Source: Pelagicoccus sp. SDUM812005
Lineage (GTDB): Bacteria > Verrucomicrobiota > Verrucomicrobiia > Opitutales > Opitutaceae
Length of the DNA stretch: 64,000 nt
Assembly: GCF_031127875.1 (NCBI RefSeq)
Contig: NZ_JARXIA010000007.1
Location: 186,001-250,000, forward strand
Direction of reading: 5' to 3'
The notes under the pieces are model-generated. The model was not told the origin of the DNA. It saw only the letters and a program-made list of their open reading frames with translations, and ran no database searches. The translations under genes and the position numbers were made by a program. This document shows positions 1-64,000 of this stretch, piece by piece. How positions within the stretch are numbered: position 1 is the first letter of the stretch; every line of letters begins with the position of its first letter.

Positions 1-493
1 TCAGGATCAGGTTGCCGAGTCCGGATTCCTCCATTTGCACCACCACGGGGCGGTTCTTCTTTTGCCCTTGGGTCATCTCGTTCAGCTGCTCGCTGGCGGC
101 GTTCATGTTCTCGACGGGGCGCTTGAGGGCTTGGGCGAGCTTGCCCAGCTTGTCGAAGCTTTCCGGCGCGTTTTCGAGCAGGGATACGGCAGGCCCGGAG
201 AGGGCGAAGATTCCGTAGGCGAAGGCGGCAGTCGCCACGGTGACGACTATGAAGGCGGCCAGGACGCGGGGCACGCGCAGGTGGAGAATCATGCGCACCG
301 CAGGTGCGAGGGCGTAGCTGAGCAAGAGGGCGGCGAACACGGGCAGCAGGAACCCGCGGGCGACGTAGAGAGTTACGAAGATGATGATGAAGAAGACGAT
401 TCCGTGGTAGTTGGCCACGATCGGAATGCCTGCAAAATCGTCTTGCTGCTTCGTTGGTGCGCTGGGAGGAGGTGGGGTGGCCGAATCATGCAT
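1..493 (-). CDS. AI-2E family transporter, N-terminal part (runs off the window)
   Basis: The reading frame starts at ATG 493 and is open to the left edge, giving about 164 residues of a longer protein. After a Pro-rich, polar N-terminus (about residues 1-25) come two closely spaced hydrophobic segments, one with the motif ARGFLLPVFAALLLSYALAP and a second ending near AFAYGIFALSG, then an amphipathic stretch starting SLLENAPESF. This is the classic beginning of the PerM/YdiK/TqsA-like AI-2E (UPF0118) family, usually about 350 residues with 7-8 membrane helices. It starts 15 nt after the glycosyltransferase stop, so it is probably the last visible gene of the minus-strand operon. Substrates in this family range from AI-2 to Na+/H+ exchange, so the substrate is unknown. 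Confidence 0.8.
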   Translation of the reverse strand, partial: MHDSATPPPPSAPTKQQDDFAGIPIVANYHGIVFFIIIFVTLYVARGFLLPVFAALLLSYALAPAVRMILHLRVPRVLAAFIVVTVATAAFAYGIFALSGPAVSLLENAPESFDKLGKLAQALKRPVENMNAASEQLNEMTQGQKKNRPVVVQMEESGLGNLIL

Positions 494-508
494 CTGATGG
501 GGGATTGG

Positions 509-1774
509 CTAGTCGGTGATGGCGGAGGTTACGGTGGCGGTTTTCACTTTGAGGAGTTGGAGTTCGCCTTCGAGGCTGGCGATGACCTTGTCGAAATTTT
601 CGATGCCGGTGCCTTCGATCCAGCTCTCGTGGGAGCCGATGCACTCTTGGTAGAGTTCCAAGGCGTGGGCGGCGGTGCTCTGGATGGAGAGTTGGCGAGC
701 GGTTTCCTGGGCGGCGCTGGCGTATTCCTTGAGTTTGGCGGGAGCGCTGAGGAGTTTGACGAGCGATTGGGTGTACTCCGCTTGCGGGGCGTCTTGGGAC
801 AGCAGGATGCCGTTTTTTTCGTGCTGCAGCACGTCGGAAACGCCGGGGCCGTCGAGGGCGATGACGGGCGCCCCGCCGGCCATGGCTTCGGCGAGCACGA
901 GGCCCTGGGTTTCGCTTAAGGAGGCGAACGCGAAAAGATCGAAGCTGGCGTAGGCGTCCGCCAGTTCTTCCCCTTGTAGTGATCCTGTGGGTACGAAACG
1001 TTTCTCAAGCCCTTTGGATTGGAGGAGTTCGCGAATCTGCTCTTCCTCCTCGCCGCTGCCGACCAGGGCGAAGCAGGCTTCAGGAGCGGCGGCGAGCGCT
1101 TCTGCGACTGCTTCCGCCAAGTAGTGCAAGTTTTTCTCTTGGGCGATGCGACCGACGTGGCCGATCAAAGGGGCGTTGTCCGGTATGCCGTAGGCTTGGC
1201 GGAAGCGCTCGCCTTGGCCGTTGGCGAAGAAGTCGACGTCGATGCCGGTAGGCTGTACTCGTACGGGGACGGATACGCCTCGCTCCCGGATCAGTTCCTG
1301 AACGCTCTTGCTGGGCGCCAGGACCATCGAGCAGGCGTTCGCGTAGCCGGTCGCGAGCTCGATTGCGGCTTTCTTGGTGAAGTCGCTGTCGAAGGGCAGG
1401 TAGTTGGTGTACTCTTCGTAGAGGGTGTGGTGGGTGAAGACGATCGGCAGGTTTCTGGTGTAGGCGGAGCGCAGGGCGGTGTCCCCGAGCAGGAAGGGGT
1501 GGTGGGAGTGGATGAGGTCGGGCTCGAAGGCATCGAGCTGGCTGGATACGTTGCCTAGGAAGGGGATTTGGAAAGAGAAGCCGCTGTCGTTGAAGTTGGT
1601 AATGGCGGGTACTCGGTAGACGTTTGTTTCGTCGGGAATGCTTTCTTCGAACTCGGGCGCGATCACGAGGCACTCGTGTCCGAGTTTTCGATACGCTTCG
1701 GCAAAGCTGCTGACGGAGCGCGCAACGCCTCCCACGTGGGGGAGGTAGGTATTGGTAAACATTGCAATTTTCAT
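509..1774 (-). CDS. GT4-family glycosyltransferase, diacylglycerol-glucosyltransferase type
   Basis: This is a 421-residue GT-B enzyme that probably transfers a sugar from a nucleotide donor to a membrane lipid at the cytoplasmic face. The N-terminus MKIAMFTNTYLPHVGGVARS is the Rossmann start with a Gly-rich loop. HHTLYEEYTNYLPF near residue 110 matches the HT-YE-Y-HY acceptor-side motif of monoglucosyl-diacylglycerol synthases. HVGRIAQEKNL and SLSETQGLVLAEAMAGG are the donor-site motifs of GT4, with the E-x7-E pair. The start at 1774 is chosen because it opens the Rossmann fold and overlaps the upstream stop by ATGA; a longer open frame to 2212 lies antiparallel inside the upstream gene and is not protein-like. 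The family is certain; the lipid acceptor is inferred from the HT-YE motif. Confidence 0.85.
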   Translation of the reverse strand: MKIAMFTNTYLPHVGGVARSVSSFAEAYRKLGHECLVIAPEFEESIPDETNVYRVPAITNFNDSGFSFQIPFLGNVSSQLDAFEPDLIHSHHPFLLGDTALRSAYTRNLPIVFTHHTLYEEYTNYLPFDSDFTKKAAIELATGYANACSMVLAPSKSVQELIRERGVSVPVRVQPTGIDVDFFANGQGERFRQAYGIPDNAPLIGHVGRIAQEKNLHYLAEAVAEALAAAPEACFALVGSGEEEEQIRELLQSKGLEKRFVPTGSLQGEELADAYASFDLFAFASLSETQGLVLAEAMAGGAPVIALDGPGVSDVLQHEKNGILLSQDAPQAEYTQSLVKLLSAPAKLKEYASAAQETARQLSIQSTAAHALELYQECIGSHESWIEGTGIENFDKVIASLEGELQLLKVKTATVTSAITD

Positions 1775-4041
1775 GACTTGAGTACGGGTGAATCTTTTCT
1801 TTCGAGTACGACTTCGAAAAGCGATGTGCCCTGTTTTGAATCGTAACCAGGTATTGAATACTGGATGGTGGGCTGGATTTCCCCTCGAGCAGCGAGGCGG
1901 GTCTTTACGGATACGGCGGATTCGCTGCACTTTTTGATCTCTACGGAGATCGGGCCGTGAGAGGTGGGGAGGTTCTGGATGGAGATCGTCTCTTCGGAAT
2001 CGATCCATTCGTCGGTCACGCCGGACCCGATGACGAGGCGGTTTCCTTCTTCTCGAACGAGTCGGTTGACTGCGAGCAGCAGCCATTCGGCGGCTGCCCA
2101 TGCGTGTTGGCCGTCGCCCATGCAGCCGCCGCCGGTGCGGGGGTTGATGGCTTCGGGCCATTGCCCGGTTTGCGTTGCGAGCTCGAGGCAGCGGCGGGCC
2201 AGCGGCTGCCATCTCTCGTCGCCCGCTCGGAGGAAGGTTTGGGCGAGGTCGAGGGTGAGGTAGATGTTTAGCCCGGAGTGGATCATGTCCTGGAAGAAGG
2301 CTCCGGTCACGAGGCTGTTTTCGTACAGGTAGTTTGCGGTAGCCATTACCCGCGGTTCGTTCGGATCCCAGATCTGTAGTGGATAGTCCGATACGAGCGA
2401 TCCGATGGCTCCGGAGTCCATGCGTCGGTAGGGCGAGGCGGGAAGGCTTCCGCGGGCGCTTTTCGAAGTGATCTTGCTAAGGGAGCTCTCGATGCTGGAG
2501 AGGAGGACCTTGGAAAGGTCGAGCGCGACTTGGGCGGGCTCGTTCATCTCGCGGCGTTTTAGAATGGAATGGGCCGCCCGCAGTCCGCCGACCGCCCAGA
2601 AGTCGTCCCAGTAGTAGAAGTCGTTAGGACCGAAGTGCTCGGCGCTGAATCCGGCGGGCAGGAGGCCGTGGTGCCGGGTTTCGGGGGCGTCGGTCAGCTT
2701 GTTGGTGATCCATTTAATGGCTGGCTTGATGGAATCGAAGCAGGCGTCCGGGATCTCCCTGCCGGTGAGCTCTTCATAGAGGTCGTAGATCCAGAGCACT
2801 TGTCCGTTGGAGTCCCATTCGCCCTCTTGCGAGAGGAAGTATCCGTCCTTGGTCTGGCGGTCTGGGAATTGCTCCAAGGCGCGGCGGCAGGCGGCTTCCT
2901 GTCCGGTCTTCAGCAGGGCGTGGGCGATAAGGCAGGCGTCGCGGAACCAAAAGCGGCGGTAGGTGTAGGGGCCGGGATAGATGTCCTGGGGACTGAGTTG
3001 GGCGAGCACGCGCAGCGAGCGCTGGTATTGAGTTTGCTCGGCCTCGTCGGGGACTTGGAGCCGGGTGGTGTGGGAAAGCTTTTCGGACCAGGTCAGCGAG
3101 GGGGAACCGCCGGCGGACTCCTTGCTGGCGATGGGGATGGTCATCGAGCAATGGCGTTCGCGTCCGGCTTCCACGGGGAATACGGCCGCGGCGGTAGCCA
3201 TGCCCGCCTCGCAGGTAACGCTCTCCTGCTCGGAGGGTTCGTCGAGGATGTGGGATACGTCGCCGTGTTCGTAGTTGCTGAGGGAGAAGTGGCTCGGTGG
3301 CTCCGCGAAGTCGATGAGGTGAACGTCGTTGACCGCAAGCGACTTTCGCGTGCTGACGATTTTTATGGTATCAATGAACTGGATACCTTCTGGGTTGTAG
3401 GGGCGGATCGCCACGACGAGTTTGGCGGCTTCCGGAGCGACGCAGCTGAGGTCGACAGCTAGTTCGATACGGCCGGTGCTGGCTTCGCGTCGCATTTCGA
3501 CGGAGGACGCGAGTCGGAAGCCGTTGCCTTGGCAAGAGGTTCTGACGACGAGGCTGTCGTCGGTCGAAAGGGATTGGTCCGCATAGTCCTCGCGGCACGG
3601 CAGGAACCATTTTCCGCTATCGGTGACGAGCCAGAAGTCTATCGACCAGGAGTCGTGGAAGGGCGTGATCAGTCCGCGCGGATCGACGATGGCGTACTCT
3701 TCGCTGTCGGGGACGCTGACTGCGGTCCAGTTGCGGTGGGTGAGGTTTATGTGGCTAAAGGAGAAGGCCCGCGGTATGAAGGCTTTGTCCAAGGGGTCGT
3801 ATTGCTTTTGTATCCAGTACGGCCAGATCCAATCGAGATTGTTTTGGATCGCCTTGGTATTGGTTAGGCCCCGGGCGTGGAAGGCGAACCCGGCTCGCAG
3901 GAGTTCGATCGGCTCGTTGGTTTCGGAGGGCTGGCTGAACTTGCGTATACGTTCGAGGGTTTCAACGGGGTCGTTGAAGCCGTAGGCCTTCGCTGCTTTT
4001 CTGGCAATCAGTTGCCAAGGTATCCATGTTGCAATTCCCAT
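1771..4041 (-). CDS. Glucoamylase/debranching-like (alpha/alpha)6 glycosidase
   Basis: This 756-residue protein has no signal peptide, so a cytoplasmic enzyme is expected. The first ~290 residues look like beta-rich accessory domain. The C-terminal ~400 residues show (alpha/alpha)6-barrel signatures: RRFWFRDACLIAHALL, GEWDSNGQVLW, FYYWDDFWAVGGL and a late acidic motif QWPEAINPRTGGG followed by HAWAAAEWL. The acidic residues in GEWD and WPEA are candidate catalytic groups by analogy with GH15/amylo-alpha-1,6-glucosidase enzymes. It ends in an ATGA overlap with the glycosyltransferase gene, implying translational coupling, and starts 13 nt after the VTT-domain gene. Its substrate is unknown; a role in trimming a glucan or glycolipid made by the neighbouring transferase is an inference. 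Confidence 0.7.
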   Translation of the reverse strand: MGIATWIPWQLIARKAAKAYGFNDPVETLERIRKFSQPSETNEPIELLRAGFAFHARGLTNTKAIQNNLDWIWPYWIQKQYDPLDKAFIPRAFSFSHINLTHRNWTAVSVPDSEEYAIVDPRGLITPFHDSWSIDFWLVTDSGKWFLPCREDYADQSLSTDDSLVVRTSCQGNGFRLASSVEMRREASTGRIELAVDLSCVAPEAAKLVVAIRPYNPEGIQFIDTIKIVSTRKSLAVNDVHLIDFAEPPSHFSLSNYEHGDVSHILDEPSEQESVTCEAGMATAAAVFPVEAGRERHCSMTIPIASKESAGGSPSLTWSEKLSHTTRLQVPDEAEQTQYQRSLRVLAQLSPQDIYPGPYTYRRFWFRDACLIAHALLKTGQEAACRRALEQFPDRQTKDGYFLSQEGEWDSNGQVLWIYDLYEELTGREIPDACFDSIKPAIKWITNKLTDAPETRHHGLLPAGFSAEHFGPNDFYYWDDFWAVGGLRAAHSILKRREMNEPAQVALDLSKVLLSSIESSLSKITSKSARGSLPASPYRRMDSGAIGSLVSDYPLQIWDPNEPRVMATANYLYENSLVTGAFFQDMIHSGLNIYLTLDLAQTFLRAGDERWQPLARRCLELATQTGQWPEAINPRTGGGCMGDGQHAWAAAEWLLLAVNRLVREEGNRLVIGSGVTDEWIDSEETISIQNLPTSHGPISVEIKKCSESAVSVKTRLAARGEIQPTIQYSIPGYDSKQGTSLFEVVLERKDSPVLKS

Positions 4042-4054
4042 TGTATCGGTTGTT

Positions 4055-4732
4055 TCAGGTTGCGTCGTTGGTGGCCGGTTCCCGCTCGTCGCTGTCGCGC
4101 TTGAGCTTGTCTCGATAGAGCTTCACGCCGATGCTGAGGGCGATGCCGACTACGATGACGATGATCACGCCGGCGTTGACTCCTTGGAAAACTGCGTTTC
4201 CGAAACTGACGAACAGGATGGCCCCGAGGGCATGTCCGGCGCTGTTCCATCGCAGGTAGGGCGAGTGCTTTACGCCCATGGCGAGCGGCAGGTAGAGCTT
4301 GACGATGTAGGGCAGCCCCGGGAGCAGTCCCCAAAGGAAGAGGAGCTTGCTGGAGTTTCCGCCCGTCTTCTTTTCGAGCGTTTGCCAGAGTCCTTCCTGT
4401 TTCTTGTTGGTAGAGACGAAGCGGGAGACGAATCGGCTTAGGTAGAGGGAGATGCCGTGGTGGGCGACGATGGCGGCGCAGGCGACGGTGGCCCCCAGCA
4501 CCAGCCCGAAGCGGGCCCCGACCGCGAATAGAAAGAGCGACAGCGGAAGGCCGAGCGGAGGCAACAGGACCAGGCTCACCAGAAAAATCCAGGCAGGCGC
4601 TTCCTGCACGGACGACTTCACCTGCTCCCAGCTTAGTTCGTAGTGGATCGCCAAATACACGGCTGCGGCAACGAGGAGCGCCAGCGCGATGACCGCTAGG
4701 ATTGATCCCTCTTTTTTGTTGAGTGTGGGCAT
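4055..4732 (-). CDS. VTT-domain (TVP38/DedA-like) membrane protein
   Basis: The product has 225 residues. An N-terminal helix (about 12-32) and three to four further hydrophobic segments flank a loop with FAVGARFGLVLG and a later LPGLPYIVKLYLPLAMG stretch. These are the two conserved elements of the VTT (SNARE-associated/DedA) fold, the first Gly-rich and the second a G-x-x-P-type re-entrant loop. The C-terminus is a charged cytoplasmic tail. DedA/VTT proteins are linked to lipid scrambling and undecaprenyl-phosphate or phospholipid handling. It sits 6 nt after the phosphodiesterase gene and 13 nt before the glycosidase gene, so it is in the middle of the operon. Confidence 0.8.
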   Translation of the reverse strand: MPTLNKKEGSILAVIALALLVAAAVYLAIHYELSWEQVKSSVQEAPAWIFLVSLVLLPPLGLPLSLFLFAVGARFGLVLGATVACAAIVAHHGISLYLSRFVSRFVSTNKKQEGLWQTLEKKTGGNSSKLLFLWGLLPGLPYIVKLYLPLAMGVKHSPYLRWNSAGHALGAILFVSFGNAVFQGVNAGVIIVIVVGIALSIGVKLYRDKLKRDSDEREPATNDAT

Positions 4733-4738
4733 AGCGGT

Positions 4739-7018
4739 TTAGGCGATTACCATGTCGGCGTAGACGGGCAGGTGGTCGGAGGCGTTCCGGATGCTGCGAC
4801 TCCTCAGGACGCCGGAATCGGGCACTTTCAGGTGGGGAGACGCGAAGATGTGGTCGATGCGGCGGAGGGGGGCCCAGGAAAGGAAGGATGCGGAGGGGCG
4901 GCCGTTGCCGGCGGTTAGTTGCGTGTCGGACAGCTTGCTGGCGAAGGCGAGGTAGGCGGGGCCGCGGGGGCCAGCGTTGAAGTCGCCGCAGATGACGACG
5001 CGTTCGTCTTCGTCGAGCGAGCCGAGCCATTTTTCTCCGAGAAGGCATTCGGCTTGGGCGATTCGCTCGGCGCTGTTTAGGCCGAAGTGAGTGTTGATAA
5101 CGTTAAGCGGCAGGGCGTCTCTGAAGGCGATCTGGGCCCAGATGGATCCTCGAGGCTCGCGCAGGGCGAAGCGTTTGCCGGGGAGCCTGAAGGCTTCGCT
5201 TCTTATGATGTCGACCTTGTACTTGCTGGCGAGCGCAAGGCCGTATTGGACGCCGTTTTTTTGGTGGAGGGGAAGGAAGCTGTAGTAGAAATCGGGGCCG
5301 AATGCCTTGGCCACCGACTTTCGGAGGGAGGGGCCGTTTTCGCTTTCGTAGGCTTCCTGGAAGCAGACGACGTCAGCGTTGAAATGTTCGATGACCCGGG
5401 CCATGCGCTCGCTGTTGACGCGTCGGTCGATGCCGACTCCGCCGTGTACGTTGTAGCTTACGACGCGGAGTGATTCGGGTGCGGGAGCGGGGGCGTCGGT
5501 GCTGGGTACTGCGGCGCTGCGGCCCAGCTGGGAAAGCACGATCTGCCTGAGATCTCTGGGGCGCATCGAGGGGCGATCCCAAGCTAGGTTTCGGGGCAGC
5601 AGGACGAATCCGCGGCATTCTTCGGCTCCCGGGCCTGCGTGGGACCCGCGTTCGTCCGCGAAGGTCAGGGGCTTGCCGCCGGAGTGCCAGCCGAGCAGCA
5701 CCAGATCGCCGGCGTACTTGGAGCGCACGAGGGTGCTTAGGTCTTCGAGAGTGTCTTCCACGAATTCGTGGCCGCGGGAGGTGAGCTGCTCTTCGAGAAG
5801 CGACAGGTCGCCAACCTGCGTCTTGGTGACGCAGCGAATCTGGTCGGAGTCATCTATGAAGAGGGCGGTGGGAATGTGGGCCTCGGCGCAGCAGCGTTTC
5901 GCCCAGGCTAGTCGGGCCTCGCCGCTGAGCTGATTGTCTGCGTAGAGGTGAGCGACGGGACCCATCGCCTGAAGGTGTACCCAACAAATGGATTCACTTT
6001 GGGTATCTGGATCCGAGTCGGAATTGAGAATGAAGGATTTGGATCGCTCCATGAACGCGGAGATCTCGCTGGCGGGCGAAACGCGGTAGCCGTCTGGGAG
6101 GATGGTTTGTATGGCCTCCGATAGCGGTCGTTGGGCGATGTCGTGGTATGGGGTGGAGTGCTCCTGCCCATGGTCCGAGAATATGACGACCTCGTAGTTT
6201 CGATCGCGGCAGCGCTTGGCTTCCTTGGAAATTTTCCGGATGCATTGGTCGAGCCCCTTCAGGGTCCAGTGAGCGAAGCGGGAGTGCGGACCGCGGCGGT
6301 GGGCGGCTTCGTCGTATCCAAAAAAGTTTGCATGGATGACGGGGAGGCCCGCCTTGATGTCGCGGGAAACCTCCCGGACGATCGCTTCGCGCAAGGCGAT
6401 GGCGACCGCGAGCCGGGCCGGAATAAAGGTGAGCTCGGCGGCGAGCTCGCCGCGAGTAATGATGCCTCGGGCGGCGTCGTAAAGGCCGATCCCTATTTCC
6501 GCGCCTAGCAGCTTGAGGATGCGAAGGCAGGAGGTCGGGTTGCGGAAGGCGAGGCCGAGCCATCGGAATAGGGACAGTTCTTTCACCCAATGGGAAAAGG
6601 TATTCAGTTCCCCGCAGTACTTGGCTTTGGCAGCTCCGCCCGTATATATATTAGCGTAGCTCGAGCCCCCTTCCAGGAGGCCTTCCCCCTGGCTGGCGGA
6701 TTCCTCGCCGATTCGTTTTGCCCACTCTGCGTCGTACATGCGGACGTTTTGCTTGGTGCTTCGGTCGTAGAAGCTAAAGGCGGGAGTGGCGCAGCGGACT
6801 CCGTAGTGCAGCTCGGCTTGCACGGCGGGCGTGCAGCTCGGTTGCCCCGGGTAAAAGGAAGTGAGTCGAGACGCTCTGCCGTCGAGGAGACGCTTGGTGT
6901 AGGGCATGCGTCCGGAGCGAAGGGCCCGCTCGAATTGGAAGCGGGAGAGGCCGTCGATCTGGATGAGTACGACACCGGGAGTTTGTGGCGCTTCGGGTTG
7001 AGGACTTGCTTTTCGCAT
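4739..7018 (-). CDS. Fused type I phosphodiesterase (alkaline-phosphatase fold) and endonuclease/exonuclease/phosphatase protein
   Basis: Two hydrolase domains sit in one chain of about 759 residues. The N-terminal ~470 residues begin GVVLIQIDGLSRFQFERAL (metal-binding Asp), continue with the FYPGQPSCTPAVQAELHYG nucleophile region (Thr or Ser) and contain VVIFSDHGQEH (metal-binding Asp/His), the layout of nucleotide pyrophosphatase/phosphodiesterases. The C-terminal ~260 residues start LRVVSYNVHGGVG and carry VVCFQEA, INTHFG, VVICGDFNAGP and ASDHLPVYA, the complete Mg-dependent EEP active-site set. The chosen ATG at 7018 precedes the first domain; a TTG at 7057 would add 13 residues. There is no clear signal peptide. 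It is the first gene of the five-gene operon. Substrates are unknown; phosphodiesters of lipids or head groups fit the context. Confidence 0.8.
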   Translation of the reverse strand: MRKASPQPEAPQTPGVVLIQIDGLSRFQFERALRSGRMPYTKRLLDGRASRLTSFYPGQPSCTPAVQAELHYGVRCATPAFSFYDRSTKQNVRMYDAEWAKRIGEESASQGEGLLEGGSSYANIYTGGAAKAKYCGELNTFSHWVKELSLFRWLGLAFRNPTSCLRILKLLGAEIGIGLYDAARGIITRGELAAELTFIPARLAVAIALREAIVREVSRDIKAGLPVIHANFFGYDEAAHRRGPHSRFAHWTLKGLDQCIRKISKEAKRCRDRNYEVVIFSDHGQEHSTPYHDIAQRPLSEAIQTILPDGYRVSPASEISAFMERSKSFILNSDSDPDTQSESICWVHLQAMGPVAHLYADNQLSGEARLAWAKRCCAEAHIPTALFIDDSDQIRCVTKTQVGDLSLLEEQLTSRGHEFVEDTLEDLSTLVRSKYAGDLVLLGWHSGGKPLTFADERGSHAGPGAEECRGFVLLPRNLAWDRPSMRPRDLRQIVLSQLGRSAAVPSTDAPAPAPESLRVVSYNVHGGVGIDRRVNSERMARVIEHFNADVVCFQEAYESENGPSLRKSVAKAFGPDFYYSFLPLHQKNGVQYGLALASKYKVDIIRSEAFRLPGKRFALREPRGSIWAQIAFRDALPLNVINTHFGLNSAERIAQAECLLGEKWLGSLDEDERVVICGDFNAGPRGPAYLAFASKLSDTQLTAGNGRPSASFLSWAPLRRIDHIFASPHLKVPDSGVLRSRSIRNASDHLPVYADMVIA

Positions 7019-7813
7019 TACGGTAGGTGAAGCCCGTAATTGCTGAATCCGCGCCAAACGATGCGCAGGGGGAAAGGGGGATGCAGAAGCTCATTTAGTG
7101 GTGCAATCTGCAAACGATTCGTCGAAAACCGTGTTATTTGCATTGCGGGATGCGTTGAGCTACGGCGGAAGCGCGAATCGGGGCGGCTGAAGCCAAGATA
7201 ATCTAGAAGCTAAGCGTAGACCTGTATCGAGAGTATTGCTGTATTCAGAGAAAAAATACATTGGAGACTGCTGGTTTTCCGGCCCTTCGTTAGGCTTCCC
7301 GGGAGCATCAGGAAGGGGGCGGCGTATCAGATTGCACTGCAAGCGGTAAGCGTGTTCTCGGGGGGAAGTGTGGGAAACGGGGATTGTGGATTCTGGGTAT
7401 GGGAGTCGTAATTAGTTGAACATAAGGATGATGGAATCCTGATTGTTTTCTTGCGATGCAATTTGAAACGGGAGGGATGTGAGTTGCACTCCCTAAGGGT
7501 CGAGGCGGATCGGGGTTCAGGGCTCGGATCAAAAAGTACGGAGGTGCCCGTAGGACGACATTTCATTCACGTGGATTGATTCATTAAGGTCGAACCGATC
7601 CTGATCGTGTGTTGGGCAAGTCGCTGATGTTGGGTAAATTATAGTTTTCGTTAGGTAGGGGCGAGGACGCTGGAAGAGGCTGCGGTGGTGGCTGGAAGGG
7701 ATCTCGTTTATAAAATAAATTTCAAAGAATTTGGGCGAGGAAGCGGCCGTTGGCATGGATGATGAAAAAAGGGGAGACGGTTATTTCCTACTAATCCGAA
7801 CACACCATAATCT
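7019..7813. other. Intergenic region, no gene recognised
   Basis: About 800 bp lie between the divergent minus-strand operon start and the exosortase-sorted protein gene. Short open frames occur on both strands but none has protein-like composition or a family signature. The part next to 7814 is AT-richer (an AT-rich run around 7707-7725) and may hold the promoter of the downstream gene, but no confident promoter can be set. Confidence 0.5.
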
Positions 7814-8476
7814 ATGAAAAATACTGTTATAAAGAACATCGCTGCCCTTTCTGCAGCTGCGCTCCTAAGTACATCAGCCTCTGCTATCGTCCTTGATATA
7901 TCATCAGTGGGTGACAGCGGCATTAAATTCGGAGGAGATTCCTCCATTAGCTTCTTTGGCAATGCGGACGGGCATGTCTTCGAAGTAAATGACTCGGATG
8001 GTTCCGTTGGAGATTCCACCGGTTTGTTTGGTTCGATCTCTGGAGTATGGAGCATCGACCCATGGTCCAGCAACACTACGACGCTTTCGGGTGGTCCAGG
8101 CGTTTTCCAGATCTGGGACGCTGCCGGCGAAACGTTTGTGGCTGACCTTGCATTGATGAAGATTGGAACGGTCCTTTCTGGGGGCGTCATGAACGGGGCT
8201 TCTAATCTATCCAATTTTTCTTACTCTGGGTCTAACGCGGACCTTTTAGAGCTGTACAGTTGGGGGTCTGCGACTTTGTCGATGAGCTTCGAAATCGCGA
8301 ATGGTCCTTCGGACCTGACATTGGATTACTTGGCAAATACTGAAGTCGAGTCCACCTTTTCCGGGGATCTTGCGACTCCTGTACCTGACGGCGGAACGAC
8401 ATCTGCCCTGCTCGGATTCGGTATCCTCGCAGTTGCAGCCGTAGCTCGCCGCAAGGGCTGGAAGAAGGCTGCCTAA
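7814..8476 (+). CDS. PEP-CTERM-type (VPDGG) exosortase-sorted secreted protein
   Basis: This 220-residue protein has an N-terminal signal peptide (IAALSAAALLSTSASA, cleaved near residue 24). Its body is a low-Cys, Ser/Gly/Asp-rich beta-type domain of unknown function. The C-terminal sorting tail runs from VPDGGTTSALLG (about residue 190) through a hydrophobic helix to an ARRKGWKK basic end. The VPDGG variant of the PEP-CTERM signal is typical of Verrucomicrobia; exosortase would process it so that the protein is exported to the surface or extracellular matrix. It is monocistronic, followed by a hairpin at 8558. The sorting class is confident; the function of the body is not recognised. Confidence 0.85.
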   Translation: MKNTVIKNIAALSAAALLSTSASAIVLDISSVGDSGIKFGGDSSISFFGNADGHVFEVNDSDGSVGDSTGLFGSISGVWSIDPWSSNTTTLSGGPGVFQIWDAAGETFVADLALMKIGTVLSGGVMNGASNLSNFSYSGSNADLLELYSWGSATLSMSFEIANGPSDLTLDYLANTEVESTFSGDLATPVPDGGTTSALLGFGILAVAAVARRKGWKKAA

Positions 8477-8557
8477 GCAGCTTCCTAGCGCGCTGCGGCG
8501 AAGCGAACCCCGGCTTTAGTCTCAAGGCGCTAGACACTGATATTTGAAAGAATGAGT

Positions 8558-8585
8558 AGCTGCACATCGAAAAAGGTGTGCAGCT
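8558..8585 (+). terminator. Hairpin after the exosortase-sorted gene
   Basis: A perfect 9-bp inverted repeat, AGCTGCACA (8558-8566) and TGTGCAGCT (8577-8585), surrounds a 10-nt loop, 80 nt after the stop codon. No T run follows, so it may be a factor-assisted terminator or an mRNA-stabilising hairpin. Confidence 0.5.
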
Positions 8586-8825
8586 GCTTCAGCATCGGCC
8601 TTAGGCCTGCATGGGATTATAATATTTATTGGATATACCCCAAGCGAGAACAGTATACTTTGTAGCCGCATGGTGAGGCGGCCGGTTTATCGAGTGCGTG
8701 ATCCCGTTCGTTTTGCTACGATGCTTGCGTGGGAAATTATATCGCGAGCGCGTTCGAATTAACTTTGTCGTTGAATTCCAAGATGTGGTTTCGTGGGGAA
8801 GGGTTAAAGGAAAGCGATTAATATT

Positions 8826-9674
8826 ATGAAAGCGTCTAGTTCTATCCTTACGGTTCACCTCGCTGCGATTGTTGTAGCACAAGTAGCGGCTCTGGCCGTG
8901 CTTTGTTATTCAGAGTTGGCGGAATTTCGAACTTCGATCGAGGACGAGTTGGGCATTTCTAGGGATGCGCTTTGGATAATAGTGGGAGTCGCCATAGTGG
9001 TGTTTACGCTTCTTATCTTTCGAGACCTCAAGCGGAAGGTGATCAGTCCTATCGAGCAGATTGTGCAGGAAACGAAGCAAGGCGGATCTTCCTTTGCGTT
9101 CAAGAAAAGGAGCTATACTTCCGAGGAGGATTGCTTGAAGCATTACTTGGAAGGGCAGTCATTGCGCCACGCAGAGATGGAGCAGGAGGTGGTGCGGATG
9201 GAGGAGGAGGCCGCAAAGGCGCGATCGGTGGCCGAAGTTTCACCGGAAGAGTTTTGGGGCCTGCGCGAGGCCTTGTCGAAAGCCCGTTCGCGGATCGAGG
9301 AGTATCGAAAGGAGCTCGATTTGAGAGACAAGGAACTGGCCCGAGCCGACGACAGTTTAAAGGTTTCCGAATCCGAGCTTCGAAGGATATCGATCGAGCT
9401 CGAGGAGCTCAGGAAGCGCGAGCAGGCTCGGCTGGACGGCAGCCACGAAAGCCTGTCGATTCCGCGGTCGCGGCTGAATGAACTGCAGCGAAGCCTTTCG
9501 GAGATCTGCAAGGAGTCGCGGCACTTCAAGGGGGAGTGGGCGAATTCGACTCCTACGGCCGTGCGCGATGCCTTTAGCACGATTAGCGCTCGAGCGAGCG
9601 AGCAGTGGGATGCCCTGTCCGTGCACCTAGGAATCGCGGATTCCTCGGCCCCGTCGAAAGTAAAGGTGAGTTGA
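8826..9674 (+). CDS. Membrane-anchored coiled-coil protein, function unknown
   Basis: The 282-residue product has an N-terminal hydrophobic segment (about 8-30), a short acidic loop (about 31-50), a second transmembrane helix (IIVGVAIVVFTLLIF, about 51-67) and then DLKRKVISPIEQIVQETK, which resembles the junction of a HAMP-like segment. From about residue 105 to 205 it is almost entirely heptad-like charged helix rich in Glu, Arg and Leu. The last 70 residues are less regular. The topology is that of a receptor or scaffold input module without an output domain such as a kinase or methyl-acceptor region. It has no operon partners and ends about 75 bp before the tRNA fragment. I do not recognise the family. 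Confidence 0.6.
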   Translation: MKASSSILTVHLAAIVVAQVAALAVLCYSELAEFRTSIEDELGISRDALWIIVGVAIVVFTLLIFRDLKRKVISPIEQIVQETKQGGSSFAFKKRSYTSEEDCLKHYLEGQSLRHAEMEQEVVRMEEEAAKARSVAEVSPEEFWGLREALSKARSRIEEYRKELDLRDKELARADDSLKVSESELRRISIELEELRKREQARLDGSHESLSIPRSRLNELQRSLSEICKESRHFKGEWANSTPTAVRDAFSTISARASEQWDALSVHLGIADSSAPSKVKVS

Positions 9675-9749
9675 AGGCTCCGGGCTCGCAGGACGGGGGG
9701 GCTTTTTGCGCTCCAGTTCTCCTCTGGGGAGGTCTCGCAATTGAAGAAT

Positions 9750-9794
9750 TGGTAGGCCCGCTCGGACTCGAACCGAGGACCAATGGATTATGAG
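9750..9794 (-). other. 3' half of tRNA-Met(CAT): attachment-site remnant of an integrated element
   Basis: Read on the minus strand, 9794 to 9750 gives the anticodon loop CTCATAA, the 3' anticodon stem TCCAT, the variable loop, a full T arm (CTCGG TTCGAGT CCGAG), the acceptor 3' strand CGGGCCT, A and CCA. The expected 5' partners (an ATGGA anticodon strand, a D arm and a 5' AGGCCCG acceptor strand) are absent; the sequence next to the anticodon loop is unrelated. This is the usual core duplicated when a tyrosine recombinase integrates into the 3' end of a tRNA gene. The CCA side faces left, so the element lies to the right, where the integrase starts 83 bp away. Confidence 0.8.
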
Positions 9795-9877
9795 TTGGCC
9801 GATTCGTTACAAGTTCCGTCTCTAGATTTACAAGCCTTTCCAAGTGAAATGACTGTAAATCAAAAACTTAGGAGACG

Positions 9878-11281
9878 ATGGCCGCGAAGATCGAAATAAT
9901 CCAAAACAATCTTATTCAGGTTAATTTCGGAAATTCTAGTACAGAACTAGTACAGAATTTTTCGACGAAAGAGCCGAGAAAATCGGGAAAATCGAAGAAA
10001 CCGACAAGATCCGCCACTGCTGAATCCGCTAGGTCCAAGTCGACTTTGGCATACTGGAAGTCTGCTGTTCGGCAGCGAAAGTACCGGCACAAGGGAGAGC
10101 TGCGGAAGTGCGCCGACTACTCGGTCCGGATCGCCCACGACGGGGAGCAGCACGACATTCCCCTGAAGATCTCCGATCGAGACAAGGCTGCTTCCAAGGC
10201 GAAGTCGATTTGGGAGTCGGTGGTCGCTAACGGCTGGGACCGGACGTTGATGGGGCTTGGGGTCAAGTCCAAGGGGGACGCCTTGACCTTCGGAGACTAT
10301 TTGGGCGAGTTTCTGAAGATGCCGGGCGTGGCGTTGATGACGGCGGAAGAGTATAGGAAGAAGGTCATTACTCTTATTGCGGAGGTAGTGGGCATCAAGC
10401 GTTCGCCGTCCGTCAAGGCGCCTCGGAAGGAATTGAAGAAATGGCGGCGGAAAGTGGAGAAGGTTCGGATTTGTTCGCTTTCGGACAGGCAGTTTATGAA
10501 ATGGCGGGAATCGTGCCGCATGGCCTTGGAGAGAGGCGAGGTTTGCGGCCAGATAAAGCGCCGTCGATCCGCATCTACGATTAATGGGTTGATCAGAGCC
10601 TACAAAGCTGTGTTCCGGGCGGAGCAGTTGGAGAAGTTCGCTTATCTTGATCTTCCCGAAAAGATCCCCGGTACTACATTAAGGCTGCTTCGCGAGCCTT
10701 CGTACCGATACAAGGGAGGGATCGACGCTCAAGCTCTCTTGGACAAGGCGGACTCCGAGCTTCGGAAAGAAAATGTCGAGGCCTACAAGGTTCTTCTTCT
10801 GACGCTCGTCTGTGGTCTGAGAAGAACCGAGGCCGATTTGCTTCTTTGGAGCGCGGTCGATTTTTATCAAAACTGTATCCATGTTACGGCGACGGAGTAT
10901 TACGAGTTGAAGTCGAAGTCTTCCGAGGGCGTTACCTATTTCTCGGATGATGTATGCCGTTTCCTTCGGGACTGCTACGACAGGAGGACTGGAGAGTTCG
11001 TTTTGGAGTCGAAGCGTCCGCCTCTCAGGCACAAGGTGACCTACCAATATCACCGAGCGGAGAAGACTTACAGGGAGTTGATCGTCTGGCTAAGGTCAAA
11101 TGGAGTGAAGTCTCGGAGTCCGATCCACTCGCTTCGCAAGGAGTTTGGTAGTCTGATAAATCAGAGCTACGGTATTCACACTGCTTCATCTGCGTTGAGG
11201 CATAGCACCGTAACCGTTACAGAGAGCCACTACATTTGCACTAAAGTAAAGCCAGTCGCGGGTCTGGAAATCCAAAGGTAA
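9878..11281 (+). CDS. Tyrosine recombinase / integrase
   Basis: This 467-residue site-specific recombinase has a basic, Ser/Lys-rich N-terminus (about 1-60), a SAM-like core-binding region (about 130-260) and a C-terminal catalytic domain. The catalytic residues are visible: Arg in CGLRRTEADLL (316/317), His417 and Arg420 in PIHSLRKEF, His442 in ALRHSTVTV and the nucleophile Tyr452 in ESHYI. The frame is complete and seems functional. An AGGAG sits 5 nt before ATG 9878, one of the few clear ribosome sites in the window. Its position beside the tRNA-Met fragment identifies the target as the 3' end of that tRNA. It may be the mobility gene of the whole region to its right. Confidence 0.9.
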   Translation: MAAKIEIIQNNLIQVNFGNSSTELVQNFSTKEPRKSGKSKKPTRSATAESARSKSTLAYWKSAVRQRKYRHKGELRKCADYSVRIAHDGEQHDIPLKISDRDKAASKAKSIWESVVANGWDRTLMGLGVKSKGDALTFGDYLGEFLKMPGVALMTAEEYRKKVITLIAEVVGIKRSPSVKAPRKELKKWRRKVEKVRICSLSDRQFMKWRESCRMALERGEVCGQIKRRRSASTINGLIRAYKAVFRAEQLEKFAYLDLPEKIPGTTLRLLREPSYRYKGGIDAQALLDKADSELRKENVEAYKVLLLTLVCGLRRTEADLLLWSAVDFYQNCIHVTATEYYELKSKSSEGVTYFSDDVCRFLRDCYDRRTGEFVLESKRPPLRHKVTYQYHRAEKTYRELIVWLRSNGVKSRSPIHSLRKEFGSLINQSYGIHTASSALRHSTVTVTESHYICTKVKPVAGLEIQR

Positions 11282-11404
11282 TTTAGCTGATCAGGTTTGA
11301 GCGTAAAATTCCTCTCCTTCATTTTCGATGTCCTCAAACTCGTTCGTGGGATCGGGCCAAAGGGAAGAAACTTGCTCAGCAAAATGGCAAAGAGTAACTA
11401 ATCG

Positions 11405-11575
11405 TTGGATCCAACAATCGGAGGTACACTTGGCTATTTTGTATCAACCAGTGCGGTCATCTCGTCAAATAACGTCATCGTTGTGGATGAGTCGAGTGAT
11501 CTTCAGAGTCACATTCTACCCATTCTTGCGAGGCTCGAAAACGTATTGGTGGTTCCCGTTCGACCTTTTCGCTGA
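11405..11575 (+). pseudogene. Short remnant of a protein-coding gene, unknown family
   Basis: An open stretch of 56 codons, beginning at a TTG just after an in-frame TAA, encodes a clearly protein-like segment: a Gly-rich start (TIGGTLGYF), then SNNVIVVDESSDL, an amphipathic helix (HILPILARLENV) and a beta strand (VLVVPVRPF) before TGA. There is no good start codon, no ribosome site and no recognisable partner upstream. It looks like the C-terminal end of a larger protein left behind in the integration zone, although a tiny intact gene cannot be excluded. The rest of 11282-11766 shows nothing else recognisable. Confidence 0.35.
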
Positions 11576-11766
11576 AGTACAGACTCCATGAAGTAGGAAC
11601 AACGAAGAGTGAGTTCTGGAGCTGGCCGCATGGGGTGAGGGCGGTAGTAGAGTTTTTCGCTCGGCAAGTCGTCCCTGTCTTACGTTTCGTAAGTGGCTCG
11701 AGAACAAGGTTTTGTTTGGCGGAGTGAGGGAGTCAAGGGGGTGTTTGCCAAAGGAAAATGGAGGGG

Positions 11767-11779
11767 CTTGACAGTCAGT
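11767..11779 (+). promoter_or_regulatory. CTGAC-W-GTCAG palindrome, copy 1 (before the sulfatase/GH78 operon)
   Basis: CTTGACAGTCAGT matches 11 of 13 positions of the consensus CCTGACWGTCAGG and contains the full inner palindrome TGACAGTCA. The centre lies 239 bp before the first sulfatase start. No TATAAT-like hexamer is found at 42-45 bp; TAGGTT at 11827 lies 54 bp away, one helical turn further. A separate AT-rich block near 11908-11922 could be another promoter. Confidence 0.6.
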
Positions 11780-12011
11780 GTGAAGCTGCGGTGACAACGC
11801 CTGGTTGTTTTGGATGCTTGAGCGTCTAGGTTCCGCTCTGGTTTGGCGTTTCTTGTGGCGGGGTTCCCTCGCTTTGGCAAGCGCGGCTCCGATTGAAGGC
11901 CTTATGTATTCACTATTATATTACCAAAGTTCGAAGCTAGAAACATGCGCCGATTACGATTCTTGATGAATGATTCGGGGCTTCGTTTCTAGCGACCCTT
12001 TTCCAAAATCC

Positions 12012-13751
12012 ATGAAATATCTTTTGTTAGCGTTTGTTTCGATTGTGGGATGCTCACTCTTTGCCTCTGCAGAGAAGAGGCCTAATGTTGTCCTCATTTT
12101 AGCAGACGACCTCGGCTACACGGACATTGGGGCGTTCGCCGAGCGTGCTACTGGTGTGCCGGTAGCTCAGCAGTTTTTCGAAACGCCGAATCTTGATTCG
12201 CTCGCTCAGAGCGGGGTCTCCTTTTCCCAAGCCTACGCTTGCCCGCTTTGCGCGCCGACGCGTGCAAGTGTCTTAACGGGGAAGTACGCCAGCAAGTTGG
12301 GATTCACCACGGCGACGCCTCCCTCGGTGCGGAGTTGGTACAACTCCGGAAAAGTTCCGCCAAGTGGATACATGGCGCAGGACGCAATCTATTGGGGAGA
12401 TCCGATTAAAGAGGAACAGGCTTTGTGGAATGGAGGTACTTTGCTGGCTTTGCCTTCGGGGCAAGTTACAGATCGCGGACGTGATGAGAAGACCTTGGCG
12501 GAAGTGCTCAACGAGCAGGGGTATCGATCCGCCTTTGTTGGCAAATGGCATCTTGGCGGACATGGGTCGAAGGGCTATGAGCCTCACGATCAAGGTTTCG
12601 AGGAGTTGGCTTATTACGATGCGGGAGGCTCTCCCTACTTTGGTTGGCGGAAGGAGTGGGCTTCGAACAAGCCGCATCATAGCGAAATGCCCCAGGAACA
12701 ACTTTTTGGATCCAAGTTGGGCAGTGACACGGGCCAGCGTTACCTTACGGATGAGCTAACCGCGCAAGCTACCTCGTTTATCCGCACTCATGTTGAGTCG
12801 AGGAGAGATGATCCCTTCTTTTTGTACTTTTGCCACTTTTCCCTGCACGCACCGCTTCAGGCGAAGGCGGAGGACGTCGATTACTTCGAAGCGAAGGGGA
12901 GCCGTGGGTGGAATGGTCACGACAATGCGACTTATGCCGCTATGGTTCGCAGCCTCGATGAATCGGTAGGAGCACTGTTGGATACGCTCCGCGAGACGAA
13001 TCAATTGGATAACACATTGATTGTTTTTATGAGCGACAATGGCGGCGTTTCTTGGCCGCTCAACCAGTCCACCCGCTCCGACGACACGCGACCGACGAGC
13101 AACGCTCCGCTGAAAGGCGGGAAAGCAATGGTTTACGAAGGAGGCATCCGCGTTCCGCTCTTCTTTTACTGGAAGGGTAAGATCGATCGTTCCGCATGGA
13201 TTGACCGCCCTGTTGATTGTAATGATATTTTCCCTACTGTTTTGGAGATGTCAGGGGTCGATGTTGAACCTCATTATCAAGAGATCGATGGGAGAAGCCT
13301 CGCTGGCGTGATCGAAGGGGGCGTGGCACAGAGCGAGGGGTATGACCGCGAGACGTTTTACTGGCACTACCCGTTCAACGTGATCGTCCACAACCCTGTG
13401 GACGACATGCCCCTCACGCCGCATTCGGCGATTCGAAAGGGAGATTACAAGTTGATCTTCGACTGGTCCGGACGCCTGTGGCTCTACGATATTGAAAGAG
13501 ACCTTTCCGAATCGAACAACTTGGTTGACGCCAAGCCTCAGCTCGCCCGCGAGCTGTTTGTGGAGTTGAATGAATGGTTGGCTCAAAACGTGGAAGAAAA
13601 GTATTATCCGACTTTGAACCCGTCCTATGATGCTGACAATGACACCCGCGATTATCCGTTTGTCGATTTGCGGGCGTCGATCTTAGGACGAGATTTCGCG
13701 ATCCGCCCTAAGCCCCCTGAAAGCAAGAGCCACTTGGTAAAGGCTGATTGA
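12012..13751 (+). CDS. S1-family (formylglycine) sulfatase, secreted
   Basis: The product is 579 residues with a signal peptide cleaved near SLFASA-EKRP, which sets the start at 12012 rather than at the upstream in-frame ATG 11970. The sulfatase core begins PNVVLILADDLGYTD (metal-binding Asp pair). The active-site motif is CAPTR with Cys80 converted to formylglycine, followed by GKWHLGG (Lys/His) and the late metal-binding VFMSDNGG motif. The sequence is a typical arylsulfatase A-like S1 enzyme acting on sugar sulfate esters. It is the first gene of a five-gene operon (four sulfatases and a GH78) with 12-76 nt spacings. The presumed target is a rhamnose or uronate sulfate of a marine polysaccharide; the exact S1 subfamily was not assigned. 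Confidence 0.92.
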   Translation: MKYLLLAFVSIVGCSLFASAEKRPNVVLILADDLGYTDIGAFAERATGVPVAQQFFETPNLDSLAQSGVSFSQAYACPLCAPTRASVLTGKYASKLGFTTATPPSVRSWYNSGKVPPSGYMAQDAIYWGDPIKEEQALWNGGTLLALPSGQVTDRGRDEKTLAEVLNEQGYRSAFVGKWHLGGHGSKGYEPHDQGFEELAYYDAGGSPYFGWRKEWASNKPHHSEMPQEQLFGSKLGSDTGQRYLTDELTAQATSFIRTHVESRRDDPFFLYFCHFSLHAPLQAKAEDVDYFEAKGSRGWNGHDNATYAAMVRSLDESVGALLDTLRETNQLDNTLIVFMSDNGGVSWPLNQSTRSDDTRPTSNAPLKGGKAMVYEGGIRVPLFFYWKGKIDRSAWIDRPVDCNDIFPTVLEMSGVDVEPHYQEIDGRSLAGVIEGGVAQSEGYDRETFYWHYPFNVIVHNPVDDMPLTPHSAIRKGDYKLIFDWSGRLWLYDIERDLSESNNLVDAKPQLARELFVELNEWLAQNVEEKYYPTLNPSYDADNDTRDYPFVDLRASILGRDFAIRPKPPESKSHLVKAD

Positions 13752-13826
13752 GCTATGTTTCCTCGGCTGATGCGAATCACTGCTTGTTCGAGAATGCTCG
13801 GGATGGGCCATTTAATGCGTTGTTCA

Positions 13827-15272
13827 ATGCGTTCGAAGTCGCTGGCTGTTCTCGTGGCCGGGTGTCTGGCAGCGTCTGCGAGCGGCGATCAGAAGCCGAA
13901 CGTGCTGTTTATTGCTGTCGACGACTTGAACGACTGGGTGGGCACGCTGGGCGGGCATCCTCAAGCGCAGACCCCTCATATCGACCGCTTGGCCAGCAAG
14001 GGAACTTTGTTTGAGAACGCGCACTGCCAGTCCCCGGTTTGCCAATCGTCGCGGTCCAGCCTGATGACCTCCCGGTTCCCTCATCGGACAGGTATCTACT
14101 TTTTGAATCCGGACATCGACGGTTCTCCTGCATTGGAGGGTGTCGTTACCTTGCCCGAGCGCTTTGCCAGTGAAGGCTACGAGGTCTTGGCTGGGGGAAA
14201 GCTGTTTCACAACCGGGACAATCGTCGAATATTCGAAACGATTGGCACCTATCTCGATGAAAACGGGGGCTTCGGCCCATTTCCGGAGGAAAAGATTAGC
14301 GACCCATTCAGCATGAAGCTATGGGATTGGGGAGCTTTTCCCGCAAATGGGGAGGACATGACCGACGATAGGCTTGCTCGCTGGGCAGTCGACGAATTGC
14401 AGCGCGAGAGGGAGGATCCCTTTTTTCTAGCGGTTGGTTTCTATCGTCCCCACGTGCCGATGTATGCTCCGCAGAAGTGGTTTGACCTGTTCCCAAGCGA
14501 GGAAGTCTTATTGCCGCAGGTTGTGGCCGATGATCGGTCGGACCTTTCTGAATACGCGAAGAACCTGACAACCTTGAAACATATCGCCCCGACGCATCAA
14601 TGGATGGAGGACAATGGCGAATGGCAGCACGCGGTGCAGGCCTATTTGGCATCGATCGCTTACGTGGATGATTGCGTGGGACGGGTCCTAGGCGCCTTGG
14701 AGGCCAGCGAACATTACGAGAACACCATCATCGTGCTCTTTGGAGATCATGGATTTCATCTAGGCGAAAAGGAACGCTGGGCGAAGCGCACTTTATGGGA
14801 GGACGGCCTGCGGGTTCCGTTGATTGTATCGACTCCTCAATCCCGAAAGGCGGCCCGTGCGAATCAACCGGTAGGGCTGATAGATATCTACCCGACGCTG
14901 CTGGACCTATGCGGTTTCGACTCGGACGATTCCCTCGATGGGGATTCGCTGGTTCCGATTCTCGCTGATTCGAGAGCCCTGTGGGACAGGCCTATTTTGT
15001 CCACCTACGGTCCGGGTAATCATAGCGTTCGGTCCGAGAGGTATCGATATATCAGATACAAGGACGGATCTGAAGAGCTCTACGACCACTATGACGATCC
15101 GCACGAGTGGCGAAATCTAGCTGGGAATTCTGCATTTAAGAACACAAAGGAAGACCTCGCTAAGTGGATCCCGCCTGCTTCATCCGAACATGAGATATTG
15201 GGCGAAGGTTCCACCGGGCACGCCGCTTATGAGGCGGCATTAGCAGCCTTGGAGCTGCGGCGAGCGAATTAA
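13827..15272 (+). CDS. S1 sulfatase, iduronate-2-sulfatase/choline-sulfatase-like (S1_7 type)
   Basis: The enzyme has 481 residues. The start is taken at the ATG that opens the signal peptide (MRSKSLAVLVAGCLAASASG); in-frame ATGs at 13755 and 13815 are possible but give an unusual N-terminus. The core starts PNVLFIAVDDLNDW, the hallmark of the iduronate-2-sulfatase-like branch, and LGGHP follows. The catalytic motif is CQSSR (Cys72), with Ser in place of the usual Pro. GKLFH, DPFFLAVGFYRPHVP and GDHGFHLGE supply the substrate and metal ligands. Members of this branch remove 2-O-sulfate from uronates or 3-O-sulfate from rhamnose in ulvan-type loci. It is second in the operon. Confidence 0.9.
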   Translation: MRSKSLAVLVAGCLAASASGDQKPNVLFIAVDDLNDWVGTLGGHPQAQTPHIDRLASKGTLFENAHCQSPVCQSSRSSLMTSRFPHRTGIYFLNPDIDGSPALEGVVTLPERFASEGYEVLAGGKLFHNRDNRRIFETIGTYLDENGGFGPFPEEKISDPFSMKLWDWGAFPANGEDMTDDRLARWAVDELQREREDPFFLAVGFYRPHVPMYAPQKWFDLFPSEEVLLPQVVADDRSDLSEYAKNLTTLKHIAPTHQWMEDNGEWQHAVQAYLASIAYVDDCVGRVLGALEASEHYENTIIVLFGDHGFHLGEKERWAKRTLWEDGLRVPLIVSTPQSRKAARANQPVGLIDIYPTLLDLCGFDSDDSLDGDSLVPILADSRALWDRPILSTYGPGNHSVRSERYRYIRYKDGSEELYDHYDDPHEWRNLAGNSAFKNTKEDLAKWIPPASSEHEILGEGSTGHAAYEAALAALELRRAN

Positions 15273-15298
15273 TAGTTACTATCCCATCAAATGTTACT

Positions 15299-16687
15299 AT
15301 GAACATTAGCCTACCATCCCTAGCGAAGCCTTGTCTCGCTCTTGCCATTGGCGTTTCGGCAGCCATATCTGCGTTTGCTGAAAAGCCGAATATCGTAATG
15401 ATTTTGTCAGACGACCAAACGTGGACGGATTACGGATTCATGGGACACGAGCATATTCGTACCCCGAATCTCGACCGGTTAGCCGAGTCGGGGGTTGTAT
15501 ACCGGCGAGCTTATGTACCGACCCCATTGTGTCGTCCCTCCCTGATGACTTTGGCGACAGGGCACTACTCCAAAGATCACAAGATAACGGGAAATGACCC
15601 GTCGCCGAAACTGGCGGCGGTGAGGAGTCCGGAGCACATAGAACTAAGCCGCCAGATGCTGGAGAATATCGACAGGTTGGATACGTTGCCGAAAATCCTG
15701 TCGCGAAATGGCTACCTAACGCACCAAAGTGGAAAATGGTGGGAAGGCAGCTACCAGCGAGGCGGCTTCACTCATGGGATGACTGGAGGCGATACAGGAG
15801 GTCTTTTGCGGCACGGGGACAAGGGCCTGGAAATTGGCCGAGAGGGGATGGAGCCGATTTTTGATTTTATCGAACGCGCGGAAAGCGACAATAAGCCATT
15901 CTATATCTGGTATGCTCCTTTCCTGCCGCATACTCCGCACAACCCGCCAGAGCGGATACTGAAGCGCTACGAGACCCTCGGTCTCGATCCGGCTTTGGCC
16001 AAGTACTATGCCATGTGCGAATGGTTCGACGAGACTTGCGGCGAGCTGATCGATCATTTGGAGGAGAGGGGGCTGCGTGATAACACCCTGATCTATTATG
16101 TGTGTGACAATGGTTGGATACAGAAGACCGAAGATACGGTTGTCCCTGAAGGTTGGTTTACCCAGTTTGCTCCGAAGTCGAAGCAAAGCGTTTACGACGG
16201 AGGCGCCCGGCAGCCGATTATCCTGTCTTGGCCGAACCAATTGAAGCCTGGCGTTCGCGATGAGCTCGTGAGCAGTATCGATCTTTTCCCTACCGTTTTG
16301 AGTGCTGCGGGCGTGGAAACACCCGATGGGCTTCCTGGCATAGACCTTTTGCCGAATGCTAGGGAAGCGAAGCGAATCGGTCGGGATATCATCTTCGGTG
16401 ATTCTTATGCCCATGATATCGTGGATTTGGATAATCCTGAGGCTTCATTGATGTATCTCTGGTGTATCCGCGATCGGTGGAAGCTGATTCTAAGTTACGA
16501 CGGTGAAGTTAACCGCTATGCCGTGGTGCACCCGAGGGATGAGGCGATCCAATTGTTCGATATCCTTGCAGATCCTTTTGAGGAGGAGAATCTGGCGAAG
16601 CGTCATCCAGAGGTCGTTTCCGAGCTGAAGGATGAAATCGAGAACTGGTATCCATTGACGCAGCGAAAGCTCGTTTCTCGCAACTAG
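15299..16687 (+). CDS. S1-like sulfatase with a non-canonical CRPSL active-site motif
   Basis: This 462-residue secreted protein has a signal peptide ending SAAISAFA. It begins PNIVMILSDDQTWTDYGFMG and carries the expected downstream elements: HQSGKWWEGSY, PFYIWYAPFLPHTPHN and YYVCDNGW. The nucleophile motif reads LCRPSL (Cys78 to Leu82): the Arg that normally follows two residues after Pro is replaced by Leu. That Arg helps bind the formylglycine hydrate and is part of the maturation signal. Similar CRPSL motifs occur in planctomycete and verrucomicrobial sulfatase-like proteins, from memory. It is therefore either a distinct active subclass or a desulfation-deficient relative. It starts 26 nt after the previous stop and ends 21 nt before the GH78 gene. 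Confidence 0.85.
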   Translation: MNISLPSLAKPCLALAIGVSAAISAFAEKPNIVMILSDDQTWTDYGFMGHEHIRTPNLDRLAESGVVYRRAYVPTPLCRPSLMTLATGHYSKDHKITGNDPSPKLAAVRSPEHIELSRQMLENIDRLDTLPKILSRNGYLTHQSGKWWEGSYQRGGFTHGMTGGDTGGLLRHGDKGLEIGREGMEPIFDFIERAESDNKPFYIWYAPFLPHTPHNPPERILKRYETLGLDPALAKYYAMCEWFDETCGELIDHLEERGLRDNTLIYYVCDNGWIQKTEDTVVPEGWFTQFAPKSKQSVYDGGARQPIILSWPNQLKPGVRDELVSSIDLFPTVLSAAGVETPDGLPGIDLLPNAREAKRIGRDIIFGDSYAHDIVDLDNPEASLMYLWCIRDRWKLILSYDGEVNRYAVVHPRDEAIQLFDILADPFEEENLAKRHPEVVSELKDEIENWYPLTQRKLVSRN

Positions 16688-16708
16688 TGTTTCAATCTCC
16701 ACGAAATT

Positions 16709-19700
16709 ATGCTCCTGATGCCCCGCTTTAAGAACTTTTCCTGTTTCCTGATAATACTGTCTTTGTTCTGCTGTTCCCTATGGGCGGCGGATAAGGCTCC
16801 TTATGATTTGAGAGTGGGCGACGGTATCGTTGATCCATTGGGATACCACGATACGAGACCGCGCTTTTCGTGGAAGCTGGCAGACGAGCGATTTGGCGCC
16901 GCGCAGCTTGCTTACCAAGTTCGGGTCGTAAGCTCTACTGAAGATGCCACGCTCTGGGATAGCGGCAAGGTAGAGTCGGGGCAGTCGGTTTACGTGCAGT
17001 ATGCGGGTGAGCCATTCACCTCGAGGGAGAAGGTGTATTGGAAAGTCAGGTACTGGGATCAGGAAGGCGATGTGTCCCCATGGAGTCAGTGGGCAAAAAT
17101 CGAGTACGGATTGCTTGCCAGCTACGATTGGTCCGCTAAATGGATATACCAGCCAAAGGTGAGGAGCCTGGAAGGGATCGAGATCACTAAACTAACGTAT
17201 GGAAGACATCGATACAGGATCGATGTAACGGATGCGATCCTGAACTCGGTGAAGGATGATCCCGATCGGATCTTTAGCATTCGGGTAGGGGAAGGAGAGC
17301 TCTTCGAGCGAGAGGAGCGTACCGGAAGTCCGATGGCACTGACGATCGATTACCGAGAAAACGGCGAAGACAAGCAGTGTCTCAGGTGGGATGGACAACT
17401 GATTGAAATTCCACCCCCCGATGCTTGTAACGTGCCCTACTTTCGCAAGGAGTTCGAGCTGGATGAGCTTGAGGGAACGGCTCGACTCTACGTTACGGCG
17501 CGTGGAATTTTCGAGGTCGAAATCAATGGGAAGCGGGTGGGACGAGACGCCTTCGCTCCAGGTTGGACCGACTATTTTCAGCGTATAGAAACGCTCACCT
17601 ACGATGTAACCGACTACCTGGTCGAGGGAAGGAACGTGATTGGCGCGCGAGTGGCCAAGGGGTGGTACGCGGGCGAGGAGGGAGAGGGAATCGGCAAGTT
17701 AGGTCCGAGCGATGTGAACCGGGGGCTCGGTGGACAGGTTCAGGAATTTTTGTGTCAGCTTGAGATTGCGGGTGCGGGTGGGAGCGAAGTAGTGGTTGCG
17801 ACCGATGACTCTTGGACGTATTTCGATCAGGGGCCGGTCGTGAAATCGGAAATCTACTGGGGCGAGGACTATGATGCCCGGAACGAGATTCCAGGTTGGA
17901 GCTCGGTGGGATACGATGCGGCAGGTTGGAAACGAGTTGAAGCGGCTTCCTTGGATGGGGTTTCTCTCCTGCCGAAGACCTTCCAAACCGTTACTGTACG
18001 GAAGGTGCTGACGCCTACTGAGATCGTGTCGGCGGGCGAGGGGACTGTCGTTTTCGATATGGGACAAAACATGGTGGGCTGGCCTGCCATCGACTTGCCT
18101 GGGCTCAAAGATAAGAAAATTCGGATACGGGTGGCAGAGATGCTGGAGCAGGACGGTTCGCTCTACATAGAAAACTATCGGAACTCCCGTTCGCAGGCAA
18201 CCTACGTTCCTGCGGAAGACGGAAAAGTTCGGTGGCGACCCACCTTCTCGTTTTTTGGATACAGGTTCGTAGAGGTTTCTGGGTATGATACGAATGAAGT
18301 CCCGAGTCTAGGTTGGGTAGCTGGAGAGGTATTGCACACCAGCTTTGAACAGACTGGAAGCTTCACTTCGTCGCATGCCAAGCTGAACCAGCTGCAAAGC
18401 AATATTGAGTGGGGACAAAGAGGCAACTTTCTCGATATTCCGACTGATTGCCCGCAGCGCAACGAGCGTCTTGGTTGGGCGGGCGATGCCCAGACTTTTT
18501 CGGCGACATCGCTTTTCAATTTTGATGTGCATGCCTTTTGGAAAAGCTGGCTGAAGACCTTTCGTGAGCACCAGAGCGAGGATGGCCGCTTACCTGTCGT
18601 CGCTCCCAACGTGGGAACGTTTTGGGGAGGGCCTCGACTTTCGCCGGCCTGGGGCGACGCGATCGCCATTGTTCCTTGGGAAGTGTATCTGCAAACTGGC
18701 GACGTTACTGTGTTAGAGGAGAATTACGAGGCGATGAATAAGTACGCGGATCTCTACCGTAGACGCAGCCCGAACCACATAGCTCCGGATACTGGATTCG
18801 GCGATTGGCTGCAGCCGTTGACTGAGAGAGGGGTTATCGACCCTAAGGAGCCTCGTTATGGATCCACTCCTCGTCCACTTATAACGACAGCATTTTTTGG
18901 ATACACTACAACTATTTGCGCCAAGGTTTCTGAACTCTTGGGGAAGGAAGAAGAGGCGAAACGTCATTGGAGCGAGTTGGAGAAAATAAGAAGCGCGATT
19001 CGGCGAGAGTTTCTGGACGCGGACGGTCGCTTGACGACGCCGGTGGAAACGCAGACTGGCTACGCTCTACTGATTGCCTTCGATTTAGTTGAGGAAGATT
19101 TGAAACCGAAGTTGGGAGAGCATCTCGCAGCATTGGTGAGAGCTGAGAACAATCGATTGAATACAGGTTTTGTCGGTTGTTCCTACTTAACTCGGGTTCT
19201 GGACAGCACTGGAAATATCGACGAAGCGCTTGCGGTACTTTTTACCAGCGAGTACCCGTCATGGTTCTACTCTATCGATCAGGGAGCCACTACGATTTGG
19301 GAGCGGTGGAACAGCTACAACCACGAGACTGGGTTTGGCGACGCGAAAATGAATTCATTTAACCACTACGCCTACGGAGCGATCGGTCGTTGGATGTACG
19401 AGCGACTGGCTGGCTTGGCTCCGGACGAAAGCAACCCTGGCTACAAGCACTTTATCGTAGCTCCGATTTTCGAGTCGCCGTTGGAGTTCGCGGAAGCCCG
19501 CCTTGAGACTCGCTACGGCGAAGCTCGAACTCGTTGGGAAAAGGTTTCGGGGGGCATCCGCATGCGGGTCATCGTTCCGCCTAACAGTTCTGCGACGATC
19601 CGCATTCCTGAAAAACTGTCTAAGCAAGTTCGCTGGGCAAATGCCCCACATGGGGCAAAACTCAAATTTACCAAAAATGATGGAATCGCAGTGTCGGAAA

Positions 19701-19738
19701 TCGTGGCTGGAGCCTACGACATACTGCTCCTTCCCTAG
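16709..19738 (+). CDS. Alpha-L-rhamnosidase, GH78
   Basis: This is a 1009-residue exported enzyme hydrolysing terminal alpha-L-rhamnose. After a signal peptide (LFCCSLWA) comes an N-terminal fibronectin-like beta domain (PRFSWKL, YQVRV), a Bac_rhamnosid_N beta-sandwich with the carbohydrate-binding pattern LYVTARGIFEVEINGKRVG, the concanavalin-like domain, the (alpha/alpha)6 catalytic domain (about 560-900) and a C-terminal beta domain. The catalytic motif DCPQRNERLGWAGD holds the general acid Glu586, and TTIWERWNSY holds the general base Glu865. The length is normal for the family. It sits between sulfatases 3 and 4 in the operon, so rhamnose exposed by desulfation is the likely substrate. 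Confidence 0.93.
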   Translation: MLLMPRFKNFSCFLIILSLFCCSLWAADKAPYDLRVGDGIVDPLGYHDTRPRFSWKLADERFGAAQLAYQVRVVSSTEDATLWDSGKVESGQSVYVQYAGEPFTSREKVYWKVRYWDQEGDVSPWSQWAKIEYGLLASYDWSAKWIYQPKVRSLEGIEITKLTYGRHRYRIDVTDAILNSVKDDPDRIFSIRVGEGELFEREERTGSPMALTIDYRENGEDKQCLRWDGQLIEIPPPDACNVPYFRKEFELDELEGTARLYVTARGIFEVEINGKRVGRDAFAPGWTDYFQRIETLTYDVTDYLVEGRNVIGARVAKGWYAGEEGEGIGKLGPSDVNRGLGGQVQEFLCQLEIAGAGGSEVVVATDDSWTYFDQGPVVKSEIYWGEDYDARNEIPGWSSVGYDAAGWKRVEAASLDGVSLLPKTFQTVTVRKVLTPTEIVSAGEGTVVFDMGQNMVGWPAIDLPGLKDKKIRIRVAEMLEQDGSLYIENYRNSRSQATYVPAEDGKVRWRPTFSFFGYRFVEVSGYDTNEVPSLGWVAGEVLHTSFEQTGSFTSSHAKLNQLQSNIEWGQRGNFLDIPTDCPQRNERLGWAGDAQTFSATSLFNFDVHAFWKSWLKTFREHQSEDGRLPVVAPNVGTFWGGPRLSPAWGDAIAIVPWEVYLQTGDVTVLEENYEAMNKYADLYRRRSPNHIAPDTGFGDWLQPLTERGVIDPKEPRYGSTPRPLITTAFFGYTTTICAKVSELLGKEEEAKRHWSELEKIRSAIRREFLDADGRLTTPVETQTGYALLIAFDLVEEDLKPKLGEHLAALVRAENNRLNTGFVGCSYLTRVLDSTGNIDEALAVLFTSEYPSWFYSIDQGATTIWERWNSYNHETGFGDAKMNSFNHYAYGAIGRWMYERLAGLAPDESNPGYKHFIVAPIFESPLEFAEARLETRYGEARTRWEKVSGGIRMRVIVPPNSSATIRIPEKLSKQVRWANAPHGAKLKFTKNDGIAVSEIVAGAYDILLLP

Positions 19739-19750
19739 AAACAGATTGAA

Positions 19751-21283
19751 ATGAAACTTAGACTTACCCTGATATTCGCGGCGATCTGCTTTTGTAAGTT
19801 CGCTGCTACCGAAGAACGAAAGAACGTCATTTTCATTTTGGCGGACGATCTCGGCTGGGCCGATACAACTCTCTACGGCCATACTGAACTCTTTCAGACT
19901 CCTAATTTGCAGCGCTTGGCGAGCCGTGGCATGCTTTTTAACCGAGCGTATTCAAACAGCCCGCTCTGTTCACCCACGCGGGCGAGCGTGCTTACAGGGC
20001 AACTGCCGGACCGACACGGCTCGGTGGCGCCCACGCATCACCAGATGCCCGTTCGGCTTGAGTCGATAGCGGATTCCACAGGTAATGCCGCCTTCCAAGC
20101 GGTGCCTATCAAGTCTCTCACTCGGCTTGATACCGCTTGGCCCACGCTGGGCAAGCAGATGCAAGGCGCGGGGTACGCGACGGGCCATTTTGGCAAGTGG
20201 CACCTCGGTCGAGAGCCTTACAGCCCATTGGAGCACGGTTTCGACGTCGACATCCCGCATTGGCCAGGTCCGGGCCCAGGAGGTTGGTTTGTTGCTCCTT
20301 GGAAGTATCCGGAGTTCAAGGAGAACTTGCCCAAGGAGCACATCGAGGACCGCATGGCGGAAGAGGCGATTGCCTGGATGAAGCAGCAGGCGGAGGGCAA
20401 GCCGTTCTACTTGAATTACTGGCAGTTCTCGGTTCATGCTCCTTTCGACGCGAAGCAAGGTCTCGTGGATTACTATCGTCCTAAGATCGATTTCAATAGC
20501 AAGCAGACCTCTCCCACTTACGCCGCGATGGTCCACTCGCTAGATGATGCCATTGGTACATTGCTCGACTACGTAGATGCGGCTGATATCGCGGATGATA
20601 CCGTCATCATCTTTGCGTCCGATAACGGAGGGAACGAATACAACGGTATTCCGGAAACAGATATGGAGGGCAAGGAATACGTCAGCGCTCCGACCGATGG
20701 AGGACCGTTGCGGGGAGGTAAGGCCAGTATTTACGAAGGAGGCATCCGCACGCCTTGCATTGTGGTTTGGCCGGGGATGGTAGAACCAGGTTCGGTCAGC
20801 GATGAGCCAATACAAACCTCTGACTTTTATCCGACGCTGCACGCTCAGCTTGGTATCGAGCTGCCGCAGGGACACGTGGTGGACGGGATCGACATAACCC
20901 CAGCATTGAAAGGTGGGGAATTGGAGCGCGAGGCGATCTTTACCTATTTCCCGGTCATGCCAAAGGTGCCTGAGTGGTTGCCTCCCTGCATGTCCGTGCA
21001 CGTGGGGGATTGGAAGCTGATTCGAATCTTTCACGAAGGCAAGAACGGTGGCCATGCCTATCGCTTGTTCAATCTGGCTGAAGACCTAGGCGAGACAACA
21101 GACCTTTCCGAGAAGCATCCCGAGATTGTTGCGCGTTTGGATAGGCTGATGGAAGATAGGCTCGTGGCGTCTGGCGGTCTGCAGCCCAAGCGAAATGAAA
21201 ACTTCGATCCCGCGAAGCACCGTCCGGACCTTTACGGGGTCCAGGTCGGAGGGCTGAAGGTCGCTAAGGGGAGAGACGAGTAG
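19751..21283 (+). CDS. S1-family (formylglycine) sulfatase, secreted
   Basis: The product has 510 residues with a short signal peptide (IFAAICFCKFAA). The core begins NVIFILADDLGWADTTLYG. The catalytic motif is CSPTR with Cys73, followed by GHFGKWHLGREP, the VHAPFDAKQG substrate loop and the late metal motif IFASDNGGNEY. An insertion around residues 88-125 separates the nucleophile segment from the Lys/His segment. It is the last gene of the operon, 12 nt after the rhamnosidase, and nearly identical in layout to the cytoplasmic sulfatase at 58441-60222, including the GKWHLG and DNGGN elements. The probable substrate is a sulfated oligosaccharide of the same polysaccharide. Confidence 0.92.
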   Translation: MKLRLTLIFAAICFCKFAATEERKNVIFILADDLGWADTTLYGHTELFQTPNLQRLASRGMLFNRAYSNSPLCSPTRASVLTGQLPDRHGSVAPTHHQMPVRLESIADSTGNAAFQAVPIKSLTRLDTAWPTLGKQMQGAGYATGHFGKWHLGREPYSPLEHGFDVDIPHWPGPGPGGWFVAPWKYPEFKENLPKEHIEDRMAEEAIAWMKQQAEGKPFYLNYWQFSVHAPFDAKQGLVDYYRPKIDFNSKQTSPTYAAMVHSLDDAIGTLLDYVDAADIADDTVIIFASDNGGNEYNGIPETDMEGKEYVSAPTDGGPLRGGKASIYEGGIRTPCIVVWPGMVEPGSVSDEPIQTSDFYPTLHAQLGIELPQGHVVDGIDITPALKGGELEREAIFTYFPVMPKVPEWLPPCMSVHVGDWKLIRIFHEGKNGGHAYRLFNLAEDLGETTDLSEKHPEIVARLDRLMEDRLVASGGLQPKRNENFDPAKHRPDLYGVQVGGLKVAKGRDE

Positions 21284-21412
21284 CCTTCCGATCTTATCGT
21301 CTGCTCTCAAACCGCGCCCTTGGGAACAGGGCAGCCTCCGTCTTCCGGTTTATATAGAGTGGCGGTCGAGCTCGGGATATCGGGTGTCGTTGATAGGTTT
21401 GACGTTCGCTCG

Positions 21413-21425
21413 ACTGACAGTCCGT
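21413..21425 (+). promoter_or_regulatory. CTGAC-W-GTCAG palindrome, copy 2 (before receptor 1)
   Basis: ACTGACAGTCCGT matches 10 of 13 consensus positions. Its centre (21419) lies 45 bp before a good -10 hexamer TATACT (21464-21469) and 248 bp before the receptor start. No convincing -35 box precedes the -10, as expected of an activator-dependent promoter. Confidence 0.65.
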
Positions 21426-21666
21426 AATCACTTCAGCGGACAAAACGGGGAAGATCGGTTTCTTATACTGATTGTTACCTGCCCCCCTATACACTGACGC
21501 TAGTAAACGTAGCGCTAGGAAGCTTGCGTTGAGGTTTGATATTCCTCATCCGTGGGTCCGATTCCGTTATGTGTTCTTTCGTTTGTTGAGAGACGAGGAT
21601 CGGGTAGCAGGCCCTTGTCGGGCACTCAATAACAGTGAAACTACCAAAGCCCCCTGAAAACGAAAA

Positions 21667-24600
21667 ATGTTATCAAGTAAACCATACCTCATGAAAGCCC
21701 TGCGACCGTGTCACGGATCTGCTCTTCTTGCCGTGGCCACTGTGGCTACGTTGTCTTTTGCGGATGATAATGATATCGAAGAAGACACCTTTGAACTTTC
21801 TCCCTTTATTGTCGATGGGAGTTCGGATAGTGGATACCATGCCACTGAAACGCTTGCGGGCTCGAGGTTGAGGACGAATGTCGGTGATATTGGCGGCGCC
21901 ATGGACATCTTCACCAAAGATTTCCTCGAAGATATCGGGGCTGACGACTTCTCTTCGGCTCTCGAATTTGCCACCAACACGGGTTCGTGGGATCCTGACC
22001 TCGTTTCCAACCCTGAGGCGGCGAACGCTCGGGATGATGTAAGTTACACAGTTCGGGGGTTCAAGGTGACCTCCTTGAGTCGAGACTTTTTTAAGTCGCT
22101 CTACGGAGCGGATGGATACAATACGCAACGACTTACCTTTTCCCGGGGGCCGAACTCCATCTTGTATGGAATTGCCCAGCCTGGTGGTATCGCGAATTCC
22201 ATGACGATGCGCGCAAATTTTCGGAATACCACTAAGTTCACAGCGAACTACGATACCAATGGCGGCCACCGCGCTACTACCAGTTTTAATCGGGTCCTGA
22301 TCGATGATAAGCTAGCGATCGTAGCGAATACTCTGTACAAGTACAAGAGCAGCTGGATTGATGGTGTGTTTTCCCGAGACAAGCGATTTCATGCGGCCTT
22401 GAAATACAGGCCATTTTCTGGATCTGAGGGAATAATGGAGGACCTCGAGATCAACTTGTCACACGAGAAAGGGCGGTCGAAGTCCCAGATCTTGGGGCGC
22501 AGCGAGCCAATTGGGGATGGTATAAGCGAGTGGATTGCAGCAGGCAAACCTGTTTTCGATAACATAAACACCCCTGAAGACGAAATTCCAGAGGGAGTGC
22601 AGAAGTACACTGACAGTTCCCGCGCTCTGTTCATGATCAAAGGGGTGCCTGGAGGACCGGAAGTTCCGACCTTGGATTGGTCGAATACTTATGTGGGATC
22701 CTCGCCGAGCGAGACCCGATCCCTGCTGGATACTTCCATAATACCGAAAGACGTTAACTATCTAGGTAGCGCTGCTGTTAAATACGAGGATTTCCAGACT
22801 ACGCAGATCTTCGTGAACAAGAAATTTGGTAAACTGTATTTGGACCTTGCTTACAATTCGCAGGAGCATGGTCGGAATGCTCAGGACGAATTGCGTGGGT
22901 TCAAACTTCAGGCGGATCCGAATATGTATTTGCCAAACAGTACTCCCGATAACCTCATTCCCAATCCGTATGCGGGTAAGTATTTTATTCAGGGAAGCTG
23001 GGTGCGGCACCAACCTATACATGATCGCGATGCGGAGACTGTCCGGTTTTCGGCCTCTTACGATTTAGATTTTCAGGGTCGAGATGATATCCTGCGCCAT
23101 CTAGGGAAATTCCGTTTCGCTGCAATGCAGGAAGAATCGAGAACGGAGAGCTTTCGGCAGTTTTCTCGACTTTATAACCTCACGCCGGACCTGACGAACG
23201 AGTTGCTGGTGCGGCAACCTGGATCTGGACTGTCTCCGAGCTACACGGGACCGAGACGCGGATTCGTTCCGGACAGAAGCATCAGTCGGGAGATTCGTAA
23301 TACAGGGATTATTTACAATCCGGAAGAGGACTATTACGTTCAAACGAACGTTGTGGGTGGAGGTGGCTATCAGCCGGCTGCAGGGAGAGGGTACATCGTA
23401 GATCCGGAAACGGGTGAGCGACTCAGCTTTCCGATAGCCGGTAATGGAACAAATGCGAAGAACTCCCCTATTTTCAGAAGCTACATTGACCCTGAGAAGG
23501 GACTGTACGCAACGGGTGGAGCTATCCCAACTCTCCCAGGTTACGAGCAGCCCATTTACGGAGATGTGCTGATTGCGGATGGATATACGGTGGAAGGGTA
23601 TCCGAATCTTCGGACTGATGAGAATGGCATAACCCTTGGTCTGGCCCCCGATATTGCTGGCGGAAAGGGATACGAGAAGCGGGTGTCTCAAACGTACACC
23701 ATGCAGCACTACTTGTTTGGAGGACGGATTGTAACGACCTTGGGTTGGCGAAGCGACGACGTAGACAACTGGGGAATCAGCGAGCAGATGAGAGACTACC
23801 GCTTCGATAACGATTACTATTTCTACGGAGATGCTCGCCAGTTCGATCCACGATCTACTACCGATAATTATGTCTTCAAGGCGGGAGATCCGACTACGAA
23901 AAGTATAGTGGTAAAGCCAAATCAGTTCGTTTCCTTTTTCTATTCGCAGGCTGATAATTTCAACCCGGTCGGGAGTGGAAATAATATCTACGGCGAGGAG
24001 CTGCCGAATCCGTCCGGTCTAGGCGAAGATGCGGGAGTTCGGCTCAATTTTGGGCCAAAGTTCAACCTATCGCTCTCTGCTTTTCGCACCACTTCCAAAG
24101 ACGAGCGGCAAGCGAAGATCAGGACTGGAACGCGATTCCCGATTTTCAACCAGGACTTTGTTTCCGAAACGCTGTGGAAAAATGTCAGCCGGCTGCAAAA
24201 CGACGTAGAGGGTTTCGTTACCGACGATACGACTGACTACCTGACTTCTCCTTACCGACATGATAGGGAAATTAACTGGGTGGGCCGCCAGTCCGTTCAA
24301 TCGGAAGGTGTAGAGCTGCGCATGACTGTGAACCCAACCAGACAATTGAGAATGATGTTTAACTTCTCGACCCAAGATAGTCAGATTAACGAGGTTGGGC
24401 CAGATCTTTACACTTACTGGATGGATTTCGTGCCGAGCGTCTTCGCTGAGCATCCGGAGTACTTGGCGGATAACCCAGAAGGCCAAACCTACATGAACCT
24501 AACGGGCGCCAAATTGAAGTTTCTTACCTACCATGGCCGCCGCGACGATAACGGAAAGCTGATTGATCGTGCCCTTACGATTCCTGAGCTGATTCGTGGT

Positions 24601-25032
24601 GCTCAAGATGACGTGCTTCGCTTAAGCGACCTTATCGGCTTTTCGGATTCCAGCCAGCCAAAGTCGTCGGCTAACTTCGTGGGCACCTACACCTTCGGTA
24701 ACGACTCTAACTTGAAGGGGTGGGCATTCGGCGTAAACGCTCGTTGGAGGGATGTACGTACCTTGGGTTATCCTGTTAAGCCGGGCCCTGGAGCTCGTCT
24801 TGATGCAGCCAACCCCTATACGGGCGGAGACACGCTTTCGACAGGTGGTTTCATCCGTTTCAAGAAGAAGTTCGGAAACGTGAACTATACGGGGCAGATT
24901 CAGATCACCAACTTGTTCAGTGATACGGAATTGGTGCCGTTTGGAACGGATAAGGCGGGAACTGGGGAAGTTATTCGATACAAGTACCAGGCTCCTAGGA
25001 CCATAGACTTCCGTAACACCCTATCGTTCTAG
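21667..25032 (+). CDS. TonB-dependent receptor 1
   Basis: This 1121-residue outer-membrane protein is the usual route for oligosaccharide entry into the periplasm. After a signal peptide (AVATVATLSFA) comes DTFELSPFIVDG, the N-terminal element shared by all four receptors here and probably the TonB-interacting segment. The plug follows (TETLAGSRLRTNVGDIGGA to about residue 200) with VRGF and RGPNSILYG motifs, then a 22-strand-type barrel with many aromatic/Gly turns and a terminal Phe (FRNTLSF). It is the most divergent of the four receptors. It is monocistronic, with its own operator and a strong terminator at 25054. There is no SusD partner, as is usual for Verrucomicrobia. Confidence 0.92.
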   Translation: MLSSKPYLMKALRPCHGSALLAVATVATLSFADDNDIEEDTFELSPFIVDGSSDSGYHATETLAGSRLRTNVGDIGGAMDIFTKDFLEDIGADDFSSALEFATNTGSWDPDLVSNPEAANARDDVSYTVRGFKVTSLSRDFFKSLYGADGYNTQRLTFSRGPNSILYGIAQPGGIANSMTMRANFRNTTKFTANYDTNGGHRATTSFNRVLIDDKLAIVANTLYKYKSSWIDGVFSRDKRFHAALKYRPFSGSEGIMEDLEINLSHEKGRSKSQILGRSEPIGDGISEWIAAGKPVFDNINTPEDEIPEGVQKYTDSSRALFMIKGVPGGPEVPTLDWSNTYVGSSPSETRSLLDTSIIPKDVNYLGSAAVKYEDFQTTQIFVNKKFGKLYLDLAYNSQEHGRNAQDELRGFKLQADPNMYLPNSTPDNLIPNPYAGKYFIQGSWVRHQPIHDRDAETVRFSASYDLDFQGRDDILRHLGKFRFAAMQEESRTESFRQFSRLYNLTPDLTNELLVRQPGSGLSPSYTGPRRGFVPDRSISREIRNTGIIYNPEEDYYVQTNVVGGGGYQPAAGRGYIVDPETGERLSFPIAGNGTNAKNSPIFRSYIDPEKGLYATGGAIPTLPGYEQPIYGDVLIADGYTVEGYPNLRTDENGITLGLAPDIAGGKGYEKRVSQTYTMQHYLFGGRIVTTLGWRSDDVDNWGISEQMRDYRFDNDYYFYGDARQFDPRSTTDNYVFKAGDPTTKSIVVKPNQFVSFFYSQADNFNPVGSGNNIYGEELPNPSGLGEDAGVRLNFGPKFNLSLSAFRTTSKDERQAKIRTGTRFPIFNQDFVSETLWKNVSRLQNDVEGFVTDDTTDYLTSPYRHDREINWVGRQSVQSEGVELRMTVNPTRQLRMMFNFSTQDSQINEVGPDLYTYWMDFVPSVFAEHPEYLADNPEGQTYMNLTGAKLKFLTYHGRRDDNGKLIDRALTIPELIRGAQDDVLRLSDLIGFSDSSQPKSSANFVGTYTFGNDSNLKGWAFGVNARWRDVRTLGYPVKPGPGARLDAANPYTGGDTLSTGGFIRFKKKFGNVNYTGQIQITNLFSDTELVPFGTDKAGTGEVIRYKYQAPRTIDFRNTLSF

Positions 25033-25053
25033 TTTTTCCGCTTCGCTTTATAC

Positions 25054-25088
25054 TTGGCGATGCCCGATCGGGGCATCGCCAATTTTTT
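25054..25088 (+). terminator. Strong intrinsic terminator after receptor 1
   Basis: The 12-bp perfect stem TTGGCGATGCCC (25054-25065) and GGGCATCGCCAA (25071-25082) has a 5-nt loop and is followed by six T. It lies 21 bp after the receptor stop and separates it from the convergent GH78 gene. The region up to 25347 holds no gene. Confidence 0.9.
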
Positions 25089-25347
25089 GGGTTTGGACTT
25101 TGGGGCGATCGAAAGCTGATCGGGGGATTGTTGAAAACTGTCGTCGTGTCGTGCTGAGCCTTCAACTCGACTGCCTTGTGAAGCGGATCTTGTTTCACTC
25201 AGTCCGGCTAGCTTATTGCGGCGAAAAGCCGCGTACTGGGACTACGCTAGCAGAATTCCCTTCCGGCAGGATCCTCTAGGAAAATGGGGGAAACGTCGAA
25301 AGTCGGGTACGCTAGGCGTTCTCTGGTGTCGTTCCCTTTGGACAGTT

Positions 25348-28143
25348 TCAAGGAAGCTCGGAGTCGATCGAATAACTGCCTGAATCGAGCGTAAAGGTAG
25401 CGTACCCATCGCAGATTCCTTCGAGTTTAACGTCGGAGCATTCCAACAAGGCGTTACCTCCCATGGTGATGAGATCGGCAGCCTTGCTTGGAATGGAAAT
25501 CCTAGCGGTGGTGTTGGCTGGAATGGATACCTCCCACTGGAATCGTTCGCCATTTTTTGACCACTCGCTTTTGATTGTTCCGTACGGTGAATCGTGGCTC
25601 GTTTTTACCCAATCGAGTTGATCGAAACCGTATGGCTTCAAATGGACCACCTTGAAGCCGGGCGCTCCTGGGCGGATGCCCCCGAGGCTTTCGTGAAACC
25701 ACGCTGCAAAGCCGCTTTGCATAGGGTGATTGAGGGATCGTCCCGAAGTGCTCCGCCCACGTGGAAATTCGTCGAAAATTTCGGGCCAAGTTGTCAGGCC
25801 TTGCGACAGAGCGTAGCTGTAGCTTGGCCAGGTGGGCTTTTTTAGGGCTGCGATGGCGGCATCGCTTGACCCGCTTTCGCTGAGCAGGCTGTAGATGGGC
25901 CGTCCTCCATGGATGCCTACGGCTACGTGACCTAGGTGGTTTGCGGTGACATCGTGTACTAGCGAGTTGGAGACGCGTTCCCGTTGGCGTTCGGGAAACA
26001 ATTCGAACCGCAAGGAAATCGCATTTGCGGTCTGCGATCCGTATCCGCCTATGGATTCGTCGAAATAGGTTTTGTTGAAGGCATCCTTCGTTCTTCGCGC
26101 GAGTTCTTTGAACTGTTCTACGTCATCTTGCTTGCCGAGATATTCCGCAAAACGCTGCATGACGCGTAGCGTGCCGTAATAAAACGCAGTTGAGCTCAGT
26201 TCGACCGGACATTCCATGTGCTTGTTGCCGCCGGGAGGGCACCAATCTCCATAGCCACGGATCACAATGCCATTCTCGGTGAGAGATTCGACATATTGGA
26301 TCCAGCGTTTGAGGTGAGGGTAGTGACGTGTGAACACGTCGGTGTCACCGTAGTAAAGGTATTGATACCAAGGAAGGAGAATGTAGGCGGATCCCCAGTC
26401 AGGGCGAGCTTCCTGGCAGACGCGTCGGCCGGTGGCGACGTTCGTGGGAATGCCAGGGGTTGCCTTTTGGCCCCAGTAGGTGACGCCTCCGCGACCGAGG
26501 TTCGTCTCGATGTCGTCCGCGAATTTTGTCCAGAACTGGGCCATGTCGTAGTTGAAAATGGCCGTTTCTCCGACAGCGTGCGTATCGCCTAGCCAGGCGC
26601 ATTTTTCGCGATGCGGACAATCTTCCAGAATGGAGTGGAGGTTGTCTTCGATGGTCCACATTGACGCGTCGTAGATTCTATTCAATACCTCGTCCGAACT
26701 TAGGAAGTAGCCTCGTCGGGCGACGGCGGTGCGTACGAATACGCCTTGGAGCGTATCGCTGTCAGGGGGTGAACTGAGTCCCTCGATTTCTATGTATCTG
26801 AAACCGTGATACGTAAAACGAGGTTCCCATGTTTCGATTCCGTCACCTTTGCAGATGTAGATGTCCATTTGCTCGAGTCCAGTGGCGTGAACCCCGGTAG
26901 TAATCATGTCGAGCTCTCTTCGATCGTCGGTCAGGATTTCAGAGTAGCGCAGGGTGAGTTGCGTGCCTGCCGGCTCTTGAACCCGGATCTTTGCCCAACC
27001 AGCTATATTTTGACCGAGGTCAAAGATCCATTTTCCGTCATGTCCTCGGATTATGGATACTGGGGCGAGGGATTTTATCCTCCTGATGGGGTCGATCATT
27101 TGCGCTTGTAGCTTTGGAGCGAGGGCTTCGCATCGCGTTGCGTGCGACCAGCTTGAGTCGTCGAATCCTGGAAGCTGCCAGCCGTCCATTTCCAGTCGAG
27201 CGTCATAGCTCTCCCCTCCGTAGACGTTGTCGTAGAGTATAGGGCCGCTGGATGCTTTCCATGAAGAGTCTGAATTAATGGTTTGAGTGGAGCCGTCTGC
27301 GTAGTCCACGAGGATTTTGGCGATAAGCCCTGGCCTGCCGTAGTTGAGGCCGGGGGCATTGAAGGCATGGTTCTGACCATAGAAACCACTGCCCAGCTGC
27401 ACTGTGGCGACGTTTTCACCGGGGTGGAGAGCGGCGGTGATGTCATGGGTGACGTAAAGAGCTCGTCGATCGTAAGTGACGTTGGCGGGGTCGAGAACGG
27501 CGTCGCTGCAAGGGATCCCGTTGATTTGCATTTCGCTGTATCCGAGACCGCATAGGTAGGCGCGGGCTCGCTTGATTCCGGGGCGGACCGTGAAGGTTTT
27601 CCTGAACAGAGGCGAGGGGTAGGATTGGACTTCCTTGGCCTCGTTAATGAACTTGGTTTTGAGTGACCTTTTGGTAAGGGGAGAGCTTCGGTTGTCGCCC
27701 TCCATTTGTATCCAGTTGGCGCCGTCCCAATCCGACTGCGAAGGAAGTCCGATTTCCCAGCTTCCGATGGTTGACCACTCGCTCTTCCTGTTATTCTGGT
27801 CCCAGAACTGGACGCTCCAGTAGCAAGTCTGGCGCGACGAAAGGGGGAGGCCTGCATAGCGAAGGTGGAGACTTTGATTAGATTCTACTTTTCCGCTGTC
27901 CCAAAGGTCGGCTTGGCGGGACTTGATTCCTTCTGGCGTAGTTGAGACGAGAATGCGGTAGGCGGTTTGCTGGACCGCATGTTCCTGTGACTCGATTTGC
28001 CAGCTCAAACGTGGGCTTGTCTCGTCGATCCCGAGTGGGTCCCTTTTGTATTCGCAGGTCAGGTTGACCACGCTAGCTGCGTAGCTTTGAGCCACAAGGA
28101 GCAGGCTGGCGAGTAGAGAGAGAAGGCGATATTTCGATGGCAT
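25348..28143 (-). CDS. Alpha-L-rhamnosidase, GH78 (DCPHREK subgroup)
   Basis: This 931-residue exported enzyme has a signal peptide (LLASLLLVAQSYA). The fibronectin-like start (LTCEYKRDPLGIDETSPRLS), Bac_rhamnosid_N region (ARAYLCGLGYSEMQINGIPC) and catalytic (alpha/alpha)6 domain are all present. The acid motif is DCPHREKCAWLGD with Glu513, a variant of the usual DCPQRDER, and the base region reads GLTTWPEIFDEF rather than WERW. These changes place it in another GH78 subgroup than the two other copies, so a different linkage or rhamnose position is likely. It starts 24 nt after the lyase/GH105 fusion gene and is probably co-transcribed with it. Confidence 0.9.
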   Translation of the reverse strand: MPSKYRLLSLLASLLLVAQSYAASVVNLTCEYKRDPLGIDETSPRLSWQIESQEHAVQQTAYRILVSTTPEGIKSRQADLWDSGKVESNQSLHLRYAGLPLSSRQTCYWSVQFWDQNNRKSEWSTIGSWEIGLPSQSDWDGANWIQMEGDNRSSPLTKRSLKTKFINEAKEVQSYPSPLFRKTFTVRPGIKRARAYLCGLGYSEMQINGIPCSDAVLDPANVTYDRRALYVTHDITAALHPGENVATVQLGSGFYGQNHAFNAPGLNYGRPGLIAKILVDYADGSTQTINSDSSWKASSGPILYDNVYGGESYDARLEMDGWQLPGFDDSSWSHATRCEALAPKLQAQMIDPIRRIKSLAPVSIIRGHDGKWIFDLGQNIAGWAKIRVQEPAGTQLTLRYSEILTDDRRELDMITTGVHATGLEQMDIYICKGDGIETWEPRFTYHGFRYIEIEGLSSPPDSDTLQGVFVRTAVARRGYFLSSDEVLNRIYDASMWTIEDNLHSILEDCPHREKCAWLGDTHAVGETAIFNYDMAQFWTKFADDIETNLGRGGVTYWGQKATPGIPTNVATGRRVCQEARPDWGSAYILLPWYQYLYYGDTDVFTRHYPHLKRWIQYVESLTENGIVIRGYGDWCPPGGNKHMECPVELSSTAFYYGTLRVMQRFAEYLGKQDDVEQFKELARRTKDAFNKTYFDESIGGYGSQTANAISLRFELFPERQRERVSNSLVHDVTANHLGHVAVGIHGGRPIYSLLSESGSSDAAIAALKKPTWPSYSYALSQGLTTWPEIFDEFPRGRSTSGRSLNHPMQSGFAAWFHESLGGIRPGAPGFKVVHLKPYGFDQLDWVKTSHDSPYGTIKSEWSKNGERFQWEVSIPANTTARISIPSKAADLITMGGNALLECSDVKLEGICDGYATFTLDSGSYSIDSELP

Positions 28144-28167
28144 TGTCTTGGGTGTGGAGGCGAAGGT

Positions 28168-30573
28168 TCAGCGCTCGGGTATCGATTTCAGAAGTCGGGT
28201 GAGTTCGGCTCCAGCTGCGAGGAAGGCACCGGTTCCATAGACTTCAGTGCGGTCGGGCCATGCCGAGCCCGGTTCGGCGCCAATCGGCTGGACGTAGCCT
28301 AGCATTCCCTCGGGGGTGATGGAGCGCGCGAGCGCTCCCCAGGCCTTCAGGACAACCGGTTCGTAGGTATCGCGGTCAAGGATGCCGGCGTTGATGCCCC
28401 AAGCTAGGCCGAAACAGTAGAACCCGGTGCCGCTGGTTTCTGGAGTAGGGTAGGTATCGGCCTCGAGAAGGCTCATGGCCCAATGGCCGTTTGGGGTTTG
28501 CAGGTAGGCAATGCGGCGGGCCATCTTTTTGTAGATATCTACGAAGTACCGGTGCTGTTCGGAGTTTTTAGGCAGTTCGGGGATAAGCTCTGCGAGGCCG
28601 CCGAACACCCAACCGTTGCCGCGAGCCCAAAATATTTTGCTGCCATTGTGTCTTTGTTCGATGAAACGGGTGTCGCGGAAGTAGAGGTCTTCGGTCGGAT
28701 CGAAGAGAAGTTCGGTGATTGCCTTGTATTCGTCGAACATCCAGTCGCGGTACTTTGGATTGCCCGTGACGGAGGAGAGTTTGGCCCAGACGGGTGGGGC
28801 CATGAAGAGCGAATCGCACCAGCTCCAACGATCTTCTCCGATTCGATGGTTCCAGGTGAGGGGAACGGTCGATGGCTTGGCTATGATTTTGTCGAACTGG
28901 TCGACTATATTTTTGTACTTAGATTTGTCTCCAAATTTCTGGTACAAGCTGAGGTATAGCTGCCCGATGCAGTGGTCGTCCGCGTGGTAGAAGCGAGCGG
29001 GTCGGAGTTTCCAATGCATGTTTTCTGAAAGATCTATCAACCATCGGTAGTAGCGGGGGTCCTCTGAGATCTCAGCCCACTTTTCCATCCCGACCATTAG
29101 GGTGGCGGCCGGCCATTCATTGGCGGTGTAGGGGCGTTTGCGGTGCTTGTTGTCGAAGACCTCGCCGAAGTGCTCGATTTGCCAGTCTGCGACGCGGCTA
29201 AGCTCATTGCGTACCGAAGCAAGGGAGGGGCGTTCTTCCGGGGGATCTGAGCGACCGATCCAGTAATCAACTACAGAAACGGTTTTCCCGGTTTGTCCGA
29301 TGACGGAAATCCAGCCATCCGCCCGGCTGCGGTCCACTTGTATTTTGCTGTCCTCAAACAGCGTTGCTGGACCCGAAGCGAGCTTGTCTCGTTTGGCGAA
29401 GCTGTCAGCAGCTGCGCTCTCGATGCCCTCTGGAGTTACGAGATAAACGCGATCGTCATGGGCCGCCAGGCTTCCGAGGGACGGCGAAGATTGGCGACTC
29501 CATTGGCCAGTCGTCGGATTGCGCTGAAAGTAAGCTGGAGAGCCGTCCTCGCCTTTCATCAATACGTGGACGCGACCGCTGGCATCGACCGTCATGGAGC
29601 CCCCGTTTACGAATTTCGTTCCAGATGGGATCGACCAGACTACGGCGCTTTGGGTGTCGGCAGTAATAAAGGCGTTGCCTCTAATACCGATGGTGTTGCC
29701 CTCGTTGTCTTTCCAGGTGTTGCCTTGGTCGTCGCTGTAGGCATAGCAGAGGTCGTGAGTCGTGTCGGCCTTGGGCGAGTCGCGCCAGCACCAGGTCAAG
29801 TGTCGACGGCCGTTGTGGGTTGCCAAGGAGTGAGGGTAGGCGTTCACGGTTTTATTTCCGCGGGACCAACTCTTGTCGATGATCTTTGCCTGTGCGGGAT
29901 CGTTGAGGAACCACTTGCCGTTGCTGTATTCAAAAAGGCAGGAATCGGCGCTGCCCGAGCCGCCGTTGAGGCGTAGGTAGAGAGATAGGTTTTTTCCGTG
30001 GTTGGCGAAGCTTGGGTAGGTGACGCCTTCAATCTTCGGACCGCCTAGATTGTCCTGTACCGGGCCGAAGAGCTTGTCGTTCCATGAGTAGTTTTCTGGG
30101 CTTCGGGCAACGGGGTGTAGACTTTTTCGGTACCGAAGGGTGGAACCATGGTGGTCGAAGCTTAGGTGTAGGTAGCCGTCCGCTGAGATGCCCAGCGCTA
30201 CTTTCTCATGACCGTCGCCAAAACCGCGGGCGATGGGGCCGACTTTTCCTCGGTCGCCGTTTTCGGTTCGTTGGTATCCGGTAAGCGATACCGCGTGCCA
30301 GGAGCCTCCAGGCAGCCTCCGTCTTGCAACGGTAACTTGGCGCTGGTCGTCCCAGAAGGCAGCGTATTGCCAGCCAGCATGGCTTTGTAGGGCTCCGGGG
30401 CCGAAATTCCACTTGGCCGGCCTCTCCACAATATCTTTGGGCATAGCGCGCGTGCTGACAGTCGAGATTCTGTGGAACGAGGTCTCCGCCCGCGTCTGAG
30501 CTGGCGCTAGATAGGCGCCTATAAGACAGGCGAGCGGAGCGAGTAGTTTTTGTAAGGCGTTGTTGCTGAGCAT
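28168..30573 (-). CDS. Fusion of BNR_4 beta-propeller (ulvan-lyase-like, PL24/PL25) and GH105 unsaturated uronyl hydrolase
   Basis: The product is 801 residues, started at the ATG that opens a signal peptide (LLAPLACLIGAYLAPAQTRA); a longer frame to 30852 reads through the operator and is not protein-like. Residues ~30-420 form a BNR_4 seven-bladed propeller with HEKVALGISADGYLHLSFDH and a second His of the DHHG element, VTYPSF and repeated Asp-box-like turns, the family that contains PL24/PL25 ulvan lyases. Residues ~440-795 form a GH105 (alpha/alpha)6 barrel with FYHADDHCIGQLYL, WSWCDSLFMAPP and WARGNGWVFGGLAEL. A lyase leaves a 4,5-unsaturated uronate at the non-reducing end and GH105 removes it, so the fusion would perform two consecutive steps. 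It leads the operon with the GH78 gene. Confidence 0.78.
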   Translation of the reverse strand: MLSNNALQKLLAPLACLIGAYLAPAQTRAETSFHRISTVSTRAMPKDIVERPAKWNFGPGALQSHAGWQYAAFWDDQRQVTVARRRLPGGSWHAVSLTGYQRTENGDRGKVGPIARGFGDGHEKVALGISADGYLHLSFDHHGSTLRYRKSLHPVARSPENYSWNDKLFGPVQDNLGGPKIEGVTYPSFANHGKNLSLYLRLNGGSGSADSCLFEYSNGKWFLNDPAQAKIIDKSWSRGNKTVNAYPHSLATHNGRRHLTWCWRDSPKADTTHDLCYAYSDDQGNTWKDNEGNTIGIRGNAFITADTQSAVVWSIPSGTKFVNGGSMTVDASGRVHVLMKGEDGSPAYFQRNPTTGQWSRQSSPSLGSLAAHDDRVYLVTPEGIESAAADSFAKRDKLASGPATLFEDSKIQVDRSRADGWISVIGQTGKTVSVVDYWIGRSDPPEERPSLASVRNELSRVADWQIEHFGEVFDNKHRKRPYTANEWPAATLMVGMEKWAEISEDPRYYRWLIDLSENMHWKLRPARFYHADDHCIGQLYLSLYQKFGDKSKYKNIVDQFDKIIAKPSTVPLTWNHRIGEDRWSWCDSLFMAPPVWAKLSSVTGNPKYRDWMFDEYKAITELLFDPTEDLYFRDTRFIEQRHNGSKIFWARGNGWVFGGLAELIPELPKNSEQHRYFVDIYKKMARRIAYLQTPNGHWAMSLLEADTYPTPETSGTGFYCFGLAWGINAGILDRDTYEPVVLKAWGALARSITPEGMLGYVQPIGAEPGSAWPDRTEVYGTGAFLAAGAELTRLLKSIPER

Positions 30574-30726
30574 CCTATTTGAGTTCAGTGAAGCGGAAGA
30601 GGGGAGCGGTTCTTTTTGATCTTTGGCCTTTTCCTGCTCCGAAGGCAGGTTTCCCTGGGGGCGCGGCCAAGGAATTAACCAATGATTGATTTCATCGCGA
30701 TGCAACGGGATCTCGGAGAGGCTTTG

Positions 30727-30739
30727 CCTGACTGTTAGG
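30727..30739 (-). promoter_or_regulatory. CTGAC-W-GTCAG palindrome, copy 3 (lyase side of the divergent region)
   Basis: CCTGACTGTTAGG matches 12 of 13 consensus positions. Its centre (30733) is 160 bp before the lyase/GH105 start. On the minus strand a TTAATT lies 55 bp downstream, one turn further than in the best cases. It is 102 bp from copy 4. A weaker core, CTGACAGTC at 30455-30463, lies inside the 5' end of the coding region. Confidence 0.65.
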
Positions 30740-30828
30740 TTCTCTTTAGGGAGAGCGAACCTTGCTAGGGATAGGCTTCGGGAGGCCCTTTTCTTAGAGG
30801 AGGAAGACGATCTGTTCGGGCCGCTGCA

Positions 30829-30841
30829 CCGTACAGTCAGG
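30829..30841 (+). promoter_or_regulatory. CTGAC-W-GTCAG palindrome, copy 4 (receptor 2 side of the divergent region)
   Basis: CCGTACAGTCAGG matches 11 of 13 positions, with the right half GTCAGGTTG intact. Its centre (30835) is 43 bp before TATTAT (30878-30883) and 215 bp before the receptor 2 start. Confidence 0.65.
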
Positions 30842-31049
30842 TTGTCCCGCAATTGTCTTTGTTGGGTTAGCGAACTGTATTATTTCCACCTTGGATAGTC
30901 TGCCTGAATCTCGCTCGCTTTAAGTGAGCAGTTGCCGCCCCTTGCCGGTGGGCGAGGTTTTCTCGGCTATTCCTTCCCCTACCTAACCCTTAGGGACCGG
31001 CTCGGTTCCAGTGAAGCTCTCCTCTGTGGAGATATTCAACATACAAACG

Positions 31050-34013
31050 ATGATGATATACCCCCCACTAAAAGAAATCCCCACGTGGAAACTTATTTAC
31101 GGAGCTCTTGTATTGAGCGCTGCCTATTCTCCCGCCTTAATGGCTCAAGAGGAGGATGTTGATGTGTATGAACTCTCTCCTTTTACGATCGATGCGGGGT
31201 CCGAAGATGGCTATCGCGCGACGCAAACGCTTAGTGGCACTCGCCTCAAAAGTGACCTGAAAGATGTTGGTGCCTCGATGACGATCTTTACGGAAGAGAT
31301 CATGAACGATCTTGCGGCGAATAGTATAGAAGACATTCTGAACTTCGCCCCGAATACAGACGTTTTCGTAAACGATCTTAACGATTCTCAAGGATTTGGA
31401 AACGACTTCATAAACAATGACGTAAAGTATGTTACGCGCGGTGGTTCCACCACGATTGTAGGACAGAATTTCTTCCAGACCGGCATTCCGAACGATCGTT
31501 TCAGCACGGAGCGTCTGACCTTTACGCGCGGGCCGAACGCGGTGCTATTCGGCCTGGGAAACCCCGCTGGAGCTTTCGTCTCGAGTACGAAGCAAGCTCA
31601 CAGCAAGAAGAAGACTTCGATCTCGACTCAAATCGACGATAGAGGGTCCTTCCGTATTAATCTAGACCATAACCAACCGATCGTCGAAGACAAGCTGGCG
31701 GTTCGCTATTCGGGGCTTTACGATGCGAGCAATCACTACCTGCCTGACGCTGAGGGCCTGAGCAAGCGGCACTTCTTCACCGTTCGTTACCAGCCCCTGA
31801 AAGGGACGGTGTTGAGAGCGAACTACGAGCGAGGGACCATAGACAAGCCGGCGGTTCGACCGTGGCCTATCTTCGACGCCTACAGCGCTTGGATGCAGGA
31901 AGGGTCTCCGTTGCGAGCGACTCCCAGTACGCCTCGTGTCGAAGGTATGGAGAACGATGGCGCTCGTGACTTGATCTCTACGGAGTTCAGTCCAGCTGGT
32001 ACGCAGATCCCTACTATGACTTTGCGAAACCAAGCTCGAAGCGCCAAGCCTAGCTTCGCTGCGGGATTCGCTCCCTCGGGCAATAAATTGTCTTCTATAG
32101 ACGAATCCGTGTTTCCTATCTTTCATACCACGTTCGCGGGATTGGCGGCGCGATTGCACGACTACGAGACCAACAGTTTCTTTTTGGAACAGAAGATCAC
32201 CGACAAGATGTATTTGGAGCTCGCATACAATACTGTTGAAAACGATTACCGTTCTTTCAATGGCATGCGGGGAGGGGACGCGATGTTGCATTTCGACGTC
32301 AACGAGCAGCTTCCTGACGGTAGTCCCAACCCCAATGTAGGCCTGCCGTACGTTCAGGCTAGGCCAACCCTTATCGATGCGGACAGCGAGAGAATTAACA
32401 AGCGAGCCATGTTGTCCTACGATTTGGACTTTACCGATAGGGACGATTGGGTGAAGCACCTCGGAAGGCACCAAATGGCAGTTTTTTTGGAGGACTCTAG
32501 GGTCGAGTCGTGGGCGAGCAACAATGTACATCGCAATGTAACGCCGCTCTTCACTACTTCACCGCAGACGCGCATAACGCACCCATGGAACCAGCTTTCG
32601 TATCGATTCTATTTCGATCCGGAAAACGGCAAGCTCAGTACTGCCGAGGGCAGGCGGATTCTTGAGGCACCGGTCATTTATTCAGGAGATCCCATTCCGG
32701 AGCCGGGCCCGAATGGGATCACGCCGGCCTTTGTGGCCCAGCAAGGGCCTAACGTACGAGACGTAGACGTCGAGACCGAGGCGCTCGCGATCCAAAGCTT
32801 CTTCTTCAACCGCCGGTTAGTGGTCACGAATGGTTTTCGTGAAGATACGCAAACTTCATTCGCCGGTTTGCCTGCAGACTTCAGGGATTTCCGCGATGAT
32901 GACCTGAACAACGTGAACCCACGCACGTTGAGCCCCCGCGAGCTCTTTGCGGATAGTCCCGAATCTCGGGGCGGTAGCACTAAAAGCCAAGGTGTTGTCT
33001 TTCACGCTACCAAGTTCATGAGCTTGAGCTACAATACGTCGAACAACTTCTCGGTAAACGCGACCACGCGCGACCTGTACGGAAACCTATTGCCGAATCC
33101 GCAGGGCGATGGCGAAGATATTAGCGTGAAATTCGATCTTATGGATCGGAAGATGTTCTTGGACTTTACGTATTATACCAATTCCACGGTTGATAAGCTT
33201 GATGATATAAGAAGAACCCCTGCAGGCGATTTTCTGCAGGTGCGAGACATATGGAATACGATCTATAATGAAACGGGAGATCCGAAGTTTCAATCGCCTC
33301 CGTACGCTACGCTTGGATCGATCTGGAAGGATCGTACGACTACGACCGCAAAGGGATGGGAGTTTTCAATGACGGCTAAACCTGTTAAGGGCTGGAATAT
33401 CCGATTGAACGGCAGCAAGCGCGGCAACAGTACTACCACCGAACGTGGTGTCGTTACCCGCCAGTACATGAACGAGTACCTCCCTATCATCAAAGCCAAC
33501 GAGACTTGGATGGGATATGTTTCCGGCGACGGGGAAGGGCGAGCGGTATCCGAAATCGTAGCAGATCTAGAGGAAACCCTTCGCAACTTCGAGCGCATCA
33601 AGGATCTACCAGCCGATGTGTTCGCCCCGAACTGGACGGCCAACCTAATCACTTCCTATCGATTCGCAGGTGACTCGAGCCTCAAGGGCTTCTCGATCGG
33701 GGGTAGCATGAATATGCGTGGGAAGACTATCAACGGTTTCGGTGTTGACGATTCTGATACGGTATTGCCCGATGTTCCGTTCTACTCGCCAGGATACGAA
33801 ATATTTGGGGCGTGGTTTGGATACGACAGAAAAATCTTAAACGATAAAGTAAATTGGAAGTTTCAGGTCAATATTCGCAACGTATTCGACGATTACACGG
33901 TACACCCGCTACGGTCGGTTGACACCAGAGACGGAAACAACACCTCGAGCACTGCTTTGTACATGTTGCGTGAGCCGAGGACCATTCGTATAACAAACAC
34001 GTTTACGTTCTAG
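31050..34013 (+). CDS. TonB-dependent receptor 2
   Basis: The start is taken at ATG 31050 (with a second ATG directly after it), just before the signal peptide (WKLIYGALVLSAAYSPALMA); a GTG at 31011 would add 13 residues. The 987-residue outer-membrane receptor has the shared ELSPFTIDAGSEDGYRAT element, a plug with LSGTRLKSDLKDVGAS, VTRGGSTTIVGQNFF and RGPNAVLFGLGNPAGA, and a barrel ending ITNTFTF. It is a close paralogue of the next gene: long stretches such as GMRGGDAMLHFDVNEQLPDG are identical in protein but differ in codons. Likely cargo is a polysaccharide fragment. It has its own operator and terminator. Confidence 0.93.
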   Translation: MMIYPPLKEIPTWKLIYGALVLSAAYSPALMAQEEDVDVYELSPFTIDAGSEDGYRATQTLSGTRLKSDLKDVGASMTIFTEEIMNDLAANSIEDILNFAPNTDVFVNDLNDSQGFGNDFINNDVKYVTRGGSTTIVGQNFFQTGIPNDRFSTERLTFTRGPNAVLFGLGNPAGAFVSSTKQAHSKKKTSISTQIDDRGSFRINLDHNQPIVEDKLAVRYSGLYDASNHYLPDAEGLSKRHFFTVRYQPLKGTVLRANYERGTIDKPAVRPWPIFDAYSAWMQEGSPLRATPSTPRVEGMENDGARDLISTEFSPAGTQIPTMTLRNQARSAKPSFAAGFAPSGNKLSSIDESVFPIFHTTFAGLAARLHDYETNSFFLEQKITDKMYLELAYNTVENDYRSFNGMRGGDAMLHFDVNEQLPDGSPNPNVGLPYVQARPTLIDADSERINKRAMLSYDLDFTDRDDWVKHLGRHQMAVFLEDSRVESWASNNVHRNVTPLFTTSPQTRITHPWNQLSYRFYFDPENGKLSTAEGRRILEAPVIYSGDPIPEPGPNGITPAFVAQQGPNVRDVDVETEALAIQSFFFNRRLVVTNGFREDTQTSFAGLPADFRDFRDDDLNNVNPRTLSPRELFADSPESRGGSTKSQGVVFHATKFMSLSYNTSNNFSVNATTRDLYGNLLPNPQGDGEDISVKFDLMDRKMFLDFTYYTNSTVDKLDDIRRTPAGDFLQVRDIWNTIYNETGDPKFQSPPYATLGSIWKDRTTTTAKGWEFSMTAKPVKGWNIRLNGSKRGNSTTTERGVVTRQYMNEYLPIIKANETWMGYVSGDGEGRAVSEIVADLEETLRNFERIKDLPADVFAPNWTANLITSYRFAGDSSLKGFSIGGSMNMRGKTINGFGVDDSDTVLPDVPFYSPGYEIFGAWFGYDRKILNDKVNWKFQVNIRNVFDDYTVHPLRSVDTRDGNNTSSTALYMLREPRTIRITNTFTF

Positions 34014-34039
34014 CCTACATAGATTGAGTGAGCTTTTCG

Positions 34040-34073
34040 GAGGCAGCGGCTATTAGCCGTTGCCTCTCTTTTT
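34040..34073 (+). terminator. Intrinsic terminator after receptor 2
   Basis: The stem GAGGCAGCGGCT (34040-34051) and AGCCGTTGCCTC (34055-34066), with one G-T pair and a 3-nt loop, is followed by a T-rich run with one C. It lies 26 bp after the stop. Confidence 0.85.
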
Positions 34074-34171
34074 GTCGATTCGGTTAGTGTTGCCGGAACC
34101 CTCTTCTAATGAGGGGTAGCCTTAGGTTTTCCTCAGGGGCGTATCGATTTTTCAAGGTATCTGGGGTGGCG

Positions 34172-34184
34172 GCGGACAGTCAGG
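34172..34184 (+). promoter_or_regulatory. CTGAC-W-GTCAG palindrome, copy 5 (before receptor 3)
   Basis: GCGGACAGTCAGG matches 11 of 13 positions and continues GTTG as in copy 4. Its centre (34178) is 44 bp before TAAAAT (34222-34227); TTGTTC 16 bp before that is a possible -35. The receptor start is 195 bp from the centre. Confidence 0.7.
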
Positions 34185-34372
34185 TTGCTTGGCCGTTGAT
34201 TGTTCGCTTGTTTGAATCATGTAAAATAGCCTGCCCGCCCCCATCTTCATAAGATAATGAGAGTCTCTCTGTTTTGTGAAGCGTGGGGTGCTCGCTTGTT
34301 TAGGTTATAGTTAAGGGAGCCGTGGCGGCTACCTGTTTTCCCTGTTCATCTAGAATCAATTGATGGCAAATT

Positions 34373-37345
34373 ATGAAAAAATACCCCATACATGTCGCGT
34401 TCCCCTTTAGGAACGTTGTTTGCGGAGTTCTTGCAATTGGCGCGATCCAAGCCCCTAGGCTTCTAGCCCAAGGGGAGGAGCCAGAGGTCTTTGAGCTCTC
34501 TCCATTCACTGTCGATGCCGGTTCTGAAGACGGCTATCGAGCCACCCAAACGCTCAGTGGTACACGGCTCAAGAGCGACTTGAAGGATGTCGGATCCTCT
34601 CTGACTATCTTCACCGAAGAGATCATGAACGATCTCGCTGCGAACAGCATCGAGGATTTGCTGAACTATGCTCCGAATACGGACGTATTCGTAAACGAGC
34701 TCACAGACACGCAAGGGTTCGGAAACGACTTTCTCAACCAGGACGTCAAGTACGTAACCCGAGGGGGAGCCACCACTATCGTGGGACAGAACTTCTTCCA
34801 GACGGGTATTCCGAATGACCGTTTCAACACAGAGAGGCTAACGTTTACGCGAGGACCCAACGCCGTGCTCTTCGGTCTGGGCAATCCATCGGGCGCCTTC
34901 GTTTCCAGCACTAAGCAAGCAGGCGACAAGACCACGACCAGCATTGTTACCCAGATCGATGACCGCGGTTCTTTCCGCATCAATTTCGACCACAATCAGG
35001 TCCTGGTAGAGGACCGGCTTGCGATACGTTACTCGGGGCTACACGACGCCAGCAACCATTACCTGCCTGACGCGGAAGGTCTCAGCAAGCGTCATTTCGT
35101 GACCCTACGCTTCAAGCCCTTCGAGAAGACTGTGCTTCGCGCGAACTACGAGCAGGGGACTATCGACAAGCCAGCAGTACGCCCTTGGCCGATCTTCGAC
35201 GGCTACGGTCCATGGATCAAGGAAGGCCGTCCTACTCGCGCCACTCCAACCACCCCGAGGGTTGCTGGAATGGTAAACGATGGAGCTCGCGATATCATCT
35301 CCACGGCTTTCAGTCCTGGCGGAACGCAGATTCCGACTCAGTCACTGCTAAATCAGGCCCGCAGTGAGACCCCGAGCCTAGCGACGGGATTCTTTCCTTC
35401 CGGGAACAAGCTTTCATCTATCGATGAGGACATCTTCCCGATCTTCCATACCACTTTTGCGGGGCTCGCGGCTCGCTTGCATGACTACAATACTAAGTCG
35501 TTTTTCATCGAACAGCAGATCACCGATAGGATGTTCGTCGAGCTCGCTTACAACACTGTCGAGAACGACTACCGCTCCTTCAACGGTATGCGCGGCGGCG
35601 ATGCGATGCTCCACTTCGACGTGAACGAGCAATTGCCGGACGGTAGCCCCAACCCGAACGTGGGACTTCCCTATGTGCAAGCTCGTCCGACGCTTATCGA
35701 TGGGGACAACGAGCGAGAAGACATGCGGGCTATGGTCTCCTACGACCTCGACTTCACCCAGCGAGACGGCTGGGCCCAGCATCTGGGCCGTCACCAAATG
35801 GCAGTCTTCTTTGAGGACGGCAACGAGCAGTCCTGGTCGAGCAACAACGTGCATCGCAATATCACGCCGACCTTTCCAAACGTGCCGCAGAGCCGTATCA
35901 CCCATGGATGGAACCAACTCTCCTACCGTTTCTACTTCGAACCTGAAACGGGTAAGCTCAGCACTGCAGCAGGTCGCCAAATTTTGGAGGCGCCCGTCAT
36001 CTACGCCGGAGATCCGATACCCGAGGCGCATCCCAGCGGCATCACCCCCGGTTTTGTTGCCCAGCAAGGGCCTAGCGTCAGAGATGTAGAAGTGAAAACG
36101 GAGGCCCTTGCCGTTCAAAGTTTCTTTTTGAATCGACGTCTCGTCGTCACCAACGGCTTCCGCGAAGACACGCAGACCTCTTGGGCTGGTGTGCCAGGAG
36201 ATTTTACGGATCTGCGAGATGCGGATTTGAACAACGTCAATCCGAGAACGCTTAATCCACGCGAGCTCTTTGCGGGCGAACCGGACAAGCAGATCAAACG
36301 CGGCGGCAGTACCGCGAGCCAAGGAGTGGTCTTTCACGCGACTCCGTTCATGAGCTTGAGCTACAATACGTCGAACAACCTGTCGATCACCGCGAACACC
36401 TACGACCTCTATGGGAACCTCCTTCCCAACACGCAGGGAGATGGAGAGGATTTCAGCGTCAAGTTCGACATTTTAGATAGGAAGATGTATCTGGATTTCA
36501 CCTACTACACGAATTCCACGGTAGACAAGCTCGACGACATTCGTGAAACCCCAGCGGGCAGCTTCCTGCAAGTTCGCGATATTTGGAACACTCTTTTCAA
36601 TGAAACGGGCGACGTTAAGTTCCAATCGCCTCCTTACGCGACCATCGGATCGGTCTGGCGTGACCGCGCGAGCACTACTGCTAAAGGCTGGGAGTTCTCG
36701 ATGACGGCGAAGCCGGTCAAAGGCTGGAACGTTCAACTAAACGGCAGTAAACGTGGCAATAGTACCACTACCGAACGTGGCGTGGTAACGCGGCAGTACA
36801 TGAATGAATATCTGCCGATTATCAAAGCCAACAGTACGTGGATGAATTACGTGTCGGAAGACGGTCAAGGTCGTCTTGTTTCCGAAATCGTTGCTGAGCT
36901 TGAGGAGACGCTGCGAAATTTCGATCGCATCAAGGATCTTCCAGCTGACGTCTTCGCGCCGAACTGGACGGCGAACTTGATCACCTCTTACCGCTTCAAT
37001 AAGGAATCCCGTTTTAAGGGATTTTCCATCGGCGGTAGCATGAACATGCGCGGCAAGACCATCAACGGCTTTGGGGTGGACTCGAACGGAGACGTGTTGC
37101 CCGACAAGCCCTTTTACGCTCCCGGTTACGAGATCTTCGGCACTTGGTTTGGATACGATCGGAAGATCCTCAACGACAAGGTAAAGTGGAAGTTTCAGGT
37201 GAATGTCATTAACCTTTTCGACAACTATACGGTTCACCCGCTTCGTTCCATCGATACGCAAGATGGAAACAACACGCCAAGCGTCGCCTTGTATACCTTG
37301 CGTGAGCCTAGGACGGTTCGGATAACAAACACCTTTTCTTTCTAG
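34373..37345 (+). CDS. TonB-dependent receptor 3 (paralogue of receptor 2)
   Basis: The 990-residue receptor has a signal peptide (CGVLAIGAIQAPRLLA), EVFELSPFTVDAGSEDGYRA, a plug with LSGTRLKSDLKDVGSS and VTRGGATTIVGQNFF, and a barrel ending ITNTFSF. It aligns with receptor 2 over its full length with few indels; a small insertion (KQIKRG region) is one difference. At the DNA level it uses more C-ending codons than receptor 2 (AAC, TTC, ACC), so the duplication is not recent or the copies evolved under different composition. Both copies keep all receptor features and their own operators, which argues for distinct ligands or dosage. Confidence 0.93.
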   Translation: MKKYPIHVAFPFRNVVCGVLAIGAIQAPRLLAQGEEPEVFELSPFTVDAGSEDGYRATQTLSGTRLKSDLKDVGSSLTIFTEEIMNDLAANSIEDLLNYAPNTDVFVNELTDTQGFGNDFLNQDVKYVTRGGATTIVGQNFFQTGIPNDRFNTERLTFTRGPNAVLFGLGNPSGAFVSSTKQAGDKTTTSIVTQIDDRGSFRINFDHNQVLVEDRLAIRYSGLHDASNHYLPDAEGLSKRHFVTLRFKPFEKTVLRANYEQGTIDKPAVRPWPIFDGYGPWIKEGRPTRATPTTPRVAGMVNDGARDIISTAFSPGGTQIPTQSLLNQARSETPSLATGFFPSGNKLSSIDEDIFPIFHTTFAGLAARLHDYNTKSFFIEQQITDRMFVELAYNTVENDYRSFNGMRGGDAMLHFDVNEQLPDGSPNPNVGLPYVQARPTLIDGDNEREDMRAMVSYDLDFTQRDGWAQHLGRHQMAVFFEDGNEQSWSSNNVHRNITPTFPNVPQSRITHGWNQLSYRFYFEPETGKLSTAAGRQILEAPVIYAGDPIPEAHPSGITPGFVAQQGPSVRDVEVKTEALAVQSFFLNRRLVVTNGFREDTQTSWAGVPGDFTDLRDADLNNVNPRTLNPRELFAGEPDKQIKRGGSTASQGVVFHATPFMSLSYNTSNNLSITANTYDLYGNLLPNTQGDGEDFSVKFDILDRKMYLDFTYYTNSTVDKLDDIRETPAGSFLQVRDIWNTLFNETGDVKFQSPPYATIGSVWRDRASTTAKGWEFSMTAKPVKGWNVQLNGSKRGNSTTTERGVVTRQYMNEYLPIIKANSTWMNYVSEDGQGRLVSEIVAELEETLRNFDRIKDLPADVFAPNWTANLITSYRFNKESRFKGFSIGGSMNMRGKTINGFGVDSNGDVLPDKPFYAPGYEIFGTWFGYDRKILNDKVKWKFQVNVINLFDNYTVHPLRSIDTQDGNNTPSVALYTLREPRTVRITNTFSF

Positions 37346-37372
37346 CAGAAATCTAGGCTTCTGTTTTTTTGA

Positions 37373-37402
37373 AGCAGCGGTCCTGGTGGCCGCTGCTTTT
37401 TT
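37373..37402 (+). terminator. Intrinsic terminator after receptor 3
   Basis: AGCAGCGG (37373-37380) pairs with CCGCTGCT (37390-37397) around a 9-nt loop, followed by a run of T. It lies 27 bp after the receptor stop. Confidence 0.85.
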
Positions 37403-37433
37403 GTATTCGAAGTACGGTGACGCACTTAAGGAG

Positions 37434-37446
37434 ACTGACTGTCCGC
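37434..37446 (+). promoter_or_regulatory. CTGAC-W-GTCAG palindrome, copy 6 (before the 37635 gene)
   Basis: ACTGACTGTCCGC matches 10 of 13 positions and is, on the other strand, the same variant as copy 2. It lies 195 bp before the start of the next gene. No clear -10 is seen at the usual distance. Confidence 0.55.
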
Positions 37447-37634
37447 GTTGGGCGGCCTTTCTTTATTGACCCAAGTTTGGGACCTTGTTTTTGCCCCCCC
37501 CCTCTCTCGGCTGATTCGAGAATTCCGCTGTGCCCAGACCGTTGCGCTCGCTCGAACGTCGATGCGTGAATCTTGGGTTTAGTTCCAACAATATCTTCAA
37601 AGTGCAGCAATTGTCGCCGCTGCGAGTTAATGTT

Positions 37635-38777
37635 ATGACCCTTCTGAAAGAAACAAGAATCATCGTATTATTGCTGGCCGCTGTGGTAGCGTTCACTGTC
37701 GGGTATCAATATCTGGGAAAAAGCGAAGAAAGCCTATTGTCGTACGAAGAGAAGATAAGTGGTGAAGTAAAACCAGGTACCTCCCTCCCTGCTGATACTC
37801 AGAGGCGCGAATTGGACCCTGCCTTTATTTCGGACCTAGAGGCCGCCTTTGCCGGTTTGATTGATCGTGACGACGAACATAGCGAATACGACTTGCATTT
37901 ATTGATTCAGGAGATGACCCCCTCCGAGTTGGAGGCCTACCTTGAGGCGATCAGGCGGATTAAGGTCGAATCTTATCGAACGAGGGCGGAAATTGCCTTG
38001 CACTACCGTTGGCTTGAGTGGGATCCAGATGAGTCTCTTCAGCACGCGCTAGAAACGTGGGACCATGAAATTGCGGATACGTGGTTCGATGTTCTTGTGA
38101 GGCGCTATGCTGAGCTTTCCCCAAGAGAATCTATTGCTTGGTTGAAGCGGTCCTCCGATCCACTCGTAGTAAGCCGCTTCGCCAAGTACGCCAGCCAGGC
38201 TACGATTGGGATGGCCCCTCATGATCTGTCCTTTGCGACGGAGACACTTTCGCTTATAGAGGACCCGGAACTTCGAAGCAGATCCGTAGCCGCAATCGCA
38301 TACAACATGGATCGATCGGAGGCTGAGCGGTGGCGCGGACGGTTGGAGCGGTCAGATGACCGCAACAGTGTCTCGCTGCAGGTTGCTTCGCTGCTGATGG
38401 AAGAGAGTCCCGTTGAAGCCTTGGACTTATTGCTGGAGCTGGAGCAGACTTCTGACCCCTTGAGGGAGCAATTGGCAGCCGTAGGACTGCAAAAGCTGAT
38501 CGAATCGGAACCGGGGCTCATCGAGCACTACTTTTCTAAGTTCAAATTTCCTCCTGCTGAAATCGGAGCCTTCGTCCAGCTGATGTTTCAGCAGATGTTA
38601 TCAAATGACGAGTCATCCGCTCTCAGTTGGGCGGAGGAGCTGGAGGCTGATGGTCTGATGGATGACGCGACCCGTTTTGGGATTATGCATCAGCTCAAGC
38701 AGAGACATCCTCAACTTGCTCAGGTTTGGCGGGACCGGATTCAGGACCCCGCAGTACTCGAAGAACCAGATCGCTAA
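37635..38777 (+). CDS. Membrane-anchored alpha-helical protein, function unknown
   Basis: The 380-residue product starts at ATG 37635, which directly precedes a hydrophobic anchor (IIVLLLAAVVAFTVGYQYLG, about 9-28). A charged linker follows (about 30-65), and the rest is nearly all alpha-helical, with repeating units rich in Glu, Leu and Ala such as EASLLMEESPVEALDLL-like pairs, suggesting a TPR- or HEAT-like solenoid. There is no catalytic motif. It is preceded by an operator and followed after 68 bp by the 38846 gene, so it belongs to the polysaccharide regulon by position. A periplasmic scaffold anchored in the inner membrane is one possibility. I do not recognise the family. Confidence 0.65.
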   Translation: MTLLKETRIIVLLLAAVVAFTVGYQYLGKSEESLLSYEEKISGEVKPGTSLPADTQRRELDPAFISDLEAAFAGLIDRDDEHSEYDLHLLIQEMTPSELEAYLEAIRRIKVESYRTRAEIALHYRWLEWDPDESLQHALETWDHEIADTWFDVLVRRYAELSPRESIAWLKRSSDPLVVSRFAKYASQATIGMAPHDLSFATETLSLIEDPELRSRSVAAIAYNMDRSEAERWRGRLERSDDRNSVSLQVASLLMEESPVEALDLLLELEQTSDPLREQLAAVGLQKLIESEPGLIEHYFSKFKFPPAEIGAFVQLMFQQMLSNDESSALSWAEELEADGLMDDATRFGIMHQLKQRHPQLAQVWRDRIQDPAVLEEPDR

Positions 38778-38845
38778 GCGTTGTGGAGCCCGCTTTCGGC
38801 TAGGAATGCCTCTTCTGTTAGTAACATACGAAAATACCCAAAACT

Positions 38846-40153
38846 ATGAAAATCATTAGGAATACAGCCTTGCTTGGCTTCACTGCGCTAGCCTTTCAGC
38901 TATCGTACGCCCGTGACGTAATTGCGCCCGCTGACCCATCTATAACAAGTCACACTCTCAGTTATAAAGGTTCAGTACTCGGTATTGCGGAAAACGCTGG
39001 AGGGATGATCAACCGATTTCGTATCGACGGCAGCATCGATCTCATGGGTCCTGAAGTGGATCGTGCGGGTCGCGGTGGTCAGATCGCAACGAGAGACAAG
39101 CTACACCGGCTTCGCTACAACCCCACGCAAGCTGGATTTCACGAATACCTTGGCACCCCCTCTGACATTACAGTGAGTCAGGGCGGCACGCGACTGACCG
39201 TAAACGATCGGCCCTGCGCTCTTTGGCATGGCGATGGTCGATTTGACTATATTCGCTGGGAAAATATTGGAGCCGACCCCTATGGAAACGATGGCGGCGA
39301 TAGCGACGTCGACGGAATCGACGAGGAGAACCTCGAGGGAAAGCAGAACACTGAAGTCAAAAGCGAATTCAACTTTTGGGCCGAGTATAAGCTAATGGAT
39401 ACAGAGGATTGGGTCCATGATCTTGCGGTTTTCCGCTGTTCCACGAGATTCAGTTACGTGCGGGATCCTATACATTGCATAAGGCAGTTCAATAAGGTTT
39501 ACAGCCCGCACATCGGAAATATCACCGATATGTCGAATCACAAACCAGATGGCGTGCATCCAGATCATCGATACGACCTAGCGAACCAAGTTAGTATCTT
39601 TGCTATGCGCTTCGACCGTGACCGATCGCCGTTTACCCATACCCGCTGGATCAACGAAAATGGTGACTGGATGGTGAGACATCGTACCGGGGGATTTGAA
39701 TGGCGCGTAAATATTGAGAACAACGAAGATGTACGTAGCCGCTCCACAGTGCCTTGGGACGGCGGGGATCGCGATACCTCCAGTCCCCACAACTTTGATG
39801 GCAAGCGACTTATCGTTTTGGCGCAGAGTGCATTGATCGGTGGGCCTCTGAAAGCTCTTGGAATTTACACTCCTGATTCAGGCAAAAACAAACTCAACGT
39901 AATCGGCCGGGATCGCGGTACTGGCAAGCTGCTCTACAGGGACCGCCGCGTTTACGGAATGGACCTCGCGGACGAGACGAGAACGGCTAGCCTCGAAAAG
40001 GCGGGCGTGAATATTGCGTCCTTGGGCGTGATGAATCCTGGTCAGCTTATCGCTCTAAACGCTTACGAATCGGTGCGTCACGAGACGTATCTTTTGGTAG
40101 GGAATCCCAAGCAGATTAGAGAAGTTGTAGAGCAGAATCTAGAGGGCCTTTGA
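38846..40153 (+). CDS. Secreted protein of unknown family, candidate carbohydrate-active enzyme
   Basis: The 435-residue protein has a signal peptide (LLGFTALAFQLSYA). The mature part is beta-rich with NAGGMINRFRIDGSIDLMG near the start, an acidic Asp/Gly-rich loop (NDGGDSDVDGIDEEN, about 150-165) that could bind calcium, and clustered Trp, His and Tyr residues (RFDYIRWENIG, EDWVHDLAVFRC, RWINENGDWMVRH). Its opening, with a Gly-Gly-x-Ile turn after a short strand, resembles the first 30 residues of the mature part of the protein at 61518-62507. No known glycosidase, lyase or sulfatase signature is present. It is in the middle of the locus and ends in a strong terminator, so a new lyase or sugar-binding role is plausible but unproven. 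Confidence 0.6.
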   Translation: MKIIRNTALLGFTALAFQLSYARDVIAPADPSITSHTLSYKGSVLGIAENAGGMINRFRIDGSIDLMGPEVDRAGRGGQIATRDKLHRLRYNPTQAGFHEYLGTPSDITVSQGGTRLTVNDRPCALWHGDGRFDYIRWENIGADPYGNDGGDSDVDGIDEENLEGKQNTEVKSEFNFWAEYKLMDTEDWVHDLAVFRCSTRFSYVRDPIHCIRQFNKVYSPHIGNITDMSNHKPDGVHPDHRYDLANQVSIFAMRFDRDRSPFTHTRWINENGDWMVRHRTGGFEWRVNIENNEDVRSRSTVPWDGGDRDTSSPHNFDGKRLIVLAQSALIGGPLKALGIYTPDSGKNKLNVIGRDRGTGKLLYRDRRVYGMDLADETRTASLEKAGVNIASLGVMNPGQLIALNAYESVRHETYLLVGNPKQIREVVEQNLEGL

Positions 40154-40208
40154 GCCTTGTATTCCTAGCGGGCCCCATGGGGCTAGTGATCGGATTCAAT
40201 TTCGGTTT

Positions 40209-40240
40209 AACGTCGCCTCAGGCAAGAGGCGGCGTTTTTT
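40209..40240 (+). terminator. Intrinsic terminator after the 38846 gene
   Basis: AACGTCGCCTC (40209-40219) pairs with GAGGCGGCGTT (40226-40236), with one G-T pair and a 6-nt loop, and a T run follows. The stretch from 40241 to 40494 holds no other recognised feature. Confidence 0.85.
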
Positions 40241-40494
40241 CGTTTTGCCGGTATGCCTCCTCAATCTTTGGGCTGTTTAAGCAAATCGGTGAGGATGTCG
40301 CATTCCGGAAATGCATGTGCATTTGGTGTATGCAGTTCGTGAAGCTTGAAAACTTGTCGGCTAGGATGTGCAGTTCTTTCTCACCCCTACGCCTCAGTAA
40401 GTCCGCTGGTAAGTCCCTTGATGGGCGGCGGAGTTCGTGCGGGCGTATTTTTCAGATTTCCCAGTTTCAACCCCGCTTATCTCATACAATACAC

Positions 40495-41034
40495 ATGACA
40501 GATGACTCTTCGGAGCAGCAACGTTGGTTTAGGGAGCAGCTTGAGCCCCACGAGAGCAAGTTGCGAGCTTGGCTCCGGAGCCGTTTCCCATCCGAGCTCG
40601 ACGTGGACGACATTATTCAGGAGTCATATCTAAAGGTGCTGCGGGCGAAGGAGGGAGTCGTTATGGAAAACCCGAAAGCCTTTTGGTTCGCGACTGCCAG
40701 GAACCTGGCCTTGGACCATGTGCGCCATCCGAGGCTTGCGAGGACAGAACACATGGACCGAGAGGAGTATCTGGAATTTGAGGACAATAGCTTGAGCGTT
40801 CCGGAGACAGTGTCGCGCAACCAAGAGCTGGAGATTCTTACTCGGGCGGTGCAATCCTTGCCAAAGCGATGCCGTCAAGTTGTCACTCTGGCTAAGATCT
40901 ATGGATTGTCGCAGAGGGAGGTGGCTCGTAAGCTCGGTATTTCTGAGAACACTGTCTCGAACCAACTGACGATTGGTGTGCGGAAGTGCGTGGACTTCGC
41001 GGTCGTCTACCGCGGAGGGAAAGGTTGTATTTGA
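40495..41034 (+). CDS. ECF-type RNA polymerase sigma factor (FecI-like)
   Basis: The 179-residue sigma70-family protein directs RNA polymerase to a small set of promoters. Region 2 is seen in LDVDDIIQESYLKVLRAKE and WFATARNLALDHVRH; region 4 in SLPKRCRQVVTLAKIYGLSQ followed by REVARKLGISENTVSNQL, a helix-turn-helix. The start ATG at 40495 is preferred because the earlier frame (to 40150) has no protein-like sequence. The stop overlaps the start of the FecR gene by one base (TGATG). With FecR and the downstream STN-containing receptor it makes a complete cell-surface signalling cassette. No palindromic operator lies before it, unlike the other units of the locus. Confidence 0.92.
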   Translation: MTDDSSEQQRWFREQLEPHESKLRAWLRSRFPSELDVDDIIQESYLKVLRAKEGVVMENPKAFWFATARNLALDHVRHPRLARTEHMDREEYLEFEDNSLSVPETVSRNQELEILTRAVQSLPKRCRQVVTLAKIYGLSQREVARKLGISENTVSNQLTIGVRKCVDFAVVYRGGKGCI

Positions 41035-42131
41035 TGAATGAGAAAGACTCCGACTCAGAGGATTTAGACCGGATATCGGACGTGGCTGCGTCTTGGGTCG
41101 CGAAAGAGCAGAAAGGATTCTCGGCCGAGGAGCAGGATGGGTTTTTCCAGTGGCTGGCGGAGGATCGCAGGCATGGCGAACGCTACGCCCACTACAAGAA
41201 GGGTTGGAAAGCTTTTGATCTATTGTCAGAGTGGCGACCTGAGCACAGCTCGGATCCGAATCCGGATCTTCTCGATTCTGTATCCCCGCGTCGGTGGTGG
41301 ATTCCGCTGTCTGCCGGTGCGGTGGCCGTGGCTGCGGCGTTGGCGTTGTTCATCTTGGTTTCCACTTATAACTCGCCTGCTAAGGGGCCTGCGAGGGGGG
41401 TGGAAGAGCTCCACATTGTGGCTCAGGATTACGTTCATCAGGTTTTGAGCGATGGCAGTGAAATTGACATGCGTGAAGGGGCGGCAGTGTCTATCGAGTT
41501 CGGTGACGCTGCCCGTTTTGTGCGATTATTGGAGGGGGAAGTGCATTTCACCGTCTCCAAGGATCCTGACTGGCCTTTTATCGTTGGAGTAGGAGATAGG
41601 GAGGTGAGGGCAATTGGTACCGCATTCAACTTGAAGATCGATAGCGGGCAACTCGAGGTGCTCGTCACGGAAGGCAAGATTAGCTTGGAGAACGTGGCGG
41701 TGGAACCAGAATCGTTGCCATTCGTATCAGCACCTGAAAAGGGTGTGGTTGAGGATGCTCCGAGAAAAGGGGCGAAAGGCAGTGTGTTGGCCTACATGAG
41801 CTACGGCCAAAAATCTACCGTATCACTCAAGTCTGACCGCGATGAGAAGCCCATTCTGCAAAACCTCGAAGCAGTCGAGATAGCTTCCATCTTAGACTGG
41901 AAGCATGAGCTTTGGAAATTCGATGGGGTTCCGCTCGCGGAGATCGTGGCGCGCTTCAACCAGCGCAACGAAACCAAGCTGCATCTGGCGGATGGTTCGC
42001 TTGCGCATTTGCCGATCGTCGCGTCGATCCGCTCCAACGAAGTCGAAAGCCTCGTGCGGTTGCTTGACCTTTCGTTGAACATTGAAGTGGAGCGCAAAAG
42101 TAACGGTTCGATATGGCTACGGGAAAAATGA
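41034..42131 (+). CDS. FecR-type anti-sigma factor
   Basis: The 365-residue protein has a cytoplasmic N-terminal sigma-binding domain (AASWVAKEQKGFSAEEQDGF, DUF4880-like, about 15-65), a single transmembrane helix (about 85-108), a periplasmic FecR domain (VLSDGSEIDMREGAAVSIEF, VRAIGTAFNLKI, about 130-225) and a C-terminal STN-like segment (FDGVPLAEIVARFNQRNETKL, about 300-355). It should hold the sigma factor until the receptor signals ligand binding. The start is 1 nt overlapping the sigma stop, with GGAGG about 13 nt upstream. It is followed after 252 bp by the receptor. That gap has an AT-rich part (42285-42320) but no other gene. Confidence 0.9.
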   Translation: MNEKDSDSEDLDRISDVAASWVAKEQKGFSAEEQDGFFQWLAEDRRHGERYAHYKKGWKAFDLLSEWRPEHSSDPNPDLLDSVSPRRWWIPLSAGAVAVAAALALFILVSTYNSPAKGPARGVEELHIVAQDYVHQVLSDGSEIDMREGAAVSIEFGDAARFVRLLEGEVHFTVSKDPDWPFIVGVGDREVRAIGTAFNLKIDSGQLEVLVTEGKISLENVAVEPESLPFVSAPEKGVVEDAPRKGAKGSVLAYMSYGQKSTVSLKSDRDEKPILQNLEAVEIASILDWKHELWKFDGVPLAEIVARFNQRNETKLHLADGSLAHLPIVASIRSNEVESLVRLLDLSLNIEVERKSNGSIWLREK

Positions 42132-42383
42132 CTACATTTTCTCAAAAGACCAGTCGTTCGAAGAATCTGTGTGCTGTCGTGTTTGTTGAAGTTGTATCTA
42201 AAAGGTCGATAGCTGAAGGCGCTTCGAAAAACTGAAAAAAGATGGTTCAATTTTTTAGTGATGACCTGTGAGTCAGTGGTTTAGGATCTAATATTAAAAA
42301 GTAGAAAAAATTATTGGTGTAAAGTGCCGCGAGTCCCGTCTTGGAGCGAGACAAGTATGCGCTGATGACCATATCTCGTATTT

Positions 42384-45300
42384 TTGGAAAAGTATTTCTC
42401 ACCCCGCTTACCCCGCGTTCTGAAGAGAGTTTTAGGCGGCGCATCGCTTTGGGCGTTGGCGCTATTCCTCGGTATTGCTCCGACTCTAGGGGCGGAAGAT
42501 ATGAGGTATTTCAATGTGCCTGCGGGGTGGGCGGTCGACACGCTCAAGGAGGTTTCGGAACAGGGGGAGTCTCAGTTTCTGTACATAGAGAGAATGTTGG
42601 AAAGGGTGCGTACCAAGAAGGTGCATGGGCACTATTCACTGCGAGAAGTTCTGGATCGGATGTTGGAGGACACCCAAATAGAGGCCGTCCGGGATAGTGT
42701 AACGGGGGCGTACTACATACGCAAAAGGACAGCGGAGATCTTAGCTAATGAAGGTTCTCCGAAGGGGAGGGAAGGAGGGATGAACACAATACAAACTAAA
42801 GATATGATGACTTTAAAAACCAAACTAAGAAAACTAGGAAAATACATATTACCCCCCTTTGTCGCAGCCTCCTCGTTGGTTGCTCAGGATAATGAAGACT
42901 CAGATGTATTTGAACTTTCGCCGTTCACCGTGGATGCAGGTGACGAGGCGGGATACCGAGCGACCTCCACCCTTGCTGGTTCTCGCCTGAACATGAGGTT
43001 GAAGGATGTAGGGTCCGCGATCTCGGTCATGACGAAGGAGCTCATGAATGATGTGGGAGCGACGGATGCCGGTACGCTATTATCCTACGGACTGAACACC
43101 GAAGTTGCATCGGGAGATCAAGGTAACTTTTCCAATTCCATCAGGTCAAACGGCTCCTACTCCTCCCAGGAGACAAGGCGTAACCCACAGAGCGGTCAAA
43201 GAATTCGAGGATTGGCTGAAGCGACGTTGACCCGCGACTATTTCCTCACGGACATACCATTTGACGGATAAAACACGGAATCGGTTACGATAAGCAGGGG
43301 CCCTAATTCCCTGTTGTTCGGGATCGGCAGTCCAGGAGGTGTTATCAACAATGCCATCAAAAGCGCTTCCATCGGAAGCGATTTTGGAGAATTAGGCATT
43401 CGTTTGGGCGAGCGAGGCAGCTATCGTACCACGATCGACTATAACAAGACTCTGTTGGAGGACCGACTCGCAGTGAGAGTTTCGCTTCTGGAAGGAGATA
43501 CTCAATTCCAGCAAAGACCCGCTTACGAAGAGGTATCTCGCCGATTTGTCGCATTGAATGCGACGCTAGCGAAAAACGAGGGTGTCGCTTGGCTTGGCGC
43601 GATCAACCTCCGTGCCAGCGTGGAAGACGGCCTGATCATGGGAACCCCTCCTGACAACATTCCCATGTTGGATGGTGTCTCAAGTTGGTTCGGGCTTCCG
43701 GATAACTTGGATGACATCTTGGAGATGACAGGGGCTGCTCCTCGACCTTATGTGGCGAATTATCAGCCGAAATGGACGGTGCAGAATCACACGGGCGCGG
43801 TGACGTCCCAACCAGGTCCGAGCACTGGAGGCTTTTGGGAGCAGTATCCAGTTGTCTACAATAGCGTGAATGCGACGGAGCCAGGCGTTGGCTTTCCCGA
43901 TGCCCCGGAAGTAGACGGCGTGCTCGCTCGTGTGCAGTGGGGGCTTTCCGATGGCGATCCGGGCTATGGTCGTTCCGACAACTACTACACATGGAGCTAC
44001 TATGGTGGCGCTACGACTCCAGGGTTCCAAAGCCCGAATATCATAAATCCCAATATCTACGACAACCGTCGTACGCTCATCGCGGGAAATAGTCAGTGGG
44101 TTAGGCAAGAGTTCGATGTCGTGAACGTCCGCTTGGAGCAGGCTTTTCTCGAAAACAAGGCTGGTATCGAAATTGCCTACAATGCGGAAAACTATTCGAA
44201 GAACGAGCACGTGCCATTCTACAACCGTCCTTTGATCGCGGATGTAATGGAGACTCTCAGCAATGGTAAGCCAAATCCGAACGTCGGCCGCCCACTCATC
44301 ATGGACTTGGGAAGTGATGACCGCAATGTGGATCACACCGCTCGACGGGCCTATCAAGCGACCGCCTTCTATAAGCTCGAACTCGAAGGAGACGGTATCA
44401 AGCGCTTCCTCGGGAATCATACCTTTACGGGGTTTGTCGGATCGCAGGAGATCGATCTCACCCGCCGCGAATTTCGCAACGTCTTGTTGGACCTGAGCGA
44501 CGAAACTAACATCGAGTCGGATCTTAAGGATAAGATTGATAGCTGGCGCCGTAGAAATCCGATTGTGGTATATGTGGGGCCTTCTATGTTGGACCCTAGT
44601 ATCCAATCGCTCGACGATGTTAAGCTGGATGGCTACTGGAAGGGAGCAATTCCTGAGCCTGGCGATATTTTGACGCAGCAATACCAAACTTGGGTTCCGA
44701 CCTGGAAGGGCGATGAATTCACTGATGACCTCTTTCTGCAAGCGGACTACCGAGTGGGTGAGTTCTTGAGGGAGGGCGCTCGCTCTCGACGCGAAATCGA
44801 CTCCGAAGTCTTCAGCGTGCAAAGTGACTGGCTCGCTGGTCATGTCATTAGCGTTCTGGGCTGGAGAACGGATGAGATGACCGACACAACCCGGGTTCGC
44901 AGGGAGGACTACAACCTGATCAATCCGCAGACGAACAACTATCATTTCCAAGACGGCGTGATGGATGAGGGGTCATTGATCCTCAGTCAGAATCCTGACG
45001 ATATTTCGACGCAATCTGGGGATACCTTCACTGCGAGCATTGTGGCTCACGTTCCTAAAGAGTGGCTCAAGCTACCTTACAGTTCGCAGCTGAGTCTCCA
45101 CTACAACGAGTCGGAAAACTTCTCCGCTTCCGGTGTTCGCCGAAACGTTTTAGGGGAAATTATACCATCTCCTACCGGTACGACTGAAGAGTATGGATTT
45201 TCGGTTAGCGCCTTGGAGGATAGGCTGTCTGTAAAGTTCAACTGGTTCGAGACATCTAACAAGTATTCAGATGGACCGAGTACCGACACCCCCGGTTGGA

Positions 45301-46214
45301 TCCAGCATAGTATGGACCGCTGGAGAGATGCTGAAACGCAGGGAATGAGTTTCGCGGATGCGATGGCGATGAATACTCAACTCACGGGAATCGACGTGAG
45401 CGACCAGTTCAGCGGATACCAGGACGTCTACGACGAAGCTCTAAGCATGCTTCCTTTGAAAATAAGAAACCGTTTCCAGGGTTGGAACGAGAATGGAGCA
45501 GGCAAGTATGGCGTTTGGACGCCCAATCCTGGGCAAAGTTCGTCGCAAGACTTCGTGTCGAAGGGCTTCGAGGTCGATGTTGCTGGGCAGCTGACGGACA
45601 ACTGGACAATGGCCTTCAACTTGGCGAAGCAAGAAACGGTGATTTCGAATGTGGCCCCGGTTGGGGCGGCAGCGATCTTGTCGATTGCTGACAACTTGGC
45701 GGCGTCTCCGCTGGGGTCGATGATCGACTCGCCGAATTTGGCGGAAGACATGACTTGGACCGAACGTTGGACCTCCAATCGCGTGAACTCGATTCTCGCA
45801 GCCTTGGCGAGCGAAGGTAAAGTTTCGCCAGAGCAGCGTAAGTGGCGTGCGAACCTTGTGACCAACTACAGCTTCAGCGATGGTTTCCTCAAGGACTTCC
45901 AGGTTGGCGGCGCTCTCAGATGGCAGGACCGCATTGCCACGGGGTACAGGATCGCAGTCGAGGATGGTCGCGTTACGCCACTTCTCGATCAGCCATTTTA
46001 CGGGGACGACGAGTTGAATGGCGATGTATGGGTGAAGTATGGCAAGCCAATCTTCAAAGACCGGATTGACTGGCATGTGCAGATTAACGTTCGCAACTTC
46101 TACAGGAGCAATTCGGACTTCATTCCGATGATCACGAACCCGGATGGGCGTGATGTGGTGTTCCGCAACCCGAACCCAACGGAAATGTTCCTGACGAACA
46201 CCTTTCGCTTTTAG
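42384..46214 (+). pseudogene. TonB-dependent transducer-type receptor 4 with STN domain, interrupted by an in-frame TAA
   Basis: The frame is continuous over about 1276 codons except for TAA at 43269-43271 (codon 296). The N-terminus (TTG start, then a signal peptide LWALALFLGIAPTLGA) leads to an STN domain (about 40-115, FNVPAGWAVDTLKEVSEQ). Then comes a second signal-peptide-like segment from Met 42780 (YILPPFVAASSLVAQ) and the shared DVFELSPFTVDAG plug start. The stop falls in PFDG-stop-NTESVTISRGPNS, where the paralogues have a Tyr (compare GADGYNTQRLTFSRGPNS in receptor 1), so a TAT or TAC became TAA. The 966-codon barrel part after it is otherwise intact. It is the receptor partner of the sigma/FecR pair. 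Sequencing error, recent loss or readthrough are the alternatives. Confidence 0.8.
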
Positions 46215-46277
46215 TAGTTGTAAACTGATTACGTCGACAGTGTAGGGCTGCTTCCTTTGCCTGTAAACTGTTTGGGT

Positions 46278-46317
46278 CCCGTCCCTCTCCGTGAGAGGGA
46301 TGGGATTATTTTTTTTT
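46278..46317 (+). terminator. Intrinsic terminator after receptor 4
   Basis: The stem CCCGTCCCTCTC (46278-46289) and GAGAGGGATGGG (46293-46304), with one G-T pair and a 3-nt loop, is followed by a run of nine T after two other bases. Confidence 0.9.
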
Positions 46318-46442
46318 AGCGGTAATAGCTCGAGGGAGGCTGTTAGTGGAGGAGATTGTTTAAGGGGGACTGTTTCTGTGCTCATGTTCTCATTGGTTGC
46401 GTGGACGGCAGCCAGTCGCGTCAGGCTCGCGAGCGAAGGCTT

Positions 46443-46455
46443 CCTGACAGTCAAC
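46443..46455 (+). promoter_or_regulatory. CTGAC-W-GTCAG palindrome, copy 7 (before the third GH78)
   Basis: CCTGACAGTCAAC matches 11 of 13 positions with a perfect left half. Its centre (46449) is 43 bp before TACTTT (46492-46497) and 152 bp before the GH78 start. Confidence 0.7.
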
Positions 46456-46600
46456 TAGGGGGTCTATCGCTTTCCTGATGGGCGCTCAGTGTACTTTGCG
46501 AACGAATGCCACTGGAGGAGGGCTTTCGTCGATTCAAGATGGAAGACTCCTCGGGAAACCGCTTCGACCAACTGCCCCTTATTCGCCAAATTTAACATCC

Positions 46601-49501
46601 ATGAAAACTCATTTCATCCTACTTTTGATTGGTGCTATTGTAGCCTGCTGCGCTTCCGCCCACGCGGTGCAAGATAACGATTCACTAGATCCTACCGCCT
46701 TGCGCTGCGAGTACCTCGAGGAGCCGGTGGGGGTAGACTCTCGATTGCCGCGATTCTCTTGGAGAGTCGAATCTCACCGTCGCGGAGCGTCTCAGAGCGC
46801 TTGGCAGGTTCGGGTTGCTCGCTCGAGCGAAGCATTGCGTAGCGGAAAGGCTGAGCTTTGGGATAGCGGCCGCACCGCGGGAAACGATACCAACCAAATC
46901 GAATACCAGGGAATGGCGCTGAAGTCTGGCATGGAGTGTTTTTGGCAGGTTCGGGTTTGGGATGAAAAGGGCAATGTTTCAAAGTGGAGCGAGCCTGCCC
47001 GTTGGGCGATGGGGTTGTTGAACGAACAGGATTGGAAAGCTCAGTGGATTTCCTGCGAAGATGATGCCTCCTATCACAAGGACCGATCGAAACTGCACCT
47101 GCCAGCTCCCCGCCACTATCGGAAAGACTTTACCACTAAGAGAGAGGTTAAGCGGGCAGTCGTTTATGCTTCGGCTCTTGGTGTATACGATTTGTATCTG
47201 AATGGCGAACGCGTGGGTGACGCGTATTTGCAGCCGGGCTGGTCGGACTACAAGAAGCGAGCCTACTACCGCACGCACGAGGTGACCGAATGGGTGCGAT
47301 CCAAGGGGAAAAATGCCATTGGAGCCGTTGTGGCTGATGGATGGTATTCTGGATACGTGGGCTACGGGCTTCTAGTCGGATACGGTCCCGACAAGGTGGG
47401 GCGCTATTTCTATGGGAAAACTCCAGCGTTTCTAGCGCAATTGGAAATCGAATACACAGATGGTTCGCGAGAGCTCGTCGTGACAGACGAGTCTTGGCGA
47501 GTCACGGATGGGGGGCCGACACGAGAATCGGACATCATTATGGGCGAAGCCTATGATGCGCGCATGGAGTTGGGAGAGTGGGCGTTGCCGGGCTACAAGG
47601 CCAAGGATTGGGAGCGTGCGGTCTTGGCGTCGAGAAATCCGCGCATCGACACGGTGTATACGGATCGAGCAGGACGTAAGCCAGTGAATCTTGGTTTCGA
47701 AACCCCCCCGGTGATGCAGTCTTACATGGCACCGCCAATCGTGGCGACTGAGGAGCTCCCTGCTAGATCCGTTTCCGAGCCGGAGAAGGGCGTTTTTGTA
47801 TTCGATCTCGGACAGAACTTTGCGGGAATCGTGCGCCTGAAGGTGAAGGGGGAGCGCGGAACCAGAATCCGTTTGCGCTTCGGCGAAATGCTCAAGGAGA
47901 ACGGGATGGTCATGACTGAGAATTTGAGGCGTGCCCGAGTCACGGATTTCTACACGCTAAAGGGAGATCCCGAAGGTGAAGTGTGGTCTCCTCGCTTCAC
48001 GTATCACGGATTCCAATACGTTGAGCTCACAGGACTGGACGTCAAACCTGAGCTCGATGCGATCACAGGCATTGTCTTGCACAACGATACTCCATTGACC
48101 GGCGAATTTGAGTGCAGCGATCCCGTGCTGACCCAGTTCGGGAAAAATGCCCAATGGACCCAGCGGGCTAATTTCTTGGAGGTTCCGACCGATTGTCCGC
48201 AGCGCGACGAGCGGCTGGGCTGGATGGGCGACGCTCAGGCCTATATTCGGACCGCGAGCTACAATGCGGATGTGGCGTCCTTTTTTACCAAATGGATCGA
48301 CGATGTGGAGGAGTCGCAGTTGAGCTTCGGAGCGTATCCAGACTACGCTCCGTACCCGATGGCCCACGGTGGAAGCGGTAAGTCCTTTGGCTCGGGATGG
48401 ACGGACGCGGGGATCATCTGCCCGTGGACGATATGGAAAGTCTATGGCGATACGCGCATGCTGGAGGAACATTGGGACTCCATGACGCGATTCATGGAGT
48501 GGCGCTACGCCTCCACTGCGGTGAACGGTCTCGGAACCAGCCTTGGAAATCCTTGGGGAGATTGGCTTAATGTAGGCGAGAAGACGCCAATCGAGTTCAT
48601 CGACACCTGCTACCATGCGATGGTGCTGGATATGATGGAGGAGATGTCGCTGGCCCTTGGTCGCCGTTTGGAGGCCGAGACCTATCGTGAGCGCGGCGAG
48701 AAGGTGGCGAAGGCGTTTGAAGCTGCTTACCTTAACGAGGATGGAACGTTGAAAGTGGATACGCAAACTGCTTACGTGCTGGGCGTGTCGGTAGGCCTGA
48801 TTCCGGAGGGCCTTCGTTCCGAGGCGGCAATGCACCTTGCGGGGAAAATCGAAAAGAACGGTTTCCGAATGGCGACCGGATTCTTAGGAACCCGCTCCCT
48901 GCTGCCTGCATTGAGCGAGCATGGGCAGCATGAGTTGGCGACTCGTCTCTTTCAAAGCCGGGAGTATCCGAGTTGGGGATACGAGGTGGTAAACGGAGCT
49001 ACTTCCGTTTGGGAGCGCTGGGACAGCTACACCAAGGAATTTGGCTTTAACGGAGCCAATGGGAAACAAAACGCCGGGATGAACAGTTTCAGCCACTATG
49101 CCTTTGGCGCGGTGATGGAATGGGCCTATCGGACGTTGGCGGGCATCGATACCATCGGACCTGGCTACCGTCATATCTTGATCCATCCCCGTATTCCCGG
49201 CTCGGAGAGCAACCCCGACAACGAGGTTGTCGACTGGGTCAAGGCTCGCTATGATTCAATCAATGGGCCGATTCGAAGCGATTGGAAGGTGGAAGACGGC
49301 ATGCTCAGGATGAACGTAGAAATTCCGGCGAATACGAAAGCCACGATCGTCCTTCCTTCGAAGGACGTGTCCCAAATAAAGGAAGGGGGGGCTCTGGTTC
49401 GCTTAGGTGAGCACTTTCACTCTATCGATTCCGAAGGCGACGTAACGCGCTTGCTCGTGGGAGCCGGAACGTACGTGTTCGAATTGCCTTTTACGCGCTA
49501 G
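46601..49501 (+). CDS. Alpha-L-rhamnosidase, GH78
   Basis: The 966-residue secreted enzyme starts at 46601, where a signal peptide opens (LLIGAIVACCASAHA); the in-frame ATG 46478 lies next to the promoter region. Domains run in the usual order: fibronectin-like (LRCEYLEEPVGVDSRLPRFS), Bac_rhamnosid_N (AVVYASALGVYDLYLNGERV), concanavalin-like, (alpha/alpha)6 catalytic, C-terminal beta. The acid motif DCPQRDERLGWMGD contains Glu537 and the base motif SVWERWDSY contains Glu805. It resembles the 16709 copy more than the 25348 copy. It is followed after 47 bp by the cytochrome c fusion gene, presumably in one transcript, and is headed by operator copy 7. Confidence 0.93.
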   Translation: MKTHFILLLIGAIVACCASAHAVQDNDSLDPTALRCEYLEEPVGVDSRLPRFSWRVESHRRGASQSAWQVRVARSSEALRSGKAELWDSGRTAGNDTNQIEYQGMALKSGMECFWQVRVWDEKGNVSKWSEPARWAMGLLNEQDWKAQWISCEDDASYHKDRSKLHLPAPRHYRKDFTTKREVKRAVVYASALGVYDLYLNGERVGDAYLQPGWSDYKKRAYYRTHEVTEWVRSKGKNAIGAVVADGWYSGYVGYGLLVGYGPDKVGRYFYGKTPAFLAQLEIEYTDGSRELVVTDESWRVTDGGPTRESDIIMGEAYDARMELGEWALPGYKAKDWERAVLASRNPRIDTVYTDRAGRKPVNLGFETPPVMQSYMAPPIVATEELPARSVSEPEKGVFVFDLGQNFAGIVRLKVKGERGTRIRLRFGEMLKENGMVMTENLRRARVTDFYTLKGDPEGEVWSPRFTYHGFQYVELTGLDVKPELDAITGIVLHNDTPLTGEFECSDPVLTQFGKNAQWTQRANFLEVPTDCPQRDERLGWMGDAQAYIRTASYNADVASFFTKWIDDVEESQLSFGAYPDYAPYPMAHGGSGKSFGSGWTDAGIICPWTIWKVYGDTRMLEEHWDSMTRFMEWRYASTAVNGLGTSLGNPWGDWLNVGEKTPIEFIDTCYHAMVLDMMEEMSLALGRRLEAETYRERGEKVAKAFEAAYLNEDGTLKVDTQTAYVLGVSVGLIPEGLRSEAAMHLAGKIEKNGFRMATGFLGTRSLLPALSEHGQHELATRLFQSREYPSWGYEVVNGATSVWERWDSYTKEFGFNGANGKQNAGMNSFSHYAFGAVMEWAYRTLAGIDTIGPGYRHILIHPRIPGSESNPDNEVVDWVKARYDSINGPIRSDWKVEDGMLRMNVEIPANTKATIVLPSKDVSQIKEGGALVRLGEHFHSIDSEGDVTRLLVGAGTYVFELPFTR

Positions 49502-49548
49502 TGAAAGTTCGTAACGACAGGGATTTCGGGTTTCTGTGATTCGCATCG

Positions 49549-52107
49549 ATGAAGCTACTTTGTACATACTTGCTGATTTTCAGTGTTTGTTCCGTTGCCA
49601 AGGCGGATGAGGGTCTTGTCTATCCTCTGAAGGGCGGCACGCCGCCTTACACAGAGTTTCTCGACAAGGGATTTCCTTTCAAGGAGCTAACAATCGCTAT
49701 TGGGGGACGGGGCGAGCCGGATCGTGAGATAGTGCCGCGCGCCCTTATCGTCCCCTTGGCGGAGGACGTCTACGTCGCTTACGATACGGAACTGATGCGG
49801 GTGGCGGCTATTTGGAAAGGGGCATTCAGCGAGCCTCTTGGCGTGTCTTTCGCTTCTTATGCCCTTCCGCTAAATAAAATAGAGGGAGGCTTCCGCAGGC
49901 TTCCGAGTCCAGCCGGGAAGATTGTCTCTCGCAGCGGAGTTTACCCAGGGTGGCAACGCTCTGGCGATGTCAGGTTGTTCGACTTCAGAGAGGCTTACAT
50001 AGACGAGCGTGAACCTGGCCGGGGGCCGATGGATCCGGAGCTTGCGTCGTGGAAGGGGGTTCGGGTCACGGACGATGGCGCTTTGCTGAGCTACCTTTTG
50101 TTTGGGGCGAACGCGTTTGAGCGTTTTCAGGTCTTGGATTTGGATGGCGATATTGTCGTTGAAAGACGGATACGTGTAGAGAATTTGGACTCGAAGGCGA
50201 CTTTGCTGCTTCCCGGTCCAGGGGACGATGTCCGAAGTATCGATATCGGCCCAACTTCGGAGACTAGCTGCGAATGGGTGGTACGTTATTCATTGGATGG
50301 CGATGTTTCTATTGAGGAGGTGAAAACCGATAAAGGGTTCAGCACCGCTAAGGCGCAGCTTTGGCCGGAGAAGGCTGTGACAAGCTTTTCTTTCGGAAAG
50401 GAAAATCGAGGGTACGTATTCGACCTCTTGGACTTGCCGTATCCGAATCCCTGGAAACGTCGTATTCGCCCGGTGGATATAAAGTTTAGGAAGGATGGCA
50501 GCGCGGTTTTGCTCACTTTTGACGGCGACCTTTATCGACTGACGGGATTTGAATCAGCGGATTCCAGAATCGTATGGCAGAGAATTGGGGCCGGCTTTAA
50601 CGAACCTCAGACGCTTGCTCTAAGAGGAGACGATATTTTCGTGTATTCAAGAGGTGGGATCAGTAGGCTGTGGGACTTGGACGGAGACCATGAGATCGAT
50701 CGTTACGAGATGTTCTGCAATCGCTTCGTGCAGAGTCCGGATACGAGAGACTTTCCGAGTAGCATTGTAGCGATGCGGGACGGTTCATTTTTAATTTCGA
50801 AGTGCGGACAGCAAGTTGCGTCAAGAAACCCGCACAGCGGCCGGGTTCTTAAGATCTCAGCGGATGGAGAGAAGGTCTCGGTCTATGCAAGCGGCTTAAG
50901 GAACGCGTTTCTTGCTTACGATCCGTCTCGGGATTTGGTGACGGCCAGCGATCAGCAGGGCGAATGGATTCCCTCTACGCCATTGTTGGAAATCGAGGAA
51001 GGCTTGTTCTACGGGTATGAGAAGTCACCGGCAGCAACGGAGATGCCGGTCTCGCCTCCGTTGCTTTGGTTTCCGCATCGCGTGGCTCCCTCGGGAGTTG
51101 GGCAGGTGCACGGCTTCGACGAACGCTCTATCTCGTTCCGAAATAGTGTCCTGTACCTGGAGTACCATCGGCCGTCGATCCACAGAGTAAGTTTTGCGGA
51201 AGGAAACCTACGTAAAGCAAGCGCCTCGCAGTTGCCTCTGAGTTTAGAGATCCCCTTGCTCAATGGTTCGGTGAACCCGACTGATGGCATGGCATACGTG
51301 GCAGGTTTCCAGATCTGGGATTCCTCTGCTCCGCGTTTGGAGGGGATTGGCAGGATCCGGGAAGTCGAGGGGGGAATTCGCTCTCTCGAATCGATGGAGC
51401 CGGTAGCGAATGGCGTCGTTCTCAGCTATCGCACCCCGGTGGAACCGAAGGTTGCCTTGGATCCGAATCGCTACCAGGTGAGCGCTTGGGATTACCGTCG
51501 CACGGCCCAGTATGGTTCCGCCCAATACAACCAGAAGGGAGAACCGGGAATCGACAGCTTGTATGTCCATTCCGTGCATTTGTCTCAGGATCGGTGCCGG
51601 GTGTATCTCGCGATTGAGGCGATGCGTCCGGCGATGCAGGTGGAGGTTATGGTCGAATCCGACGGGAAGTGGCTGCCTACCTACTTGACTGTTGATGGCA
51701 GTAACAACACGCCCCTTGAAGCCTTGGGCTTTGGGATGCTCGATCCAGAGCGTTTGTTCAAGCTGGAACCAGCGCCGCGAGCGGAGGCGGGCAAGCGAGC
51801 GGTCGTTTCCGCAGCGCGGGGCCAGGAGATCTATTCGAATTTCGGCTGTATTGGTTGTCACTCCACCGATGGTTCGACGGAAGGACGGAGCGGACCTAGC
51901 TTTTTGGATTTGTACAACAGTCGTCGACATTTGACCGATGGAAGCGTTGTGAAGGCGACAAGATCTTATTTGAAAGAGTCGATTCTTGCGCCCTCCGAAA
52001 AGAAGGCGAAGGGCTACGATGATGGCGATGTCGGCATGCCCTCCTATGCGGGAATACTTAAGGAGGATGAGATCGAATCGATTTTGTTGTTCTTGGAGTC
52101 GCTCTAA
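49549..52107 (+). CDS. Periplasmic DUF6797-like beta-propeller protein with C-terminal cytochrome c domain
   Basis: The 852-residue protein has a signal peptide (LLIFSVCSVAKA). A ~200-residue N-terminal beta domain (DUF6797-like) is followed by a propeller-like region (about 290-640) with repeats such as PVDIKFRKDGSAVLLTFDGDL and PSSIVAMRDGSFLIS. At the C-terminus a class I cytochrome c domain has the haem motif CIGCH (767-771) and axial Met830 in GMPSYAGIL. This layout is frequent in Planctomycetes and Verrucomicrobia and is thought to couple periplasmic sugar oxidation to the respiratory chain; no enzyme activity can be named. It follows the GH78 gene by 47 bp and converges with the minus-strand gene that ends at 52126. 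Confidence 0.8.
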   Translation: MKLLCTYLLIFSVCSVAKADEGLVYPLKGGTPPYTEFLDKGFPFKELTIAIGGRGEPDREIVPRALIVPLAEDVYVAYDTELMRVAAIWKGAFSEPLGVSFASYALPLNKIEGGFRRLPSPAGKIVSRSGVYPGWQRSGDVRLFDFREAYIDEREPGRGPMDPELASWKGVRVTDDGALLSYLLFGANAFERFQVLDLDGDIVVERRIRVENLDSKATLLLPGPGDDVRSIDIGPTSETSCEWVVRYSLDGDVSIEEVKTDKGFSTAKAQLWPEKAVTSFSFGKENRGYVFDLLDLPYPNPWKRRIRPVDIKFRKDGSAVLLTFDGDLYRLTGFESADSRIVWQRIGAGFNEPQTLALRGDDIFVYSRGGISRLWDLDGDHEIDRYEMFCNRFVQSPDTRDFPSSIVAMRDGSFLISKCGQQVASRNPHSGRVLKISADGEKVSVYASGLRNAFLAYDPSRDLVTASDQQGEWIPSTPLLEIEEGLFYGYEKSPAATEMPVSPPLLWFPHRVAPSGVGQVHGFDERSISFRNSVLYLEYHRPSIHRVSFAEGNLRKASASQLPLSLEIPLLNGSVNPTDGMAYVAGFQIWDSSAPRLEGIGRIREVEGGIRSLESMEPVANGVVLSYRTPVEPKVALDPNRYQVSAWDYRRTAQYGSAQYNQKGEPGIDSLYVHSVHLSQDRCRVYLAIEAMRPAMQVEVMVESDGKWLPTYLTVDGSNNTPLEALGFGMLDPERLFKLEPAPRAEAGKRAVVSAARGQEIYSNFGCIGCHSTDGSTEGRSGPSFLDLYNSRRHLTDGSVVKATRSYLKESILAPSEKKAKGYDDGDVGMPSYAGILKEDEIESILLFLESL

Positions 52108-52125
52108 TAGGTCGAATCGTCGACG

Positions 52126-53220
52126 CTAGGGAGTTACGACGTCCCAGATTTTTTCTAGACTGTCTTCGCCGGCCGGGCCTCGGACGCTTAGGCGCACCAC
52201 CCATTGCCCGGGCCGCGTGTAGTGGTGGATTGGGGACGGCTCGTTGGAGCTGTTCCCATCGCCAAAATCCCAATGCCAGCTCTGGATCTCTCCGTGGGAG
52301 CGATCTTCGAATTTGAAAGATCGGCGGTCCGTACCGATGTTCGTAACGCTCCAATTAGCTTGGATTGCGGGCTGTAGTTCTGGCTCGATTGGCATGAGCT
52401 TGAAAAGGCAGAGGGAGGAAGCATCGCGTACCATCTCCGTGTCATGAGCCAGGTTCATGAACGCTTCGAAGGTGTTGCCTTCGTCGTCGTACTCTAGAAT
52501 GCACCAGGAGAGTCCGATCAAGCCGTTCTCTCGAAAATCGGATTCGGTCGAGTAGGCGGGGCCTCGCAGGTCTGCGTGGTCGAAAGCGGTGATGTAAAAT
52601 TCAAGCTGATAGCGTCCGCCTTCTCCGTGCTGGAAGGAGTAGGATTGTGCTGCGTTGGCGTGTGGAAAATCCTTAATCCAAGGAGCGTTGCCCCAAACCA
52701 TTGCCCATTCCTTGCGTAAGGAAGGTGTGAATACGTGATAATTTTGAGCGTGCTCTCCATGGCCCATGAAGTGGAGGTCGCTTTTCTTAAAAGCGTCTTT
52801 ATGGGGGTGGACAGTGTTGATGAAAGAGCCGCCCGAGAGGTTGCCATCGACGACGACCTCGAAAATGTCGTTTTTCAGGCCTGAGCGGGCGAAGTCCCAA
52901 TCGTCGTCGCTTGCGTCATAGTAAAAGTAGAGGCGATTGAGTCCCTCGACCCAAGCGACTTTTACCGATAGGTCGAAATCGGCTGGATCGAGGTCTATAC
53001 CGCGACCGCGTTCCGTATCCATTAGCTGGTCGAGTCCGATCGCGTATCGCTCCGGGACGAGATTCCAGTCTGCGAAGGAACCGTCGATACGTGGGATTTG
53101 GTCTTTCGGAAACTGGAAGACCTCGAATTGTTGATCCGGGCGGCTGGCGGCCTGAGTCGAGTGAGCGCAGCCGCAGCCTAGCAAAACGGCGAGGGCAAGG
53201 CGGGTGCTCGAGTCGCTCAT
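52126..53220 (-). CDS. Exported protein with CBM9/DOMON-like and PKD domains
   Basis: The 364-residue product has a signal peptide (LALAVLLGCGCAHSTQA; the Cys pair could also make it a lipoprotein). Residues ~35-265 begin IPRIDGSFADWNLVPERYA and continue with VKVAWVEGLNRLYFYYDASD, the pattern of CBM9-like or DOMON sugar-binding beta-sandwiches. The C-terminal ~85 residues form a PKD domain with WHWDFGDGNSS, SPIHHYTRPG and WVVRLSV. The start at 53220 is chosen for the signal peptide, and lies 5 nt after the small membrane protein's stop. It is in an operon with that protein and the NCS1-type transporter. A surface or periplasmic carbohydrate-binding role is likely. Confidence 0.75.
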   Translation of the reverse strand: MSDSSTRLALAVLLGCGCAHSTQAASRPDQQFEVFQFPKDQIPRIDGSFADWNLVPERYAIGLDQLMDTERGRGIDLDPADFDLSVKVAWVEGLNRLYFYYDASDDDWDFARSGLKNDIFEVVVDGNLSGGSFINTVHPHKDAFKKSDLHFMGHGEHAQNYHVFTPSLRKEWAMVWGNAPWIKDFPHANAAQSYSFQHGEGGRYQLEFYITAFDHADLRGPAYSTESDFRENGLIGLSWCILEYDDEGNTFEAFMNLAHDTEMVRDASSLCLFKLMPIEPELQPAIQANWSVTNIGTDRRSFKFEDRSHGEIQSWHWDFGDGNSSNEPSPIHHYTRPGQWVVRLSVRGPAGEDSLEKIWDVVTP

Positions 53221-53225
53221 TTGAA

Positions 53226-53417
53226 TCAGTGGCTGGCGTCTGGCAGTTTTTGTTTCAGCCCTTGCACGACCGGAGCGGAGACGAGCCAAAGGAGCATTCC
53301 GATGGTCATACTGGTCTTCACGTTTTCCAGGGACAAGGAGTCTATGGCGAAAAGGATGGAGGGGATTAGGGTTAGGGCTAGGCCCAGGAGGGATACGAGT
53401 CGAAAGGCAGTGATCAT
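53226..53417 (-). CDS. Small membrane protein (63 residues), function unknown
   Basis: The ATG at 53417 opens 63 codons encoding two hydrophobic helices, about 3-24 (VSLLGLALTLIPSILFAI) and about 36-53 (TIGMLLWLVSAPVVQGL), joined by a short loop and ending with a basic, polar tail. It sits 11 nt after the transporter stop and 5 nt before the PKD-protein start, so it is translated within the same operon. The topology and position suggest a subunit or companion of the transporter. No family is recognised. Confidence 0.65.
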   Translation of the reverse strand: MITAFRLVSLLGLALTLIPSILFAIDSLSLENVKTSMTIGMLLWLVSAPVVQGLKQKLPDASH

Positions 53418-53428
53418 GAGGGCCGAGG

Positions 53429-54826
53429 TTAGGCGGTTTTGGTTTGTTTTGAGAAGGCCTGGTAAAGCAGCCCGGTGATGAGCCAGCAAGGAAGCACGAA
53501 GTTGACTGCGGTGTAGCCCCGGTAGACGATCAGGTAGAAGGAAGGGGCGACAGGAATGAGCCAGGCGAGCAATACGGCGAGGTTGAACGAGCTTTCGGGT
53601 ACCAGTGATTGGAAGGTGGTGGCGTCGCGTTTGCGGAAGTACCAGTCGAAAAAGATGACGCCGCCCATGGGGGCTAGGATGGTGCCGTAGAGTCCGACAA
53701 ATCCGAGCAGTTGCCAGGCGAAAGCTGGAAAAGCGCCCGCTGCAGTAGCGATCAAGCCTGCGGCGAAGGTAGTCCAAAATCTGGATACATTAGGAAATAC
53801 GGTTTGGACCATCGCTTGAAAGGCGAGTCCGGCCCGGTAGATGGTTGGATTTGCGGTGGTCCATCCGGCCACGATGACGCAGACGATGCCGGCCAATCCG
53901 GCTACGTTGCTGGCCATGGGGCCGGGGACAGGGTTTGCGTCCTGGTTGAGTTTTATTTGGGCGGCGAGCATGAAGGCGGCAGCGACCCAAGCCATGTAGT
54001 GGCCGACATACATGCCGGCGGTGGTGGCCCAGCCGGACGATGCCTTTCTCGCGAAACGAAAGACGGAAAGGTCAGCCATGCCGACGTGCATTGCCGCATT
54101 GCAGAACCAAGCGAAGATGAAAACGCTCCAGAATCCCATGGTAGATTGGTTTTCTCCTTCTTGGGCGAATAGGATCGATTCGCTCCAGATAGAATTGAGC
54201 TCCTCCCAGCTTCCCGCTCCGAGCTGTTTGAAGGCTACGATTCCGCACGCTAGAAATACTAGCACCATCCAAGGGGAGGCAATGTTGGCGAACTTTGCGA
54301 CAGTGTCGTATCCAAGCGAGGCGACGAGCGCGATGACGAGACCAACGGCGATGACGATGATGACGAACAAGGCGCTGTTGGGAAAGAGGTCGCTGGTGGT
54401 CGGCATCGGCATGTCGAAGGGAATCCCGACGGCAGTTGCCGACACGGTGATCATGGCCCCGGCGAGGAAGCAAAAGAGGAGTCCGTTCGCCAGGTTGTAG
54501 ACGAGCACGAGCCATTTCCCGGCGATTTTCTCGAGGTGCTGGTAAAGGGTGAAGCGGGCTTTAATGGCAATGGGAGCGCAGACGTAGCGCCAGCTCAGCA
54601 CAGCCATGAGATTGCCGAAAAGGAGGCCGAAAAAAATGTTCTGTAGCGATACGCCTGCGAGCAGGAAGAGCGGTCCGATCATGAATTCGGTTCCCGCGGC
54701 ATGCTCTCCAGCATACATGCCCCAGAACTTGCCGGGGCCTTTAAGCGCGCGTTGGGGGACGGGCTCGCGTTCGTATTCGTCGCTTGCGGGTCTATTTTTT
54801 GGGGGTGCGATGGCGGTTGCTTCCAT
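53429..54826 (-). CDS. NCS1-family (cytosine/purine permease-like) transporter
   Basis: This is a 465-residue, 12-helix inner-membrane secondary transporter. The N-terminal region has GPGKFWGMYAGEHAAGTEFM, and the first helices include GPLFLLAGVSLQNIFFGLLFG; further signatures are AIMHVGMADL-type residues in helix 6 (FCNAAMHVGMADLSVFRFARK) and ANPTIYRAGLAFQA. These fit the LeuT-fold nucleobase:cation symporter-1 family, which normally moves nucleobases, hydantoins or vitamins with Na+ or H+. Its placement at the head of an operon with a carbohydrate-binding protein and under operator copy 8 suggests it moves a product of the locus instead, which is an inference only. Confidence 0.8.
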   Translation of the reverse strand: MEATAIAPPKNRPASDEYEREPVPQRALKGPGKFWGMYAGEHAAGTEFMIGPLFLLAGVSLQNIFFGLLFGNLMAVLSWRYVCAPIAIKARFTLYQHLEKIAGKWLVLVYNLANGLLFCFLAGAMITVSATAVGIPFDMPMPTTSDLFPNSALFVIIVIAVGLVIALVASLGYDTVAKFANIASPWMVLVFLACGIVAFKQLGAGSWEELNSIWSESILFAQEGENQSTMGFWSVFIFAWFCNAAMHVGMADLSVFRFARKASSGWATTAGMYVGHYMAWVAAAFMLAAQIKLNQDANPVPGPMASNVAGLAGIVCVIVAGWTTANPTIYRAGLAFQAMVQTVFPNVSRFWTTFAAGLIATAAGAFPAFAWQLLGFVGLYGTILAPMGGVIFFDWYFRKRDATTFQSLVPESSFNLAVLLAWLIPVAPSFYLIVYRGYTAVNFVLPCWLITGLLYQAFSKQTKTA

Positions 54827-54923
54827 GAGGGGCTGGATTGATATTTATTGTGTGGCGGTTCGCAGGAGCGAAGGCGATTGGACTAAAGACCAAGGAAGGG
54901 ATCTAACGACAAACTCGCCCTAA

Positions 54924-54936
54924 CGAGACTGTCAGG
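54924..54936 (-). promoter_or_regulatory. CTGAC-W-GTCAG palindrome, copy 8 (before the NCS1 transporter operon)
   Basis: CGAGACTGTCAGG matches 11 of 13 positions, with the GTCAGGT half intact. Its centre (54930) is 104 bp before the transporter start on the minus strand; a weak TTTAGT lies 43 bp downstream. Confidence 0.6.
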
Positions 54937-54956
54937 TAAATCGAGGAAGGGGAGGC

Positions 54957-55826
54957 TTATCCCTTGATGGAGCCTTTGGTAATCCCGTTTACGTAATACT
55001 TCATGCCAAAGGCGAACACGATGATGAGCGGAATTGAGCCGATGATATAGCTAGCGAATTCGGGGCCGTGTTCCTGGGCGTGTTCGGAACTGTATTGAGT
55101 TACACGGAGAGTGAAGGTTTGCAAGTTGGGGGCGTCGATGGTGATGAGTGGCCACATATAGTCGTTGTAGATTCCGACGAAGCTCAGGATGCTCACGGTT
55201 GCAATCACGGGGAGGCAGAGAGGGAGGGCTATGCTGCGGTAAATTTGCAGCTCGCTCGCTCCATCGATCCGAGCGGAGTCGAAAAGGGATTGGGGCAAGT
55301 TCTCGATATAGGTGCGGCAGAGGATTATCCCTAGGACTTGACCTCCTGCTATGTAGTGTACCAGCAGCACCCAGGGTGTATTGAGAAACCCATGACCACC
55401 TTGCCCAAGCCAATCGTTTCCGCCCACGAATGGGAATTGCTTGTACCACAGGAACATAGGTATCAGCGTTAAGATTCCGGGTACCATCATAAGGGCGAGT
55501 ATGAGCAGGTAGATGAGTTCTTTCCCGGGGAACTGAATACGGGCGAAAACGTATCCGCTAAGACTGGACAGGAACGCTAGTAGGATGACGCTAACGCTAG
55601 CGGTAATGGCGCTGTTGAAAATCGAGTGCTGAATAAAACCGAGTGCTTGGGCGAAGAAGTCCCAGCGGATTTCCTCGGGCGGCGCCCAAAAGTCGTGGAT
55701 CACCTCGTCCGAGCTTTTGACGGAAAGCAGGATTGTCATCAGGAAGGGCGCTATGGTTATCATGGCCATAGCGGAAAGGACAATGGCCGTTGCAGGTGAA
55801 ATCCCCTTTTCCCTTGATGCTTTCAT
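54957..55826 (-). CDS. ABC sugar transporter permease, MalG type
   Basis: The 289-residue permease has six helices, beginning AIVLSAMAMITIAPFLMTI. The EAA loop that contacts the ATPase is SLFDSARIDGASELQIYRSI, followed by ALPLCLPVIATV. The start ATG 55826 overlaps the stop of the upstream fused gene (ATGA), so the two are translationally coupled; the longer frame to 56207 lies inside that gene. It is the CUT1-class partner of the fused binding-protein/permease. No ABC ATPase gene lies in the window; a shared MsmK/MalK-type ATPase encoded elsewhere is assumed. Confidence 0.92.
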   Translation of the reverse strand: MKASREKGISPATAIVLSAMAMITIAPFLMTILLSVKSSDEVIHDFWAPPEEIRWDFFAQALGFIQHSIFNSAITASVSVILLAFLSSLSGYVFARIQFPGKELIYLLILALMMVPGILTLIPMFLWYKQFPFVGGNDWLGQGGHGFLNTPWVLLVHYIAGGQVLGIILCRTYIENLPQSLFDSARIDGASELQIYRSIALPLCLPVIATVSILSFVGIYNDYMWPLITIDAPNLQTFTLRVTQYSSEHAQEHGPEFASYIIGSIPLIIVFAFGMKYYVNGITKGSIKG

Positions 55827-58354
55827 GAGTATCCCTCCGACTTTTTCAGGAATTTCAAGTTCAAGAGGGTGACGCAAAGAATAAAAAGGAACAGGACTGT
55901 TCCTATGGCTGCACCGTATCCGAAGTTTCCGTACAGGAAGGCCTCTTTGTACATTGAGTAGGCAGGGACGTGAGTGGAGAGCCCGGGGCCGCCTCCTGTC
56001 ATCAACAAGATTGCTTGGATTTCTTGGATGGAGCCGATCACGGCTAGGATAATTAAGAGTCGTGTTTCGCTTCTGACCAGGGGAATGTCTATATTTCGGA
56101 TTCGGGCGAGGGTGCTGTCCGATTCCAAGGCATAGGCATCCTTTATGTCGTCTGAAATATTCATCAAGGAGGCTAGGTAGATGAGTAGTCCGATCGCTCC
56201 GACCCATGGGAATCCCATGAAGATGATTGAGGCGAGCGCGAGCGAGTGTTCTCCTAGCCAGCTGCTGGCAAAAGTTTCTGCTCCGATGGCGACGAGCGTT
56301 TGGTTAATCAAGCCGCTGGTAGGATTGTAGAGGTTTTTCCAGATGAGCACGATGACGATGGCGGGAACGAGCGTGGGAAAGAGCAAGATCCCGCGGAAAA
56401 TACGCTGAACCCTCGTGTTGGAAACGCATAGTAGCAGCTGGGCAGCAAAAAAGGGGAACACGGTTGCTTTGATCACGCTCGCGATCAGGAGTATTAGCAT
56501 GTTCAGCAAGCCAAAAAGGAATTGGTCGTCCTGTAGCACTCGTGAAAAGTTTTTTAGTCCTATGAAGTTGGGATATCGCCAGCTGGACCAATCTGTAAGT
56601 GAAAAGTAGATACTGGAGATCGCCGGCCAGTAGTTGAATACGAGAAGGAGCAGGATTGTTGGGGTGAGGAGCATAAAGCCGATTGTGGCCTTGGGGCGAT
56701 GTTCGGATTTTGCCTTAAGTATGTTGGCAAACGCGAATACGCAGTAGGCGGATAGGAGTATCGCAATCGCTAGCAGTCCATTGTCGAAGGGGTTCCATGC
56801 GTCGGTTTTCCGTTCCCTGACGGGTAAGAAGTCGCGAGTGGTGGGGTCGAGGTCGTATTGATAGTTCGCCCGCAGACGCAGTACTGCTTCTTTCATGGAA
56901 CGATCGTAAGCTTCGAGGAAACGATCAAGGTCGGTGCGTCCTCCCAAGTAGTCCTGGAGGTGAACGACGAAGTCGCCCACGCTTTTTTGTTCGTCGAAGA
57001 GTCCGCGAAACTCCAGTTTTACAACGCCGTTTCCGCCGAAGGCTTGGTACTGTTCTTCGAGGCCAGGGAGCATCGTTACTCCTTTGATCGTGAGAGGTCC
57101 GCTTAGATTGTATCCGTTTTCTAAAGTCAGATCGTGAAGGAGTTGCCCGGACTCGGGAGTCGCGATGAACATTAGAAAGTCCATTACCCGTCTTTCGTGT
57201 TCAGGGTCTGGCTTCTTCGTTACCGAGAGTAGGGTGCCGCCATTGAAGAACCCGCGAATGGGCCCGCTTACCAGAGGGTCGTCTTGAATGGGGGGTAGCC
57301 ACATGACTCCGGTTTTGAACCGGCGGTCCGGGGCCGAGTTTTTTTGGTACTGGTCGTGGGTGAAAATGAATTGGCTACCCGCTAGCATCATTGCTGCTTC
57401 CTGTCTCATGAAGGCGTTCTGAGCGGATGCGATGTCAGATCCGATGTACCCTTTCTGAAAGAATTGGGAGAGCTCTTGCAGTCTCAGGTAAATGCGGCGG
57501 AATGCTTCTGATCTAAAATCGATTTTACCGCTTTCTATCCCGTTGATCACTCTCTCGGCGTTGAGGGGAATTTGTCGGTCGAAGAAGGGATTGGCGGGGT
57601 CATAGGTAAAATCTGAATGAGCGATGGGATCGAAGTCCCAGTCCCCAGGCTGCGCTGCGAGTAGTGGAATCTTGTCCCGGAGGTAGGCGTCGTTCAAGGC
57701 CCTCACCAGCCATCCGATGTTTCCTGCCCAGATGGAGCTGAAATCGCCCGGCATCGAAAAGGGAGTGTATCCTGCTGCCTTGATGGCGCGGCAGGTATCC
57801 AGCAGTTCATTCCAGCTTTGCGGTTCGCGTAACTCCAGCTCTTCGAATATGTCCTTGTTGTAGTAGATCCCTACGGAGATGAGGTCCAAAGGGAGCATGT
57901 AGAGCTCGCCGCCGTAGTTATCGAATTCATACACGTTCAGCTCGCGAAAGGAATCGATGAACTTTTTCCCGGTGTAGGGATTGGTTTGCTCGAGGTAGGG
58001 AGTGAGGGCTACCCATTTTCCGAGGGCGTCGTAGCCCTTGGTCATGTTCCCATTGTAGATGTCCGGCATCAGCTCGAGGCCGGCGGCCTCGCGCGTGCGG
58101 ACGTACGTTGCGAGCTGGTTGCCGGTGGTGAAGGTTAGTTCGATCTCAACGTTCGGATGGAGCGCTTCGTATCGTCGGGCTATCTCCTCGAACGCGGCTT
58201 TGTAGTTTGTACGGTCCGTGGCGAAGCGGATGGTCTCTTTTTTAGCGGGCAGAAGTGAGGCGCTTCGCCCTGCTAGCGTAGCGGGCAGCCAGCAGGCAAG
58301 CATCGTGAAGACGAGAACTACTCTTGATAGGGATAGCTGGAGTATGGAAACCAT
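55823..58354 (-). CDS. Fusion of extracellular solute-binding protein (family 1) and MalF-type ABC permease
   Basis: The 843-residue protein starts at ATG 58354, which opens a signal-like hydrophobic segment (VVLVFTMLACWLPATLAG); a TTG at 58372 is an alternative. Residues ~35-500 are a family 1 solute-binding protein (TIRFATDRTNYKAAFEEIA, YMLPLDLISVGIYYNKDIFE, ANPFFDRQIPLN, FFNGGTLLSVTKKP). After a linker, residues ~530-843 are a MalF-type permease with seven hydrophobic segments and an EAA-like loop (SDDIKDAYALESDSTLARIRNI). Binding protein and permease are normally separate chains; here the binding domain is tethered on the periplasmic side. It follows the cytoplasmic sulfatase gene and is translationally coupled to MalG. 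Confidence 0.88.
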   Translation of the reverse strand: MVSILQLSLSRVVLVFTMLACWLPATLAGRSASLLPAKKETIRFATDRTNYKAAFEEIARRYEALHPNVEIELTFTTGNQLATYVRTREAAGLELMPDIYNGNMTKGYDALGKWVALTPYLEQTNPYTGKKFIDSFRELNVYEFDNYGGELYMLPLDLISVGIYYNKDIFEELELREPQSWNELLDTCRAIKAAGYTPFSMPGDFSSIWAGNIGWLVRALNDAYLRDKIPLLAAQPGDWDFDPIAHSDFTYDPANPFFDRQIPLNAERVINGIESGKIDFRSEAFRRIYLRLQELSQFFQKGYIGSDIASAQNAFMRQEAAMMLAGSQFIFTHDQYQKNSAPDRRFKTGVMWLPPIQDDPLVSGPIRGFFNGGTLLSVTKKPDPEHERRVMDFLMFIATPESGQLLHDLTLENGYNLSGPLTIKGVTMLPGLEEQYQAFGGNGVVKLEFRGLFDEQKSVGDFVVHLQDYLGGRTDLDRFLEAYDRSMKEAVLRLRANYQYDLDPTTRDFLPVRERKTDAWNPFDNGLLAIAILLSAYCVFAFANILKAKSEHRPKATIGFMLLTPTILLLLVFNYWPAISSIYFSLTDWSSWRYPNFIGLKNFSRVLQDDQFLFGLLNMLILLIASVIKATVFPFFAAQLLLCVSNTRVQRIFRGILLFPTLVPAIVIVLIWKNLYNPTSGLINQTLVAIGAETFASSWLGEHSLALASIIFMGFPWVGAIGLLIYLASLMNISDDIKDAYALESDSTLARIRNIDIPLVRSETRLLIILAVIGSIQEIQAILLMTGGGPGLSTHVPAYSMYKEAFLYGNFGYGAAIGTVLFLFILCVTLLNLKFLKKSEGYS

Positions 58355-58440
58355 CGGGGTGCATTTTCTCAAGAACAGGGCCGAAGGTGGGGAGCCTCGA
58401 TTGTATTTTCGAGGACAGTTTTGTCTTTATGCGTCCGCTA

Positions 58441-60222
58441 TCAACTGGAAGGGAATTCGTATTTGGTCAGCAGTTCTTGTTTTGGGGTCCACAGCTCGAT
58501 GGACTCGAATCGTACGCGGCCATTGCCCGGGGAGAGGTGCAGCGAGAGCTTCGAGAGAGCGGTCTCCACCGGAAGGTCTATCTCGCAATGCTGCCTGAGG
58601 CAGGGCGAGCTCAGTTCGATGGGCTGGAGCCTGACGCGCTCTTGCCCGTCGGTGAAGGAGACGGCGATGGAGATTTCTTCCGTAGTCTCGCAGGAGAAGC
58701 GCAGTATTCCCGGCTCGAAGAGGGAAGGGGTCACTCTGGTAGTGACGCTAGGATCCTCTCCGTTGTAGTCGACTTGCATACCGCCCTTTTGGGACTGGAC
58801 TTTGGCGCTTTCACTGCCGATCCAAACTCCGGCGACGTTGCCTTTGTAGTCAGCGTTGGGGTGGGGCAGCAAGCATTGGCTGGCTTGTAGGTTTTGTTCG
58901 ATTAAAGCGTCCAGCTCTTCCACGATGTCGTTACGTTGGCCGGACAAATCGTTTTGCTCCCCGATGTCCTCCGCGAGATTGTAGAGCTCGTAGCGATGCT
59001 TTTGGTCGCTTGTGTCGTGGTAGAATCGATACAGTTTCCAAGAACCTTTCCGGACGGAAGTGTTGGGGAGGTTCATAGTCGCGGGCACGAAGTGGGGGAA
59101 ATGGGAGAAGAGCGGCCCTCGGTCGTGGGGTTGCGACCGCAAGGCGGGAACGAAGCTAACTCCGTCCAAGTGAGCTTCGGGCGCTGGCGCTTGCCCGAGC
59201 ATTTCGAGAAATGTGGGATAGAAGTCGGTGGTAGAAACGACGGAATCGTTGACTGTAGGCCTTTCTGCTACGCCAGGCCAATGCACGATTAGCGGGATAC
59301 GCACCCCGCCTTCGTAGTTGTTGCCTTTGCCCGAGCGCAGCGGGAAATTGCTGGTGGGGTAGGTGCCTTCGACCACGTCGTACATATTGCCTCCGTTGTC
59401 CGAGGTGAAGACGACTATGGTGTCCTCTTGCAGTCCGAGCCGTTCCAGGGCGTCCAGCACTTTGCCTACGTTTTGGTCGAGAATGTCGACCATTGCTCCC
59501 ATGTTGGGGTTTCGTTGGCGTTCTGCGTCGTCCACTCTTTTCTCGTATTTGGCTTTGAGATCCGGCTTGGATTGAAAGGGGGCGTGAACGTCGTAGAGCC
59601 AGAGGCAGAGGAAGAACGGGTCGGAGCGCTTGTCCTCGATAAATTTGACTGCTTGGTCTCCGAGCACGTCGGTGATATGGGTCCCTTCTTCGACCTCGGG
59701 CAGGGTGTCGCAATCCCAGGGGGCGAAAAAGTTGCCTGGGGTAGGTGGCCCGGAATGGTGGCGCCCGCCGACTACGGTATCGAAGCCGAAATTTTCCGGA
59801 ATATGGGGAGCGTGCCCAAGGTGCCACTTGCCCATAAGGGCATTGTGGTAGCCGGCCTTTTTGAGGTCTGCTCCGATGGTGCGGTAGTCGAGGCTGAGAC
59901 GGTTGATGGGGGTGGGAGCGGCAGCGCGCTGGTCGGCCGGGGCGGTCTTGTGCTCTCGTCCTTCCAGAATCTCTGGAATCTCGTGCCCAGTGGGCATCGT
60001 GAAGTGCAGGCGTCCTGGATTGCGACCCGTAAGAATGCTGGCTCGGGTCGGAGAGCAGAGCGGACTGGCCGAGTAGGCGTCGGTGAACTTCATGCCCTTG
60101 GCGGCGATACGGTTGATGTTGGGCGTCTGGTAGAAAGTGCTGCCGTAAGGTTCGGTGTCCATCCAGCCGAGGTCGTCCGCGAGGATGAAGACCAGGTTTT
60201 TGGGGGTAGGGGCTTGCTTCAT
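58441..60222 (-). CDS. S1-family sulfatase without a signal peptide, extra C-terminal domain
   Basis: The 593-residue sulfatase begins directly at MKQAPTPKNLVFILADDLGW, with no signal peptide, so it should stay in the cytoplasm, unlike the other four. The active-site motif is CSPTR (Cys56), followed by ALMGKWHLGHAP, VHAPFQSKPDL and VVFTSDNGGNMY. Residues ~500-593 form an additional beta-rich domain (LRFSCETTEEISIAVSFTDG, RVRFESIELW) resembling a carbohydrate-binding sandwich. It is the first gene of an operon with the ABC importer (86 bp to the fusion gene), which fits intracellular desulfation of imported sulfated sugars. The operator copy 9 and a TAATAT -10 lie upstream. Confidence 0.9.
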   Translation of the reverse strand: MKQAPTPKNLVFILADDLGWMDTEPYGSTFYQTPNINRIAAKGMKFTDAYSASPLCSPTRASILTGRNPGRLHFTMPTGHEIPEILEGREHKTAPADQRAAAPTPINRLSLDYRTIGADLKKAGYHNALMGKWHLGHAPHIPENFGFDTVVGGRHHSGPPTPGNFFAPWDCDTLPEVEEGTHITDVLGDQAVKFIEDKRSDPFFLCLWLYDVHAPFQSKPDLKAKYEKRVDDAERQRNPNMGAMVDILDQNVGKVLDALERLGLQEDTIVVFTSDNGGNMYDVVEGTYPTSNFPLRSGKGNNYEGGVRIPLIVHWPGVAERPTVNDSVVSTTDFYPTFLEMLGQAPAPEAHLDGVSFVPALRSQPHDRGPLFSHFPHFVPATMNLPNTSVRKGSWKLYRFYHDTSDQKHRYELYNLAEDIGEQNDLSGQRNDIVEELDALIEQNLQASQCLLPHPNADYKGNVAGVWIGSESAKVQSQKGGMQVDYNGEDPSVTTRVTPSLFEPGILRFSCETTEEISIAVSFTDGQERVRLQPIELSSPCLRQHCEIDLPVETALSKLSLHLSPGNGRVRFESIELWTPKQELLTKYEFPSS

Positions 60223-60316
60223 AGAGTACGAATGCCTCGAGGCACCGCAGAATTATTAATCGTAAGGTTGGCTCAATATTAGGCTCAGCTTCATGTCGGC
60301 GGCGACCTAAGGAGAG

Positions 60317-60329
60317 CTTGACTGTCAGG
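60317..60329. promoter_or_regulatory. CTGAC-W-GTCAG palindrome, copy 9 (between the sulfatase/ABC operon and the LacI gene)
   Basis: CTTGACTGTCAGG matches 12 of 13 positions and contains the full TGACTGTCA core. Its centre (60323) is 42 bp from TAATAT (60281-60276 on the minus strand) of the sulfatase operon, and 76 bp before the LacI-family start, so it could serve both directions. Confidence 0.75.
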
Positions 60330-60360
60330 TCGCCTTGGGCTGGAGCTGGATCGCTACAAT

Positions 60361-60380
60361 TTTCTAGGCTTTTCTAGGCT
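60361..60380 (+). repeat. Tandem 10-bp repeat in the LacI-gene leader
   Basis: TTTCTAGGCT occurs twice in direct tandem, 19 bp before the LacI-family start codon. It could be a slippage product or part of a translational leader; nothing shows a function. Confidence 0.5.
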
Positions 60381-60398
60381 TTTTGATACCCCCGAACG

Positions 60399-61439
60399 AT
60401 GCCCTCCAAAGTTACGATCAGAGATATTGCTAAAGTTTGCGGCGTGTCGCGAACAACGGTCTCCGCCGCTCTACGCAACGCCGCAGGCGTTTCGAAAGCT
60501 CAACGCGATAAGATCCAAGCGGCAGCCAAGGAGATGGGGTATGTGAGGGACATGAAGGTGGCCCAGGTCATGTCACACATCGCCAAGTCGGGAACGGATG
60601 GACATCTCAGGCGCATCGCCATGGTCAGCGCGCCGGAGGTCAACGGACCTCCGCCGTGGAAGGCGAACGGGCTCATGAATCGCTTCTACAATGGAGTGAA
60701 GTCCCAAGCCGAGAGCTTGGGTTGCGGCTTCGAAGCGTTTTGGATGGCGGAGCCGGGCATGTCGAGCCGGCGTCTAGCGGAAATCATCTACTCGAGAGGC
60801 ATCGATGGTATCGTGCTGATGCTCGATTATGGCAAGGATCCTACGCGTATCGACTTCGACTTCAGTCAGTTCGCGGTATCGGTCATCGGCAAGTCGCTGG
60901 AGTGGCCGCATCTGTATTCGGCTGAGGGCGACTTGCACCAGGGAATGTTGATGGCTATGGATCAAGCTAGGAATTATGGATACAAACGCCCCGGGTTGAT
61001 GCTGCGTGAATCCTCCTCAAAGCGCGCAGAGCACAGTTGGGAGGCGGCCTACTACCTTGCCCAAAGCCGCTTGGATCTCGCGGAGCGGATTCCAGTTTGC
61101 AAGTTTGGTTTCGAGGACACGGACGCAATTCGTGTCTGGTTCGATGAATACAAGCCAGATGTTATCATCGGCCATGAACCGCCTGGGTTGAAGTTGTTGA
61201 ACAAATACAATATCAGTGTTCCGGATGACGTCGCATTCATCGCTTTGGAAATGCACGATCCAAACTCGGAGGTGGCAGGTGTGGATATCAAGCCGGAGGG
61301 GATCGCGGCGGCCGCTGTTGACCTGCTCTCGGAGCAATTCCGGAAAAACCAGCAAGGACTGCCGGATAACCCGGAAACAGTCATCGTCAAATGCGAATGG
61401 CATGACGGCAAGACCCTGCCGTTTATCGGTAGGGATTGA
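60399..61439 (+). CDS. LacI-family transcriptional regulator
   Basis: The 346-residue regulator has an N-terminal helix-turn-helix (VTIRDIAKVCGVSRTTVSAA, residues 4-24) and recognition segment (ALRNAAGVSKAQRDKIQAAA). The hinge region reads EMGYVRDMKVAQVMSHI rather than the usual Y-x-PN-x-x-A-R-x-L. A periplasmic-binding-protein-like sensor domain follows (about 65-346), with MLDYGKDPTRIDFDF and PDDVAFIALEMHD typical of the fold. It is divergent from the sulfatase/ABC operon, with operator copy 9 between them, and is the only one-component regulator in the locus. It is therefore the first candidate to bind the recurrent palindrome, although LacI sites are usually even-symmetric with central CG. 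Confidence 0.92.
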   Translation: MPSKVTIRDIAKVCGVSRTTVSAALRNAAGVSKAQRDKIQAAAKEMGYVRDMKVAQVMSHIAKSGTDGHLRRIAMVSAPEVNGPPPWKANGLMNRFYNGVKSQAESLGCGFEAFWMAEPGMSSRRLAEIIYSRGIDGIVLMLDYGKDPTRIDFDFSQFAVSVIGKSLEWPHLYSAEGDLHQGMLMAMDQARNYGYKRPGLMLRESSSKRAEHSWEAAYYLAQSRLDLAERIPVCKFGFEDTDAIRVWFDEYKPDVIIGHEPPGLKLLNKYNISVPDDVAFIALEMHDPNSEVAGVDIKPEGIAAAAVDLLSEQFRKNQQGLPDNPETVIVKCEWHDGKTLPFIGRD

Positions 61440-61517
61440 GAGTCACTGCCGGGGTGAGTCGCTAAGGCAGAGCTCTTGGTATTTCTTGAATGAGCGCTGG
61501 AGATGATCCGCGAATCT

Positions 61518-62507
61518 TCAGTTAGAGCTGTTTGTTAGCTCATATTCTTCGTTTTCGTATTTTTCTATCAATACGTCGAGACTCGCTGCTATTTCCGTTT
61601 CTGTGCCAAGGACAAGCCAGTAGCGATAATTGAAGTTGGACTTAGGACCGAGGTTTACGCGCACGACTGGCGCGACATGCATCGTGTAAGTTGAAGTTGG
61701 GTCTTCTATATTGTTAGGTCCGCCGCTGGAGCCGAAATTCCATGACTTGCCCGCGGTTGGGCTGAAGACCGCAATTCCTTGGCCGCTTTCTTCGAAGAAG
61801 GCCATCGCTTGCAGTGGGGGGCTTGCCTTGGTCCAGGGCAAGCCTGGAGGATCGGTTTCGAGCTGCCATTCGCCGTCGCCGAGGTAAGACTTGGCGATGT
61901 GAAAGTTTCGGGTGAAGTAGCAGGCGGGAACTTCTTGAGGATTGGCCACAGCTGGGCCCCAAGGGTCATTCTCATCACGATCGCACTGTAGTTCGCACTG
62001 CACTACGATAGTGTTGGGCAAACCTTCTTCGAATCGCGTCCATTGCTTCATGAGAGCCGCGGCGGGTTCGTTGGGCATGTCCCAAAGGTTTGGGATCGTC
62101 TCGCTGTAGAGAGTGTGTTCGTTCAGGCGCTCGAATGCCGTCACCTCGGCCCAGGAGCCGATGCCACCTCCTTGTATGGGATTCCAAGACCACGGGGACC
62201 AGTGTTTGCCTTGTCCCTCCTGCCGCCGGTCGCGACGAATGCCAGCGTAGTAGGACTGTTGGATCAGGCGCCCCGGGTCGCGGTAGTTGACGATGTTCCG
62301 CGAATACCCGGCCGATGAAATGTAGGTGATGGAGCCTCCTTTTTCGCGATCGATCCCGATTTTTACCTGCCCGTTCGCGATGGTGAGGAGATCCTCTTTC
62401 CGCTCGGGGATGGCGGGGAGCTTCGCCACTATCGTCAGCGCGATGGTAGCCAGTACCAGTCGCTTTAAGGGAATGAAATTCGTTTCGATTGAGGTTCTTC
62501 GAGTCAT
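61518..62507 (-). CDS. Secreted protein of unknown family, candidate carbohydrate-active protein
   Basis: The 329-residue protein starts at ATG 62507, overlapping the upstream stop (ATGA). It has a hydrophobic export segment (LVLATIALTIVAKLPA) and a mature region that begins LLTIANGQVKIGIDREKGGS and ITYISSAGYSRNIVNYRDPG, then RLIQQSYYAG and WSPWSWNPIQGGG. Many conserved-looking Trp, Tyr and His residues and a C-terminal beta region (YTMHVAPVVRVNLG) suggest a beta-sandwich that binds or cuts sugar. I recall similar proteins in verrucomicrobial polysaccharide loci but cannot name a family. It pairs with the NTF2-like gene in one operon under operator copy 10. Confidence 0.6.
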   Translation of the reverse strand: MTRRTSIETNFIPLKRLVLATIALTIVAKLPAIPERKEDLLTIANGQVKIGIDREKGGSITYISSAGYSRNIVNYRDPGRLIQQSYYAGIRRDRRQEGQGKHWSPWSWNPIQGGGIGSWAEVTAFERLNEHTLYSETIPNLWDMPNEPAAALMKQWTRFEEGLPNTIVVQCELQCDRDENDPWGPAVANPQEVPACYFTRNFHIAKSYLGDGEWQLETDPPGLPWTKASPPLQAMAFFEESGQGIAVFSPTAGKSWNFGSSGGPNNIEDPTSTYTMHVAPVVRVNLGPKSNFNYRYWLVLGTETEIAASLDVLIEKYENEEYELTNSSN

Positions 62508-63085
62508 GGTTGATAGGCGGGCTGGGAAAGCTTCTTTCGGTTGACCAGGTTGATGTGGGAAATTCTCCAGCCGTATTCGGTGCGTTTGCACGTAAATTCG
62601 TATTGTCCGGTGAGAAGCGTATTCTTTTCCGGAGTACCATCCGAGTGGAAGTGGCGAGTGTTGAGAGTGGTGATAACGAATGCCTCGTCTCCGTCGATCC
62701 GAATGAATATTGGGACGCTTAGGTGCTGGGTTCCTTCGAAGGTTTCAAAGAAGGTTTCCAGCAATTCGATCCGACGATTTGCGGACGCGGATTTGAAAGT
62801 TCCGGATGAACCGTCGTGGTAATTGTCGAGAAAAAGGGATCGGTGCAGCTCCCAGTCTCGCAGGTCCACGCTGTATCCGTATGCCATGATCAGGTCTAAC
62901 AATTCGCTACGATCGACGAGGTAGTTGATTTTTGTCTCCAAGTCGGCGGCGCGAATCGATTGGCGAATTTGCAAGCGCTCGCTTGCATCTATCCTGGAAG
63001 GGTGGGGATTGTCGAGCGGGCTCGCTGGACAGGGCACCGCGGAGACTGCAGGCAATAGCAAAGCAAGCAAATGGGATAACTTCAT
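62504..63085 (-). CDS. Secreted SnoaL/NTF2-like protein
   Basis: The 193-residue protein has a signal peptide (LLALLLPAVSAVPCPA; the Cys could be a lipidation site). The mature part contains DRSELLDLIMAYGYSVDLRD and LFLDNYHDGSSGTF, then beta strands with IFIRIDGDEAFVITTLNTR and GWRISHINLVN, the cone-shaped SnoaL-like/NTF2 fold. Such domains include polyketide cyclases, dehydratases and small-molecule binding proteins. It overlaps the next gene by ATGA. Context suggests a periplasmic role in the same polysaccharide pathway; the substrate is unknown. Confidence 0.75.
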   Translation of the reverse strand: MKLSHLLALLLPAVSAVPCPASPLDNPHPSRIDASERLQIRQSIRAADLETKINYLVDRSELLDLIMAYGYSVDLRDWELHRSLFLDNYHDGSSGTFKSASANRRIELLETFFETFEGTQHLSVPIFIRIDGDEAFVITTLNTRHFHSDGTPEKNTLLTGQYEFTCKRTEYGWRISHINLVNRKKLSQPAYQP

Positions 63086-63157
63086 AGGGAGAAGCCTTCG
63101 GGCAGTTTGGTTCGGAGCATTTGAGCTCTCCAGATTTGGTCTAGAATTGGTTCTTTG

Positions 63158-63902
63158 CTAGGCGGTTAGCGCCTGACTGTCCTTATCCGAATTACATGAC
63201 CTCGAATACCTTTGCTTGGCAGCCTGCTCGCCGCTCTCGGCGAGCTTCCCTTTGCTGAGCTCCTTCAAGTGTTCGACCAGTCGGAAGTCGATTGGTCCGC
63301 CGGGACTTTTATCGGCTTTGTCGCGTGGGTGGTTTGCCCAGCCGTCGTGCCCGATGAGGGTAGTAATGGGCCAACCGTATAGGATAAAAATCGGAGTCGC
63401 CTGAAGTCTTTTCGTACCGCTAATCGAGGACCTTCTCGTATTCGATTTTCCCTAGTCCCGAGCTGTTCTGGCAGGCAATCTCGAACCTTGTGAGAGGAAT
63501 CTTAGCGGATGCGCACCTTATTATCGGTGTGCATGAAAGTCCGTAGAGATCCGGCCGCAAAAGCTCACGACTTCTGGAGGGCAACGGTTCCACGTCCACA
63601 ATAACGAGTCTGCGGTCGAGCGACCTGAAAGAGACCTAAAGGGGGTTGAGAAGGTTCATCTCCAGGCAGGTGGGTCGGCGCCGGTCACCTTTGAACTGAA
63701 TTAGAGAGGGTTTGCTTTCCGAGATGTATCTAGTGGATCTTGGCAGGTAGAGCCGGGTGATTTTTCGCTCCTTGTTGGTAACTCTTCGCTGAACTCCGAA
63801 TTTGCTGAAAAGGTCTCTCAAAACTAGGTTTAGATTTGGGAGCGAGTCCGGCTTGGCTTTCCCTCCATTCCGTGGAGGCTGTCGTACCTTATCGGGTTTC
63901 AT
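63158..63902 (-). pseudogene. Degraded coding sequence, family unknown
   Basis: From ATG 63902 a frame runs 88 codons to TAG at 63636-63638, then continues in the same frame for 71 protein-like codons (LVIVDVEPLPSRSREL, ACQNSSGLGKIEYEKVLD) to TAG at 63420-63422. In a second frame, 63451 to 63161, an overlapping stretch of about 97 codons is also protein-like (IFILYGWPITTLIGHDGWAN, DKSPGGPIDFRLVEHLKEL) with GC-rich third positions and no start codon. Together these look like one gene broken by a stop and a frameshift. Operator copy 10 lies inside the tail. I cannot name the family; part of it may be chance. Confidence 0.35.
63172..63184 (-). promoter_or_regulatory. CTGAC-W-GTCAG palindrome, copy 10 (before the NTF2-like operon)
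   Basis: CCTGACTGTCCTT matches 10 of 13 positions with a perfect left half on the plus strand. Its centre is 93 bp before the start of the minus-strand operon. No clear -10 is seen at the usual distance. Confidence 0.55.
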
Positions 63903-63930
63903 CCTTTTAGGCGACGGGGTTGTATATAAA

Positions 63931-63958
63931 AAAACCGCAACGTTTACGCTGCGGTTTT
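63931..63958. terminator. Bidirectional intrinsic terminator
   Basis: AAAACCGCA (63931-63939) pairs with TGCGGTTTT (63950-63958), flanked by an A run on the left and a T run on the right, so it can end transcripts from both directions. Confidence 0.85.
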
Positions 63959-64000
63959 TCTACCATTTCCAAATAGTGGATGTGAAAGGATTTGAGTTAA

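Follow-up and report, generated by a model that had tools for sequence, protein, structure and literature searches.

A candidate two-step enzyme joining a PL42-like propeller to a GH105 hydrolase on a probable mobile island of Pelagicoccus

Introduction

Could a single exported protein of Pelagicoccus sp. SDUM812005 both open a rhamnose-uronate glycan and trim the end that it has made, and to which lyase family would its first domain belong? The question is raised by a gene in a stretch of 64,000 nucleotides (hereafter, the window; contig NZ_JARXIA010000007.1 of GCF_031127875.1, positions 186,001 to 250,000, forward strand), in which a first-pass annotation had proposed an N-terminal BNR_4 propeller related to the PL24/PL25 ulvan lyases, followed by a GH105 unsaturated-uronyl hydrolase. 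From comparison with known enzymes, predicted structures and related genomes, we judge it somewhat probable that the product is an exported two-step enzyme, made of a PL42-like lyase and a GH105 domain, and that its gene lies on a mobile island for sugar degradation. Both activities are reported, in this order, for Bacteroides plebeius in excerpts of the source, where the lyase BACPLE00338 (GH145/PL42) makes an unsaturated product and the GH105 enzyme BACPLE00337 removes it (PMC8406133); the B. plebeius pair consists of two separate proteins, whereas the window encodes one.

Results

Gene and domain layout

The gene runs on the minus strand from an ATG at 30573 to a stop codon at 28168-28170, as a single unbroken frame, and both its coordinates and the presence in one frame of BNR_4 (N-terminal) and GH105/GH88 (C-terminal) proved to have been given correctly.

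28168-30573, minus strand: whole gene for the predicted exported PL42-like propeller plus GH105 protein, 801 aa (ORF and Pfam)
30484-30573, minus strand: putative Sec signal peptide, residues 1-30, called by eye on the sequence, with a helix at 6-21 in the AlphaFold2 model
29260-30474, minus strand: PL42-like seven-bladed propeller domain, residues 34-438 (Pfam, sequence match, predicted structure)
29224-29259, minus strand: short interdomain linker, about residues 439-450 (AlphaFold2 whole-protein model)
28171-29223, minus strand: GH105 unsaturated-uronyl hydrolase domain, residues 451-801 (Pfam, sequence match, structure match)

Pfam places BNR_4 at residues 68-361 (E 7.5e-63) and Glyco_hydro_88, the family that covers GH105 in this analysis, at residues 460-794 (E 9.5e-78), both well over the cut-off. 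In the whole-protein AlphaFold2 model (mean pLDDT 76.7, pTM 0.61), residues 34-438 form the propeller and residues 451-796 a helical barrel, with the linker (about 439-450) between them; a Foldseek search with this model matched FoRham1 as well as 4ce7, the ulvan GH105. Since 90-108 residues of six GH105 rows fell on the N-terminal half in the alignment for this model, its domain arrangement was not relied on. The Pfam domains, the signal peptide and the model bear out the original proposal of a lyase-type propeller and an unsaturated-uronyl hydrolase on a single exported chain. Furthermore, another genome of the genus, G007, contains an identical gene (2406 of 2406 bases) within different flanks, so an assembly error in a single genome does not account for the frame; the two copies are of one recent origin.

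Family of the propeller

When the propeller alone was searched against PDB sequences with phmmer, the matches included PL42 FoRham1 (7esk, 3e-32) and 5muk (8e-23), and none to PL24 or PL25 appeared at E up to 10. A propeller-only model (pLDDT 89.3) gave a Z of 45.4 against FoRham1 (rmsd 1.8 over 372 residues, 31% identity), 37.5-39.7 against GH145/PL42 structures, 31.7-32.8 against PL24, about 31 against PL25, and 24.6 or less against lectins. In a profile search, with a profile rich in GH145-type rows, PL42/GH145 reached 2e-86 or better and PL24 4e-17 to 8e-14, and PL25 was absent at E 0.1. By sequence and predicted fold, the nearest family is PL42 (former GH145), with PL24/PL25 as more distant folds; the PL24/PL25 link initially proposed was given up, being unsupported by the sequence search (PL42 at 3e-32) and the structure comparison (Z 45.4 vs 31-33). 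FoRham1 of Fusarium oxysporum, BT3686, BACPLE00338 and BACCELL00856 share the seven-bladed propeller and the same +1-site residues and represent the best sequence and fold match, whereas the PL24 (LOR_107, Uly1) and PL25 (PLSV_3936) ulvan lyases, which have the same fold, catalytic triad and kind of linkage, are further from the window propeller in sequence and fold. PL42, PL24 and PL25 enzymes all cleave Rha-GlcA bonds, and therefore the proposed two-step chemistry survives the correction of the family.

Active site and clade-specific features

The positions below were placed by alignment.

30208-30216, minus strand: D120-G121-H122, with D120 and H122 corresponding to FoRham1 D83 and H85 (base/acid)
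30148-30150, minus strand: H142, FoRham1 H105
30016-30018, minus strand: Y186, FoRham1 Y150
29971-29973, minus strand: R201, FoRham1 R166 (charge neutraliser)
29836-29838, minus strand: Y246, FoRham1 Y202
29782-29784, minus strand: R264, FoRham1 R220
29602-29607, minus strand: N323-G324, FoRham1 N275-Q276; the rhamnose-holding Gln is Gly here and in six of six close relatives
29482-29505, minus strand: shortened site of an absent Arg (FoRham1 R331, BT3686 R333), an alignment gap in the window and six of six close relatives
30220-30261, minus strand: clade-specific 14-residue insertion, residues 105-118, NGDRGKVGPIARGF, with conserved basic residues, directly before the catalytic D-G-H motif
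30379-30381, minus strand: H65, aligned with the posterior catalytic His48 of GH145 BT3686, a position that the clade does not conserve

Eight FoRham1 active-site positions are kept in the window (D120, H122, H142, Y186, R201, S206, Y246 and R264), and the PL42 set, formed by the His-His-Asp triad, Tyr150, the neutraliser Arg166, Tyr202 and Arg220, is found in full. The presence of lyase residues had been set beforehand as the point to be looked at, and these eight are in place, although a further Arg essential in BT3686 is absent. According to excerpts of two studies, FoRham1 mutants of His85, His105, Asp83, Tyr150, Arg166 and Tyr202 are impaired (PMC8377490, PMC10951650). Counted by pattern, R201 occurs in the window protein (1/1), in close relatives (6/6), in same-order fusions (3/3), in 70 of 73 other propellers and in none of seven reversed-order ones, which align poorly and whose residue reading is unsure. 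The propeller tree and these counts were built on 96 rows; excluded from both were pieces of up to 240 residues, L063, and L061, which comes from the same stretch of record as L040. In the tree, the window propeller is one of a clade of seven proteins in which the +1 machinery is retained.

At the equivalents of the rhamnose-binding Gln276 and Arg331, all seven clade members carry Gly and a gap, respectively; among 73 other PL42-like propellers, the former position is Gln in 63 (gap in 4, other in 6) and the latter Arg in 59 (gap in 11, Lys in 3). Since both equivalents are missing across the clade, the propeller is named PL42-like and not a plain PL42 member. The 14-residue insertion is present in the window and in five of six close relatives, the sixth being cut off there, and in none of the 73 other PL42-like propellers. 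Compared with PL42 enzymes, the window protein therefore has Gly for Q276, no R331/R333, an extra 14-residue loop and a C-terminal GH105 domain. In the excerpted source, the R333A change in BT3686 abolished activity on wine AGP (PMC8406133), and activity of the clade, which lacks this Arg in the sequence alignment, on a plain PL42 substrate is accordingly doubtful.

GH105 half

28813-28815, minus strand: D587, corresponding to the catalytic Asp D143 of YteR (alignment to 1nc5), invariant in nine of nine aligned rows

Against PDB sequences, the GH105 domain matched 4ce7 (6e-57) and 5noa (3e-55), and its helical barrel has a TM-score of 0.83 on the length of 4ce7_B. D532, which we take to be the equivalent of YteR D88, is also invariant in the nine aligned GH105 rows. 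The best match of this half, 4ce7, is an unsaturated 3S-rhamnoglycuronyl hydrolase from ulvan degradation, which is a GH105 chain alone and is not the sister of the window GH105 in the tree. The window domain carries the YHADD and WxWCDxLFMAPP motifs of 4ce7 (YHADD and CDxLFMAPP being common to the two), without those of 5noa; in the verrucomicrobial GH105 domains compared, these motifs are widespread. The split that places the window with 4ce7 has weak support (95/72), in a tree with 4ce7 and 5noa that does not include the four deepest-branching GH105 rows. The PDB title of 5noa names BACCELL_00875; we take this entry, under the label BT3687, to be the GH105 of an arabinogalactan pathway.

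The fusion in related genomes

The architecture had been regarded as undescribed, and the titles and abstracts of the open-access literature searched contain no description of a propeller plus GH105 chain of this kind; it is, however, not unique. At least five of 57 genomes, own included, hold a same-order fusion (G000, G007, G010, G020 and G035). The search for the same order in other genomes, also proposed at the outset, yielded at least three other same-order fusions and at least seven of reverse order among the matches listed, in 20 genome regions chosen partly for long frames, from which a fusion frequency cannot be read off. Another same-order lineage and a reversed one exist in related genomes. 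GH105 is joined to several further partners in these genomes, so a special mechanism can hardly be read from the fusion by itself.

The fusion lineages were placed separately in the trees, the reversed-order one lying apart in both the propeller and GH105 trees. On the GH105 tree, a single event behind all propeller plus GH105 chains did not withstand AU tests (window with same-order chains, p 0.0006; all 11 together, p 3e-6), with p-values that are optimistic because the groups were chosen after the tree was seen. Among the best 80 of at least 574 propeller loci, none has GH105 in the same frame, and eight, including L060, have a GH105 gene elsewhere in the flanking DNA.

In L060, a Pedosphaera MAG locus of the window's own propeller clade, the GH105 gene directly follows the propeller gene. 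This pair was rejected as the direct unfused ancestor, since its GH105 groups with GH105+DUF4861 and not with the window GH105. The L060 frame ends in a BT_3233-family match.

Gene neighbourhood

25348-28143, minus strand: GH78 alpha-L-rhamnosidase, 24 bp downstream of the fusion gene on the same strand (Pfam, gene spacing)
11970-21283, plus strand: gene cluster with four sulfatases and a GH78 (context)
31011-37345, plus strand: two TonB-receptor-like genes, with Plug domain scores just below the Pfam cut-off

The fusion gene and the downstream GH78 are probably co-transcribed; scans for promoters and terminators yielded no signal above chance level. Among close-clade loci, sulfatase-like ORFs were seen in L062, in L058 and at the edge of L059, and GH78 in L058. 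In the flanks examined of another close relative, L057, neither the sulfatases nor the GH78s nor the GH105 of the window have a homologue, which counts against our preferred explanation.

An island shared with a second species

9743-64000, strand not assigned: in-window part of a 77.9-kb segment (G000:C96:195743-273658), 99.66% identical in G007, with unrelated flanks
9748-9795, strand not assigned: 48-bp copy of a tRNA-Met 3' end at the left island end, a probable attachment site
9878-11281, plus strand: integrase gene beside the left island end (Phage_integrase, E 2.5e-11, Pfam)

The 100% gene match initially suggested that G007 belonged to the same species as the window genome (G000), which was ruled out by the rpoB and recA loci (94.9% and 82.5% identical, respectively). 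An integrase beside a tRNA 3'-end copy, together with near-identity across species within unrelated flanks, makes recent transfer as an island the probable origin of the 77.9-kb segment. Neither the window nor seven flanking stretches contain a whole tRNA according to ARAGORN, and whole tRNA-Met copies are located elsewhere. In G000 the far island end runs towards the contig end, and the tRNA-associated end seen there is the left one. A mixed-up assembly could in principle produce such near-identity, but in each of the two contigs the segment is bordered left and right by unrelated DNA, which disfavours this.

Discussion

In the reading that we prefer, for which we infer both activities, their order and the substrate, the propeller would cleave an L-rhamnose-alpha-1,4-glucuronate bond by beta-elimination. 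H122 would serve as base/acid, assisted by D120 and H142, and R201 would bind the carboxylate; the new non-reducing end would be left with an unsaturated uronate. The GH105 domain of the same chain would then hydrate and remove this residue, exposing the next sugar to the sulfatases of the neighbourhood and to the GH78 rhamnosidase of the downstream gene. In the substrate, rhamnose may bear a sulfate or another substituent, or may lie inside the chain, as suggested by the loss in the clade of two FoRham1 rhamnose contacts and the gain of a conserved basic loop beside the active site, as well as by the sulfatases and GH78 rhamnosidases nearby. Against this reading count the lack of GH105 in the same frame in all six close-clade members, and the occurrence of this fusion as near-identical DNA in two species of one genus, which amounts to a single origin.

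Among the alternatives, the propeller might function as an endo-acting ulvan lyase, like PL24/PL25, with the fused GH105 trimming the new ends. The 4ce7-type motifs of the GH105 half, in place of those of 5noa, the locus rich in sulfatases and rhamnosidases, and the absence of two contacts that fit a bare terminal rhamnose are all consistent with it; we nevertheless consider it unlikely, because the propeller is closer to PL42 in sequence and fold, the motifs are widespread in the verrucomicrobial domains compared and the split with 4ce7 is weak, and FoRham1 has no more than trace activity on ulvan.

Somewhat less likely still is an exo-acting Rha-GlcA lyase that uncaps the rhamnose of arabinogalactan-protein side chains, like characterised PL42 enzymes, with GH105 removing the unsaturated GlcA. 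The top matches are FoRham1 and the Bacteroides enzymes, and in B. plebeius a GH105 enzyme takes over the product of the lyase; however, the equivalents of Q276 and R331 are missing in seven of seven clade members, and the GH105 half differs from 5noa in its motifs. Given the missing Arg that is essential in BT3686, the propeller might also be inactive, catalytically dead or sugar-binding only, making the chain a GH105 with a targeting domain; this seems improbable, since the window protein retains the remaining active-site residues, as do its close relatives wherever their sequence is complete. A GH145-type alpha-L-rhamnosidase acting through posterior-face H65, with or without lyase activity, is very improbable, as this residue aligns with His48 of BT3686 but its position varies in the six close relatives (His in 2, Tyr in 2, Phe in 1, gap in 1).

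Returning to the two-step lyase and GH105 enzyme, a wider version of it can be put forward only tentatively: the clade might represent a new subfamily of lyases, intermediate between PL42 and the ulvan lyases, with the PL42 core kept, the rhamnose subsite rebuilt and a loop added for sulfated or internal rhamnose. Joined to GH105 in this genus, one secreted chain would open the glycan and trim the end, and its gene would spread between species on a tRNA-borne island with sulfatases and rhamnosidases. Another multidomain protein, P36 of Formosa agariphila (S1_25 sulfatase plus GH78), also unites two steps of ulvan degradation, according to excerpts of its description (PMC8511951); it differs from the window protein in the steps and the families involved.

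If the preferred reading is true, the protein would carry out in one natural chain what otherwise takes two enzymes when rhamnose-uronate glycans are degraded, with possible use in the saccharification of ulvan or arabinogalactan. The loss of rhamnose contacts with the catalytic core kept would offer a test case for a lyase fold shifting from bare to substituted rhamnose, and the island would illustrate how a whole pathway can move between species. Moreover, BNR_4 and GH105 are joined in either order and in more than a single lineage, which raises the question of the advantage gained; if true, these separate joinings in related genomes would mean that coupling of the two steps has been repeatedly favoured.

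The fused protein

The fused gene is a single unbroken 801-residue frame according to sequence and domain search, and the first-pass claim that one chain carries both a propeller and a GH105 domain was borne out by this frame and by matches to both domains. Upstream, the frame stays open back to a TTG at 30852; ATG 30573 was taken as the start because it yields an N terminus resembling a signal peptide. Judged from its sequence, the product is a genuine two-domain protein, with the GH105 acid and most of a lyase site present.

Features of the locus (window numbering)
9878-11281, integrase gene, following a copy of the tRNA-Met 3' end at the left end of the shared segment
11970-21283, four sulfatases and one GH78, in the same locus as the fused gene
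28168-30573 (-), fused gene: BNR_4 propeller, residues 68-361 (E 7.5e-63); Glyco_hydro_88 domain, residues 460-794 (E 9.5e-78)
starting 24 bp downstream of the fused gene (-), same strand, GH78 rhamnosidase gene
46478-49501, further GH78
58441-60222, further sulfatase

Family and active sites of the propeller

The propeller had been linked to the PL24/PL25 ulvan lyases, a label that goes too far, since sequence search, profile and predicted structure all place it nearer PL42 (former GH145). Its best PDB sequence matches were FoRham1, the PL42 enzyme of Fusarium oxysporum (7esk; 3e-32), and Bacteroides GH145/PL42 proteins (8e-23 and weaker), and PL24 and PL25 chains were absent at E up to 10. 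A profile built from 31 relatives, biased toward PL42/GH145 by its many GH145-type rows, gave E-values of 2e-86 to 2e-154 for PL42/GH145 chains, compared with 4e-17 to 8e-14 for PL24. In a structure search, the AlphaFold2 model (pLDDT 89.3, pTM 0.89) gave Z 45.4 against FoRham1 (rmsd 1.8, 372 residues), compared with 37.5-39.7 for GH145/PL42, 31.7-32.8 for PL24, about 31 for PL25 and at most 24.6 for lectins. PL42, PL24 and PL25 are described as cutting the same kind of bond with a common His-His-Asp triad (PMC8377490, PMC10951650). On sequence and predicted structure, the propeller is PL42-like rather than PL24/PL25.

The presence of lyase active-site residues, a check set beforehand, was confirmed by sequence mapping at all eight FoRham1 positions (D83-D120, H85-H122, H105-H142, Y150-Y186, R166-R201, S170-S206, Y202-Y246 and R220-R264, FoRham1 first); N275 (= N323) and P223 (= P267) are also kept, and D587 of the GH105 half aligns at the YteR D143 position. 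In contrast to FoRham1, the window propeller and the six close relatives that group with it lack two rhamnose contacts: Gln276 is replaced by Gly and Arg331 is an alignment gap in all of them. Among 73 other PL42-like propellers, Gln occupies the first position in 63, and the second holds Arg in 59, Lys in three and a gap in 11. The counterpart of Arg331 in the Bacteroides enzyme BT3686, R333, is reported as required for activity on wine AGP (PMC8406133). The window clade further differs from FoRham1 by a 14-residue insertion immediately N-terminal of the catalytic D-G-H (NGDRGKVGPIARGF in the window protein), present in five of the six relatives (the sequence of the sixth is truncated at this point) and in none of the 73 others; model confidence over it is low (pLDDT <50 at residues 109-117). 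We read these changes as a +1 site that would be kept and a -1 site that would be rebuilt. The lost contacts and the insertion are evidence against a plain PL42 substrate, the sequence pointing probably to substituted or internal Rha-GlcA, and a rebuilt -1 site could also mean loss of propeller activity. Separately, H65 (30379-30381) corresponds in position to His48, the posterior catalytic residue of GH145, and may represent a third active site.

Distribution and origins of the fusion

Chains with the propeller preceding GH105 were found in at least five of 57 genomes, own included: the window's genome (G000), a second Pelagicoccus genome with the same gene (G007), and G010, G020 and G035. 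The architecture is thus not unique to the window; the earlier view that it is undescribed holds insofar as no such chain was found in open-access literature on PL42, GH105, GH145 and fusions, and is tempered by the parallel joinings in related genomes. The chains of G010, G020 and G035 (L037, L038 and L039), whose propellers group with Bacteroidota-type GH145 and whose GH105 differs from the window's, are a separate lineage. Against the BT3686 rhamnosidase model, whose cut-off is 700, the propeller of L037 reaches 458 bits.

The reverse order, GH105-BNR_4, occurs in seven chains, one in the window's genome (L042:6642-9047, contig G000:C96) and L044-L049, all with distant BNR_4 propellers and none with the PL42 neutraliser pattern. 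The two scanned neighbours of L042 are GH2 and GH43.

In the GH105 tree, the window domain is sister to the stand-alone GH105 of locus L041 (support 100/100); in the propeller tree, the window propeller falls in a seven-row clade (SH-aLRT 100) whose six other members lack GH105 in the same frame. AU tests on the GH105 tree, with groups picked after the tree was seen, went against a single origin of all propeller-GH105 chains: one clade of the window and same-order chains was rejected at p 0.0006, and one of all eleven fusion chains at p 3e-6. The simplest reading is at least two separate joinings, the reversed lineage being most simply a third. Among 384 genomes sampled across the class, window-clade propellers (at least 53% identity) occurred in three besides the window's own, and the open frames of the best matches (428-488 residues) were too short to hold GH105 too. 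GH105 is a promiscuous partner in these genomes, also joined to DUF4861, esterase and GH95, and the fusion is therefore, by itself, slight support for a special mechanism.

Other joined enzymes include GH105 with DUF4861 in both orders (L043, L051, L052, L053 and L010), esterase-GH105 (L050:4372-6465), GH95-GH105 (L011:22-2577) and a GH43-like domain with BNR_4 (L056:5666-8125). Contig C43 of the window's genome (L005, L007) has a 4620-residue frame with three BNR_4 matches, and another propeller of this genome, L002, is sister in the tree to a Pelagicoccus mobilis propeller (Verrucomicrobiota, Opitutia), which makes such a bacterium the likely source of the window.

A segment shared between two species

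Within the genus, the fused gene is present in two of eight genomes, G000 and G007. A 77.9-kb stretch of G000:C96, beginning at window position 9743 and ending 23.7 kb past the right end of the window (G000:C96:273658), matches G007:C50:18746-96653 at 99.66% identity, with no differences across 5 kb from 29743. The genomes represent different species, since identity is 94.9% over 4560 bases at the rpoB locus, 82.5% over 3803 bases at the recA locus and 87% between the reverse-order genes L042 and L044. Outside the segment, blastn at E 1e-10 gave no match between the left flanks (18.7 kb of G007 vs 49.7 kb of G000) or the right flanks (23 kb vs the final 3 kb of G000:C96). A mixed-up assembly is a conceivable origin of such near-identity, although the flanks, which are unrelated and lie on long contigs, argue against this. 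The left end carries an exact 46-48-bp copy of the tRNA-Met 3' end, the whole gene lying elsewhere (103 kb further along the same contig in G007; contig C63 in G000). By its layout, the segment is probably an integrative island sited at a tRNA gene, recently moved between species and holding the whole sugar locus. Just beyond it, 87754-88309 of G000:C96 in window numbering resembles the integrase region at 78% identity. This points to a second, tandem element, and the island may be part of a series.

Gene neighborhood and predicted function

TonB-receptor-like genes scoring slightly below the Pfam cut-off, together with ECF sigma and FecR genes, complete the window locus. Among the close relatives, the L062 propeller lies amid five ORFs resembling the window's sulfatases, that of L058 is accompanied by GH78, GH3 and a sulfatase-like ORF, and L059 has a sulfatase-like fragment at the locus edge; L060 (3.7-kb contig) has GH105 adjoining the propeller, L040 (4-kb contig) a TonB-like ORF, and in the flanks examined of L057 no homologues of the window's sulfatases, GH78s or GH105 were found. 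Elsewhere in the window, 4739-7057 joins phosphodiesterase-type and endonuclease/exonuclease/phosphatase domains in a single frame.

The GH105 half best matches the ulvan enzyme 4ce7 (6e-57), with 5noa near-equal (3e-55); its YHADD and CDxLFMAPP motifs are common with 4ce7 and not with 5noa, and tree support for the 4ce7 side is weak (95/72). In ulvan pathways, GH105 or GH88 is reported to be needed following the lyase (PMC8511951). The GH145/PL42 lyase BACPLE00338 of Bacteroides plebeius is reported to release rhamnose, leaving an unsaturated product sensitive to the GH105 enzyme BACPLE00337 (PMC8406133). Given this two-step chemistry, the GH105 motifs and the sulfatase and GH78 surroundings at the window and close-clade loci, our best guess for the substrate is a sulfated rhamnose-uronate glycan. 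Unlike the B. plebeius pathway, the window protein is predicted to be a two-step enzyme that would unite the PL42-like lyase and unsaturated-uronyl hydrolase steps in one chain.
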